Below are positions 1-64,000 of a stretch of DNA of 64,000 nucleotides, in pieces. Source of the DNA: Sipunculus nudus. Taxonomy: Eukaryota; Annelida; Sipuncula; Golfingiida; Sipunculidae. The position numbers were made by a program, and so were the translations under genes. Below the pieces are notes generated by a model. That model did no database searches. It saw nothing but the letters and a program-made list of their open reading frames with translations, and was not told where the DNA came from. Position 1 is the first letter of the stretch, and every line of letters starts with the position of its first letter. The stretch spans positions 63,916,870 through 63,980,869 of the forward strand of contig CM049307.1 of NCBI GenBank assembly GCA_026874595.1. The letters run 5' to 3'.

Positions 1-640
1 AAACAATGATGTTGAGAATCCAGAATATACAAAATTCACACATTTAAATAATGATCATAAGTACTTGGTTTTATGGCTTTTATTCATATTAAAAAATAAC
101 TGTAAAAAATTCATTTTGGACTAATTTCACATCAATGTACACACTAGACACAGTAGGAATCTAGATTAATATTATCAACTGCATCTTTGTCTATCATTAA
201 TTTCCTTCATATAATCCTTAATGATTAGTAATGAATAATATGATTTACTTCTTTATCATTAAAATTGAACTGAAAAATGCCATAGGTGACTGCATGGTGT
301 TATTTGGAATATGTGACATTCTACCCATCGATACAAGATTCTTATATCATCAGTAACTGCAAGTTAATTTCCTGTTATTATAAACTAACAAATTCCTTTT
401 CTATTTTTCTTTAATTTGTTATTAAAAACAAATAAAAATTTATTAATTTATTGTTTATTGTTATGTTGTTGGTTAAAACTACTAGATGAGTTGGGTTGAA
501 CACCTGGATCAACTGTGGCTGGCCATAAGCTGCCTGGATTCTCCCCTCAAGCGTGCATAATTTGATGAAAGGTCAACAAGGTCAACATACAGGTGACTCA
601 AGAGGGGCTGGAGAGAGCCAAAGTCTGACAGGGTCTCATA
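1..640. other. AT-rich intergenic sequence
   Basis: No coding frame, RNA gene or recognisable repeat boundary is visible. The sequence is strongly AT-rich with short A/T runs. It leads into the repeat copy that occupies the next 1.4 kb, and part of it may belong to that copy, because no far end was found. Confidence 0.4.
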
Positions 641-2060
641 AAAAACATTAATAAAAGCTACAATATTTGGCAAAATTCTTTCAGCTTTCTAAACTAAAAA
701 GCTGAAATCCTTATGTGTGCATGATATGAAAATTATATCAACAGTGCTCACGGGAAACAAACGTGCCATGGTCACAGTTGGGCAAAATTTAAGGTACTAA
801 TTTTATATTTATACTAATAACTTATAAAATTTGAAAAATTCAGAACTAATTTTGGGTATTCAATTGAATCTTGATTAAATAATGTTACATCCCTGACAAA
901 AAAGATCTCTAGCTTCAGCAATGCCCCTGTTAAGGGAGTAAATATATTTCTTGATTTTTTACAAAGTGCATAATGTTTGGGCCCATAACTTAAAAAAAAT
1001 ACACAATACTGACATCATTTCTGGCATGTGCATAGTGAATGTATAGAAAAATATGTATATTATATGATCAAAGTCAGATCAGTGGTTTTGATATTGGGCA
1101 GTCTTAAAGTGTAACATTGGGTTTTTAATGGAAAAATGAAGTTTTTCATTGATATCTCGAAGGAATTAAGTCCTAGTGACCAAATTCTTGGCATGGTAGG
1201 GGATTTTGGAGAAATCTAACTGTATGCCAAATTTAAGGAACTTAGAGCTGAAGCTCGGGAGCTGAGCTCTAGCAAACTGCATAACACTAGCAATATGTGA
1301 CATGGTGCTTGAAAACTTGAATAAAATCTAGAGTTTTTGATCAACTGGTTTCAAATTTTTGGTGTTAACAGTTGAAATGCTAACAAAAACATGCTGTGAA
1401 AATTAAATCCACAGCAGTTACAGCAAAAAAATGTGCCATGGTCAAAGTTAGTCAAAATTTAAGGTACCAATTTTTTATTTTTGCTAATATTTTTAAAAAT
1501 TTAAAAGATTTTGATCTAATTTTGGGTATACAATTTAATTTTGATTAATAAAAGTAATATTACTGGAAAAAAAGTGCTTAGCTTTAACAAGTTTTGTGTT
1601 AAGTGATAAAATTTCTTTCCTGATTATTTACAAAATGCATTATGTTTGGGCCCATAACTTTTTTAAATTAAATAATACAGACCTAATTTCTGGCATGTAC
1701 ATAGGAATTATATAGAGGATTATTTATAGGAAATATGAGGAAAAACAGATGAGTGGTTTTGATATTAGGCAGTCCTAAAGTGTGAAAATAGGTTTTTAAT
1801 AAAAAATTGAGGTTTTTCCTTAATTTCTCAAAGGAAGGAAGTCGCAAAGACCCAGTTTTCGGCTTGGTAGGAGATCTTGGGGACATCTAACATTATGCTG
1901 AATTTTGGATTCCTAGGTCTTACGGTTTCAAAACGTGCCACATCTACGGACGGACGGACGGACGGACAGACGGACGGACGGACGGACGGACAGACGGATG
2001 GACGACGGACAATGGACCACGACTATAGCTCAGATGACTTATAGTCAGCTGAGCTAAAAA
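640..2060 (-). mobile_element. Family-2 repeat copy (Helentron-like architecture), 5' end at 2060
   Basis: Read on the minus strand, the copy starts at about 2060 with TTTTTAGCTCAGCTGAC, followed by a CCGT-rich microsatellite and then two tandem copies of a roughly 670-bp unit (compare the phrases near 1088 and 1759, and near 770 and 1430). The same start and the same tandem unit occur on the + strand at 43247-46360 inside the P450 gene, with a spacing of about 675 bp there. The 3' hairpin end of this copy is not seen and may lie outside the window. The short inverted terminus and tandem body resemble non-autonomous Helentron-like elements; that class is inferred. Confidence 0.65.
1946..2010. 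repeat. GGAC microsatellite
   Basis: A run of GGAC units with a few substitutions (GACAGACGG, GATGGAC). It lies just inside the 5' end of the family-2 copy, where such elements often carry a simple repeat. Confidence 0.9.
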
Positions 2061-3045
2061 GGTTACAGTTTTTGTTATATTGTTGCACTTGAAAATGTAA
2101 AGTTGCTACAACTACTTGGCAAAGGTCACTCTCGTAGTAAAGGACTTCAGTCATGACACAACTTTATATAGCCTTTGTCCTCTCACCCATAACTATGCCC
2201 ATATCAAGTTTGATATGGTTTTGAGAAATATTTTGTGAGTATCTTGTTCCCAAAACAAAATTCTGTGGTGGCAGTGGAGGGACCATGCTGAAACCATAAC
2301 TATCCCCTGACTTTCTCTGGGGATACAACTTTTATGTATCAACAACAACTGCACCAATTCTTACCATCTCAATGAAGTCATGACATGAACTGCCATAAAT
2401 GTTTGCAAGTGTACTTTCTAACAACACCTACCATCTGCAAATAGATTCTGTTATAACTCAGTATAAGTAGGTGAACCTCACTATATCATTTTATAGCATA
2501 TTGTTGCTAAATTTCTGACTCATGCAAACATGTCTCCTATGGGTTATATGATTGACAGCTAGGTAGTGGCAGGCTCAGGTAATGACATTGGCAACTAAAC
2601 ACCGATATTATGGGATTTGCATTTTAGTTCATCCAATAACATGTAAACTTTTTTGTGTTAATTCCTCGCTCATAGTCTACTGTGATCAGCTGTGGACAAT
2701 GATACATGATGGATGGATGGCCATTGCAGTGCAGTTTACCAAATGACAGGCATCACAACTCTAAGCAGGCCCTATTAATCCACATAAAATACCTAATAAA
2801 TTATGTATTAATTGGCTAAATCTCCTCGATACTTAGTAAATCCATCCTTAATTATATTCTAGACAGCCCAACAATCACATGATTTTCAAGACACATTTCA
2901 GGGCTAATGATATGCCTGTTGAGTCTAGCCATGATGATATGAACATTTATAGCCACTTAAACTTAGCATGATAAAGCAAAGCAAATCATTATAAGCTGAG
3001 TGGTTTAACTACAGCATCTCTGGAGTTGTGAGATGAGATTCTGGT
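2061..3045. other. Intergenic sequence with a short dispersed repeat
   Basis: No coding feature. A stretch at about 2418-2535 (CTAACAACACCTACCAT, then AAATTTCTGACT about 90 bases on) recurs at about 61338-61440 in the last P450 intron, and part of it near 53306 in intron 5, so it is a dispersed repeat. The rest shows nothing recognisable. Confidence 0.4.
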
Positions 3046-3068
3046 TATATATATATATATATATATAT

Positions 3069-3370
3069 AGAAAGATGTTGAATGGCCATGCTGGTCCATC
3101 TCATGGAGATAAAGAACAAGAATACACAGAAAAAGTCGGATCACCCCGTATGGGAATCGAACCCATGACCCTCCGATTGCCGGTTGTCTGCTCTACCACT
3201 GAGCTAACAGGGATCCCCAACTTCCTCTGTGTATCAGCACACTTTCATTGGAACCAGCGAAGTGACGTCACTACTGTGACTGGTATTATACATACTATGT
3301 GTCGACACGGCGACTTTGCATGTTGCAGTGATAAACTGATGGCCTTTTATGGTGTGCATCAAATATTATA
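3069..3370 (-). repeat. tRNA-derived SINE, tandem copy 1
   Basis: The complement of 3138-3216 is a tRNA-like head: GGATCCCTGTTAGCTCAGTG opens it with an A box (TAGCTCAGTGG), and a B box (GGTTCGATTCC) lies about 35 bases on. It is followed in the same sense by TTTTTCTGTGTATTC and a SINE body. The acceptor stem is imperfect and no terminator is placed as in a working tRNA gene. It is the first of three head-to-tail copies with a period of about 302-306 bp; a TA microsatellite (about 3045-3068) precedes it. Confidence 0.75.
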
Positions 3371-3676
3371 TAGAAAGATGTTGAAAGGCCATGCTGGTCC
3401 ATCTCATGGAGATATAGAACAAGAATACACAGAAAAAGTTGGATCACCCCATATGGGAATCGAACCCATGACCCTCTGATTGCCGGTCGTCTGCTCTACC
3501 ACTAGGCTCACAGGGATCCCCAACTTCCTCTGTGTATCAGCACACTTTCATTGGAACCAGCGAAGTGACGTCACTACTGTGACTGGTATTATACATACTA
3601 CATGTGTCGACACGGCGACTTTGCATGTTGCAGTGATAAACTGATGGCCTTTTATGGTGTGCATCAAATATTATAT
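3371..3676 (-). repeat. tRNA-derived SINE, tandem copy 2
   Basis: Same unit as the first copy, with the tRNA-like head at 3441-3519 (complement). The A-box region is altered (TGAGCCTAGTGG), which would weaken pol III initiation. Flanks match copy 1, so the whole 305-bp unit, not just the SINE head, was duplicated. Confidence 0.75.
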
Positions 3677-3935
3677 AGAAAGATGTTGAAAGGCCATGCT
3701 GGTCCATCTCATGGAGATATAGAACAAGAATACACAGAAAAAGTTGGATCACCCCATATGGGAATCGAACCCATGACCCTCTGATTGCCGGTCGTCTGCT
3801 CTAACACTAGGCTAACAGGGATCCCCAACTTCCTCTGTGTATCAGCACACTTTCATTGGAACCAGCGAAGTGACGTCACTACTGTGACTGGTATTATACA
3901 TACTACATGTGTCGACACGGCGACTTTGCATGTAA
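3677..3935 (-). repeat. tRNA-derived SINE, tandem copy 3
   Basis: Third head-to-tail copy; tRNA-like head at 3746-3824 on the complement, with the altered A box (TTAGCCTAGTG) and intact B box. The unit is cut short where the sequence switches to a different repeat near 3936. Confidence 0.75.
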
Positions 3936-4066
3936 ATGGTTAAGTGCATGTAAATTGGACAGAATTAAGACGACTGCTTAAGCAGACGGCCGGCAATCGT
4001 AGGGTCATGGGTTCGATTTCCATACGGGGTGATCCGACTTTTTCTGTGTATTCTTGTTCTATATCT

Positions 4067-4108
<42 letters not shown>

Positions 4109-4408
4109 GGAGTGATTCATGTGATTGGGGCCTGACTTCCGCATTAGTGTATTTAATCTGCTTGGTGCAATGGGGATCTGATCTCCAGGGTTGTGTTCTC
4201 AATCTATATGTCAGAACACTAACACAAACTTTGAGGTGGACATAATGGCCAAGGTTTAGGCCCCTGCTGGTGGATACCATGTGAGAATATGGAAGATAAC
4301 CAAAACAATAGTTGCAATTGATCTTCTGAATGACTGGGAATGCCTATTTGTACATGGTAAATGGTTAAGTGCATGTAAATTGGACAGAATTAAGACGACT
4401 GCTTATCA
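3936..4408 (+). repeat. Opposite-strand SINE fragment between 45-bp direct repeats
   Basis: A + strand SINE piece (about 3979-4062) keeps the B box GGTTCGATTTCC and the TTTTTCTGTGTATTC tail but has lost the A-box half. A TA microsatellite (4068-4107) follows. The segment is bracketed by a direct repeat of about 45 bp (GGTTAAGTGCATGTAAATTG and following) at 3936-3980 and 4361-4405, indicating an insertion-associated or segmental duplication. Confidence 0.6.
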
Positions 4409-4720
4409 ACAATATTGGCTATCTTACATTACGTTTGCTTAACATTCCGTACAAGAATTATAGTGTTACACAAATAATCACTCTGTCTTCCCTATGTTCA
4501 ATGTGTAGTGGTAAGTATTAATTAATTAAGATGCAAAATCCTGTCACACAAAGTGGGCCCCTTATTGTGACCAAGTACAGGCTTACTGGTTGCTCTAGTG
4601 TGCTGAAGTGTGTCTGGTCATATGGGAGGTTGCAGGAAGAGGCCTCCTTCCTGTGACCCCCCCCCCACCCCCAACGCATTGAAGGAAAGACAGCCATATA
4701 TATATATAACATATATATAC
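4409..4720. repeat. Poly-C dispersed repeat, copy 1
   Basis: This stretch matches, in inverted orientation, about 59940-60250 in intron 9 of the P450 gene. Shared landmarks in order are an ACAAGAATTATA phrase, a CACTCTG/TGTAGTG block, a lone TGTGCTGAAG block, GGCCTCCTTCCTG and a C homopolymer (4656-4673 here). No coding potential. Class unknown. Confidence 0.5.
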
Positions 4721-5200
4721 CCAACATTTTTATTTGGTTACTTATACAACTGTTCAGAGAATGTATCATCTAGGGTGAAACAAGTAAAACATTTGGCCTC
4801 AAGTACTCGACAGACATTACCCTACTCACACTCGAGTACTCATTATATGTAATTGCATGATTTCTATGCTGGATATTAAGTACTTCGTCACTATTACCCA
4901 GACTAAAGTACATGCATCTTTCAGCCACAATATTATAAGATCTTATTTCGAATCAGATGTTTATGAATTTGTAATTATATGTTTCACAAATAAATGTAAC
5001 ATGTTAATTGTGGATACCAGTCGATTCGTATGATAAAATGTCTATCTATTACAATTAAAATTCAAATGCACAATGATACCTATACTAAAAAGTTTGTTTG
5101 GTTGTTGATTTTTTTAATTAACGGCTCAGGATACACCATGCAAGGAGTGGATTACATGTAAATACAAACATTGCGCAGCATGGACAACTGGCCACCATGG
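4721..5200. other. Intergenic AT-rich sequence
   Basis: A short TA-type microsatellite occurs at 4696-4720. Beyond that no gene, RNA or repeat boundary is recognised. Confidence 0.35.
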
Positions 5201-7400
5201 TATTCAGGGCTATTTACGTCACCGCTCATTGTAAACGACTCCCTCAAGGCAGCCCGTTTGAAATGTTTTTTTATTACATACACGCAGGTGTTTTCATTAA
5301 ATAAAATCCACGTCCACAATTGACATAGTACGCTCCCGAGGCAGCGGAAAACTTGCGCTTCTAAAGAAGCAACTGATTTTCACGCTGCCAGCTTTGACCA
5401 TTTATGATATATTTAGACACCAGATGGCGGTTTGTTGTCCACTGAAATAAACGTGCGTACGATGTGACAAGCAGCCAATCAGATGCCAATAAACAAACAC
5501 TCGACAGGCATCCTGGCTCCACCCATTGCCGCGCTTCAAGCGCCCCTTATCAGTTTCCGGTCGAATTTAAATTGCCCCCTCTGCATTCTCGCATCATCGA
5601 CCGATTCGATTATGACATTATGACTGTGTTAGCGTAGCCATGTATCTGTTGTCTGCAGAACTGAAACCAGCCAGCGAGGTGTGCACGCAGCCCTTGTTGT
5701 TACGTTTCGTTTGAATTACAGCTCACCGGCCGAGCATCCTATGTGCCCAAGGCCCTAAGCAAACCACGTCAGGGGCAATTCTCTCTGAGCCTGTGGCCTG
5801 TTCAGACAGTTACGCTGGGGGATGAGCTGTCACTCAAAAAGAAATTAATATGATTGGCTCCGTGTATTCCTCGCTTGGCTTTGTCTTCCAGCACAAGGTC
5901 TCATCTGATTGGACAAAAATACAGTGCTCCCCTCTGGTGTTGCAATTCAGGATACGAGGTCATAACAAACAGCGCCTTACGATATAGGAAGTAGCCCTAT
6001 AGGTAAAGCGCTGTGTAAAGAGCGTATTGACATAGTCTATGTCATATGTCTATGTCATAGAGGAACAAGCCGCCAAAAGAACTCTAAAATCTGAACCGGC
6101 CTTTGCAGAGTAAAAACGCCTTTTTTTTTGCAGTAACTATTTTCCCAGCCATATTTCACTCTTCTGTCCTTCACTATTCTGTTCTTCTGTCATTCCCTAT
6201 GCATTTGAATTGCTGACTTTAAGAACGTGCCAGATCAAGTCCAGCCTGACGTATCCTGACAGTCACTTTGTCACCAATTTCTTGTGGTGACGAAATGACT
6301 GTGGTGACGAAACCACTGGTTCCCTAAATTGTAATGTACTGGTATCATTCATACATGTGCACATTTCATATTGAAATTCAACTTGCATGATACTCAAATC
6401 AATATTTCCAACAAGAGGGTTGGAAAAAAATTTTAAAATCCACAAATTTTGATAAAAAAAAACAACTGTCATATGTTAAAAAAAAAATCTTGTGTAATGC
6501 CAATAATGGAATGCAAGTAAGCAAATTTCTATAGTATATATATTAAATACAATGGATTAATGTACATTATGGGTAAATGTAGGAAATTACAGTTTATTCA
6601 ATGACACCGAGGAAAGCACTTATGGTTTTCTTGTAATCTATAATGACTATATGAAGCTTATTGTTTAAAACTCATGACATAGCAAACGTCTTCCAGGATA
6701 TAAGACGAAATGTTAATCTACACCCGTAAAAAATAAAGGTATTATCAGATTATAGATCGACGAGTCCGATTGTGGATTACAGTGTGTGCTGGGTGAAAGA
6801 TAGCTCGCTTCAGTATACCTGGTTGCCATGGTCGCCCGTGGGCTGTCAGGACAGCAGTTGTCAGATGGACAGGACGGGACGCTCGGCGAAGACCGCAATC
6901 ACAGGTCCAGAGGGCCTCAGTGCCCAGACAGGGGGACCAAGGGGAAGGAATCCATCCAACAAACAAACTTCATGAAAAAGTGTGTGTGAAGTTACCAAAG
7001 GGTTCGAAACCGTCCTTCAAGTGTTGCATAACAGTCGCGGGAAGTCTGAGACGTCCTCTGGCACTTGTGTTTTGGGCTCAGAGACAAAATCAGACGTATT
7101 TATTGGGCATCTTAGCCATTTTTGACCTCGTGGTGTGCAGACTCGGCTCGCTGTATTTATAATGACAGCCATCTTCGAATTTCGTGCGAGTTATACTTCG
7201 AGGCTGCGTCCTGATTGGCTGATTATAATTAGGTCTCGTAGTTGCCCAATCAACGTATAGAATTCAATAATTTGACCTCCTTCTCAGGTCAACTGTACGG
7301 AAACACGTGCTTTTACCATCTGTTTACCAATCCCGCAGAAAATATACACAAGGCTACCTTTGAACTAAACGAGTAGCTGACTGGAGGCCAAAATGTAGGT
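5200..7400. other. Low-repeat block with CCAAT-type boxes, possible promoter region
   Basis: This is the least repetitive and relatively GC-richer stretch before the transposons. It holds several CCAAT-type boxes in both orientations: CCAATCAG near 5475, GATTGG near 5853, 5907 and 7213, and CCCAATCA near 7246. A short ATG frame at about 5640 ends in a possible GT splice donor after about 13 codons, but no homology can be recognised. A frame at 6772-6975 looks like chance. I infer a possible promoter or first exon for a gene I cannot identify; nothing here proves transcription. Confidence 0.25.
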
Positions 7401-7803
7401 CTCTATGGTCCAACAGCCAAGCAGTTTACAAGACTTTTACCATAGGTAAGACGTCAATTTGGTAGCGTTAATATTGCATATCTACTTTGTTTTAGAAGGT
7501 GATCCGTGAGCGATATCTGAGGAGAATAAAGGGGGTCTTTAAAGCCTATTATTAAGGTCATACCCCTGCGTTGGTGTACTTGGTCCTAGACCAAGATGTC
7601 AACTAGTTCCCAGCAAGTGATCACTCATGCACCCTTTTTCAGCAGCGAAACGCCTGTGAAATCATGAATAAGGTGTGAATATGACTGTATGTCATGGTGC
7701 TGTACGCGTGTACCTACAATTGTGTTATGTGTCACTTTTTCAACTTTTGAAGGCCCTATACCCGGAATTATAATGATTCAATGAGATTTTAGAATCTATC
7801 ATT
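7401..7803. other. Flank left of the foldback element
   Basis: No gene or repeat recognised. This is host sequence up to the 9-bp target duplication at 7804. Confidence 0.4.
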
Positions 7804-7812
7804 GATGATTGC
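7804..7812 (+). repeat. Target site duplication, left (GATGATTGC)
   Basis: GATGATTGC directly abuts the left tip of the foldback element (ACGTCAAGG). The same nine bases abut the right tip at 21138-21146, with no mismatch. Confidence 0.85.
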
Positions 7813-10800
7813 ACGTCAAGGAAATTCATAGCGTATTCGATATTCGAGGTTCGAGATTCAGATCCATAATACTCCCCCATTGCTCCAAAAGCCTCTATCT
7901 TTCCGTGCCCTCCAAACGGGGATTCCCAGCCTCATCAAGGGTTATCGTGAAACGGAGCAAGGCATCCTTCTTCAGAATAATACAGAGCAGTTATCAGAGC
8001 AGCACAAACGGCCGTTTTAGAGCAGCAGCCAACCATATCTTGGTCCAAATCGCATATATCTATCGATATTTACGGCCTCCTTTCTGTGACGAATGCCATG
8101 TACCGGCAGACTATATATCGTTTTTTTTTTGTTTTTTTTTTTATCTCCGTATGTTTGGTATCAACTTTCACCACATGTGCACGCCCTTCGTTTTCCAACC
8201 CGATAATAATTAGAGCGGCACAAACGACCGTTTCAGAGCAGACCTCCAATTTGATATTCGCCGAAAATAGGGCACAAATCGCTGCTTTAACGGCCCACAG
8301 AGCCAAACTATCGTTTTTTTAAGGTCACCTTGCATACCATTCGATACCTCGCCCCCCCCCGCCTTTACATCCAATAAGATCCAATATAACGCCAATCTTC
8401 CCATAGAAGCCAGAATAACACACACCTCGCTATTCTGACCGCCGCAGGCCCGCAAACTATCGTTTTCCAACGCCATGTTGGGTATCAAGTCAAAGCCCAC
8501 ACCCCTGGCTGTCCGGCCCAATAATTATTCGAGCGGCACAAAAAGCCGTTTTAGAGCAGAGTCCCGCCATTATATCGAAAAGGCCATAAACATTGGGAAC
8601 ATCGCTTATACGGCTCCCACGGGTCACAACCATCGTTTTTTCAAGGTCGTCTTTCCCACCGGTCGACAGCCTGACCACTCCGCCCTCACGCCCCATGATA
8701 ATTAGAGCGGCACAAACGGCCGTTTCAGAGCAGGCCTCCATTTTGATATTCGCCGATAATAGGGCACAAATCGCTGCTTTGACGGCCCCCAGAGCCAAAC
8801 TATCATTTTTTCAAGGTCACCTGGCATACCATTCGATACCTCGCCCATCCCGCCTTCACATCCAATAATATCTAGAGCGGCACAAAGAGCCGTTTTCAGA
8901 GCAGTGCGCCATTTGGATATTCGCCAATATTCCCATAGATGCAAGAATGACACACACCTTGCTATTCTGACCGCCGCAGGCCCGCAAACTATCGTTTTTC
9001 CGGCGCCATGCTGGGTATCAAGTCAAAGCTAACATGCCTGGCTATCCGGCCCAATAATTATTAGAGCGGCACAAAAAGCCGTTTTAGAGCAGCGGCCCGC
9101 CATTATCTCAAAAAGGCCAAAAACATTGGGAACATCGCTTACACGGCCCCCCACCGATCACAACCATCGTTTTTTCAAGGTCGTCTTTCCCACCGATCGA
9201 CAGCCCGTCCACTCCGCCCTCACGACCCATGATAATCTGAGCGGCACAAACGGCCGTTTCAGAGCAGGCCTCCATTTTGATATTCGCCGAAAATAGGGCA
9301 CAAATCGCTGCTTTGACGGCCCCCAGAGCCAAACTATCGTTTTTTCAAGGTCACCTTGCATACCATTCGATACCTCGCCTATCCCGCCTTCACATCCAAT
9401 AATAACTAGAGCGGCACAAAGAGCCGTTTCAGAGCAGTGCGCCATTTGGATATTCGCCAATATTCCCATAGAAGCCAGAATAACACACACCTCGCTATTC
9501 TGACCGCCGCAGGCCCGCAAACTATCGTTTTTCCGACGCCATGTTGGGAATCAAGTCAAAGCCCACACCCCTGGCTGTCCGGCCCAATAATTATTAGAAC
9601 GGCACAAAAAGCTGTTTTAGAGCAGCGGCCCGCCATTATCTCGAAAAGGCCATAAACATTGGGAACATCGCTTACACGGCCCCCCACCGATCACAACCAT
9701 CGTTTTTTCGAGGTCGTCTTTCCCACCGATCGACAGCCCGTCCACTCCGCCCTCACGACCCATGATAATCTGAGCGGCACAAACGGCCGTTTCAGAGCAG
9801 GCCTCCCTTTTGATATTCGCCAAAAATAGGGCACAAATCGCTGCTTTGACGGCCCCCAGAGCCAAACTATCGTTTTTTCAAGGCCACCTTGCATACCATT
9901 CGATACCTCGCCCATCCCGCCTTCACATCAAATAATAACTAGAGCGGCACAAAGAGCCGTTTCAGAGCAGTGCGCCATTTGGATATTCGCCAATCTTCCC
10001 ATAGAAGCCAGAATAACACACACCTCGCTATTCTGACCGCCGCAGGCCCGCAAACTATCGTTTTTCCGACGCCATGTTGGGAATCAAGTCAAAGCCCACA
10101 CCCCTGGCTGTCCGGCCCAATAATTATTAGAGCGGCACAAAAAGCCGTTTTAGAGCAGCGGCCCGCCATTATCTCAAAAAGGCCAAAAACATTGGGAACA
10201 TCGCTTACACGGCCCCCCACCGATCACAACCATCGTTTTTTCAAGGTCGTCTTTCCCACCGATCGACAGCCCGTCCACTCCGCCCTCACGACCCATGATA
10301 ATCTGAGCGGCACAAACGGCCGTTTCAGAGCAGGCCTCCATTTTGATATTCGCCGAAAATAGGGCACAAATCGCTGCTTTGACGGCCCCCAGAGCCAAAC
10401 TATCGTTTTTTCAAGGTCACCTTGCATACCATTCGATACCTCGCCTATCCCGCCTTCACATCCAATAATAACTAGAGCGGCACAAAGAGCCGTTTCAGAG
10501 CAGTGCGCCATTTGGATATTCGCCAATATTCCCATAGAAGCCAGAATAACACACACCTCGCTATTCTGACCGCCGCAGGCCCGCAAACTATAGTTTTTTC
10601 GACGCCATGTTGGCTATCAAGTCAAAGCCCACATCTCTGGCTGTCCAGCCCAATAATTATTAGAGCGGCACAAAAACCCGTTTTCGAGCAGCTTCCCGCA
10701 ATTATCTAGAAAAGGCCAAAAATATTGGGAACATCGCTTATACGGCCCCCCACGGGTCACCATCATCGTTTTTTCAAGATCGTCTTTCCCAACGATCGAC

Positions 10801-13225
10801 AGCCCGTCCACTCCGCCCTCACATCCCATTATAATTAGAGCGGCACAAACGGCCGTTTCAAAGCAGGAATCCATTTTGATATTCGCCGAAAATAGAGCAA
10901 AAATCGATGCTTTAACGGCCCCTAGAGCCAAACTATCGTTTTTTTCAAGGTCACCTTGCATACCATTTGATACCTCGCCCATACCGCCTTCCCATCCAAT
11001 AATAACTAGAGCGGCACAAAGAGCCATTTCAGAGCAGTGCGCCATTTTGATATTCGCCAATCTTCCTAGAGAAGCCAGAAAAACACAGACCTCGCTATTC
11101 TGACCGCCGCAGGCCCGCAAACTATCGATTTTTCGACGCCATGTTGGCTATCAAGTCAAAGCCCACACGTCTTCGTGTTCAGCCCAATAATTATTAGAGC
11201 GGCACAAAAAGCCGTTTTAGAGCAAAGGCCTGCAATTATCTAGAAAAGGCCAAAAATATTGGGAACATCGCTTTTACGGCCCCCCACGGGTCACAATCAT
11301 CGTTTTTTCAAGGTCGTCTTTCCCACCGATCGACAGCACGTCCACTCCTTCCTCACAACCCATGAAAATTAGAGCGGCACAAACGGCCGTTTCAGAGCAG
11401 GCCTCCATTTTGATATTCGCCGAAAATAGGGCAAAATTCGCTGCTTTAACGGCCCCCAGAGCTAAACTATCTTTTTTCAAGGTCACCTTGCATACCATTT
11501 GATACCTCGCCCATCCTGCCTTCACATCCAATAATAACTAGAGCGGCACAACGAGCCATTTCAGAGCAGTGCGCCATTTTGATATTCGCAAATATTCAAA
11601 TAGAAGCCAAAAAAACACAACTCAATATTCTGACCGCCGCAGGCCCGCAAACTATCGTTTTTTCGACGCCATGTTGGCTATCAAGTCAAAGCCCACACGT
11701 CTTGCTGTCCAGCCCAGTAATTATTAGAGCGGCACAAAAAGCCGTTTTCGAGCAGCGGCCCGCAATTATCTAGAAAAGGCCAAAAATATTGGGAACATCG
11801 CTTATACGGCCCCCTTCGGGTCACAACAATCATTTTTTCAAGGTCGTCTTTCCCACCGATCGACAGCACGTCCACTCCACCCTCACATCCCATGATAATT
11901 AGAGCGGCACAAAGAGCCGTTTCAGAGCAGTGCGCCATTTTGATATTCGCCAATCTTCCCATAGAAGCCAGAAAAACACATTCCTCGCTATTCTGACCGC
12001 CGCAGGCCCGCAAACTATCGTTTTTTCGACGCCATGTTGGCTATCAAGTCAAAGCTCACACATCTGGCTATCCAGCCCAATAATTATTAGAGCGGCACTA
12101 AAAGCCGTTTTAGAGCATCGGCCCGCAATTATCTAGAAAAGGCCAAAAATATTGGGAACATCGCTTATACGCCCCCCCCCCCCCCCCCCCACGGGTCACC
12201 ATCATCGTTTTTTCAAGGTCGTCTTTCCCAACGATCGACAGCCCGTCCACTCCGCCCTCACATCCTATTATAATAAGAGCGGCACAAACGGCCGTTTCAA
12301 AGCAGGAATCCATTTTGATATTCGTCGAAAATAGGGCACAAATCGATGCTTTAACGGCCCCCAGAGCCAAACTATCGTTTCTTCAAGGTCACCTTGTATT
12401 CCAATTGATACCTCACCCACCCCGCCTTCACATCCAATAATAACTAGAGCGGCACAAAGAGCCGTTTCAGAGCAGTGCGCCATTTGAATATTCGTCAATC
12501 TTCCCATAGAAGCCAGAAAAACACACTCCTCGCTATTCTGACCGCCGCAGGCCCGCTAACTATCCTAACTATAGTTTTTTCGACCCCATGTTGGCTATCA
12601 AGTCAAAGCCCGCACCTCTGGATGTCTGGCCCAATCATAATTAGAGCGGCACAAAAAGCCGTTTTCGAGCAGCGGCCCGCCATTATCTAGACGAGGCAAA
12701 AAATATTGGGAACATCGCTTATACGGCCCCCACGGGTCAGAACCATCGTTTTTTCAAGGTCTTCTTTCCCACCGATCGACAGCCCGTCCACCCCGCCCTC
12801 ACATCCCATGATAATAAGAGCGGCACAAACGGCCGTTTCAGAGCAGGAATCCATTTTGATATTCGCCGAAAATAGGGCACAAATCACTGCTTTAACGGCC
12901 CCCAGAGCCAAACTATCGTTTTTTCAAGGTCACCTTGCATACCATTCGATACCTCGCCCATACCGCCTTCCCATCCAATAATAACTAGAGCGGCACAAAG
13001 AGTCGTTTCAGAGCAGTGTGCCATTTGGATATTCGCCTATCTTTCCATAGGAGCCAGAATAACACACACCTCGCTATTCACAGGCCCGCTAACTATCGTT
13101 TTTTCGACGCCATGTTGGGTATCAAGTCAAAGCCCACACGCCTGGCTGTCCGGCCCAATAATTATTTGAGCGGCACAAAAAGGCGGTTTAGAACAACGGC
13201 CCGCCATTATCTCGAAAAGGCCATT
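7813..13225 (+). repeat. Left foldback arm with higher-order satellite
   Basis: The outer 380 bp is single-copy within the arm. From about 8205 the arm is a tandem array. A conserved core (GAGCGGCACAAA, then GCCGTTTYAGAGCAG) recurs at about 8529, 8703, 8873, 9063, 9238, 9409, 9596, 9771, 9941, 10129, 10304 and 10475, giving a repeating spacing of about 175, 170 and 188 bp. Three diverged monomers therefore form a 533-bp unit, present about nine times. Units at 8.9-10.6 kb are nearly uniform; those at 10.6-13.2 kb are more diverged, with a shortened unit near 11.9 kb and a poly-C expansion at 12172-12190. The many open frames on both strands here are chance. Confidence 0.9.
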
Positions 13226-13745
13226 TTTCCATGTACGTCTATATTCATCAGCCTATACCAAAGAAGACTAAGCGATATTCGGTCGAACGCTTTGCTGAAG
13301 TCGACAAATAAACATTAGCACAGACCTTTTTGTCTTGTAAAATACTTATGCACAACACTGTATAATGAAAATATATTATCTATTTCACTTCGGTTTTGTC
13401 TGTATCCTGCTTGTTCTTCATAAAATCTGTGATTTTCTTCTGCCATTTTAACAAGGCGATTATTTAAAATTCCTGTTAATATTTTTGAAGTAACACCCAG
13501 TAAGGATATACCTCTAAACTTATTCACATCTGAATATGACCCTCCTTTATTCAATAGTACCAACACAGCATTTTAAAGGAAATGATCCTTTAGCCGTAAA
13601 ACAATTATACATTTTCTTCAATGCCCGAACTAATGAATTAGTGCCATTTTATACAGTTCAACGACCACACTATCAATGCCAGGTGCTATACCACTGTTTT
13701 ATGATTTTATACTGTTAACAATTTCTTCAGTTGTTAAAGGGATAA
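13226..13745 (-). pseudogene. Non-LTR retrotransposon (LINE) reverse transcriptase remnant
   Basis: On the minus strand the reading runs from an APGID motif (about 13666) through NKFRGISLLGV, ILNNRL, EEQAGYRQNRSEIDNIF and, after an in-frame TAA at 13315-13317, VDFSKAFDRISLSLLWYRL. These are the palm and finger motifs of LINE reverse transcriptases in the correct order (the VDFSKAFD motif corresponds to the first catalytic Asp region). Upstream the frame also has stops. The YADD box and endonuclease are missing: the fragment stops exactly at the boundary with the left satellite arm near 13225. It is a dead fragment; the clade is not determined. Confidence 0.85.
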
Positions 13746-14180
13746 GATAGTTATTCTGTTCATTTATTTAATATTATTCATAAGTTATTAATGCAAGTGT
13801 ATTCCTATAAGCTGTATTGATTTAAATTTGGAAAAAAAGTTGCAACTACTTGCTTGTTTTACATGGTTTTAATACTATTAAATTTACTCAACTGTATATT
13901 ATAATGATCACTTTATTTATAAAATTTAACGTTCTATTTTTCTGAACACATAACTTTTCGCGGTTACAAAGAGATTCAAAACATACACACGTTTCAGATT
14001 CTTATTTTTTCATACTTTAAATGTAGAGCCTATTCTCACATTTTTAACATTATTTATGCTTTAATATTCCACGTGCATTAGTTATGTTTTTCTCTTCTCA
14101 TCTGTACATATATCACGTTTGTTGTATTTGTATCAGTTATCACTAGTTCTACATTTATTCATTCCGTTGCTTGTATTGAT
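13746..14180. other. Foldback loop, AT-rich spacer
   Basis: AT-rich sequence between the LINE remnant and the NADAR remnant. The first NADAR exon, which should carry the N-terminal part of the domain, was looked for here and not found. Confidence 0.4.
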
Positions 14181-14192
14181 TTTTGGGCTATA

Positions 14193-15056
14193 AGAAAATG
14201 GCAAAACTCATTTTGACGACGGACAATCCAAACATTCAAATAGAACTTGGACGACGAGTGAGGAATTTTGACGAAGGAACATTGAATGTCCACCAGATCG
14301 AAGTTGTTGAAAAGGGCAACATGGCCAAGGTGAGAACTAGCTCAACTGCAGTCATGGAGTGCTACAGCGATAACAATAAGGACACATGGAAAATAACCTG
14401 TGCATATAACATACAAAGTTCTGACTGTTTTATTTTTTATTCTTTTGTTATGTGTATATGAACATCACGAGATCATAAATATAAATATAAATATATCTGG
14501 TTTATACAAATAAAGATTATACATAGGAGATGTCTATATTTTCTTAACTCACAACAATTAGAATGTAAGTCTATACAGATAAAGTGGGTCAATTAATCGT
14601 TATACATGTTTATTGATGATCAGTATATATATATTCTTTACCCAAACAACTCATAAAAAAGTAGCTATTCTACACTGACAAGACAAAAACGGATAAAGTG
14701 GGCCGGATATGTTTGTATGATGTTTCAAATTGCACCCGGTGAGTTAAAACTGGAAAACAATTTGACACCTGCAAAAACGAAAATCGATAGCTCTTCTTGT
14801 AATCATCTAGAGACACAGCACATTTTCACAATTGCTCAATACCTTTTCATGTGTCTTTTCCATTTATTTCAGTTTTCACAGAATCAAGACTTTGGGAGAT
14901 TTCCTCCTGTGGACAGGCAGAGCAAGACTAGTCCAGGCCTCTCCCTTCGATAGGAAATGGGGAGTTGTCCTCGACATGAGGGATGTGAGGGCTTTGTACC
15001 CACTGCAGTGGAAGGGGAAAAACATGTAAGGGAAGGTTTTGATTTATTTGTGAGAG
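14193..15056 (+). pseudogene. NADAR-domain (YbiA-like) gene remnant, two exons
   Basis: Exon A (about 14193-14329, after a possible acceptor) reads MAKLILTTDN, then ELGRRVRNFDEGTLN and EKGNMAK, and ends in AAG|GTGAGA, a good donor. Exon B follows the acceptor TTTATTTCAG (14863-14872) and reads FLLWTGRARLVQASPFDRKW, then PLQWKGKNM. This is the order of NADAR domains (LGR.V..FD, GN.AKF, FLL.TG, VEASP.DR.WG, W.G.NLLG), a family that acts on ADP-ribose or NAD-derived substrates, some members removing ADP-ribose from modified bases. Three defects are visible: no N-terminal exon, one extra T in the four-T run at 14873-14876 that breaks the frame at the junction, and a TAA at 15027-15029 where the family has Leu, followed in frame by GKVLIYL. 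It lies in the loop of the foldback element, so it was probably captured. The intron shows it came from a genomic, not a retrotransposed, copy. Confidence 0.7.
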
Positions 15057-16258
15057 GGTCAGTAGAAAAAAAGGCAGATAGCAAGAACGCATAAGAATTT
15101 CCACAGCGTTCCACATGGTTCAATATCGTAAATGGTGCCATGTCGTTTGGATGATATATGTAAACATGTATAGATTTCGTGTATATATCGTGACATCTCT
15201 TGTATATAATTATATATATTGTACATAATATGATCATGTATGTTTTTTTAAATAAATAATGTCCTCACTTTTTTTTGTTTCTTTCAAATTTTTGTGAATG
15301 TTATCATCAGTAATGATCTGATGAGACATTAGACAATTATCCTCATGTCGATCGTTCACCCATTGACTGACCTTAACCCGTTTTATTTATATTTATTAAT
15401 CTTCTCATCAAAATGTGTTAAGGACAAAATGTGACAAAATGTGTATTTATTAGAAACATGTTCCTAATGCCTTGAGGTTGAAAACATTCGAAAACGATGG
15501 GTCAGTGTAACCGACTGTATTCGAGCAGAGTACGTTGTAAAAAAATTACAACAAAATTCCTGAAAATCAAATTCAGTTGAAACAGTGTTGATCTGCCGTC
15601 CATGTACAGAATCACTGAACCGTGCCGCTACTCTTAAGCAAGATGTTCTGTTGTAAAAGTTATCACAAAAACAATAACCATGGCACTTTTTTTATACTGT
15701 AAGTACATTTGATCTAATTTTCACAGCATGTACACATACACATTTAATGTGTTAAATTCTTAAGTTTGAAAGCATGAGTATTGAAGTCCTCGGGTCGCCA
15801 AGGCCTTCCTGTCACAGGTGTACAGTCATTCTCATGTGCCACCCTCCCCCCTCCCCCATTAAGTCTTTGCAATACTTGTTATTGTTATCGTTAAATATAG
15901 TTCTTTATTAGTTAAGCTGTTTCAAATGCAATGTACACACCTTTTTAAAAAAAAATTATACAGGAGTAAACCAGAAGATGCCATGTTGTGCTTATATAGC
16001 AAATAGCAAAATAAATTAATTTTAAATTAATACTAAATAATTTATAAAAATATATTTAACCTATTAGTAAGCAAAATTTGATAATAAAAGACCGAATTCG
16101 TGGATAAATTAGAAATTTTAAATTCTGAACAATATGCTATTTTTAGACACATTGGTTTGCAAATTAGAAAATATATATCCTCGTTTCAGTCCAGCAATCA
16201 CGTTCGCTGATTTATTAATTGACCTGTTGATCACGCACTCGCCGTCAGGTCAATTATT
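15057..16258. other. Foldback loop, right part
   Basis: No gene. A fragment near 15690-15780 (TTTTCACAGCATGTACACAT and neighbours) resembles the body of family 2 (compare 43775-43815). The rest is AT-rich up to the start of the right satellite arm. Confidence 0.4.
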
Positions 16259-19200
16259 ATTGTATGTAAGGGCGGAGTGGACGGGCTGTCGATCGGTCGA
16301 TCGGCGGTATGGGCGAGGTATCAAAAGGTATGAAAGGTGAATTTGAAAAAACGATAGTTTGGCTCTGGGGGCCGTTAAAGCATCGATTTGTGCCTTATTT
16401 TCGGCGAATAGCAAGATGGAGGCCTGCTCTGAAACGGCCGTTTGTGCCGCTCGAATTATCATGGGGCGTGAGGGCGGAGTGGACAGGCTGTCGATCGGTG
16501 GGAAAGACGACCTTGAAAAAAAGATGGTTGTGACCCGTGGGGGGGCCGTATAAGCGATGTTCCCAATGTTTTTGGCCTTTTCGATATAATGGTGGGCCTC
16601 TGCTCTAAAACGGCTTTTTGTGCCGCTCGAATAATTATTGGGCCGGACAGCCAGGGGAGTGGGCTTTGACTTGATACCCAACATGGCGTCGGAAAAACGA
16701 TAGTTAGCGGGCCTGCGGCGGTCAGGATAACGAGGTGTGTGTTTTTCTTGCTTTTATAGGAAGATTGGCGAATATCAAAATGGCGCACTGCTCTGAAACG
16801 GCTCTTTGTGCCGCTCTAGTTCTTATTGGATGGTAAGGCGGTATGGGCGAGGTATCAAATAGTATGCAAGATGACCTTGAAAAAACTATAGTTTGGCTCT
16901 AGGGGCCGTTAAAGCAGCGATTTGTGCCCTATTTTCGACGAATATCAAAATGGAGGCCTGCTCTGAAACGGCCGTTTGTGCCGCTCTAATTATCATGGGA
17001 TGTGAGGGCGGAGTAGACGGGCTGTCAATCGGTGGGAAAGACGACCTTGAAAAAACGATGGTTGTGACATGTGGAAGCCGTATAAGCGATGTTCCCAATG
17101 TTTTTGGCCTTTTCGAGATAATGGCGGGCCGCTGCTCTAAAACAGCTTTTTGTGCCGTTCTAATAATTATTGGGCCGGACAGCCAGGGGTGTGGGCTTTG
17201 ACTTGATTCCCAACATGGCGTCGGAAAAACGATAGTTTGCGGGCCTGCGGCGGTCAGAATAGCGAGGTGTGTGTTATTCTGGCTTCTATGGGAAGATTGG
17301 CGAATATCCAAATGGCGCACTGCTCTGAAACGGCTCTTTGTGCCGCTCTAGTTATTATTTGATGTGAAGGCGGGATGGGCGAGGTATCGAATGGTATGCA
17401 AGGTGGCCTTGAAAAAACGATAGTTTGGCTCTGGGGGCCGTCAAAGCAGCGATTTGTGCCCTATTTTTGGCGAATATCAAAAGGGAGGCCTGCTCTGAAA
17501 CGGCCGTTTGTGCCGCTCAGATTATCATGGGTCGTGAGGGCGGAGTGGACGGGCTGTCGATCGGTGGGAAAGACGACCTCGAAAAAACGATGGTTGTGAT
17601 CGGTGGGGGGCCGTGTAAGCGATGTTCCCAATGTTTATGGCCTTTTCGAGATAATGGCGGGCCGCTGCTCTAAAACAGCTTTTTGTGCCGTTCTAATAAT
17701 TATTGGGCCGGACAGCCAGGGGTGTGGGCTTTGACTTGATTCCCAACATGGCGTCGGAAAAACGATAGTTTGCGGGCCTGCGGCGGTCAGAATAGCGAGG
17801 TGTGTGTTATTCTGGCTTCTATGGGAATATTGGCGAATATCCAAATGGCGCACTGCTCTGAAACGGCTCTTTGTGCCGCTCTAGTTATTATTGGATGTGA
17901 AGGCGGGATAGGCGAGGTATCGAATGGTATGCAAGGTGACCTTGAAAAAACGATAGTTTGGCTCTGGGGGCCGTCAAAGCAGCGATTTGTGCCCTATTTT
18001 CGGCGAATATCAAAATGGAGGCCTGCTCTGAAACGGCCGTTTGTGCCGCTCAGATTATCATGGGTCGTGAGGGCGGAGTGGACGGGCTGTCGATCGGTGG
18101 GAAAGACGACCTTGAAAAAACGATGGTTGTGATCGGTGGGGGGCCGTGTAAGCGATGTTCCCAATGTTTTTGGCCTTTTTGAGATAATGGCGGGCCGCTG
18201 CTCTAAAACGGCTTTTTGTGCCGCTCTAATAATTATTGGGCCGGACAGCCAGGGGTGTGGGCTTTGACTTGATTCCCAACATGGCGTCGGAAAAACGATA
18301 GTTTGCGGGCCTGCGGCGGTCAGAATAGCGAGGTGTGTGTTATTCTGGCTTCTATGGGAAGATTGGCGAATATCCAAATGGCGCACTGCTCTGAAACGGC
18401 TCTTTGTGCCGCTCTAGTTATTATTTGATGTGAAGGCGGGATGGGCGAGGTATCGAATGGTATGCAAGGTGGCCTTGAAAAAACGATAGTTTGGCTCTGG
18501 GGGCCGTCAAAGCAGCGATTTGTGCCCTATTTTTGGCGAATATCAAAAGGGAGGCCTGCTCTGAAACGGCCGTTTGTGCCGCTCAGATTATCATGGGTCG
18601 TGAGGGCGGAGTGGACGGGCTGTCGATCGGTGGGAAAGACGACCTCGAAAAAACGATGGTTGTGATCGGTGGGGGGCCGTGTAAGCGATGTTCCCAATGT
18701 TTATGGCCTTTTCGAGATAATGGCGGGCCGCTGCTCTAAAACAGCTTTTTGTGCCGTTCTAATAATTATTGGGCCGGACAGCCAGGGGTGTGGGCTTTGA
18801 CTTGATTCCCAACATGGCGTCGGAAAAACGATAGTTTGCGGGCCTGCGGCGGTCAGAATAGCGAGGTGTGTGTTATTCTGGCTTCTATGGGAATATTGGC
18901 GAATATCCAAATGGCGCACTGCTCTGAAACGGCTCTTTGTGCCGCTCTAGTTATTATTGGATGTGAAGGCGGGATAGGCGAGGTATCGAATGGTATGCAA
19001 GGTGACCTTGAAAAAACGATAGTTTGGCTCTGGGGGCCGTCAAAGCAGCGATTTGTGCCCTATTTTCGGCGAATATCAAAATGGAGGCCTGCTCTGAAAC
19101 GGCCGTTTGTGCCGCTCAGATTATCATGGGTCGTGAGGGCGGAGTGGACGGGCTGTCGATCGGTGGGAAAGACGACCTTGAAAAAACGATGGTTGTGATC

Positions 19201-21137
19201 GGTGGGGGGCCGTGTAAGCGATGTTCCCAATGTTTTTGGCCTTTTTGAGATAATGGCGGGCTGCTGCTCTAAAACGGCTTTTTGTGCCGCTCTAATAATT
19301 ATTGGGCCGGATAGCCAGGCATGTTAGCTTTGACTTGATACCCAGCATGGCGCCGGAAAAACGATAGTTTGCGGGCCTGCGGCGGTCAGAATAGCAAGGT
19401 GTGTGTCATTCTGGCATCTATGGGAATATTGGCGAATATCCAAATGGCGCACTGCTCTGAAAACGGCTCTTTGTGCCGCTCTAGATATTATTGGATGTGA
19501 AGGCGGGATGGGCGAGGTATCGAATGGTATGCCAGGTGACCTTGAAAAAATGATAGTTTGGCTCTGGGGGCCGTCAAAGCAGCGATTTGTGCCCTATTAT
19601 CGGCGAATATCAAAATGGAGGCCTGCTCTGAAACGGCCGTTTGTGCCGCTCTAATTATCATGGGGCGTGAGGGCGGAGTGGTCAGGCTGTCGACCGGTGG
19701 GAAAGACGACCTTGAAAAAACGATGGTTGTGACCCGTGGGAGCCGTATAAGCGATGTTCCCAATGTTTATGGCCTTTTCGATATAATGGCGGGACTCTGC
19801 TCTAAAACGGCTTTTTGTGCCGCTCGAATAATTATTGGGCCGGACAGCCAGGGGTGTGGGCTTTGACTTGATACCCAACATGGCGTCGGAAAACGATAGT
19901 TTGCGGGCCTGCGGCGGTCAGAATAGCGAGGTGTGTGTTATTCTGGCTTCTATGGGAAGATTGGCGAATATCCAAATGGCGCACTGCTCTGAAACGGCTC
20001 TTTGTGCCGCTCTAGTTATTATTGGATGTGAAGGCGGGATGGGCGAGGTATCGAATGGTATGCAAGGTGACCTTGAAAAAACGATAGTTTGGCTCTGGGG
20101 GCCGTCAAGGCAGCGATTTGTGCCCTATTTTCGGCGAATATAAAAAATGGAGGCCTGCTCTGAAACGGCCGTTTGGGCCGCTCTAATTATCATGGGACGT
20201 GAATGCGGAGTGGACGGGCTGTCGATCGGTGGGAAAGACGACCTTGAAAAAACGATGGTTGTGACCGGTGAGGGGCCGTATAAGCGATGTTCCCAATATT
20301 TTTGGCCTTTTTTTCGAGATAATGGCGGGCCGCTGCTCTAAAACGGCTTTTTGTGCCGCTCTAATAATTAATGGGCCGCACAGCCAGGGGTGTGGGCTTT
20401 GACTTGATACCCAACATGGCGTCGAAAAAACGATATTTTTCGGGCCTGCGGCGGTCAGAATAGGGAGGTGTGTGTTATTTTGGCTTCTATGGGCAGATTG
20501 GCGAATATCCAAATGGCACAATGCTCTGAAACGGCTCTTTGTGCCGCTTTTGTTATTATTGGATGTTAAGGCGGTATAGGCGAGGTATGGAATGGTATGC
20601 AAGGTGACCTTGAAAAAATGATAGTTTGGCTCTGTGGGCCGTCAAAGCAGCGATTTGTGCCCTACTTTCGGCGAATATCAAAATGGAGGCCTGTTCTTAA
20701 ATGGCCGTTTGTGCCACTCTAATCATTATCTGGAAAAACGAAGGGCGTGTGGTTAAAGTTGATACCCAACATGACGGTGAGAAAAAAAACGATATAGTCT
20801 GCCGGTACATGACGGTGAGAAAAAAAAAACGATATAGTCTGCCGGTACATGGCATTCGTCACAGAAAGGAGGCCGTAAATATCGATAGATATATGCGAAT
20901 TGGACCAAGATATGCTTGGCTGCTGCTCTAAAACGGCCGTTTGTGCTGCTCTGATAACTGCTCTGTAAAATTCTGAAGAAGGATGTGGCTTGCTCCGTTT
21001 AACGGTAACCCTTGATGAGGCTGGGAATCCCCGTTTAGAGGGCATGGAAAGATAGAGGCTTTTGGAGCAATAGGGGAGTATTCTGAATCTGAATCTCGAA
21101 CCTCGAATGTCGAATACGCTATGAATTTCCTTGACGT
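16259..21137 (-). repeat. Right foldback arm with higher-order satellite
   Basis: This arm is the inverted counterpart of 7813-13225. Translations of matching frames are identical over 120 codons at 9158-9520, 10224-10586, 17770-18132 and 18836-19198, showing that both arms share the same units. Two 533-bp units are duplicated as a 1,066-bp dimer (frames at 17375-17853 recur unchanged at 18441-18919). Relative to its tip this arm carries about 594 bp more than the left arm before the matched units begin. A 42-bp tandem duplication lies in the outer part (about 20775-20850). Confidence 0.9.
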
Positions 21138-21146
21138 GATGATTGC
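21138..21146 (+). repeat. Target site duplication, right (GATGATTGC)
   Basis: Exact direct copy of 7804-7812, abutting the right tip of the foldback element. Confidence 0.85.
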
Positions 21147-21268
21147 GCTCAATCATTGTCACACAATTCCTCGTTGGGCATGCCACAGAAATGGCTAACC
21201 TTGGTCTAATTTTCCCATAAATCCTTTGGAATTTGATTTTATAAACGACTCAAAGATTGTACAACTTG

Positions 21269-21277
21269 AACTTAAAG
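21269..21277 (+). repeat. Target site duplication, left (AACTTAAAG)
   Basis: AACTTAAAG abuts the left tip (GGGTGTATC) of the next element; the same nine bases are at 30860-30868. Confidence 0.9.
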
Positions 21278-21644
21278 GGGTGTATCTAAAACCCAGAGAT
21301 CTCCCGCCTGAGATCAAAATAAAACCCGGAGATCGCGATATCTTAATTAATAAGGCAGCAATTTGTATTAAACCTTCCCCTTGACACTTCTAAATGACAT
21401 CCGCATCGAATATGATACTTAATTTGCAAGTGCACAAAGTAATTATTCAGTTATCCACGGAAACCTCACCCGGAGATGACCCGGAGATCGTCCGGAGACC
21501 GCCATCTTGCCCGGAGATCCACCAATGAGTGCTTCCCACTGATTCCCACTCGCCACAACAGATGCCGCCACATACATGTCTGACTCCCGCTCTGATATGT
21601 TATATCGTTTACGAGTCTAGTTGATTGGAACTGTCACTAAAATA
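21278..21644 (+). repeat. Left terminal inverted repeat of the MULE
   Basis: Pairs with 30491-30859 through landmarks in the same order: GTGTATCTAAAACCCAGAGA, CGCGATATCTTAA, TGACACTTCTAAATGACATC, GATACTTAATTTGC, TTATCCACGGAAAC, GTGCTTCCCACTGATTCCC and GGAACTGTCACTAAAATA. The motif CCCGGAGATC recurs at short spacing within it. Confidence 0.9.
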
Positions 21645-22136
21645 CCTATAGCTTCTAACTAGAATATTAATTCATATAAATTTTATTTTCCGATATTAAC
21701 AATATTAAAAAAAATGATAATAATATATTGATATGTTATTGATATGTATTTGATACGATATTGATATATATATATATATATATATTTATATATTAAAATA
21801 AACTGTTTTAATAAACTTATTATATTTACCTGTATATAATAAAAAAATTATATTATTAAGTATTATTATTATTTATGTTTATCAATTTATTTATTTATTA
21901 TTTACCTGCCTCATAGCCGCATTATTTGTTTTTACTTTAAAATAATTGCATTACAGTTTATTTAGTGGACCGCTGCATTCCAGCTCTGGGAAAACAGGGT
22001 ATCCAGTTAGAAAATGGTGTTTTGGGTAATTGCCATTCAAGCACATAAAGTTTACCTGCCTCATAGTCGCGTAATTTGTTTTAACTTTATAATAATTGCA
22101 TTAGGTTCTCTGTATTTCTGCTCTGGGAATGCATAT
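21645..22136. repeat. AT-rich MULE interior with an 85-bp direct duplication
   Basis: A stretch beginning ACCTGCCTCATAG at about 21904 recurs at about 22051 with scattered changes, including ATAATTGCATTA and CTCTGGGAA. A TA microsatellite lies at 21766-21785. The whole interval separates the left terminal repeat from the 3' end of the protease/PHD pseudogene. Confidence 0.6.
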
Positions 22137-23752
22137 TCATTGTTTGCAGAGGGTACATGTAAAGACATAATCCTCCGATATATCTTCAGGTTCATTTGCA
22201 CAAATATTATGCCACCATATATCACACATTGAACATGTTATCATATTTCCATAAAAATAGTCAGGATATTTGCATGCACAGTGTAATTCTATCCCATGGT
22301 GCACATGTTTAACCTTGACAGGACGTTTTTGCTGAATTTTTGAAAACGGTGTGAATTTTTTTTGCTCTAAATGGGTTCTCATATTAATCATATAACCAGT
22401 AAAATTTTATCATTTAACCAACTGTTCAGCCTCTTGTTGGAAAATTCAACCGCATTTGCGATCGCATATACCCCACAGTCTGAGTTATTATTCTGTAACA
22501 TGGCATTCACTACCGGAACGTAATTAAGATTGCTCCAAGTTGTAGATTCGGCAAAGCTGTATTTCTGTTGAAGAAGTAAGACTCTTTGCATGCAGCACCA
22601 CCCAAACAATCTATTACAAACAGACCCCTTTCATCCGGTCGGACCGATATAAGCCAATGTGAATGTCCAGTGAAATGTATTTGTACACACGGGCCTTTTC
22701 GAGAACCTATATTTTTAAAACCTGTTTCAGGCACGAACCATTTGTTTTGTTCATCACTGAGGCAAGGTGTTAGTGTAGTATCTTGGAATCCGATGATTTC
22801 TGGATATTGTTTTTGTAAAATTATTTGCGCAGCACGGATATGCTTATCAGAAAGCCAAGAATCGTTTTCTATTTCTCTTTTGTTTTGAACTGTTAGTCCG
22901 AATTCATGCAGCCAATACCTGTCGGCAATTTATTCTGTTTTAGCGAGAGTCAATTTCTTATTATTTGTTTTTGTAGGTGTTATCTTCGGGGATTACTTTA
23001 CGAATATCGCTTATCGGGCGATTACATTCGTTAGAGGTCACACAATTTACCTTGGTTATTTTATTTGTGGTCTGTTTTGGGGTAGAGGATGCACTAATTT
23101 CAAAAGGTTGTGTATCGATAATGCTTTTGGGCATCCCTACTGGACTACAATTAGGAGTTGGAAGCGAGTATGAACTGTCGTCTTTATTTTTTAAATCAAG
23201 TCTAATTCTCACTCGTTTCTGTTCTGAATTTTTCAAAATTGATTTCGGTGATTTTTTAACTGTAACTTTATTTAATGGTGTTTTATCTGGGGTAGCTTGT
23301 GTCTTAACTTTATCAACAGTACTCTGTTTTTTGTTTCGAAATGGGAACTGGGCCATCTATAGCTTGGGAGATTGCAGAGTTCTATCTCTAAGCGAGGTTA
23401 TCATGGAAACATCGGTATCGGGAGCAGCTTCAAATTCGTACACGAAATCTGATTTTCTCAGCTGTTTTCTACCCGTTTTTCTAGCCACCCTTTTCTTACT
23501 ACGCCGAGACATTATTGAAACATTTAGTTTGCGTTTTTGATTGATTACATCCATACCTATAGATTTCCTGGCTGCAAGAATATGGTAGCAAATATTTGTT
23601 GCTGCGCATTGACATTTTTCTTTTGGGAACAGAGTTATCGCAAATTTATTGTCATTGTTTCCCTCCACAATGAAAGTACCAAATTTCGCAACTAATTCTA
23701 TTTTCCCTTTATTGATTATATCTTGTGCCCTTTCAGTTTGTGTCAGGATCAA
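22137..23752 (-). pseudogene. Transposon protein remnant: SWIM zinc finger, Ulp1-like protease, PHD finger
   Basis: Reading the minus strand from 23752: a SWIM zinc finger CQCAATNICYH (pattern CxCx5CxH) lies about 48 residues in; a basic, Ser/Thr-rich linker follows (RRSKKRVARKTGRK) and continues past an in-frame TAG at 23357-23359 to about 22961. Next comes a Ulp1/C48 cysteine protease: WLSDKHIRAAQ (about 22860), HW at about 22657, Asp in FVIDCLGG at about 22610 and, after a frameshift between about 22510 and 22600, QNNNSDCGVYAIANAV with the Cys at 22475-22477. A PHD-type finger closes it (CACKYPDYFYGNM, CSMCDIWWHNIC, CTLC; 22137-22310), in another frame. All catalytic residues survive but at least one stop and two frame breaks separate them. 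The order is that of transposon-encoded proteins in invertebrates; such proteases cut SUMO-like tags or process the polyprotein (family knowledge). A 187-codon frame on the + strand here is its antisense shadow. Confidence 0.8.
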
Positions 23753-24170
23753 AGGATAATAGGATTACAGTACTTCAGATAGCTACAAGGGATTAATTTC
23801 CCTGCTGAGGTCTATTGGTCATCGCTGTCTGTACATAAACAATATTACTCCATAAATGAATTCGTTTGCCTTCAATGGTGCGCAACAGAAAAATAAATGA
23901 GTTTAATTAGTTTATTATTAAATAGTCAAATTGGCCATGTCTCTGGATGAGCCACACCGTTAATGAGGTTTGCCCATAATAACTGTGTACACAGTATGAC
24001 ACACCAGCACCTGCCTGAATGCCCAGGCGTGCTGGGAAGAGAATCCATAATTTTGTAATCAATTTACTTTGATGGGGGGATCCTCGCGCTGCCCTTTTTA
24101 TATAATTATGTTTCAAATCCGTTAAATTCTGGTCTTAGTGCCGAATAAATAAACCACAATTTTGACATAG
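23753..24170. other. MULE interior where transposase would be expected
   Basis: Upstream (on the minus strand) of the SWIM finger a MULE transposase core would be expected. The frame is closed by a TAA just before it, and no transposase motif was recognised before the family-1 repeat begins at 24171. The core was probably deleted or displaced. Confidence 0.4.
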
Positions 24171-25550
24171 TTTTTAGGGAACCTGTGAGCTTATGCGATG
24201 GTGTGGCGTCGTCCGTCATCTGTACGTTAACCCATACTATCTTGAAAACACCACGAGGTGGCATCACGAAATTTTATTTAAAAAATTAGTCATCTAAAAA
24301 ACTATATCGGATTTTGCTTATTTTTTGACTAACTGCATTTTCTTAGATTTTATAGGGAAAAAGCAAAAAAAAAGCTTTAAAAATCTTCTTCTCCGAAACT
24401 GTTCAGCCAAATTGTCCAATATTTCACATAAATGATTCCTGGAATAATCTTTCTCAAGTTTGTTCGAATGGTTTAAGTTCGGTGATATTTGGCCGAGTTA
24501 CAGGAAGTTGAACTTAGTCATCTGTCCATAAAGCATACTAAAATTACAATCTCCGAAACGGCTGGAGCTATCATCAACAAATTTTATGCCAATGTTGTTA
24601 ACATGAGACATATCTGAAATTGAGGTATTGGTGGCGCCACCTGCACCAACCTATTTTGTATGGGGGTCATCAGTGCCCGTATCATACTGACAGCTACAAA
24701 AAACTTCTTCTCTGAAACCATATGGCCAAATAGTTTAATATCGCACAGAAATGATCCTAGGGTAGTGCTTTCTGCAATTTGTTCAAATGGTCTAAGTTCA
24801 GTGACTTTTGGCTGAGTTGTTGGAAGCTGAATTTAGTCATATGCTGTAACAGCCCATTTTAGCTCAGTGGCTACAAAGATCTTCTCCTCAAAAACCACTG
24901 GGCCAAATTCTTAAATCTCACACATTAATTATCCTTAGATATTGATAATTCAAGTTTGTTCAAATGGTTTTGGTTCAGTGATTTTTGGCTGAGTTATGGG
25001 AAGCTTAACTTAGCCATTTTGCTGTATTTTCCCATATGAGTTATAAACCTGTAAAAATTTATTTGACTGACCCTACTGAGGCCAATTTGTTTAATATTTT
25101 ACATGAATAATCCCCTGAATAATTCTTATAATAATTGTCTTTTATGGTTCCAAAGAATGAATTTTGGCTGAATTATAAAGGTTCAATTGAGTCATTTTAC
25201 CATATATGTTAGCTGTGTGAAGCAGATACACAGATACATCTAGATACATCTAGACTGGCACCAGTTTATCAGCATTTATTACATCATGCCTCTAGACATT
25301 TAGATTTCAGGTTATCTATGGTTAATATTGACAAGAATGTTTTTTAAAAGCTTTTAAAAAATGTAGATTTATGATTTTTAGATATTCCTCATGCCAGGCA
25401 ATGTTTACAATCACAGCTATACAGCTCTCTGTATAAAGACGGCTGTACATGGATTATAAATAATTGGTATCCATAGTCAAATTAATTCAAGATTTTGCCA
25501 TCAGTGAGATGTAGCTGTATCACAATTTTGCATTCAATATGCACCTGTAT
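24171..25550 (+). mobile_element. Family-1 element, copy A (5' part)
   Basis: Starts TTTTTAGGGAACCTGTGAGC followed by TTATGCGATGGTGTGGCG, the 5' end shared by copies at 25554, 35367, 38997 and 39906. The body has phrases found in all copies (for example AGCCAAATTGTTCAATATTT and CATCACCAAATTTTATGC variants) and one GGTGGCGCCACC palindrome near 24629. No 3' hairpin end occurs before the next 5' end, so it is truncated. It sits inside the MULE. Confidence 0.7.
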
Positions 25551-25553
25551 TAA

Positions 25554-27876
25554 TTTTTAGTGAACCTGTGAACTAATGCGATGGTGTGGCGGCGTTTGTC
25601 TTCTGTACATTAACCCATACTATTTTGAAAATGATTGGAGCTAGCATCATGAAATTTAATGCAAAAAATTAGCCATCTGAAAATTTTCTTAAATTTATAG
25701 AGAAAAAGCTAAAAAAATCTTCTCCTCCGAAACACTCAAGCCAAATTGTTCAATATTTCACAGAGATAATCTTTTATACCATCTCCCTCAATTTTGTTCA
25801 GGAAGTTGAACTTAGTCATCTGTCCAAAAAAGCATACTAAAATGACAGTCTCAGAAACAGCCAGAGCTATCATCACCAAATTTTTTGCCAGTGTTGGTCA
25901 CATGAGTCATATATGAAATTCAGGTATTGGTGGCGCCACCTGAATTGACCTATTTTTGTACAGGGGTCATTGGTCAACTGTACATTAATCCATAATTTCT
26001 CAGGAATAGCAGGAGCTACCATTCCCAGATTTTATGCAATAATCTGTCACATATCAAATTTTGTCGGATTCAGCTTATTTTTTTGCTATCTGCATTTACA
26101 TTTTATAAGGAAAAAACTGACAATATTTTAAAAGTTGTCTGCTTGTAGACGGTCCAGCCAAAATGTTAAATATTTTACATAAATGATCCCAGAGGCAAGC
26201 CCTCTGAAGTTTGTTCAAATAGTTTGCATTTGATGAATTTTAGTGGAGTTGCACAAATTTGAAAAGTCATTCGGCCAAGTAAGCATACTGACATAGTACT
26301 CTCAGAAATGACAGAAGCTAGCATTACCAGGTATTGTGCAAATGTTGGTCACATGACTCATATTTGAAGTTGTAGATTTAGTGGTGCCACCTACATTGAC
26401 CTGTTTTTTATGGGCAAAAAACCTCATAATTTTAGCCTCTTTCAGCTTAATGATGAAACTGTCAAGTTGAATTGTTCAGTTTTTCAAAAGAATTATCCTA
26501 GGACATGGTACTTTTAATCATATCAGAATATACGGAGTTTGTTGATTTTTGGTTGAGTTGTGAAAAGCTTAAGTAGGTCTTATGGCCATTATTATGTGTT
26601 TTTCAAACTGAGGACTGCAATAGTGTTCTTCTACAAAATTATTATTTCAATTATATCTTCTGTAACATTGCACAAAAATTATTCTTAGGTGGCCTTTGTT
26701 CAAGTTTACTAGAATGATTTTTGGCAGAACTATTGGACCTTTAACAATGAAAGTACTGCATCTTTTATTATTCTAGATATTTTGATAAAAAGTTTATGAA
26801 TATGTCGGCTTGAAAAAAGAAATTTTAACCAAAGTCTTTCAGTATGTGTAAACAGATATACCAACAGGCCAAGATTGAATCTGTATCTTTAAATAGGTTG
26901 AGAAACTGCCAACTGTTTCAGATTTGGGAACAGATCAAGAGTTCATTCAGTGGAGCCAGATATAGGTCAAGAGTTCAATCAGTGCAGCCAAGCACATGGC
27001 ATGTGATCACCTCATGGGTGACATGTGAACACCTCAAGGGCACCATGTGATCACTTCATGGGTGTCAAGCCCCTCAGGGGAGGGCCCCTGCATGAGCTTA
27101 TGCAATGGTGTGGCTACTATTTCAGATTTGGCAACAGGCTTGAGGTCAGTCTGGATCTATTTATAGCTTTGGCAGACTGCCAACTGTATCAGATTAGGCA
27201 ACAGGTCAAGAGTTCACTCAGTGCAGCCAGGTATGGGTCAGGAGTTTACTCAGTGCAGTAGCTGCATTCTATTTATAGCTTTGGCAGACTGCCAACTGTG
27301 TCAGATTATGCAACAGGTCAAGAGTTCACTCAGTGCAGCCAGGTACAGGTCAAAAGTTCACTCAGTCTAGCCAGGTGCAGGTCATGAGTTCACTCAGTGC
27401 AGTAGTCTGAGCAAGCAATTTGTCACAGTTCACTCGGGGCAACAGCCTTTCTCATCTAAGCCTGGTCAGCCCCATGCATTAGACTCAAGGTAAGTTTGAT
27501 GTATTGGCCTAATATTTTGACCTGTCTATGTGTCTTTGATGGCTTTCTCACTCACAAGACAGGTGTCGCCACCTACCATGACTTTTGCACACGTTTTTCT
27601 CAGGAGGAGTTTGATATATCAGTCTGAAATTGGGCGTATGTATATATCTCTGATAGCTTCTTTGTATACAAGACTGGTGGTGCCAGCTACAATCTTTTTA
27701 GTGTTGTGTGCACCTATGCCAGAATTTCAGCAGTGATGTTTGTGTAATTGTTTCTTATTCAAAATGTTTAGTACTTGCATATTTCATATACATGAAAAGT
27801 AATGGTCCAGCATTTAAGCATTATACCTGGTGTATTTCGCAATGCACAGGTTCGCATTAGGCCTGTAGGCCTTGTT
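25554..27876 (+). mobile_element. Family-1 element, copy B (both ends present)
   Basis: The 5' end is TTTTTAGTGAACCTGTGAAC. The 3' end is TGCACAGGTTCGCATTAGGC followed by a hairpin (AGGCCTGTAGGCCT, 27859-27872) and TTGTT. The terminal GCGAACCTGTG of the family is the complement of CACAGGTTCGC at the 3' end. A minisatellite of about 40-80 bp based on GTTCACTCAGTGCAGCCAGG lies at 26930-27440. There is no coding potential. Short inverted ends, a 3' hairpin and internal tandem repeats fit non-autonomous Helentron-like elements (inference). Confidence 0.75.
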
Positions 27877-28029
27877 ATATGTTTTATAATTTCGATATTT
27901 CAATATTAAGTAAACCACATATTTGACATACTATTTTATATGTTCTATAATTTCGATATTTCCATATTTAATGCATGTACCCTTTATACCATTAAAAATT
28001 AAGGATATATTTTCACATATTTGTATTGG

Positions 28030-30328
28030 CTAAAACGAAGTTTTGCGGATACTATGTTTTTGACCGGGTTCCGCCGCCGCCGCCGCGGCGTTTGTTTCCA
28101 GAAAACTCCTCTAAGACTACTGGACAGATTTTTCCGAAACTTACACAAATTATCGGGTCACATGTGAACTGGTGCCTAACCAAGTGACCTTGGCCTCTGA
28201 CTTTTCGTCTCTGCCCAGCGTCTGTTTGTCGTCTCTTTCCACACATAAACCCATAAATCTCGGGAACCGTTTGACCGATCCGGAAAAATTTTTTACACAA
28301 ATGTAGCCCTGGGATAGCTTTATAACATACACAACAAAAGGTGGCACCACCTGCAACCATGTTTGCACAGTGTCCATCTGTTCATCTGCCTGGGGTTAAA
28401 ATCACTCATATCTCTGCAGTGGTTTGACTAATTCACCTAAAATTCGGCATGCTTATACATCCTAGATAGCTTTCTTGATTTTATGACAGGTGGCGCCACC
28501 TACATTCACGTTAACACACTACACATAAACCCATATATCTCGGGAACCGTTTGACCGATCCGGAAAAAAAATTTTACACAAATGTAGCCCTGGGATAGCT
28601 TTATAACATACACCACAAAAGGTGGCGCCACTTGCAACCATGTTTGCACAGTGTCCATTTGTTCATCTGCCTGGGGTTAAAATCACTCATATCTCTGCAG
28701 TGGTTTGACTAATTCACCTAAAAATCGGCATGCATATACATCCTAGATAGCTTTCTTGATTTTATGACAGGTGGCACCGCCTACATTCACGTTAACGCTC
28801 CACATATAAACCCACATATCTTGGGAACCGTTTCACCAATCCGGAAAAAAATTTTACACAAATGTAGCCCTGGGATAGCTTTATAACATACACAACAAAA
28901 GGTGGCACTACATGCAACCATGTTTGCACAGTGTCCATCTGTTCATCTGCCTGGGGGTAAAATCACTCATATCTCTGCAGTGGTTTGAATAATTCACCTA
29001 AAATTCGGCATGTGTAAACATCCTAGATAGCTTTCTCGATTTTATGACAGGTGGCGCCACCTACATTCACATTAACGCTCCACACATAAACCCATATATC
29101 TCGGGAACCGTTTGACCGATCCGGAAAAAAAATTTACACAAATGTAGCCCTGGGATAGCTTTATAACATACACAACAAAAGGTGGCGCCACCTGCAACCA
29201 TGTTTGCACAGTGTCCATTTGTTCATCTGCCTGGGGTTAAAATCACTCATATCTCTGCAGTGGTTTGACTAATTCACCTAAAAATCGGCATGCATATACA
29301 TCCTAGAGAGCTTTCTTGATGTTATGACAGGTGGTGCCACCTACATTCACGTTAACGCTCCGCATATAAACCCATATATCTTGGGAACCGTTTGACCAAT
29401 CCGGAAAAAATTTTTACACAAATGTAGCCCTGGGATAGCTTTATAACATACACAACAAAAGGTTGCGCCACCTGCAACCATGTTTGCACAGTGTCCATTT
29501 GTTCATCTGCCTGGGGTTAAAATCACTCATATCTCTGCAGTGGTTTGACTAATTCACCTAAAATTCGGCATGCGTGTACATCCTAGATAGCTTTCTTGAT
29601 TTTATGACAGGTGGCGCCACCTACGTTCACGTTAACGCTCCACACATAAACCCATATATCTCGGGTACTGTTAGACCGATCCGGAAAAATTTTTTACACA
29701 AATGTAGCCCTGGGATAGCTTTATAACATACACAAAAATGGTGGCGCCATCTGCAGCCATTTTTGCACAGCGTCCATCTGTTTGTCTGCCTGTGGTTAAA
29801 ATCACTCATATCTCTGCAGTGGTTTGACCAAATTACCTGAAATTCAGCATGCTTATACATCCCGCATAGGTTTCTTGATTTTATGACAGGTGGCGCCACC
29901 TACATTCACGTTCACGCTGTAGACATCCATGCTTATATCTCCAGACTCATTCAACCAATCAGGAAAATTTTTTTACACAAATGTAGCCCTTGGATAGCTT
30001 TATAACATACACAAAAATGGTGGCGCCACCTGCAGCCATTTTTGCACAGCGTCCATCTGTTTGTCTGCTGTGGGATAAAATCACTCATATCTCTGCAGTG
30101 GTTTGACTTTTCCACATGAAATTTTGCTTGTGTATATATCTTGGATAGTTTCTCATTCAAATAACAGGTGGTGCCACCTACAATCATGTTTATGTGGCAG
30201 AGATCCATTCTAATATTTAACACATGTAACTCTATATCCCCTTGCCACTCAATCCATGCCTCACTTCACCCGTCCTTCTCTGATTTTGGCGGATACACGT
30301 AGTCGCTTGTCGACTACCCTTATTCTAG
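28030..30328 (+). mobile_element. Non-autonomous Helitron-like element with 283-bp array
   Basis: The 3' end is a textbook Helitron terminus: a 7-bp stem (GTAGTCG 30299-30305, CGACTAC 30311-30317) with a 5-base loop, then CTAG at 30325-30328 followed by T. The left end is less certain; it is placed near GTTTTGCGGATAC, because GGCGGATACAC recurs just before the hairpin, and a GCC-type run (CCGCCGCCGCCGCGG, 28072-28086) follows. No Rep/helicase coding. The element lies wholly inside the MULE. Confidence 0.65.
28230..30240 (+). repeat. 283-bp tandem array with two palindromes per unit
   Basis: About seven units, recognised by the recurring ACCCATATATCTCGGGAACC phrase near 28250, 28530, 28810, 29093, 29378, 29648 and, diverged, 29930. 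Each unit carries two copies of the palindrome GGTGGCGCCACC or one-base variants of it. Spacing is 265-285 bp. Confidence 0.9.
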
Positions 30329-30490
30329 TTATAATATAAAATTTATACATAAAGAAAATATTCTGTATGATATGCAAGAAAATATAATTAGTTATAAAAA
30401 TATTACAAACATTCTAGAGTTTTCGGAAATAGAAAATTGGTAAAGAGAATATATGATTAGTGTATTAAACAGTTATTTAAACAATATACA

Positions 30491-30859
30491 TATTTTAGTG
30501 ACAGTTCCAATCAATTAGACTCGTAAACGATATCACATATCAGAGCGGGGAATTAAGACAGGTATGTGGCAGCATCTGTTGTGGCGAGTGGGAATCAGTG
30601 GGAAGCACTCATTGGCGGATCTTCGGGCAAGATGGCGATCTCTGGACAATCTCCGGGTCATCTCCGGGTGAAGTTTCCGTGGATAACTGAATAAATACTT
30701 TGTGCACTTGCAAATTAAGTATCATATTCGATGCGGATGTCATTTAGAAGTGTCAAGGGTAAAGTTTAATACGAATTGCTGTCTTATTATTTAAGATATC
30801 GCGATCTCCGGGTTTTATTTTGATCTCTGGCCGGAGATCTCTGGGTTTTAGATACACCC
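30491..30859 (-). repeat. Right terminal inverted repeat of the MULE
   Basis: Inverted partner of 21278-21644, ending GATACACCC at 30859. It again contains spaced CCGGAGAT-type motifs. Confidence 0.9.
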
Positions 30860-30868
30860 AACTTAAAG
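30860..30868 (+). repeat. Target site duplication, right (AACTTAAAG)
   Basis: Exact copy of 21269-21277 directly after the right terminal repeat. Confidence 0.9.
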
Positions 30869-30963
30869 GGACATAATCAGGAGCAATATAATTCCTATTC
30901 TATTCTACACTATTAGTTCAGTTTTGCTTTATACAAAAGTTTCCCAGCAAAACCATTCCAGCA

Positions 30964-30972
30964 CAGTCTCAT
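30964..30972 (+). repeat. Target site duplication, left (CAGTCTCAT)
   Basis: CAGTCTCAT abuts the left tip of the third element; the same nine bases lie at 33821-33829. Confidence 0.85.
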
Positions 30973-33820
30973 GTGTGTGACTATTTACCGTCCGGGACGT
31001 CCGACACCATCCGGGTCTCCCTGCATACCGTTCGGGACATAGCGGTACCACCTGGGTCACTAAGACACCGTCCCAGACACCAGAATAAGCTTAAAAGTAT
31101 TACTTAAATGCACACAGACCTTCAGGGACCGACCGGGCCTCCAGTATACTGTCCTGGTCAACAAAACCAGCCCTAAAACAGACCTAGATGTTGCGCACGA
31201 ATGCACAATAACAAAATATACTACATTGCAAAACATTCAAAGATCATGTGATTATATTCCAGAGCTAGTGATTATTATATTTTAATATGAATATATCAGT
31301 TTAACGCCATGTTAATGATTATATTATTATTATTAATATTATTAATCTATTAACATTATTATTATTATTAATCTGTTAATATTATTATTATTATTATTAT
31401 CATTATTATTATTATTGTTAATCATATGCATGCTGAATATAATTCTTCCGCCCAGTATAACGTACGGGACAACAAAAACCAGCCCCGAACAGGCCTGAGA
31501 TCAAACATGCGCAATAGCCAATTTAAATATACAGTGGAACCCCGCCTTGCGACCACCCCACAATTGCGACCACCCCACAATTACAACCATTTTGCTTGGT
31601 CCTGAATTTTTTTTAGTTTATTTATGTTTAAAAATGACTCAAAATTACGACCACCCCTGAATTCAGAATTACGACCAGATTTCCTGGCCCCCAGCGCTAA
31701 TGCGACCCCTCTAATGCGACCACCATCGAGAAGTACTGAAACAACATTTGTCACGAGTCAATGGCTGCGTCTTGTCACAGGCGCCTTAACGAAAGATCAA
31801 AGCGGGTAACAAGGTTTCTTAACCCGAGTGTTAATCTGGTCCCGCATATCTTCCCGACTTGGTGTCTTCGCTGAGACTCGTTGAGGTGTAGGTTATAGAT
31901 CAAAGAGGGTAACCATCGGCCTGATTACTTAATGAGCCGGTCTGACCTGGGGTCAGATGCTAATTGCCCCTCAGTGATCACCTGTATTACAGCTACCCTA
32001 AGTGTTGGGTTGCGGGCTTAATATTTCAACTCATCACATATTGTTCGATCCTCATTGGTTAAATTAACGACCTAGTTAATCTTAAATGTGTTCATACGTT
32101 ACTGTCACTGGGTATTGAGCAGTCAGTTAAATGTATAAATAAAGCTTGCATGGGGGGGAAATCCCTCACATTAACTTGCCTTTTCTGATAGATCGTTGTC
32201 AGTTTATTTCTCTACTGGTTAAGTTTGCATTTAAATTGCTTGCTGTTAGGACTCTGAAAGAGCTCTCCTTGAAGGATAAAGTGGCGTTAATCAAGGCGGC
32301 AACATCACGCGCAGTCAGCACCAAATGGCTCAGCAGTTTAGCGTCAGGAAAACTCAAGTGCACGCAATATATACTCAAGGGTAAGGCTAAATATATGACA
32401 ATCACGTATTATGTTCAATATGCATTCAGTAGGTTGTAATCGTATTGCCTTAGTGTTATAATTTGTTAATCATCAGTCACTACGTATGTGTACATGTATA
32501 TTCATTTTATCATGAATGAATATGTTCAGCTACACACACACACAAAAACATTCATAATAAGGGTCCTCCGCTAAGTAAAATATTTTGTTATAATTCACAT
32601 TAAAGATATGCAATAGATAAACTCTGATACACATTAAATATCAGCGTGTTATATGCGACCATGGTAAGAGTTTCACAAATATGACCACCCCCAAATTACG
32701 ACCACTTTGCTCAGTCCCCAGGGTGGTCATAATTGTGGGGTTCCACTGTACTACATATTATAATATTAACACTCAAAAGATATTACGATTATATTTTTGA
32801 TAAGAATAAAATTGTTTGGTAGGCCTATATTGCCATGGTAATGATCATGTTAATATTATTATAGGCCTAATTAGTAATCATATGTATTCAGAATGTGATT
32901 ATACCCGCCAATATATCGTCCGGGGCAACAGAAATAGCCCTGAAAAATTCTCACCCAGTCGAGGAAGAAAATCGGGGAAAACTTACCCTTTGATCACTAA
33001 CCAACTGCCACTAATTGCTTCACCGAAACCCTGCACGCCTGTCAGTGTGACATAATTAATTAGCCAAGTGGTGTGATCAGTAGTTGTTATACAATGCGTT
33101 GAACCTTTACCGTCTTCCCTGTTTGACGGCTGTAGTCTTTGTTGCTGTCACTGATACCTACATGTGCTTATTGTTGTAATCATATCATGTCATTAATTAT
33201 ATTTGCAATACATAATACTATGAGCAATACGCACATCAATAAAGGCTTAATCCTCATGGTTAACATAGGCGACCCTCATAGGTATATTTTATTATATTCC
33301 ATGTTGTAGTAATCATAACGTGTCATTAATTATTTGCTATACATAATACTATCAGCAATACGCACATCAATAAAGGCCTCATCCTCATGGTAAAAAAATG
33401 CGACCCTCATAGATATATTTAATTATATTCAATATCGATGATTTTACTTATTTTTAGAGAGAGAGAGAGAGATAAATTCAATCTATCATTAATATATTGT
33501 ATGTAGTTGTTTGCACAATTGTGGGTGCGCATGGAAATTATAAATATAAGGTATCTTAATTTTATCTCTCTTTAAACAGATAGAATCGAAATTAAAAATA
33601 ACAAAAATCACTGTACAGTCGCCAATTAAAGCAATATTTCTTGGGATCTGGACAATAAAATTGTGTACTTAACATCAATAAGTGTCTGTATTCATTTAAG
33701 TAATATTTTTAATCTAGTTCTGGTGTCCAGGGCGGTACAGCTGAGTCCCGGACAGTATTCAGGGAGTCCTGGACAGTGTCGGACGGTTCTGGACGTCCCG
33801 GACGGTAAATAGTCACACCG
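30973..33820. mobile_element. Non-autonomous Mutator-like element, 2.8 kb
   Basis: The tips are inverted copies: left GTGTGTGACTATTTACCGTC, right complement CGGTGTGACTATTTACCGTC, both continuing CGGGACGTCC. A perfect 9-bp duplication flanks them. Related CCGGGAC-type motifs recur through the first and last 120 bp. Internally a motif block (CCAGTATA, CGGGACAACA, CCAGCCC) appears near 31143, 31452 and 32909, suggesting internal tandem structure. There is no transposase. A pogo-like element is nested within it. Assignment to MULEs rests only on duplication length. Confidence 0.7.
31532..32748 (+). mobile_element. pogo/Tigger-like (Tc1-mariner) element, nested
   Basis: The ends are inverted repeats beginning CAGTGGAACCCC, each flanked by TA (31530-31531 and 32749-32750), the hallmark of pogo/Tigger elements. 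Subterminal GCGACCACCCC motifs repeat several times. The frame at 32146-32439 contains KELSLKDKVALIKAA followed by KWLSSLASGKLKCTQYILKG, which resembles the N-terminal helix-turn-helix (CENP-B N / Psq) of pogo transposases. The DDE catalytic part is absent, so this is an internally deleted, non-autonomous copy. Confidence 0.8.
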
Positions 33821-33829
33821 CAGTCTCAT
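33821..33829 (+). repeat. Target site duplication, right (CAGTCTCAT)
   Basis: Exact copy of 30964-30972 directly after the right tip. Confidence 0.85.
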
Positions 33830-35366
33830 TTTCTCGCATACCACTGTTTAAAACCTTGTCATAGCCCTGCCTGTTGGAAATTTTGAGTCTGTTTACCATA
33901 ACAAGGCCGCGTGACCGGAGGTCCGATTAAGGGGCAACATGCGGTGTTTCAGCCAGCAGGAACATGTATTTCATTTTTTGAGCCAAGTCAGTGAGGGCAT
34001 TTCCTGACTGGCGTGAGTTGTGGCTCCGCCTAGCACACGACCCAAAGCACTGTGTTTATATTTACACCTGCGATCGCACCCGGTTCGGTGTTTTTAACAC
34101 TCGTTTACACGAGTAAGCAAACAGTTTCAATTGAATATTTTGGCAGGTACAAATTTATTTTAAATGGAAGAAACTACTTTTCGTGTTAACTCAACATGCT
34201 TTATATGTAATTTGGCCCCTTTAAGGGTCTGATGTAGCTGCCTTAAGCAAAGGAAAATTTGATCATTCATGATGGCTCAACAGCTGGTTCATTGCCTGCA
34301 CGGGTCTGATGAAAGACACAAAAAGACAATGAAAGACACAAAAAGCCAGTGAAAGACCATATTATGAGTATTAACATATTTCATTTGAATCCTGTTTTTA
34401 CTAGTAAGATGAAACAAGGCTAAACGTGAACATGTGCGTTGGGATATAAAAAAAGGGACACTGCTTCTGTGATAACATGCTTGACCATTAATTATTTGAA
34501 AAGTAGGCCTACTTGATTATTTTTCAAGCACGTGTGAAATGAACAATACAAGTACAGTACTAAACATTTCGAACCTGAGTACAAGCACCAATTCAAAAAC
34601 ATCATTCGGACTTACTTCTGAAATACTGGCATTGATGCACATAATATAAAAATGTTTGTAGGTGGTGCCACCAGTCTTGTGTATGAGAAAACCATCAAAG
34701 ATTTATGGACAATGTCCCCATGTCTGATGGACATGCAAAATTTCAGGCTGGTACGTCATGCCACCTACTCTTGAGCTATGTGCAAAGATGCACCAGTTAA
34801 CCCCAAAAACAACTGGTTTGTGTGACTCCATCTCTTTCATGAAAACAATGATAAGAGCTGCTCTCACTCACTATAACCTGGTTGCACTGAATTCATACTA
34901 TATTGAACTGTGTGTATACAAAGTTTTAAATAATGCAATTGTTGTCTTTTTTCACATTAACTGTATAGGAAACATTTAAGGCAATAATAAAAATTATAAT
35001 TCAGTGGTAAAATTTTTGTACTGACTGGAGAACCTGACTCTGCTTGGTGACAGACTTTGACTGAGGGAAATATATCGCCACCTGTTGGCCAAATCTGTTA
35101 CAAACATTACCAACAGATTGACAGGCAGGAGAGAAATAAGTTTAGTATTCATTTATATATGTTACTCTTTTTTAATGTAAGTTAAAATTTTGTTGAAACA
35201 ATTAAAATATTCATGAATATCAAAGAATTAAGTTGATTTTCAGTGTTTTTGTCAATTTTTGGTAGTTTTCTGTGAATAGTCAGACTGTGGGTAAAACCTA
35301 TTTTACCCAACCTGGGTGTAACCCGGGTGGTGGGTAAAACCTGCAAACCCTGTTTCCTTGAGATAC
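33830..35366. other. Intergenic sequence with an inverted family-1 fragment
   Basis: No gene. About 34655-34790 is a minus-strand scrap of family 1 (GTGGTGCCACC with ATACAAGAC-type flank, here as GTCTTGTGTATGAG). A short GAAAGACACAAAAAG duplication lies at 34310-34350. Near 35290-35345 a phrase with ACCTATTTTACCCAACCTGG recurs in similar form near 52255 in intron 4. Confidence 0.45.
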
Positions 35367-38300
35367 TTTTAAGCCGACCTTTGAGCATATGCGATGGTGT
35401 GGCGTGGTCTGTTGTCTGTACATTAACCCATACTCTTTCAAAATCAGTAGGGGCTAGCATCACCAAATTTTATACAAAAAAATCAGTCATTTAAAAAAAC
35501 CATCTGATTTTGGTTTTTTTTTTTTTGCTATATGAAAAAAGCTTAAAACTCTTTAAAAATCTTCTTCTCCAAAACTGTTGTCACCAGAGGACTGTGACGA
35601 TATGTATTTAGGGATAGGGAGAATGACCAGATGTTAGTTTTGCAAGTTTTTTTAATTTTATGAAATATCATGTTTAGCCACTAGCATAAGAAACCCAGTA
35701 AGGAAGAACCTGTGGTTCATTTAAGGTAAATATCAAAGCAGTTTAGCACTCAGTATACGCCACCTGCATCCTTTGATGTTCATTTCTATTTAGCATGGAC
35801 TTGTGAGAACCAATCTTGTATAACCGGCTTCAGAGGAACTGTGTTTGATAGGTGATGTCTTGTCAGCATATTTTTCTTAGGATTGTTTTCCCACGAAACC
35901 TTCTTGGGGGCGTGTCTATGTTAGGTTGATGTGTGTTGACAACAGTCAACAGACATCATCGATGGAAGTGCTGATTTGCGGAGAAGTAAAGTAAGAGTTA
36001 TGACATCAGGAGTCTCATATAAGGCTTGAATCCCAGCTATCTTGAGAAAAGCTGGAGTCCTTTGTGAGAGTAGGGTCACTTGAGCTTGCTTGAGCAGTCC
36101 AGTTGGCTGGTCTGATATCTTCTGTGTGTCCAAATGGGTGATTTCTTCAGTGGTTATTGACAATCTATGTCTGAGGGAGGCCACCTTGTTGATACTTGAT
36201 CTGTTAAGTACATCAGAGACAGTGATGTTGTTTGCTGAAGGACAGGCATGCTTGTGATGGTGCGTGCTCCCAGGAAAAGGCAAGTTGACTCTTTCTTGAG
36301 GCGAAACAGTGATGGTGCTGAATTTCGCTAGAGACTGCGTTTGTTCAGTATCCGGTAACTGGAGGGCTACAGTAGACTGCAGTTGAGAAAGCCATTGATC
36401 AGGGTTCCACAGGAACATTTGGTGTGTAAATATTGTTTGCAACTGTGTCTGTGTTTGGAGGATTAGTGTCATGAGGGTACATGTAATTGGACTCTGTGAA
36501 CTATCATGATTATTGTGTCATTTGTGCTGATGACACCCCCCCCCCCAAGAGATCTGTAAGTAACCCATTTATTTGTTGTTTTTCTTTTGTTATCTTATAA
36601 TGTCTTAATAAATTAGAGTTTTTCTTTGTTAATGTCTGGTCTGCCTGATTTTTTGAAGGATCTGAAAGTTCACATCCCAAGTGGTGTGACAACTGTCCAG
36701 CCAAATTGTTCAATATTTCACAGAAAATTAGAAATAGTCTTTAAAGCAACCTCACTTAAGTTTGTTGGAACGATTCTAGTTTGGTGAATTTTAGCCGAGT
36801 TACAGGAAGCTGAACTTTGGCCGAAAAAGAATCCTAAAATTACAGTAACAGAAAGGCTGGAGCTATCATCACCATATTTAATAAAAAAAGTTTAGTCACA
36901 TAACTCATATTGGAAATTGAGGTATTAGTGGTGCCACCTGCATCAACCTTTTTCGTACAGGGGTCAGTGGTCATCAGTACATTAATCCATAATATCTCAG
37001 GAATAGCAGGAGCTAGCATCCCCAAAATTTATGCAAAAATTGTACATATCAAATGATGTGGTATTGAGCTTTTTTTGGCGCCATCTGCATTTACTTACAT
37101 TTTAAGGGGAAAAAACAAAAAATCTTTAAAAAATCTTCTTTTCTGAAATCATTCAGCCAAATTGATCAACATTTCACAGAAATGATCCCAGGGACAAGCT
37201 CTCTCAAGTGTTTTCATATGGTTTGGGTATGATGAATTTTGCCCGAGTTACAGGTTTTTGAACTTAGTCATTTTGCCAAGTAAGCATACTGACATAACAG
37301 TCTAAAAAAAGACAGGAGGTAGCATAACCAAGTTTTGTACAATTGTTGATCACATGACTCATATTTGAAATTGCAATTTTTGTGGCGCCACCTACATCAA
37401 GTTGCTGGTCATCAACCTGTTTTGAAAGGGCAAAAACCTCACAATTTTAGCCTCTTTCAGCTTAAAATGTTTTTTTTATGAAATTGACAAGTTGAATCAT
37501 TGAATTTTTCACAAGAATTATCCTAGGGTAGGGTTCTTTCAGTTGTATAAGAATATCATGGGTTTATTGATTTATGGTAGAGTCATAAAGCTGAAGTTGG
37601 TCTTGTGGCCATAAGTAAGCCTATCCAAACTGAGGGCTGCAATAGCCTTCTTCTGCTAAACTGTTGTTTCAACTTCTGTATCATTGCACAAAAATGATAC
37701 ATTACTAAGGAGGCCTTTGTTCAAGACTTAAATGATTTTGGGCAGAGTTATTGGAACTTAAACAATGAAAGGACTGCATCTTTTATTATTCTTAACATTT
37801 TGGTAAAAAAAATCTTATGAATATGTCAGCTGGAAAAAAGTATTCTAGCCAAAGTCTTTCAGTATGTGTAAACAGATTTACCAACAGGTCAAGATTGTGT
37901 CTGTATCTGTATAAAAGCCTGTAAGACAGCCAACTATATCAGATTTGGCAACAGGCAAAAGGTCAGTCTGGATCTATTTATAGCTTTGGCAAACTACCAG
38001 CTGTATCAGATTAGGCAACAAGTTCACTCAGTTCACTCATTGTAGCCAGGTACAGGTCAAGAGTTCACTCAGTGCAGTAGCTGCAGCTAGCAGTTTGTTC
38101 CAGTACAATTGGGGCAACTGCCTGCCTCATCTGAGCTTGGTCATCCAAGTGCACCTGAGTCTTCCAAGTTTGATGTATTGGCCTGATATTTTGACCTGCC
38201 CATGCATCTTTTATGGCTTTAATGTACACAAACTGGTGTCGCCATCTACAGTGGTTTTTGCCTTGTGTTTGTCCCTGCTTATTTCTCAGGAGGGATTTGA

Positions 38301-38863
38301 TATATCAAGCTGAAAATGTGCATATCTCTACGTCTCGGATAGCTTCGCCATATACAAGACTGGTGGCACCACCTACAAAATGTTTGCAGTGTATATCCCT
38401 GCGTATTTCTTATGAGATATTTGACATATCAGCTAGAAATTGGGCATATTTATACAGCTCTTAATGCTTTGTCATATACAAGACTTGTTGCGCTGCCTAC
38501 AGTTGTTTTGGGTTTCATACATCTGTGCATAAAGCTCAAGAGTGGTTTGAACTATCTGCCTGGAATTTTTACATGTCCATACATCTTCAATGACTTTCTC
38601 ATAGTCAAGACGGGTGGTGGCACCTCTAATCATTTTCTGTTGTGTACATCCATGCCAGTATTTAAGGAGTGACATTTGTGTAATTGGTACTTGAACTTGA
38701 GTTTAAAATGTTGTATTACTTGCATTGTACATGTGCATGTCACACAAGTTATTGAAAACTAATCAAGTACTTTTCAAATATTGGTCATACATGTTATCAT
38801 GGAAGCATTATACCTGATGCATATCCCATTGCACAGGTTGCATTAGGCCTGTAGGCCTTGTTT
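35367..38863 (+). mobile_element. Family-1 element, copy C (both ends, interrupted)
   Basis: The 5' end (GAGCATATGCGATGGTGTGG) and the 3' end (GCACAGGTTGCATTAGGCCT, hairpin AGGCCTGTAGGCCT at 38845-38858, then TTGTTT) are both present. A separate insertion splits the body at 35579-36691. Palindrome variants (GTGGTGCCACC, GTGGCGCCACC, GTGGCACCACC) recur near 36930, 37382 and 38363. No coding potential. Confidence 0.75.
35579..36691. mobile_element. 1.1-kb DNA transposon inserted in family-1 copy C
   Basis: The host phrase (CTCC-AAACTGT-CCAGCCAAATTG in other copies) is interrupted after AACTGT at 35578. The insert begins TGTCACCAGAGG and ends TGGTGTGACA, then ACTGT is repeated (35574-35578 and 36692-36696) before the host resumes. 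So it has short inverted tips and a 5-bp duplication. A C homopolymer lies at 36535-36547. A 183-codon minus-strand frame (35921-36472) has no recognised motif and is not called as a gene. Superfamily unknown. Confidence 0.65.
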
Positions 38864-38996
38864 AATGTCTTCATCCAATGCATTTAACATCACAACAAGC
38901 TGTGTTTCATAATTGTATATGACAACCCATTTAAACAAATAACTGTTCCAAAAAAGACCTCAGATGTCCTAAATGTCCACTATAAACAGATTTCTA

Positions 38997-39880
38997 TTTT
39001 TAGCGAACCTGTGAGCTTATGCAATGGTGTGGCATCGTCCATTGTTGCGTTATGCGTCGTCTGTAAGTTAACCATAGCAAACTAAAAAAGGGCAGGAGCT
39101 AGCATTACCAAATTTTTTGCAAATAATCAGTCATCTAAAAACTATCAGATTTTGTTTATTTTTTTTTTCTAACTGCATTTTCTCAGATTTTATAGGGAAA
39201 AGGCTAAAAAAGTTTTAAAAATCTTCCTCTTCGAAACTGTCCAGCCAAAATGTCCCATATTTCACAGAAATGATCCCTGGAACAATCTTTCTCAAGTTAG
39301 TTCGAATGGTTCCAGTTGGGAGATTTTTGGCTGAGTTACAGGAGGTTTAACTTAGTCATCTGTCCAAAAAAGCACACTAAAATTTCAGTCTCAGAATTGG
39401 CTAGAGCTATCATCACTAAATTTTATGCCAATGTTTGTCACATGTCATATCTGAAATTGAGGTATTAGTGGCACCACCTACATTGATCTGTTTTTTACAA
39501 GCGAAAATGTAATTTTAGACTCTTCTGGAGTATACATTGTTTTATGATGAAACTGTTAAGCTGATTAGTTTAAACTTTACAAGAATTATTTTATGGTAGG
39601 GTTCTGCCAGTTTTATAGGAATAGATTGGTTAAATGATGCTTTAAAAAAGTAGTGTAGCCAATTGAAAAAGGCTTTCTGTGTTTGAAAACACATTTGACA
39701 ACATGCTGAGTTTCAGCAGCCAAGTCAAGAGGTCACTCAGTACAACCAGATGGGGTCCAGACATCACTGTGGCAACTGACCTGGCTCTGTCTGGTGTTTA
39801 GAAAATGTGTCTAGACGTCTAGACATTGCGTCTAGATCCAGAATTGCCAGATTAGAACTGTTGGAACTATATCTTTTTTA
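38997..39880 (+). mobile_element. Family-1 element, copy D (5' part)
   Basis: Starts TTTTTAGCGAACCTGTGAGC, TTATGCAATGGTGTGGC. The body follows family 1 with a GTGGCACCACC palindrome variant near 39470, and fades out near 39880 without a 3' hairpin. Confidence 0.7.
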
Positions 39881-39905
39881 ACTGTTTGAAAATACTTGGT
39901 TTGCA

Positions 39906-40392
39906 TTTTTAGCAAATCTGTGAGCTTATGCAATGGTGTGGCGTCGTCCGTCTTCCATTGTCAGTAGTGTGTCACAGCTATCTAAAAAAGGGCAGGAGCT
40001 AGCATTTTTGCAAAAAATTTGTCATCTAAAAAATTCTATTGGATTTTGCTTATTCCTTGGCTAACTGCATTTTCTTAGAATTTATAGACCTGTAAGAAGC
40101 TAAAAAACATTAAAATGTTCTCCAAAACCATACTGCCAAATTGTACATTCATCTGTCCCAGTAATCCTCCCTGGCAAAAAAAAACATATCCAAAAAATCC
40201 GGACTGATCCATCTTAGTTTTAAAATGTCCTAGTCTGAAACTTGCAGGTCCAAAATTTCCATTTTTCTGAAATCATAATTACCAAGGAAGATATGCAGGA
40301 CATAACAGGATCAATATTAAATTTTAAAAATAAACCTCCATTCATACTCCCAAACTTTGCACAGGTTCGCATAAGGTCTATAGGCCTTGTTT
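39906..40392 (+). mobile_element. Family-1 element, copy E (short, both ends)
   Basis: Only about 490 bp separate the 5' end (TTTTTAGCAAATCTGTGAGC) from the 3' end (GCACAGGTTCGCATAAGG, hairpin TAGGCC-type, CTTGTTTT). It is a miniature version with the tandem-repeat body deleted, showing that the two termini define the element. Confidence 0.7.
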
Positions 40393-41383
40393 TTGTATAA
40401 AATAGAAAAATTATGAAATTGAAACCTCATGTAGATTTGAGTCAAAGGAATAAGCAGTCTCCTTGAATATGTATAAGTTGGTTGAATGTCCAACACATAT
40501 CCAGTAACTTGTGCAACATCACTATCTTTAATTTTAAAAATAGAATGTAACAGGTGATAGAGATATGGTCTGTAATCATATAATGTCTTTTCATGTCTTT
40601 CATTGTCTTACAGTGTCCATTTGTGTCTTTTATCGTCTTTTCATTTCTTTTATCAAAATATACTACATGCCCACATATTGAGTTACAAACTGCTTTGAAT
40701 CACATCTTTTAAGATCAAAATGGCGGAGTTCTGGGTAGACTAGTCTCACAGGGCAGAATTTGGCCAGCTTTAAGTCACACATTTTGGAGGTGGTGTAGTA
40801 GTTTCTGGAATAGCAACATGATAGCGCTAGGGTTAGGAGGACATTTAAAAATTTAGCACTATAAAGTAAGTATCTTATTTAGAACCCAACTGCAACATAT
40901 TAGCAACAAAAAGTAATTTTCACTTCAGTTGTTGCAAAGTTTGGTCCAAGAAGACATGCTTAGGTGTACCTCTCACTGCAGCTGTGACATATGCTTGCAG
41001 TAAGAAGGATTTTGCAGTGATATGACTTGCTCACAATCCCTGTATTTATCTGGGGATATAAAAATTTATAAATTGAGTATTCATGCATATTAGTTTACTA
41101 TAATAAGTCTGAATATGCAGAACTACAAGACATAATTAAGAAAAAGCATCAGAAATGGGGTCTGCAAACCCTGTGCTGAAGATAGTGTCCACAGTAGGTG
41201 TCCTGGAATGTTAATTAAACCTGTTTTATTTCTGATAACTTTTTAATTGAAATAATTGAAAATGCCCCTGGACATTGTGGAATTGCTGCCCTTGACTGTA
41301 AACACAATGCACAACAACCATGGCCCCCATTATTTATGTATATAAATATTACATGCTTGTCATTTTTATCTTGTTGATTTCAG
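40393..41383. other. Upstream region of the P450 gene
   Basis: AT-rich, no repeat boundary recognised beyond a short GTCTTTC-type duplication near 40580-40660. A good splice acceptor (TTGTTGATTTCAG, ending at 41383) lies 16 bases before the P450 start codon, so a non-coding first exon and the promoter are probably further upstream. Neither could be placed. Confidence 0.4.
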
Positions 41384-41399
41384 ACACAGAGCAGTCACC

Positions 41400-41540
41400 A
41401 TGTCTGTGCTGGTGGACCTGTACCAGCAGTTAAATACCAGTGTCACCTGGTCATCACTACTGTTTTATGGATTCCTGCTGTATGCTACTTACGTTGTATA
41501 CAGTTTTGGAATTAAACCATTCCTGTCTCCTCTGAGAAAG
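41400..41540 (+). CDS. P450 exon 1 (membrane anchor)
   Basis: Codes for residues 1-47, MSVLVDLYQQ onward, with a hydrophobic segment at about 17-37 and the basic end PLRK. Ends AAG|GTGAGT, phase 0. Confidence 0.88.
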
Positions 41541-44500
41541 GTGAGTCATTCCTAAAATAATACAGTAATTATCAGTCCTAAACCTGCAGAGCTTAAAATG
41601 TTTATAACCAGGTTTTATTTTTTAATAGACCTTTTCCATGAGCATGCACACTTTGGTCTTTAAGCATGGTTTTAGTCTGCAGGGTTCTGACCTCCACATA
41701 TAAACAAACAGGCTAGATGATGATATCTAGTATTCAGGTGTCAAATATTAATAAATACCAGGTAGAATGCAACTATATTATAGCTATATAGCTACATATG
41801 TTTGTAATATGACAAAAAATAAAGGAATTAAATTCATTATTTTGTTGATGTATGTGGCCTTGGTCAGAAAATGGTCAGGACTTGTAATGTAAGCAGGCAT
41901 ATATAAGCCATGGATACGAAGATCTGGTTACAAATGCTTATGTCAGCACAATAGTGAGGTGTATTCTGCAGTTGTCTGCAGTCCAGAAATGGGTCTGTGC
42001 TTGTGTCTGTACAGCTAAGAGACAATATTCCTGAGTGAAGAACGTTGGTGTTTGAGGACGGCCATATGGATACCTCTGTAACAGACTTCCTAGTGGATAT
42101 TGCAATTCCCAATGGACTGCTAATCCGTGGAATGTGTGTCTATCATAAGTACATCCAGTTACAGGCCAGGGTGATGCAGGCCAAACTATAGTGACACCGA
42201 ATATTGTCCTGCAAGGGCATATTCTTGCTGGATGAATCCAGGTTATATCAGCTGTGAGAGAGATTTCATCAGTAATACTACAGTGGAGGCTGTGGGCCTA
42301 TCTGTCAGTGCTTTCTGGACTTTGCCTTGAGGGGCAAGTGCCTGCTTCAGTGAGGAATTGTGTTGATTTGTAGCGTTCGGTGCCAGTGAATCCCTGTGTA
42401 TGTAAACGGTGAGGGCAGATTGAGCTTAAAACTAACCTTCCGATTTCATGTGTGCACATTGATCATGTGATCTGGAGAAATGTAAACAAGTGACTTTCAG
42501 GTGTGATGGACCAAAGGAGTAAACAGGACCAAGTGATTGTGTTTGATCATGTGGAATATTAATATATATATATATGCCTCTCCAGAGAAATGTAAATGTA
42601 TTTTCATTTATCTCATTTTTTTCACTCATGTCTTTTTCATCTTGTTGAGTGTATGTGTGAGTTTCAGCCAGGTGGTTAACTGTTTTTAAGAACCTTGACG
42701 TCCGTTTCTACAGGGGGGGGGGGGGGTTTACAATGTCACTTTCTGGAACTGCAGCATCTATGTGGTGATTTACTTCTTCCACATTCAGCAAGATTTTGAT
42801 TAACAACTGAGTCACAACTGGAGATAGCTTGGCAGTATCTGGCAGGGACACGGAAGTGGGCTGTTTGGTTGAATGCCAGGGTTTGGTCAGGGTAGCAGAC
42901 CAAACAGTCATTAAGTCAGGGCTTTTTAATGGGCTTTTGAAAGTTCGGTGAATTTTGGCCGAGTTACAGGAAGTTGAACTTAGTCATCTGTCTAAAAAGC
43001 ATACTACAATGACAGTCTCAGAAACGGCCAGAGCTATCATCACCAAATTTTATGCCAGTGTTGGTCACATGAGTCATATATGAAATTCAGGTATTGGTGG
43101 CACCACCTGCATTGACCTTTTTTGTACGGGGGTCATTGGTCATCTGTACATTAACCCATAATTTCTTAGGAATGGCGGGAGCTACCATCCCCAGATTTAA
43201 TGCAGTAATCTGTCACATATCAAATGTGGGATTCAGCTTATTTTTTTAGCTCAGCTGACTTTACGAATCTGAAATTGGGCATACAGTTAGATGTACCTAA
43301 GATCTCCTACCATGCCGAAAACGGGGTCAATAGGACTTTGTTCCTTCGAGATATTAAGGAAAAACCTCAATTTTTTATTAGAAATCTATTTTCACACTTC
43401 AGGACTGCTTTATATCAAAACCACTCATCTGGTTTTCTTCATATTTACCTTAAATATTCCTCTATATAGTTTCTATGTACATGCCAGATATTAAATCAGT
43501 ATTATATAATTTAAAAAAATTATGGGCCCAAACATAATGGACTTTGTAAAAAAATCAGGAAGATATTTGGTCACTTAAGACCAAAAGTGTTAAAGGTAAG
43601 GACTTTTTTCCAGTAATACAACTTTAATTAATCAAAATTAAATTGTATACCAAAAATTAGAACAAAATCTGGTAAATTTTTTTAAATATTGGCAAAAATA
43701 TAAAATTGGTACCTTAAATTTTGCCCAACTTTGGCCACAGCATGTTTTTTTCCTGTAAGTACTGTGGATTTAATTTTCACAGCATGTATACATAAGGATT
43801 TAATCTGTTAAAATCTGAAATTTGAAAATAAAATCTGCAAAATTAGGCTAGTTATTTAATTTTTTTGGAGGCTCTTGTTGTATTCCCTTACACTGTCAAG
43901 CAGTCCACTTTGATGACTGTAGGTCATTCAGTGCACATCTCTATGCTCCCCAGGCTGTTGGCATAATTTTAGATGTCCCCAAAATCTCCTACCATACCAA
44001 AAATTTGTCATTAGGACTTCGTTTCTTCCAGATATTAAGGAAAAAAACTCTGTTTTCCATAAAAAAAGCCATTGTTACACTTCAAGGCTGCCTAATATCA
44101 AAACCACTGATCTGTTTTTGATTATATTTAGTATTCACTTTCTTTCATACATTTTCTACGAACATACCAAAAATTAGGTCAGTATTGGGTATTATTTTGA
44201 AGTTATAGGGCAAAACATAATGCAATTTTTTTAAAAATCAGGAAATATATTTACTCACCTAACATGAGAATTGCTGAACCTAGAGACTTTTTTCAGGAAT
44301 ATAACTTTATTTAATCAAGATTCAAGTGTTTAACCAAAATTAGATCTGAATTTTGCAAATTTTTCAAGTTATTAGCATAAATAAAAAATCAATACCTTCA
44401 ATTTTTGTCCAACTTTGGCACTGTTGATTTAATTTTCACAGCATATATACATAAGGATTTAATCTGTTAAAATCTGAAATTTCAAAGAAATTGATTGGAA

Positions 44501-47500
44501 AGAATAGCTTTTATTCATGTTTTCATACACCATGTCAAGTGTTGTTTACATCTAGCCCACCTAGTAGTACAGCCTTCACTTGCATTATGTAACCCACCCC
44601 AGGCAGCTTGCTTGGGTCAGCTTGGCCACTACCAGCAGGCTTCCCCTCTGCCCTGCACTCCCCCCCCCCCCCAGCAGGTGCATAAACTAGATGAATGTTA
44701 TTATTTTCTGTATTTGATTTATTCTTATTCTAGGCTATGCTACATTTTAGATTTTGTATTTTACCACCAGGGTTACAGTGATTAAAGTGTACATTTCATT
44801 GTGTCCACAAAGTGGTGTATTGCTATGAAAGTGTGGATGTTCATCAGATAAGTAATTCCTTACTTCAGAGGAGTAAAAACTTCACCAGGTGTGAAATTGA
44901 GTATTAATTCCAGTAATAAATTAAAACTGGGATAGTAATTAGCACAATGATATTGTTTGTCCATCATTCAACCAACAGTGTGTTTACTTTATTTGAAAAG
45001 ATGTTTTATTTTATCAAATTTACTGAATCTTTTATTTTATTTTGGTGAATAAAATTAAGCATGTACTGAAAATTCCAATGTGCAAAACTTTTTAATAGTG
45101 ATTCAAGGAATATTCTTGTAGATGCCATGTTGTGGCATTATTTTCTTTTAAATTCAGTTTAAACATTTATGATTTAAAAATAATAAAATATATGTGTATG
45201 CATAATATGACCCAATATGAGCTACACTCTGGATATATGATGATTGCAACTTTTGCAACAATTCTAATATTTTAACTTATAGTTTCAGTTTTTTACTCTG
45301 TATATATAATGATTGCAACTTTTGCAACAATTCTAATATTTTAACTTATATTTTCAGGTTTTTTTTATTAAAAATTTATAAAACCTGTAAATAAAAGAAT
45401 GATTCAGATATAAACTTCTTAATGGAAAAAGTGGATATGGTTAAAAAATAGGATTATATATAAACTTAAATGCATTTTTCCCTTGAAAGTGAAATAAAGG
45501 TATTAGTCCATTCTGTCAACTTGCCTGTCCATCTGTAAATTTTCATATGCATCACAGTATCTCAAAACTTTTACTGTTTTTCTTCATGACAGTCTTGTCA
45601 GAGTATTAATTGCAATCATATATTTAGAACTTTACTGTAACCAAGTAGGAGGGCCCCTTTCCTCTTAGCTATTCATATTCTTATATAAATGAAAAACATT
45701 ACAATAGAATATTTGAACATCCACCTTCGTGCTGCCCTCACTTTTCCCTTCTCCGAACCCCATCCCAAAGTCAGCCTCAGTAAGCAAGAACAAGATGAAT
45801 CAGAAATATTCATACTTTAATATTTTGTATAACTATTCGTCCATAGGTACCTATGTACATGCCAAAAATTATGTCAGTATTGTGTAATATGTAGACATAG
45901 TGGGCATCACAATAATGTACCTTGTCAAGACTAAAGAGATATTGTGTCATACAGTCACAAATTCATGAATCACTTCATCAGCATAGTTAATCATAACATC
46001 ATATCTGTCAAATTGAAAGCTTGCAGACTACCATACACTTTAGATCCTTCAACAAATAGCCTTATCATCATTCTACTACTGCTTATTACTGCTGTCATTG
46101 CATTCATATTTGCTCAAATATATCACAATTTTCAACCCCTCCTAAATAAATAAAAAATAAACCACTATATTTGACTCTATTAATCCATCAGTCAGATAAT
46201 TTCATTTATCATTTACTCACATATTACATTAAATTCCTTTATAATAGCCCAACATGTCCATGATATTCATAAGCTTTATCGACTTGATATAGTATCACAG
46301 TGGAGAAACATTTATAGTCCAATCATGATCAGCTGAGCGCCGTGACCCATGGGTCCCTTGTTTTGCTATCTGTGTTTACTTAGATTTATAGGGAAAAAGG
46401 GAAAGGGGAAAAAGCTGAAAAGTCTTCTTCTTGTAAACGGTCCAGACAAATTGTTCAGTATTTTGGAGAAATGATCCCAGAGGCAAGCCCTCTCAAGCTT
46501 GTTCAAATGGTTTGCATTTGATGAATTTAAGTGGAGTTACATGAATTTGAACAGTCATTTGGCCAAGTAAGCATACTGACATAGTAATCTCAGAAATGAC
46601 AGAAGCTAGCATTACCAAGTATTGTGCAAATGTTGGTCACATAACTCATATTTGAAGTTGCTGATTTTGTAGTGCCACCTACATTGACTGGTTTTCTATG
46701 GGCAAAAACCTCATAATTTTAGCCTCTTTCAGCTTAAAATTTTTCATGATGAAACTGTCAAGTTGAATCGTTCAATTTTTCAAAAGAAAAATATCAGAAA
46801 AGCTTTTGTTGGTCTTATGGCCATTATTATATCTATTTCAAACTGAGGACTGCAAAACTGTTCTTCTACAAAATTATTGTTTCAATTATAACTTCTGTAA
46901 CATTGCACAAAAATTATTCTTAGGTGGCCTTAGTTCAAGTTTACTTGAATGATTTTTGGCAGAATTATTGGACCTTCAACAATGAAAGAATGCATCTTTT
47001 ATTATTCTGGATATTTTGATAAAAAGTTTATGAATATGTCAGCTTGAAAAAAAAAGCATTTTAGCCAAAGTCTTTCAGTATGTGTAAACATGACCTGTCT
47101 ATGTGTCTTTGATGGCTTTCTCGTTCAGGTGTTGCCTACTACAATGACTTTCGCACAGTGTATGTGCCTGCTTATTTCTACAGAGGAATTTAATATATCA
47201 GCCTGAAATTGGGCATATATATGCACATCAAATAGCTTTGTCATATACAAGACTGGTGGTGCCACTTACAATAATTTTTGCACAGTGAGTGTCCCTGCTT
47301 ATTTTCAGGAGAGGTTTGATATATCAGTCTGAAATTGGGCATATGTATATATCTCTGATAGCTTTGTTGTATACAAGACTGGTGGTGCCAGCTACAATCA
47401 TTTTTGTGTTGTGTGCACCCATGCCAGAATTTCAGCAGTGATGTTTGTGTAATTGTTTCTTATTCAAAATGTTAAGTACCTGCATTGTTCATATGCATGA

Positions 47501-50500
47501 AAAGTAATGGTCCAGCATTGAAGCATTATACCTGGTGTATTTCCCAGTGCACAGGTTCGCATTAGGCCTCTAGGCCTTGTTTCGATTTTTTACAATTTTT
47601 TTCTCTTTTTTTTTGAGACCTCAAAAGAGGCCGTCATCTGTTGACAGAGCAAAAATTGTAACCGCTGGACCTGGAATCTTCTCACCATACATCCAGGGAG
47701 GTCTAGGAAAAGTCTCCTTGGAAACCTGGAATTAGGTCTCTGTTACCCATATCCTTCAAGCTATGGGTCTCCGAAGTACCAAAAAGAATAACGAAAAATT
47801 TGATACAAAAGCTCAAATATCTGAACAACTAATGCATTGAACACCATGATTTTTTTGCATGGATATTGATCATTGGAATGTGTCATCAGATTCTGCAAAC
47901 TGGTGGAGCCACCTGTATTTTTATTGATTTTTTAATGATTTTTTTCCTGCATTTTGAGACCTTAAAAGATGCTGTCATCTGTCAACAGGGCACAAATCCT
48001 TACACCTGGACCTGGAATCTTCTCACTGTACATCCGGAGAGGTCCATGAAAAGTCTTCTTGGAAACCTGGAATGAGGTCTCTGTTACCCATATTGTTCAA
48101 GCTATATGGCTCTGAAGTACCCCCCAGAATAATCAAAAATTTTTATACACAAGCTCAAATATCTGAACAACTATTGATCACCATGATTTTTTGCATGGAT
48201 ATTGATCATGGAGTGTTTCATCACTTTCTGCAGACTAGTGGCACCACCTGAATTTTTTAATTTTTTTTATAATTTTTTTCTCTTTTTTTTGAGACCTCAA
48301 AAGATGCCGTCATCTGTTAACAGGGCACAAATTGTAACCGCTGGACCTGGAATCTTCTCACCATACATCCAGGGAGGTCCATGAAAAGTCTCCTTGGAAA
48401 CCTGGAATTAGGTCTCTGTTACCCATATTCTTCAAGCTATGGGTCTCCGAAGTACCCAAAAGAATAACGAAAAATTTGATTCAAAAGCTCAATTATCTGA
48501 ACAACTAATGCATTGATCACCATGATTTTTTTGCATGGATATTGATCATGGAATGTTTCATCAGATTCTGCAGACTGGTGGAGCCACCTGTATTTTTTTT
48601 ATTTTTTAATGATTTTTTTTCCTGTATTTTTGAGACCTTAAAAGATGCTGTCATCTGTCAACAGGGCACAAATCCTTACCACTGGACCTGGAATCTTCTC
48701 ACTCTACATCCAGAGTGGACCATGAAAAGTCTTCTTGGAAACCTGGAATGAGGTCTCTGTTACCCATATTGTTCAAGCTATGGGGCTCCGAAGTACCCCC
48801 CAGAATAATCAAAAATTTTTATACAAAAGCTCAAATATCTGAACAACTATTGATCACCATGATTTTTTGCATGGATATTGATCATGGAGTGTTTCTTCAC
48901 TTTCTGCAGACTAGTGGCACCACCTGAATTTTTTTTATTATTTTGCAATTTTTTTTTCTTTATTTTTGAGACCTCAAAAGATGCTGTCATCTGTTAACAG
49001 GGCACAAATCTTAACTGCTGGACCCGGAATCTATTCACTGTACATCTAGGGAGGTCCATGAAAAGTCTTCTTAGAAACCTGGAATTAAGTCTTTGTTACC
49101 CATATTCTTTTTTTCTCTATTTTGAGACCTTAAAAGATGTGGTCATCTATTAACAGGGCACAAACCGTAACACTAGACCTAGAATCTTCTTTCTTGACAT
49201 GCTGGGAGGCCCATGAAAAGTCTCCTTGGAAACAGATATTAGGTCTCTGTCATCCATATTGTCCGAGCTATGGGGCTCTTAAGTACCCCCCAGAATAATT
49301 GAAAATTTGATACCAAAGTAGGGCACAAATCGTAACCATGGGGCCCAGAATCTTCTAACTTGACATCCTGAGACTTCCTTAAAAGTTCTCCCCAGAAACC
49401 TCAAATTGGGTCACAGTGACCTATATTTTCAGTTTTGGGGTATGTTTGAGCACCCCAGAAATAATGCAAAATACACACAAATTGCCGGATTCCTTATGAA
49501 AGGCTGGTTTGATATTTATCAAATTTGTTGTGCTTATGGGTCTTGATGAACTTAAGCTAATATGCATGAACAATGATGCCACCCATCTTAATTAGTTGTC
49601 TGTGCAAGGACATATTATCAACATGTCAGTCGACTGAGCGTCATGACCCATGGGTAACTTGTTCATTTTAATGTGTTCACACTCTGTCCTTGCAAAATTG
49701 ATATTTTGTCAGTTAACTCCAGACTGAAATGTAGAATATATTTGGATATGCAAGAAAGCAAGGTCAACAGACAAGTTTAAATAAGAGTGTAATTTCTAGT
49801 CTAGTCACAAAATTAATATTAAATTATTTATTTGGATTTTCAGAACATTTCACAAAAATTGTTGAACATGCATACCAAACAAGGAAATTCAGTCAGAGAT
49901 TAATAATATATTATTATATATTATATTAATATATAGTAATATTTTTTTTTTCAGCTGCCAGGGCCACCATATAATCCATTCTTTGGCAATGTTCGTGAAG
50001 CAATGGTTGGTCAAGCCATGGAAAGCTCTGTGCGGTCAGTGTATTCTTTGTGGTCTGATTTCAGTTGTTTAATTTTTGTCAGACTATAGCAATAGTGTTG
50101 CCAGTGTTGTATCTATTCAGCTGGCTGGCTAAAACCAGAGTAAGCATTTATACACTTGGACAGGGTGCATTTTTAGTTCAGGTGTCACACAATACACCTC
50201 ACTGATTTTGCAAAATAGACATTAACACTTAACTCTGTTCACTTTCATCTTAGATAATTTTGCTATGGTAAAAAACAGATTTTTCCTCGACCATGGACAA
50301 CTATAGTAACTTAAAATTCTATGATATGCATAATTTTGTCATGTGGTCTATGTTTTGGAATGCTCCCAAAACTGTTTGCATTCACATACTTGGCCCATAA
50401 ATTCCTAATGCATGAAGCATAAGTGACTGTACATTTGTGAATATCTTCCTTGATGATGTTTCTGAATCCAGTTCATGTGTCTGATCCACACCAATATCTA

Positions 50501-53500
50501 ATAAAATTTTCATTGAACAATTTCCAAAATGTCCTGACAATTTCTTGAGATTGTGTTCATGATTGTGTGAGTTATGTTGTGAACAGCTTAGAGAGTTAAA
50601 GAAAAGCTTTTTTCCATTGTTACAATGTATGTTCTATATCTAAGATATCATGTATATCCGACATTGTTTAATCGCAAAAAGCCCATTTTTTGCCCAATAT
50701 GTTCAGAATAAATTATATCTGTTGCAGATGGGTGAAGAAGTACGGAGGCGTGTTGCGTTTTTACCACCTGCTGGGTCGTGAGCGGGTTTTAGTGGCAGAT
50801 CCCCAGGCCCTCAGGCATGTCATGGTTGTCAATGAAGCAAACTATGAACGAGTCATTGGAAATGACAGGTGACTTGTTTAACTCTCATTCTGTTTTCATG
50901 AAAACTACTGAAATTTACTCTTTTTTTTTGTCAGACCAGTAATCTGAACAGGACATGTCTCGTACTCTTAGGAGAAACACATTGAAGACTAGTTTTACTT
51001 ATGTACATTGCAGTGAATAATAAAGGACTGATGAAGTCCGGTCGTAGATTCAAACCCAGACTCACAAAAGTTAAAAAAACTGGTGTTCTTGATCTTCAGT
51101 TTAATCTCTGCAGAATTCTAAGATTATTGTAAACCCCTCAACTTCAGAAGGACTGAAGATTTTTCCCTCAAATATGACACACTTATTGTTTCAGCCATGT
51201 TCTCAGACAAGTTTTAAAACTGGTGACCTTGAAAATCAATTTGACACAACAGTTGCTTCTGCCATGTTCTTGGAAAGTTTGAAATCTTTTACCTTGACCT
51301 TGATCTTCAAGGTCAAATCTGCAGAATTCTGAAATTATTATGACCCATGTAACTTCATATATTTTTTCTTCAGATTGGACACACCAGTTATTTCTGTCAT
51401 GTTCTCAGAGGAGTTTGAAAACTGGAGACCTTGATTATGAATTTCAAGGTCAAATCTGAGGAAATCTAGAATAATTGTGACCCCTACAGGCCTAAACTAT
51501 TAAAGTACTGAAGCTTTTCCCTCAAAAGTGACACACAACTTCACAAGTTGTTTCCACAATGCTTACTTACAAGGTAAAAAAATTGGTGACCTTGATCTTC
51601 AAGGTCAAATCTGTGGAAATCTAAAATTATTATGACCCCTATAATTTGTATTGAAGATTTTCCCCTCAAATTTGACACAAATTGTTTCCATAATGCACTT
51701 TGGCAAGGTAAAAATATTTGAATAAAAATATTAAAGATGTTTTTGTGATTTCAGGGTTCTTGGTGAGGGCATTTTTAATGTGAAGGGAAAGGTGCACCAG
51801 CAGCAGAGACGACTCCTCAACCCTTTCTTTACAAATGAATCCATCAAAGGTCAGCATTCTGGGGGAGTTTTCTCTGTAATAAATGCATTGTGTTTATGTT
51901 AACTTGGAGGTATAATGGGAGGAAGAAGTTGAAGAAATGATATTTTGTTATTTGGCAGTTCATCCAGGGTTCACATTTGACCCAGGTAAAATATTACCCA
52001 AGCTTTCTCCCCATTTCTATTTGCTTTTGTCAAGCAGGACCCAAACTTAGTAACTTTCTGATTGGTCAGCAGAAGTTATACACATATTTTGTGAATATTG
52101 AAAGCAAGCCAAGTGGCTCTGACCACATCACCCCTGTCAAAAAGAAGCCATTTACAAATCACTCTCAACTTATGTTTGGCTGTGCAGAGCATATCACTCT
52201 AATCAACAGGAATTAGTGGTAAAACCCAGGAATCCAGAGTAACACCTGGGTAAATCCTATTATACCTAACCTGGGTTTTATGCAGGTACAATCCAGGTTT
52301 TACCTGCGAACCCTCAGTGCATCTGAGAAGTTTTTAATGAAGTATATAAGAAGACTTATTTAATGCATATATGAATATCTGAGTACATGTATCTCCAAGT
52401 CAAAGTGCATAAATGAACACCACATTCATATCTTATTATCTCCTCTGTTAAGGTTGATTATATTCTCAATTTCTTCCTAATTACTTCAGGTAATCAAAAA
52501 AAATTTAGTGCTTATGAAATGTCAAACCCTGTACCTCCAGTACTTAAGAATAATTTCTCCACAGGTAGCTGATGTTTTATAGATGAAATTCCTGAACAAA
52601 AATTACATGAAAAACTAATTTGTTCAGTGTGTATTTAAGATTGCATTACTTTTATATGTCATATAAAAGAATGTTCTCTCTGTCTGTCTCTCTGTCTCTT
52701 AACACTTAATTTTAGCATTTATTTCCAGAAAAAAATAATATTGCTGATTTTCAGCTTTTAAAGGGTTTAGTGGGCAGTGTTTTTCTCTTTTGATTTGACA
52801 GGATATATTTTGGGTCATGGGAGAATGATCTGTGGATCTTTTGCAGGATACCTGGAAGTGTTTAAGGACAAGTGTGCTGACCTGATGGATTTCTGGAATG
52901 AGAAGATTGAAGCAGCAGGTCCAGGAGGCCATGCTGTCATTGATGTACAGGAAGACTTCCTGAATATGGTAAAAATCAGTGTTGTAGTAGAGACTAATTC
53001 AAGCCCTGAAGTCCACCATCTGTTCATAACTCAAAGTCAAAGTTTGCATCTGATTTAAGTTAAGATTCGAGTCAGTTTATTTTTTTCAAATAATTAGAAC
53101 TTCATATGCAGGTTAATAAATGGTAAAAAGGGTAAACAAATAATGATTGTAATCATACTTTGTAGAGCTAAATTACTGGTATGTATTTTTTCAAAATTCT
53201 ATATATAAACTGTCAAAAAGTTTTATTTTTCTGCTGCACTTGGCCTGACTTTTCAAGCTATTGTATATATTTGTAAATCATTCTGCATGCTTGTTGTTTT
53301 ACTGACAGCATGAATACAAGCATGGCCAGCAAGGGTTACTGGACGACTGCCAACCCATACACCATACTGTATTTAAATGAATCATTACCTAAGAGACAAG
53401 TTTTCAGTTTGGTTTTTGAGTTCACCTGTTTTTTATACGCCTGTCATATGACAGGAGTATTATGGTATACCCACTGTCTGTCCGTCCATTACCTTTTAGT

Positions 53501-56500
53501 GTCACTGCAATAACTTTCTGGGGCTTTGATGGATTTTCACCAAACTGACCATAACTTACTTACCCATATTATCTTGTACAATGGAGACAGTATAAAAAAT
53601 TCTTTGCCAAAGGTTGCAGGAGCCATTCCTCAGATTACCCAGTGAATAATAATATCTTCCCTGGCACGTAATTAGTATGAGACAAATAATTAAACATGGC
53701 AAGACAGTTTGCAATCACTACATTATATTCATCTATGTAGAACAGCGATTCCAGTTGATGACGTCAGTCAATGCAACATTCATCATCGACCTTTGTGACA
53801 TCATTAATGTCTTGTAAAGAACACCCTGGGCATGGAAGACTTTTGGGATCTCATTATAATTATCAGGTTAGAGGGGCGGAGCATATGGGCTGTGGTGGAT
53901 AGGTCAGTTATGAAAGATGTCACCTTCTTCATATGTTCCATTATGATCAGGTTCATCTATATTTTGAGAATTGAGTGCTGTTTTGCAAAATTACAATTTA
54001 CAAGGACATATATTGACATTAATTAAAGAAGACTAAAATAGAAATATCATATGTCAGTGACCATCCGGAGTTGCCTGAAATTATTGGGAGTGTAACAGTC
54101 ATGTATACCTGTCAGTTTTGCATGAATTGCGTACATACCCTGAAGGTGCTGCAGTTAGACGTGCAACATATAACATCACAGTGTGAGCCTAGCATATTGA
54201 CTTGATTGAATAATTTACAATGCACCTAGTTTGGTTTTTATTGCTAGGTCCAATATAGACTTGTAAAACCATCTTTTTATGCACCTTTATTCTTGAGATC
54301 AAACTAAAAAATTTAAGTGTCATGAACCACTTTAAAGGTGCCTACTGGGTATTCTGATTCTGATGTCTTTTAACTAAAGATGAACTCTTGAACCTTTTAA
54401 TATAAATAGGCCAGAAATCACTCACCCCATGGTTCACAGTACCTTAGGGTTTTCATGGTTTTTCCCTTTTTCAACATTGCTGTCTTTATTAACAGCTTGT
54501 AGATACACAAGCCCATACATCCACAGCATGGTCAATATCAGAACTTTTCCTAACAGTCATTTTATAGAGTTCTTTATCATGTAAGCAGGATAAGTCAGAA
54601 ACCACATAAATTCCACAGAAAAAGTTGACAAAAAGCTGTATGCTTTAATTATTTGATGTGTAACAATTCAAAGTTTGTTTGTTTATCAGCACTAGTTTGT
54701 TTCTCAGCCCTTGAGGTACTAAGTATGTAGAATGATATTTTGTTTCAGACATTTGACATCATTGGACAAAGCATCTTTGGACATGAATTCAAGAGTCTGC
54801 GGGATCCATCAAATGAGAGTGCAAAAGCAATCCACACAATGACGGGTGTTCAACCCATTAGGTGGGTCTGTGTACATTTATTGTTAGTTGCATGGCTCTA
54901 TTGACATTTACTATAACTTATCTGGAACTATAATAACCTGCATTCTAAGGAATGCAAGCCTCTGCCATATGGGGGTGTCACTGTTTTAGAATGCTCCCAA
55001 ACCGTGTTTTCAGTCACATATCGGCCCATATTTCCAGGTTCATTTCGTGCATTCAAGTGACGTGTTTGAATCTGGATCATATACGGATCTACATCAAAAT
55101 CTCATCAAACCTTCATTGATCCATTCTTAGGATGCCCTGAAAATTTCATAATATTTGGTTCATGATTGCATGAGTTATGTTGTAAACAGTCACACAAACA
55201 CATACACACACATGATGAAGGTGTATACCCTCCTGGTAGAGACAAAAAAGCTTAAACATTAATATCTTTTAGGTAACTTTAAAATTACATTCTGGATTGA
55301 AAAAAAAAATTGTTTTTTTTTTAACTATAGGGAGTTATAAGTGAATGATGTTTCATTTATACTAAATATTATAAACCAAAATGATATGAATTCAAAAGGC
55401 TATGTCCATTGAATTTTTTTAAATTTTATTCAACAAAATATTTAAATTTCATTTTAAAACAAGAAACTTGGCAGAGAAAAAAAGGGAAAAAAAGCAGTTT
55501 TGAGATATTGTCAGGTGGTTTGATATTAGTCCACTAAAAAGTTGTTTGCTATTACTGATTGCTTTAAATTGTGTATCTTTTAAAAAATATTAATTTTCTA
55601 AAAGAGTATAAAATATGATAATGAATGTGAATTTCCTAATTACATATACCATTAGAAGGGGGCCATCAAATCATAGTTAAAATGATATATACTCCAAAAA
55701 TAATTATTCCTCAGACCTGTGTGATTCTGATAGTTGTCTCTTTTTGTTTTGCAGGTTGATCAATTTATTACCATTTTCAAGCTGGCTACCAACAGCTGAT
55801 AATAAACAGTTTGAAGCAGCTTTGGAATATGTGAATAACCTGATAGCCAGCATCATTGAGAAGAAAAGGCAGATGCTGAGCACTGAGGAAGGTAGAGCCT
55901 TATTAAAATATGTAATGAAAACATCAGGGTTACGGTTGACAGTTATACTGTTCCACCAACCTGTTTCCACCTGTTTTATGGAGATATTATCTGAAAATTG
56001 ATATTTTTATATAATTTCCTAGAAAGGTACATATGGAAGTGATGGCCTATATATGGATATCAGATATAAGAGTAGGCCCTTTTAAAAAAGTCTATTTAGT
56101 CTATCTTGTTACAGAAAACTTATGACTTGCAAAACAGTGTTTTAATCAAAATAGTAAGTTTATATTCAGACTATTTGTGTTGCTGTATGTTTTACAGGGA
56201 GAGCTAAGGCCACTAAGGACTTCCTGGGCAGGCTGATGTTGGTGAAGGACCAGTCAGGGGAAGGACTGTCACAGAAAACACTGAGGGACCAGGTCCTCAG
56301 CATCCTTATTGCAGGACACGAGGTGATGAAATACCATATTTCCTTGATCAGACCCCGGTCCTTAAATAGTGGCCTGCCTTATTTTTTGGCTGGGTAAAAA
56401 CAGTGTCTTAGAAAAATAAATGCTGGCCTTAAATTAACTATGGATACCAGAGTAGACACAATGTTTGCCACTGGATGTCTCTTCCCTCCACTATACCGTA

Positions 56501-59500
56501 AATCCTGTTTATTGCCGCGGCCTTAAAAACAAACTCAAAATCGAAAATCTCGACTTTTTTTCTGAACTCGGGATGCGGCCATAAATAGATGGTTTATCAG
56601 AAATGAACTGTGAGAAGAACTCTCTCCCGGACATGGCGCTCCTTTGGGCGATAATAGGAGATCAAGCACACCACAGAGGAAATACTCTTAGTAGTCACAG
56701 ATTTATTGTATAAAATTGTATAGTCTAAATGTTCATATAAAATATAACAATTATATGCAATCAATTAAACAATAACAATAAACATTGAACAATAACAACA
56801 CTTATTACGAGATTAAAATGAATGAGATTATTCATGGTGAGGACTAGTGGTGACGTCTGTTGGGAAAAATCGGTATTACCGGTCATACCTTTGACGGAGC
56901 TGAATTGCCCTTGAATCTATGTTGTTCATAAAAATAATTCAGAAAATCAAAATATGTAATTTAGAACACTATGAAATCTTTATAAAAGTTCAAATTTAGC
57001 AGGTACTTACTGACATTTTTTATAATGTCTGATACATGTACCTCAATATTGAATAGCCCATCTTCTCGCCCCCATGTCATGTTTCTGGAAAACCTTCATC
57101 CTTGAATGCGTATAGCCCGGTCATTTACTTCTGTTTAATCTTTGTTTTTTTTTATACAATCACGAATATATTGTATGGATGGAAATAGTGTGAGAGGGGA
57201 AACCCGCTTGTAGATATAAATGGTAGAACATGTCACTACAGCCGATGGAATTTGGTGAATATACAGATTTTACATGCGGTGCCGTATTCTTGTTTGCTAC
57301 TGATTTTTCAATATATTTTGTATAGAAACATTCTGCTGATCCATTTAAAGTCACTGTTTATTTTAATTCTAAAAGTAATATTTTTTTTTAATCTATGATG
57401 AAAATTCCATTTCTTGAATTACTCGGAAGATTCGAATCATTTTCATACCGGTAACTTCGGTATTATCATCGTCACATTGTTCGTTGACATCGCTCCATGT
57501 CACAATTTGCTGATGCGTTTGAAAACATCGCTGGTCAACTCAACTAAATATTAAAATAACTGAAGTTACCTTGTCGAGATACGCACGTATAGCAAACATG
57601 ACGCTTGAAAACGAGTGATTTTGAAGTGAAATTAAATGGCCGGTCGAGGTAAGCAAGTTTTTTTCCTCAAGAAAGTGTCCGTGTACGCGTGTGGAGAGCC
57701 ATCTTGTCAAGGTAGCGTTCGCTCAAGGCACACTGGGACGAAATAGGCGGCTGTTCTGTTTACCACCCACCGCGTACAGCCGTTCAAAATATTCTTAGCA
57801 GAACACCAGGGCGTTTCAGCACATGGCGGCACTCAAACTTGATTTTAAAACGATCGTCAGCCTTTATGCGACTCTTTACAATGTCAGCTTTATATTCATT
57901 TTACTTTTTTAAACAAATAATCGTTGCTAAATAACGCTGCAAATGAGTTTAAAGTAGGCATTTACTTCAATGTTGCTTGACCATGCCCAACGGGCCGCTG
58001 TGTTACAGTTGGGGTGTTTTAAACGTATTATTTGGTGACAATTACCAAGATTTTTTATAACAAGTTATATATCGCACGAAAGATATACATGTCAAGGTTC
58101 TACAATTAAGTTTTTAAGTTCCCGCAGGTTGAAAATCTGACAGTCTCAGCAGTCTTAGCCATCATGTCGCCCCCTGTACGCTACTGTGCGTAATAGTGGA
58201 TAGTATTCAGGCTTTTTGCTTCAATAAATGTACATATAAACCTCAATTCAGTGTTCATACTATGGTCTTTTACATGCAAAGAAGCGTGTTGATGCATACA
58301 AGAATCGTTTTGCCTAACCACCATTCAAATGAAACGATCGTTAGGGGAATCTTTCTTTTTCTGATAAATGCCTGCCAATCCATGTGCAAAAGTCGTTAGG
58401 GACAAAATATCTATATTGTCCCTATCTCGAGCGTTAAATATGTTTAATATACGTAATCTGCCAACATATTTAACCTCTGTAATTAATACTTTTTTATTCT
58501 AGTCTTCATTAAAGCAGATATGTCGTGATTTATTTTGCTACGTGCAACTAATTATCTTACCCATCAGGCCAGAGACGGAGTCAGGGTGCGGCCTTTAAGG
58601 GGGGTTTTGGATATTTGGACCTCAGTGGGAGCTCCTTTAAGAGACGTTGCAAACTCAGGCTGCGGCTATAAATAGACGTGCGGCCATAAAAACAAGATTT
58701 ACATTGCATTTACAGGTCACATTGACCATTATGATTAAAGGGTATCACCAATCCTAGCAAATGCGGCACAAGTCCAGTAACAGCATTGAGAAGGCTAGAA
58801 ACAGATAAGTGCTATTACCACTGTCATGCCACATCATATCCTCAGTTCCTTTGATTTTTTAAGTGTTTTTTAGTCAAAGGAAATGGCGTCATGGGAATAT
58901 GTTACAATTTTGGGTGGGAAATAAATTGGAATTCTTTTCATTTTTTTTTTTTTTTTTTATATCAGGAAATCATATCCTGGTGTAACTGAATGTATTCTTT
59001 TTAATGCTGTGTTTTGATTATGTGGTTTCATTTATACTTCATTCTGTGTCTTTGCTTTTTTAAATAACAGACAACAGCCATGACAATGTCCTGGTTTCTG
59101 CTGACACTGGCCCAGCACCCAGAGGAGCAGGCCAAGCTGCGTAAACACGTCACAGAACATCTACCACCAAACAATGCTGATATCACCTGGGATGACCTGG
59201 AGAAGATGGATTATCTTGTGGCTTCCATTAAAGAATGTCAAAGGTCAGGGAAACATCAGGGACAAGGCCATTCTAGTTAGTGCAGATGCAAGGAATACTG
59301 AGAAATAACAGATATCAGAAGTTGATAAAGTCACCAAGTATACTGAATATTTGTTTATGTTGGTTCTTTTTTATGTTGATGGATAAATCCAGCAAGCAGG
59401 CTTCCTTTGCCAAAAACAGAGGACAATTACTAAATTTGTTTTATGTTAACATGACATGACAGCATTTGTATATAATGTACTGGACTTACATACGCGCTAT

Positions 59501-62004
59501 CTGAGTTGCAGTTCCCTCATTCTTGTTATTATTTGTTCAGAACTTAATCATTCCAATCAAATTTCAAGCAATTTGTAAGAGTTTCATTATGCTTTGTGTA
59601 ACACTTTAACAACACAAGATCTGAAGCAGGGTCCCGGTCTAATAGTACTGGAGACAGAGTGCATCACAGCAAACATTACCAGTGGTAAATTACAGTCAAT
59701 TGGCACAGTATTCAAAATGTTTGAGTGCTTGATATAATGTTCGAGGGAATTTCCATTTTTCTATTAAAAAAAGCAATTTTACATTGACTGGCATTTACAC
59801 CCACATGCATCTTCATACCACCAAGTCTGTGACATGACCACACATTAAAAGACCTTGATTCAACCACCCTTTCTGGCATCTAATTAATCCCCCTGTAACC
59901 AGTACATTTGATCACTGATTATTTCTTATCTAGAAAGTTAAAAAGGCTGTCCTTCCAATGACAGGGGGCCTTCTTCCTGAGCCCCCCCCCCCCCCCCCCC
60001 TCCAATGTGACCAGTAATGCTTCAGCACACTAGAGCCACCAGGGTATCTGCACTTGGTCCATGCAGGAGCCTGCTTCATGCAAGGGGGGTCTTGGATTGT
60101 AGTTAAATAACACTAATCACTACACACTGAACATAGCGATAAGGGACGACCAGAGTGATTATATGTGTAAAACATTATAATTCTTGTATGGAATGTCACG
60201 AAAACATAATGAAATTTTTTAAATATAGTCAATAAGCAATGGTTTTGATTCTGTCCAATATATGTGCACTTAACCAGTTAACATATAAATATTAGCAACC
60301 CCATTCATTAGAATGACCATTTGCAACCACTGTTTGTGGTAATATTCGATATTCTCACATGGCATAGGTCAGTAGTGGCCTAAAGCTTGGCCATTATGAC
60401 CGCCTCAAAGTTTGTGTTATTGCTATGTAACCCTGGAGGTCCGATGCCCTTTGCTTGAAGCAGATTAAATATGCTACACCAGAAGTCAGACCCCAGGCCA
60501 ATTGCACAAAGCACTACGTAAAAATAAACTAAAAAAAAATAAAATAAACTTAATTTTCTTGAAAAGGTCACAATAAGGAAGAGTATGTCTGGGATTATGT
60601 TGTAATTACATTTTTTGTTTTGAATTGACACCTGTAATAATAAAAATTATTACCTATAATTCTTTTAAGGCCAGAGTTCATGATTGGAAGGTAAGAAATT
60701 TATTTACAATTTGCTTTTGTAGGCTGTATCCTGTTGCACCGACTTTTGTGAGGAGGGCAGTAGAGGATGACCACATCAACGGTTACTTCATCCCCAAGGA
60801 CACCACTGTCATCTACCATGTCGGAGCAATGATGAGGTAAACTCCAGATGGCAGATTCACCTGATGGTCAACAACTTATTTATCAGATACTTCTCATTCC
60901 ACATGAGTGCAAGACAACAACCTTTCATGGTTTCTTATAACCTTGTAATCCTAAGCTAACCTACCATTGAGCCCTTTTCTGGTTACAAATGATCGCAAAG
61001 TTAATCCTCAGCCATCTTGTTATCTGCACAGAACCAGATCTACACCACTTGATAGGCAGCTTAAAGGAAAATTTTGGTGTCAGCATATAATAGTATCCCC
61101 AGGCTGAAGAACCTTGGTCCTACAGCCATAGTCCTATAGTGTCAATTTGGCCCTCTGACAATAGTCTATGACCAGCGTACTACTGCTAGCTTTATAGTGC
61201 CTTTACATCCTGCATTTAGGATCGCACTATAACACTCAGTGAGGTCACAAATGTTTTGTATTTTGTCATGACACATGGCCTACAAGTATGCTGTTACTTT
61301 CCATGAACCAGACTAATCGTTAGCTTTTCTAGTATACTTTCTAACAACACCTACCATGTGGGAGGAAAATTCTATTTTTATATTTGAAAATCCCCCTGCA
61401 TGTTCATTAAATTTCTGACTGCATGAATACAAGCATGGCTCACACAGGTTACTGTTACTTTTATCTATTTCCAGACATTCTCTTTTCAGAGCACCTATTG
61501 ACTGTAATGTGTGCCATTTCTCATAACTCTTAAGAGTAGTTTTGTAGCTCTGTATGAATACTTGTAATTACATATTTCTGCAAAATTTATAGCACTATAC
61601 TCATTGATTTAGGGGAACAGTCAATATTCCATGTTTTACCTTAATTTTATTGTAAAGGACCAAAAATAATTAAATGTTCTGATATTTCTCATAATCTGTG
61701 TTAAAGGCAGTTTTTTCTTGTGTCATTTAGAAACCCTGAGATTTGGCCAGAACCAGAAAGCTTCAAGCCAGAGAGATTTCTGGATGAGCAGCACGACCTC
61801 TACACGTACATCCCATTCGCTACTGGTCCTCATCTGTGCCTTGGTCATCGTTTTGCTAAAATGCAAATGAGATTGGTTATGTCTTGTCTGTTGAGGGCAT
61901 TTACGTTTGATTTGGTTCCTGGTTTGAATTTTGTGAGAAAGCTTCGCACAGTCCTAAAATCCTCACCAAATGTACAAATCAAGGTCGGGCGTGCCACCTC
62001 TTGA
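41400..62004 (+). CDS. Cytochrome P450 monooxygenase, 11 coding exons (joined 504 aa)
   Basis: Haem-thiolate monooxygenase, presumably anchored in the ER membrane and fed electrons by P450 reductase; substrate unknown. Joined exons: 41400-41540, 49955-50034, 50728-50868, 51755-51849, 52847-52968, 54749-54861, 55755-55891, 56198-56322, 59071-59243, 60723-60836, 61731-62004. All introns are GT-AG and the phases agree throughout. Motifs: membrane anchor at residues 17-37, LPGPPYNP hinge (48-55), C-helix HxxxR (135-139; usual WxxxR), I-helix AGHETT (315-320), K-helix ExxR as ECQR (373-376), PERF (427-430), haem loop FATGPHLCLG (443-452) with ligand Cys450. The length is normal for the family. Two departures are His for Trp in the C-helix and His for the usual Arg two residues before the Cys. 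The start codon is the first ATG after an upstream splice acceptor and gives a standard anchor. Clan is not settled from reading alone. Confidence 0.9.
41541..42930. other. P450 intron 1, first part
   Basis: No recognised gene on either strand. A TA microsatellite (about 42558-42573) and a G homopolymer (42714-42726) are present. The stretch after the G run (42727-42912) has no recognised class. Confidence 0.4.
42935..43246 (+). mobile_element. Family-1 element, copy F, left piece
   Basis: Starts abruptly in the family-1 body (GTTCGGTGAATTTTGGCCGA) without a 5' end, carries GTGGCACCACC near 43096, and stops in a T run (GATTCAGCTTATTTTTTT), where family 2 was inserted. It resumes at 46361. 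Confidence 0.75.
43247..46360 (+). mobile_element. Family-2 element, complete copy inserted in family 1
   Basis: The 5' end is TTAGCTCAGCTGAC. The 3' end is TCAGCTGAGC (46329-46338), then the 12-bp palindrome GACCCATGGGTC (46344-46355) and CTTG. Near-perfect inverted tips (AGCTCAGCTGA / TCAGCTGAGC) match the layout of family 1. The body holds two units of about 675 bp (compare 43421 and 44096), as in the inverted copy at 640-2060. Flanking bases are only T, consistent with insertion between two Ts without target duplication. Two further short tandem duplications lie near 45225-45360. A C homopolymer is at 44661-44674. Confidence 0.8.
46361..47581 (+). mobile_element. Family-1 element, copy F, right piece
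   Basis: Resumes the family-1 body at TTTTGCTATCTG, exactly where the left piece broke off, and runs to the 3' end (TGCACAGGTTCGCATTAGGC, hairpin AGGCCTCTAGGCCT at 47564-47577, TTGTTT). Confidence 0.8.
47582..49460 (+). repeat. ~340-bp tandem array in P450 intron 1
   Basis: Units recur with a period near 340 bp, seen from CTGAACAACTA at about 47822, 48162, 48498 and 48839 and from GAGACCT at about 47616, 47958, 48289, 48631 and 48966. Two unit types alternate (GGTGGAGCCACCTG against GTGGCACCACCTG), suggesting a dimeric higher-order period near 680 bp. The last units (49100-49460) are degraded. No coding. Confidence 0.85.
49604..49664 (+). repeat. Family-2-type 3' terminus
   Basis: CAGTCGACTGAGCGTCATGA, then the palindrome ACCCATGGGT (49646-49655) and CTTGTT. 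This repeats the 3' end at 46329-46364 and probably closes the element to which the 340-bp array belongs; the matching 5' end was not located. Confidence 0.6.
49955..50034 (+). CDS. P450 exon 2 (proline-rich hinge)
   Basis: After a long T tract and TCAG. Codes LPGPPYNPFFGNV and on to residue 73; the LPGPP motif is the typical P450 hinge. Donor GCG|GTCAGT, splitting an Arg codon. Confidence 0.88.
50340..50620. repeat. Dispersed intronic repeat, copy in intron 2
   Basis: Phrases GGAATGCTCCCAAAAC, GGCCCATAAATTCC, and TTCATGATTGTGTGAGTTAT recur in the same order in intron 6 at about 54985-55195, with many substitutions. Class unknown. Confidence 0.55.
50728..50868 (+). CDS. P450 exon 3
   Basis: Acceptor TCTGTTGCAG. 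Codes WVKKYGGVLRFYHLLGRE and onward to GNDR, the beta-1/B-helix region (KYG...VLVADP...H). Donor CAG|GTGACT, splitting Arg121. Confidence 0.9.
51080..51720 (+). repeat. Degenerate ~140-bp tandem repeat in intron 3
   Basis: The phrase TTGATCTTCAAGGTCAAATC or close forms recurs near 51086, 51300, 51432 and 51590, each followed by GAAATTATTATGACCC variants and a GTTTCNGCCATGTTCTCAG-type phrase. Intervals are uneven, so it is an old array. Confidence 0.65.
51755..51849 (+). CDS. P450 exon 4 (C-helix)
   Basis: Acceptor GTGATTTCAG. Codes VLGEGIFNVKG and HQQQRRLLNPFF, the C-helix with HxxxR. Donor AAG|GTCAGC, splitting Gly153. Confidence 0.9.
51850..52846. other. P450 intron 4
   Basis: A short palindrome-rich stretch at 51970-52310 repeats CCTGGGTAAA / GGTAAAACC motifs on both strands and shares a phrase with 35290-35345. 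Nothing else recognised before exon 5. Confidence 0.4.
52847..52968 (+). CDS. P450 exon 5
   Basis: Acceptor TCTTTTGCAG. Codes YLEVFKDKCADLMDFWNEKI to DFLNM. An upstream acceptor (GACAG, ending 52801) would add 15 codons in frame without a stop; the shorter form fits P450 spacing better. Donor ATG|GTAAAA, phase 0. Confidence 0.85.
52969..54748. other. P450 intron 5
   Basis: No gene. Around 53437-53460 a hairpin (CCTGTCATATGACAGG) followed by AGTATTATGGTATACC looks like the 5' end of another dispersed repeat. A piece of the CTAACAACACC repeat family flank lies near 53306 (CATGAATACAAGCATGGC, also at 61420). Confidence 0.4.
54749..54861 (+). CDS. P450 exon 6
   Basis: Acceptor TTTGTTTCAG. Codes TFDIIGQSIFGHEF, the conserved E-helix region (T.D.I....FG), to TGVQPI. 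Donor TAG|GTGGGT, splitting Arg231. Confidence 0.9.
54985..55195. repeat. Dispersed intronic repeat, copy in intron 6
   Basis: Homologous in order to 50340-50620: AGAATGCTCCCAAACC, CGGCCCATATTTCC, TTCATGATTGCATGAGTTAT. The remainder of intron 6 is AT-rich with no other feature. Confidence 0.55.
55755..55891 (+). CDS. P450 exon 7
   Basis: Acceptor GTTTTGCAG. Codes LINLLPFSSWLPT and the G-helix region ending MLSTEE. Donor AAG|GTAGAG, splitting Gly277. Confidence 0.88.
56198..56322 (+). CDS. P450 exon 8 (start of I-helix)
   Basis: Acceptor TGTTTTACAG. Codes RAKATKDFLGRLMLVKDQ to LSILIAGHE, stopping inside the oxygen-binding AGHETT motif. Donor GAG|GTGATG, phase 0. Confidence 0.9.
56498..58702. 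mobile_element. 2.2-kb element with inverted tips in P450 intron 8
   Basis: The ends are imperfect inverted copies: GTAAATCCTGTTTATTGCCG at 56498 and the complement reading GTAAATCTTGTTTTTATGGC from 58702. Both are followed by repeated GCGGCC / CATAAATAGA motifs (56511, 56575, 58587, 58663, 58681). No target duplication was found. The interior is GC-richer than the surrounding intron (57600-58200) but contains no recognisable coding sequence. It separates the two exons that share the AGHETT motif. Confidence 0.55.
58703..59070. other. End of P450 intron 8
   Basis: A T homopolymer (about 58939-58959) and the acceptor for exon 9. No other feature. Confidence 0.4.
59071..59243 (+). CDS. P450 exon 9 (I-helix end to K-helix)
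   Basis: Acceptor TAAATAACAG. Codes TTAMTMSWFLLTLAQHPEEQ to IKECQ, including the ExxR motif whose Arg codon is split by the donor AAG|GTCAGG. Confidence 0.92.
59930..60310. repeat. Poly-C dispersed repeat, copy 2 (inverted)
   Basis: Inverted relative to 4270-4720: GGCCTTCTTCCTG with a C homopolymer at 59979-60000, CTTCAGCACACTAGAG, CACTACACACTGAACATAG, ATTATAATTCTTGTATGG and TCTGTCCAATATATGTGCAC follow in reversed order. It lies in intron 9 of the P450 gene. Confidence 0.5.
60723..60836 (+). CDS. P450 exon 10
   Basis: Acceptor TGCTTTTGTAG. Codes LYPVAPTFVRRAVEDD to VGAMM, the region after the K-helix with conserved P and R residues. Donor GAG|GTAAAC, splitting Arg414. Confidence 0.92.
60837..61730. 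other. P450 intron 10
   Basis: A copy of the CTAACAACACCTACCAT dispersed repeat at about 61338-61440, shared with 2418-2535. No gene. Confidence 0.4.
61731..62004 (+). CDS. P450 exon 11 (haem-binding loop and stop)
   Basis: Acceptor TGTCATTTAG. Codes NPEIWPEPESFKPERF, the haem loop FATGPHLCLGHRFAKMQ and the C-terminal sheet, ending in TGA at 62002-62004. Confidence 0.95.
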
Positions 62005-63760
62005 ATATCTTATAAGGATTATATATTTTTTCACAAATATGATTTTCTGATATATTTTTAATTTTTATTGTCAGAACGGAAACAGAAATGTGCACAAATT
62101 GAAGTCGTACAAAATAAACATGGCACAAACTAATATTTCTATATATCTTCCATGACATGAGTCACCAATGGCATTTTATGTATGCGTGAATACATACACA
62201 GATTATCAAACACGTTGAAGCATCTAGTTGCTACACTAAGTCTCATGCCATCATGTAGGCTGGTGATAGCACAGGGGCAGTCATCAGACAGCCCTTGTTG
62301 TGCTGGGTATGATGATCACCACAGTGTTAACACAACCCTCAGCAATGGTACGACTACTCAGATTACCAACTAACTGCTCCAGGGTGTTTGATACACAGTT
62401 CATATGCTCTGCTTAGCTTTACTGAGCATTATTCTGTATCAACTGTAATTCACAGAAATATTTAAATGTATTTTATAATTCATGTCTTGAGTTTCCAGTG
62501 ATAATATTAAGACTGATCCAGAATATGGCTCTTGATAAAACATACTCTTTATGAAATACAGTGAAGATGCTTTTAAAACTTTGATGTCTCAGATACAGCA
62601 TCTAGAGAAACTGAAACATCTAGAGGAGTCACTTTAGTTGAGAATATTAGCTAATCTACTTATCCCATATATTAAATTTGATATTACTTTACATTTACTA
62701 TGGAAATGAAGCCAGAATTTGTTTAAGGACCTTTGAGATATCCAGTGGCTACAAAAATTCCTTGACACTTGTATCAAGATATGTGTTTGTTTTTTTCCCT
62801 TGAAGTTTTGAAAAATCTCAATATATCTCAACTGCTCTATTAGCCATAACAAATATCTGTTGTATTGTGTCAGACTGTCATATATAATATGCATAATATA
62901 TTATTAAATGATTACTCAAAGGACTAGTCCCAGCAATCACTATGTCAGTTTAAAATTTTTTTTTTTTTAGTCAGAGAACCTTGTCCCCTTGGAAATATAA
63001 ACAGGTTACATACTTACACGAAAGCAACAATAGCTCTTAAAACTGTAAATATTTTTGCTCCTTAAAGTTTTGCTCATGTTTTTTTTACTGCTTTTGTTAT
63101 GTGATCTGATGTTGATTTACAGTTGTACAGTAACTGTATTTTCATTGTTTGTGTTGGATTTTGATCTTCAAAATTTTCTGACATCAAACTCACTTTGCAC
63201 AGTTACTAATAATAAGCAACACTGGCAAGATCTTGGCTTTTGCCTGTAATGTCCTTAATAGAGAGGTGGCAGATCTTTTTCAAGCGACCACCTAAAATGT
63301 CCAGTATAAAGAGACTTTTCTGTAGATTCTCGAAGAACATACTGTAAAGGATTTGTAGTGTAAAGATAGGACAACCTGTTTTAATGATAAGACTGAAATT
63401 ATATAACAAGGGAGATTTCAAAATAAAGTAGAAGTCAAACTAATGTTATTAATGTATGTGTTAATATGTACCGGTATAAGGAACTATATAAATGTGGATG
63501 TTTCATAAAGACCAGTTATTTAGATAAAGTATTTTTGTAAGTGTGCCAGGTTTCAAAGAAAACCTTGTCACAGATTCTTTTCTGACCATTAAGTTCTTAG
63601 TGTACATGTGTTTAATATTCATTAGAAGCTTGTAAAATAACTCACATCATTTAGGGATTCAAATGAAGTCACCATGTTACCATGTTACAGATTCTTTCAC
63701 ACCTGCAAGTCTAATAAAAAATGTTAAGAAAAACCTGCATTGATTTATATATATTATTTA
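62005..63760 (+). other. P450 3' flank with poly(A) signals
   Basis: AATAAA hexamers occur at 62113-62118 and 63422-63427. The nearer one would give a 3' UTR of about 130 bases. No other gene is seen on either strand up to the minisatellite. Confidence 0.45.
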
Positions 63761-63769
63761 CTTTAGGCA

Positions 63770-64000
63770 AGTGGTAGGATTTCCTGGATTTCTGAGATGA
63801 CACACTGCCTATCACACAGGTTTAAATGTGATTTCTCAGATGACACAAGGCTTGTCACATTGGGTTATCAGATGTCTAAGGTGACACCTGGCCTGTCAGA
63901 CTTGGTTATGTGATGTCTGAGATGACACAAGGCCTGTCACACTGGGTTATGTGATGTCTGAGATGACAAAAGGCCTGTCACACTGTGTTATGTGATGTCT
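63770..64000 (+). repeat. 41-bp minisatellite running off the window
   Basis: The unit GGTTATGTGATGTCTGAGAT followed by GACACAAGGCCTGTCACACT recurs at 63904, 63945 and 63986, with diverged units from about 63770. The array continues past the last base of the window. Confidence 0.9.

What the first reader, a model, noticed from the sequence alone, without database searches (positions are those of the whole stretch)
7804..21146. A 13.3-kb foldback transposon with ~5-kb satellite arms and a perfect 9-bp target duplication
The tips at 7813 and 21137 are inverted copies, and GATGATTGC lies directly outside both. Nearly all of each arm is a tandem satellite, and the arms pair with each other, so a single strand could fold into a hairpin with a stem of about 5 kb. 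Foldback elements of this layout are known from Drosophila (FB, Galileo); arms of this size with ordered higher-order units, in what looks like a mollusc, may be undescribed. It has no transposase, so some autonomous partner must recognise ACGTCAAGG-type tips.
Basis: partly seen in the sequence, partly recalled or inferred. Interest (0 to 1): 0.9.

Follow-up and report, generated by a model that had tools for sequence, protein, structure and literature searches.

The report
Giant foldback transposon with satellite arms
This is a mobile DNA element of a known general kind, a foldback transposon, whose two mirror-image arms are long tandem-repeat arrays of unusual size, one of which carries a block copied from the other, and relatives in the same genome show that it has jumped.

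Summary
Tips at 7813 and 21137 are inverted, with GATGATTGC flush outside both. The 24-bp tip has 58 matches at up to 3 mismatches and 0 control matches. Of 15 two-ended copies tabulated, 10 have exact 9-bp duplications, one an exact 10-bp, two 8/9, two 7/9; mismatched pairings average 2.5/9. Seven further large copies span 8.0-41.3 kb, with arms up to 13.2 kb of a 188+175+170-bp trimer. Four copies share tip types and an oriented 3.0-kb core at 98-99.6% identity. New here: the window copy's left arm holds a 2,202-bp tract with 3 mismatches to its own right arm, although the rest of the left arm has kept separate ancestry. The core holds NADAR and reverse-transcriptase fragments. One 41-kb copy holds a broken gene with a PHD finger and, by eye, a D-D-CxxH-E pattern: a candidate for the missing transposase. 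Closest known: Rehavkus-1_TC, Tetris. New variant of a known kind.

The parts
7804..7812 (.). left target-site duplication GATGATTGC
7813..8211 (+). left tip (A-type flanking domain) beginning ACGTCAAGG; holds one diverged copy of the 30-bp box at about 7996
7996..13225 (+). left arm, 533-bp trimer satellite (188+175+170); overlaps the inner part of the tip
8390..10591 (+). tract of B-type satellite inside the A-type arm: 2,202 bp, 3 mismatches to the right arm 17765-19966; the left arm inward of it is A-type
13226..16251 (.). 3.0-kb core, 33% GC; whole in three other copies (C3, C14, C6a) and nearly whole, rearranged, in C11
13228..13572 (-). reverse-transcriptase fragment: RVT_1 match at 13318-13572, continuation 13228-13314 read by eye; ends at the left arm
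14198..14329 (+). NADAR domain fragment 1 (PF08719 positions 58-100)
14880..15023 (+). NADAR domain fragment 2 (PF08719 positions 106-149), after an intron-like gap and a frame change
16048..16251 (.). inner domain next to the right arm, also in copies C17 (93%) and C11 (95%)
16252..20952 (-). right arm, same trimer satellite, B-type in all 24 monomers scored
17765..19966 (-). stretch of the right arm matching the tract in the left arm
20720..21137 (-). right tip (B-type flanking domain)
21138..21146 (.). right target-site duplication GATGATTGC

Best explanation
It is a non-autonomous cut-and-paste DNA transposon of the foldback type. SHOWN: a family with the same termini (ACGTCAAGG...), 9-bp target duplications and arms made of a trimeric higher-order satellite; units of tip, arm, core and tip at unrelated sites on several contigs of chromosome size; arm length differing from copy to copy; and, in the window copy, a 2.2-kb block of one arm present almost unchanged in the other. 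INFERRED: a DDE-type transposase acting in trans recognises the outermost tens of bases (126-185-bp relatives keep only about 39-105 bp of tip), cuts, and joins with a 9-bp stagger. The arms grow and shrink by unequal exchange within the satellite, and they homogenise each other by gene conversion when the two inverted arms pair, as hairpin, cruciform or template switch. A broken gene with a PHD finger and, by eye, a D-D-CxxH-E pattern inside the 41-kb copy is the likely remnant of that transposase, in the manner of Rehavkus elements. The NADAR and retrotransposon pieces in the core are passengers.
For: Tips and duplications: (of 15 copies, 10 exact 9/9, one exact 10/10, two 8/9, two 7/9; 210 mismatched pairings average 2.47, with 7/9 reached by 2 of 210 and 8/9 or 9/9 by none). 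No similarity between the 500-bp flanks of the eight large copies. 58 tips and 0 control matches. Architecture of eight large copies, 8.0-41.3 kb. Trimer order abc in the 14 arms of the seven copies labelled, with some dropped or unclassed units. Cores at 98-99.6%, with orientation tracking A/B tips in W, C3, C14 and C6a, K2P 0.003-0.012. Inter-arm tract: 99.86% to its own right arm, against 95.8-97.1% to three other B arms and 87-90% to three A arms, with a sharp inner edge after element base 2779. Candidate gene: PHD E 8.9e-8, D-D-CxxH-E pattern by eye, one other close copy in the genome, about 31 kb from a family tip.
Against: The candidate transposase matched no Pfam transposase family, no homologue in the protein collection and no profile of six MULEs of this genome (probability 0.6%); the fold prediction failed (mean pLDDT 36). 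The 41-kb copy that holds it has only a 7/9 duplication. No left tip was found for the second gene copy. In A arms of other copies 4 of 38 (C14) and 1 of 32 (C3) monomers also score B by mean identity, so single-monomer labels are noisy. The 2.2-kb tract could in principle be an assembly error; reads were not available. Five tips matching the query over 316-352 bases have no partner.
Confidence: 0.9

Rival explanations
1. Assembly artefact: a false palindrome made by chimeric reads or by joining two haplotypes head to head.
For: Large inverted repeats are a known source of assembly error (general knowledge); the 2.2-kb tract at 99.86% identity is the sort of thing a collapsed graph could make.
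Against: An artefactual fold-back would give near-identical arms running into mirrored flanks. Here the arms differ by about 10-12% outside the tract, have different unit counts, stop at a 9-bp duplication, and enclose a core. Seven other large copies on C1, C3, C6 (two), C11, C14 and C17 show the same design with different flanks.
Confidence: 0.03
2. Not transposition: an inverted satellite array made by local inverted duplication, then spread by segmental duplication.
For: Most of the element is tandem satellite.
Against: The 500-bp flanks of the eight large copies share no similarity, 11 of 15 copies have an exact flush duplication, and 126-185-bp derivatives exist with nearly the same ends.
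Confidence: 0.02
3. A canonical Mutator-like element (MULE) mobilised by one of the PF10551 transposases of this genome. This agrees with the best explanation on everything but the enzyme.
For: 8-11-bp duplications and long TIRs are MULE features (PMC6446971, passages); the foldback elements Tm1 and, by inference, Tetris are placed there (PMC3169594, PMC4079207, passages); 131 PF10551 matches exist in the genome.
Against: None of the 131 PF10551 matches (150 of 252 candidates scored) lies inside the eight large copies, and the 58 ORFs of 100 aa or more in the cores of six of them, the window copy and C1 apart, gave no MULE domain. The gene that does lie inside one shows no profile match to six of these MULEs.
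Confidence: 0.3
4. A P-superfamily foldback like Galileo.
For: Galileo has long TIRs with internal tandem repeats that change in number (PMC3573991, passages).
Against: Galileo has 7-bp duplications; here 9 bp. No P-type or THAP domain in the ORFs scanned.
Confidence: 0.03

Closest known systems
Rehavkus-1_TC of Tribolium castaneum (PMC10218199 and PMC6446971, passages seen)
   Same: 9-bp duplication for the group; inverted ends containing tandem satellite (164-bp unit, mostly five and eight monomers); the transposase of the group has a PHD finger, as the broken gene in the 41-kb copy does.
   Different: 9.5 kb in all with short arrays; here 8-41 kb with up to about 24 trimers per arm (TRF) and a three-part higher-order unit; no transposase gene found in seven of the eight large copies. 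Homology to a Rehavkus transposase could not be tested.
Tetris of Drosophila virilis (PMC4079207, passages seen)
   Same: Non-autonomous foldback; TIR = tip domain + tandem array (about 220 bp) + inner domain; 8-10-bp duplications; the repeat shares a short stretch with the tip.
   Different: TIRs up to 1,735 bp; here arms up to 13.2 kb. No trimer higher-order unit in the passages seen.
Tm1 of root-knot nematodes (PMC3169594, passages seen)
   Same: Foldback-like composite TIRs, 9-bp duplications, MITE-like relatives of the same family.
   Different: Internal motif about 14 bp; transposase is a Phantom-type MULE.
Galileo of Drosophila (PMC3573991, passages seen)
   Same: TIR length varies through internal tandem repeats; extra repeats argued to be secondary transposase binding sites.
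   Different: P superfamily, 7-bp duplications, TIRs up to about 1.26 kb.
Drosophila FB (recalled; only mentioned within papers seen)
   Same: Foldback arms of tandem repeats.
   Different: Not compared here by sequence.

Membership tests
Foldback-type transposon (structural class) | long terminal inverted repeats composed largely of tandem repeats that can self-pair | tested here: met
Foldback-type transposon (structural class) | defined ends with target duplication in several independent copies | tested here: met
Mutator/MULE superfamily | 8-11-bp target duplication | tested here: met
   9 bp, one 10 bp; range from PMC6446971
Mutator/MULE superfamily | MULE (PF10551) transposase within the family's ends | tested here: not met
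   131 matches in the genome (150 of 252 candidates scored), none within the eight large copies; no MULE domain in 58 of 58 core ORFs of 100 aa or more from C14, C6a, C3, C17, C11, C6b; internal gene against six MULEs 0.6%. Copies with one tip were not read through.
Rehavkus | 9-bp duplication and satellite in the inverted ends | tested here: met
   feature
Rehavkus | TIR of 26-400 bp | tested here: inconclusive
   the non-satellite tip is about 400 bp, but the inverted repeat with its satellite runs to several kb; range
Rehavkus | transposase with PHD finger and DDE domain | tested here: inconclusive
   PHD met at E 8.9e-8, with a D-D-CxxH-E pattern read by eye, but in one broken 41-kb copy with a 7/9 duplication; fold prediction failed
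Rehavkus | sequence homology to a known Rehavkus transposase | not testable with these tools
   I had no Rehavkus sequence to compare with; one search found no homologue
P superfamily (Galileo) | 7-8-bp target duplication | tested here: not met
   7 bp for Galileo, 8 bp for P recalled
Helitron/Helentron (carriers of mollusc satellites) | no target duplication and no inverted termini (recalled) | tested here: not met
Pack-MULE-like gene capture | fragment of a host gene carried with its intron, parent gene elsewhere in the genome | tested here: inconclusive
   NADAR pieces with an intron-like gap; no parent among the 40 scored of 1,982 candidates

The most novel reading that the evidence does not exclude
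A foldback transposon whose two arms exchange satellite with each other through self-pairing, so that a higher-order satellite is homogenised and enlarged inside a mobile element and then dispersed by it; and which was mobilised by a transposase lineage (PHD finger + D-D-CxxH-E + ubiquitin-protease-like cysteine box) that no library used here recognises as a transposase.
Probability: 0.35. Interest if true: 0.8.

Novelty: new variant of a known kind. Interest (0 to 1): 0.66.

Why it matters
Foldback elements are suspected seeds of satellite DNA, but the arms in the passages seen here are about 1-2 kb. In this family most large copies carry arms of 4-13 kb made of a three-part higher-order satellite, and two copies at 99.6% core identity sit on different chromosome-size contigs (C3, C6), so very large inverted repeats appear able to survive and move. 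The copy in the window holds a directional footprint of one arm overwriting the other, with sister copies that show the state before. That makes the question of how inverted arms stay alike, and how higher-order satellites arise inside mobile elements, testable by comparing copies and individuals.

Tried and rejected
Structure prediction of the candidate catalytic region gave mean pLDDT 36, so no fold search was run. Protein search of the 348-aa ORF: 1,400 candidates, none at E 0.001; PDB: best E 0.13, nothing meaningful. Profile comparison with six MULEs of the same genome: no match, a result against my first guess that the gene is a canonical MULE. PF10551 scan: 131 matches, none within the eight large copies. 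The long ORFs of copy C11 belong to an LTR-type retrotransposon inserted at the core edge, not to the family's own transposase. Satellite boxes as obligatory transposase sites: weakened, because the 126-185-bp relatives lack arms. Whether the satellite also forms arrays outside the family did not complete: the query window:8894-9426 was sent and never answered. Host identity was not tested. Rows dropped: 20 of 476 monomers (the same 456 used); L041 (C2:52445964) from the duplication table, because its ends did not resolve; copy C6b from the monomer comparison; copies with only one tip found (C1:21655430, C1:21732167, C9:42189830, C12:65895038, C12:65943345 and other short matches) from the table.
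Full report
OBSERVATION. Direct reading shows GATGATTGC at 7804-7812 and 21138-21146, with ACGTCAAGG at 7813 and its reverse complement ending at 21137. The tips align at 95.2% over 373 gap-free columns with 56 gap columns. The arms pair at 95.8% over 3,566 bp. Anchors in each arm repeat mostly at 188, 175 and 170 bp, giving a 533-bp trimer; the three monomer types are only 61-69% alike. Between the arms lies a core of 3,026 bp, 13226-16251, at 33% GC.

THE FAMILY. The window is G000:C2:63916870-63980869 of a 1.43-Gb genome in 153 contigs. The 388-bp left tip has 55 matches there (56 candidates, 40 scored), and the 24-bp terminus has 58 matches with up to 3 mismatches against 0 for the control. 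I fetched seven further large tip pairs and eight smaller loci. Large copies, with length and duplication: window 13,325 bp, GATGATTGC 9/9; C14 22,108, TGGTGTGAC 9/9; C6a 20,003, CTGCTCACAG 10/10 (0/9 if forced into 9 bp); C3 21,147, TATATCTTA 9/9; C17 8,018, GCTGTCCTC 9/9; C1 8,813, CCTCAACTA 9/9; C11 31,402, GTTGTTCAT 9/9; C6b 41,333, GGTACTTGT/TGTACGTGT 7/9. Small copies: L039 3,100, 9/9; L040 360, 9/9; L042 141, 8/9; L043 146, 9/9; L044 126, 8/9; L045 185, 7/9; L046 159, 9/9. In all, 10 of 15 are exact at 9 bp and one at 10 bp. The 210 mismatched left/right pairings average 2.47 of 9; 2 of 210 reach 7 and none 8 or 9. L041 was dropped because its ends did not resolve. The 500-bp flanks of the eight large copies share no similarity.

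ARCHITECTURE. All eight large copies have inverted satellite arms. Arm lengths run from about 0.65 and 2 kb (C6b) to 13.2 kb (C6a left, 23.7 trimers by TRF). C1 is almost pure palindrome: satellite on + ends at 4393 and satellite on - begins at 4398 of 8,813 bp. Monomer order is abc repeated in the 14 arms of the seven copies labelled, with some dropped units and some unclassed ones, mainly at the tips. L039 has its satellite in one orientation and keeps just 82 bp of the other tip.

UNIT TRANSPOSITION. Window, C3, C14 and C6a share the 3.0-kb core at 98-99.6% identity (K2P 0.003-0.012), with C3 and C6a closest. Two tip types, A and B, can be told apart; A lies at the left of the window and C3 copies and at the right of C14 and C6a, and the core is in the matching orientation each time. 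So tip A, core and tip B moved together. C11 holds most of the core at 94-95% with an inverted partial duplicate and an insertion with 235-bp direct repeats at 98.3% and gag- and pol-like ORFs.

INTER-ARM COPYING. Monomers of A arms resemble A arms of other copies and B arms resemble B arms. In the window's right arm all 24 monomers scored are B. In its left arm monomers 02-13 score B and 14-26 score A; the last partial one, 27, scores B by mean but A by best match. The labels are somewhat noisy: 4 of 38 monomers of the A arm of C14 and 1 of 32 of that of C3 score B, and 0 of 63 of the B arm of C14 score A. In direct comparison the left-arm stretch from element base 578 to 2700 is 99.86% identical to the window's own right arm, 95.8-97.1% to B arms of C14, C3 and C6a, and 87-90% to their A arms, two of these over part of the stretch; base 2850-5200 is 93-97% to A arms (the C6a arm over 1.3 kb only) and about 90% to B arms over 1.3 kb. 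In register (offset 594) there are 3 mismatches in bases 578-2779 and then about one in eight. This is window 8390-10591 against 17765-19966. The simplest reading is one recent conversion from right arm to left arm inside this copy; transfer from another copy is less likely given the identities, and an assembly error is not excluded without reads.

SATELLITE BOX. Across the three monomer types and one stretch of the tip, a 30-bp box (AGAGCGGCACAAA..GCCGTTT.AGAGCAG) stays nearly constant while the rest diverges; it is also among the best conserved parts within the a and c types, and close to the best in b. It may be a protein-binding site, as argued for Galileo repeats (PMC3573991, passages). 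The 126-185-bp copies lack the arms, so the box cannot be essential for movement, if those copies moved as such.

CORE CONTENT. Two fragments match NADAR at profile positions 58-100 (E 1.3e-5) and 106-149 (E 4.6e-7), each below the curated cut-off, separated by an intron-like gap and a frame change; the whole first ORF matches at 1.5e-6, also below it. RVT_1 matches on the other strand at E 3.3e-5, below its cut-off. The NADAR pieces are kept in the three sister cores. The first 497 bases of the core query match dispersed repeats at 81-91%, consistent with a retrotransposon; bases 2430-2947 match others at 68-85%; no separate NADAR donor appeared among the 40 scored of 1,982 candidates.

CANDIDATE TRANSPOSASE. 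The 41-kb copy C6b shares no core with the window. On its minus strand lie an ORF with a PHD finger (E 8.9e-8, above cut-off), then a region with DATG, TDFSWAL, CxxH and AEVENW motifs and a weak ubiquitin-hydrolase cysteine box (E 0.021, below cut-off). I read the motifs by eye as a DDE pattern; their naming is from memory. The gene is broken by stops, and its sister at C12:65863751 by a frame change. The search found 13 matches in the genome, of which only those at C6b and C12 are close (84-100%); a 36% relative on C3 keeps the same motifs. The C12 copy lies about 31 kb from a family tip; under uniform placement of some 40 tip loci that nearness has a chance of roughly 0.2% (my rough arithmetic). 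No left tip for it was found. Against a MULE reading: no Pfam transposase match, no profile match to six local MULEs, no PF10551 match within the eight large copies, none in the 58 of 58 core ORFs of 100 aa or more from the six copies C14, C6a, C3, C17, C11 and C6b. Fold prediction was uninformative.

COMPARISON. [quoted passage not shown] Tetris has TIRs up to 1,735 bp with 220-bp repeats and 8-10-bp duplications (PMC4079207). Tm1 joins foldback TIRs to a Phantom MULE transposase (PMC3169594). Complete arthropod MULEs have TIRs of 13-1193 bp in the total row, though one order lists up to 1527 bp (PMC13359780). I therefore file it as a foldback transposon, working like Rehavkus-1_TC and Tetris, with superfamily membership open. 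Searches for a mollusc or gastropod foldback in print: searches listed 7, 1 and 1 papers; of these I looked into two, by passages only (PMC5139131; PMC4079207), and neither those passages nor the listings showed such an element. This covers only the open-access library.

VERDICT. A real, recently mobile foldback family; ordinary in kind, extreme in arm size and order, with an unusually clear footprint of arm-to-arm copying.

Noticed in passing
window 3059-3933: 305-bp unit repeated 2.9 times, carrying tRNA-like matches (RF00005, 41.9 and 31.1 bits) that ARAGORN did not call, with an inverted copy nearby.
   Followed up: partly
window 28238-30190 and 47586-49109: Two other tandem arrays (280 bp x 7, 341 bp x 4.5); the inverted matches seen round them were short, 42 bases at most in the part of the output shown.
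   Followed up: partly
L021:6873-7796 (copy C11): The LTR-type insertion in copy C11 carries an ORF matching TatD_DNase (E 6e-40) after gag- and pol-like ORFs.
   Followed up: no
tips of copies C17, C1, C6b and of C12, C9, C1:21.7 Mb (L018, L019, L024, L055, L056, L057): Several tips have the terminal sequence repeated in tandem about 120-128 bp inward, a doubled tip.
   Followed up: partly
G000 C1:21655430, C1:21732167, C9:42189830, C12:65895038, C12:65943345: Five tips matching the query over 316-352 bases have no partner tip in the searches made, all on the minus strand; the three fetched (C12:65895038, C1:21732167, C9:42189830) carry satellite.
   Followed up: partly
L058 (C1:88076600-88079800): The same 47-bp tip with the same 20-bp flank occurs twice 2,886 bp apart, as in a tandem duplication, without matches to the satellite.
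   Followed up: no
window 55681-55998: Weak cytochrome P450 match (E 6.4e-5, just under cut-off), a possible host-gene exon, among the ten ORFs scanned.
   Followed up: no
G000 genome-wide: 131 MULE (PF10551) matches among the 150 scored of 252 candidates, many with a 607-aa open frame and equal score, suggesting a recently active MULE family.
   Followed up: no
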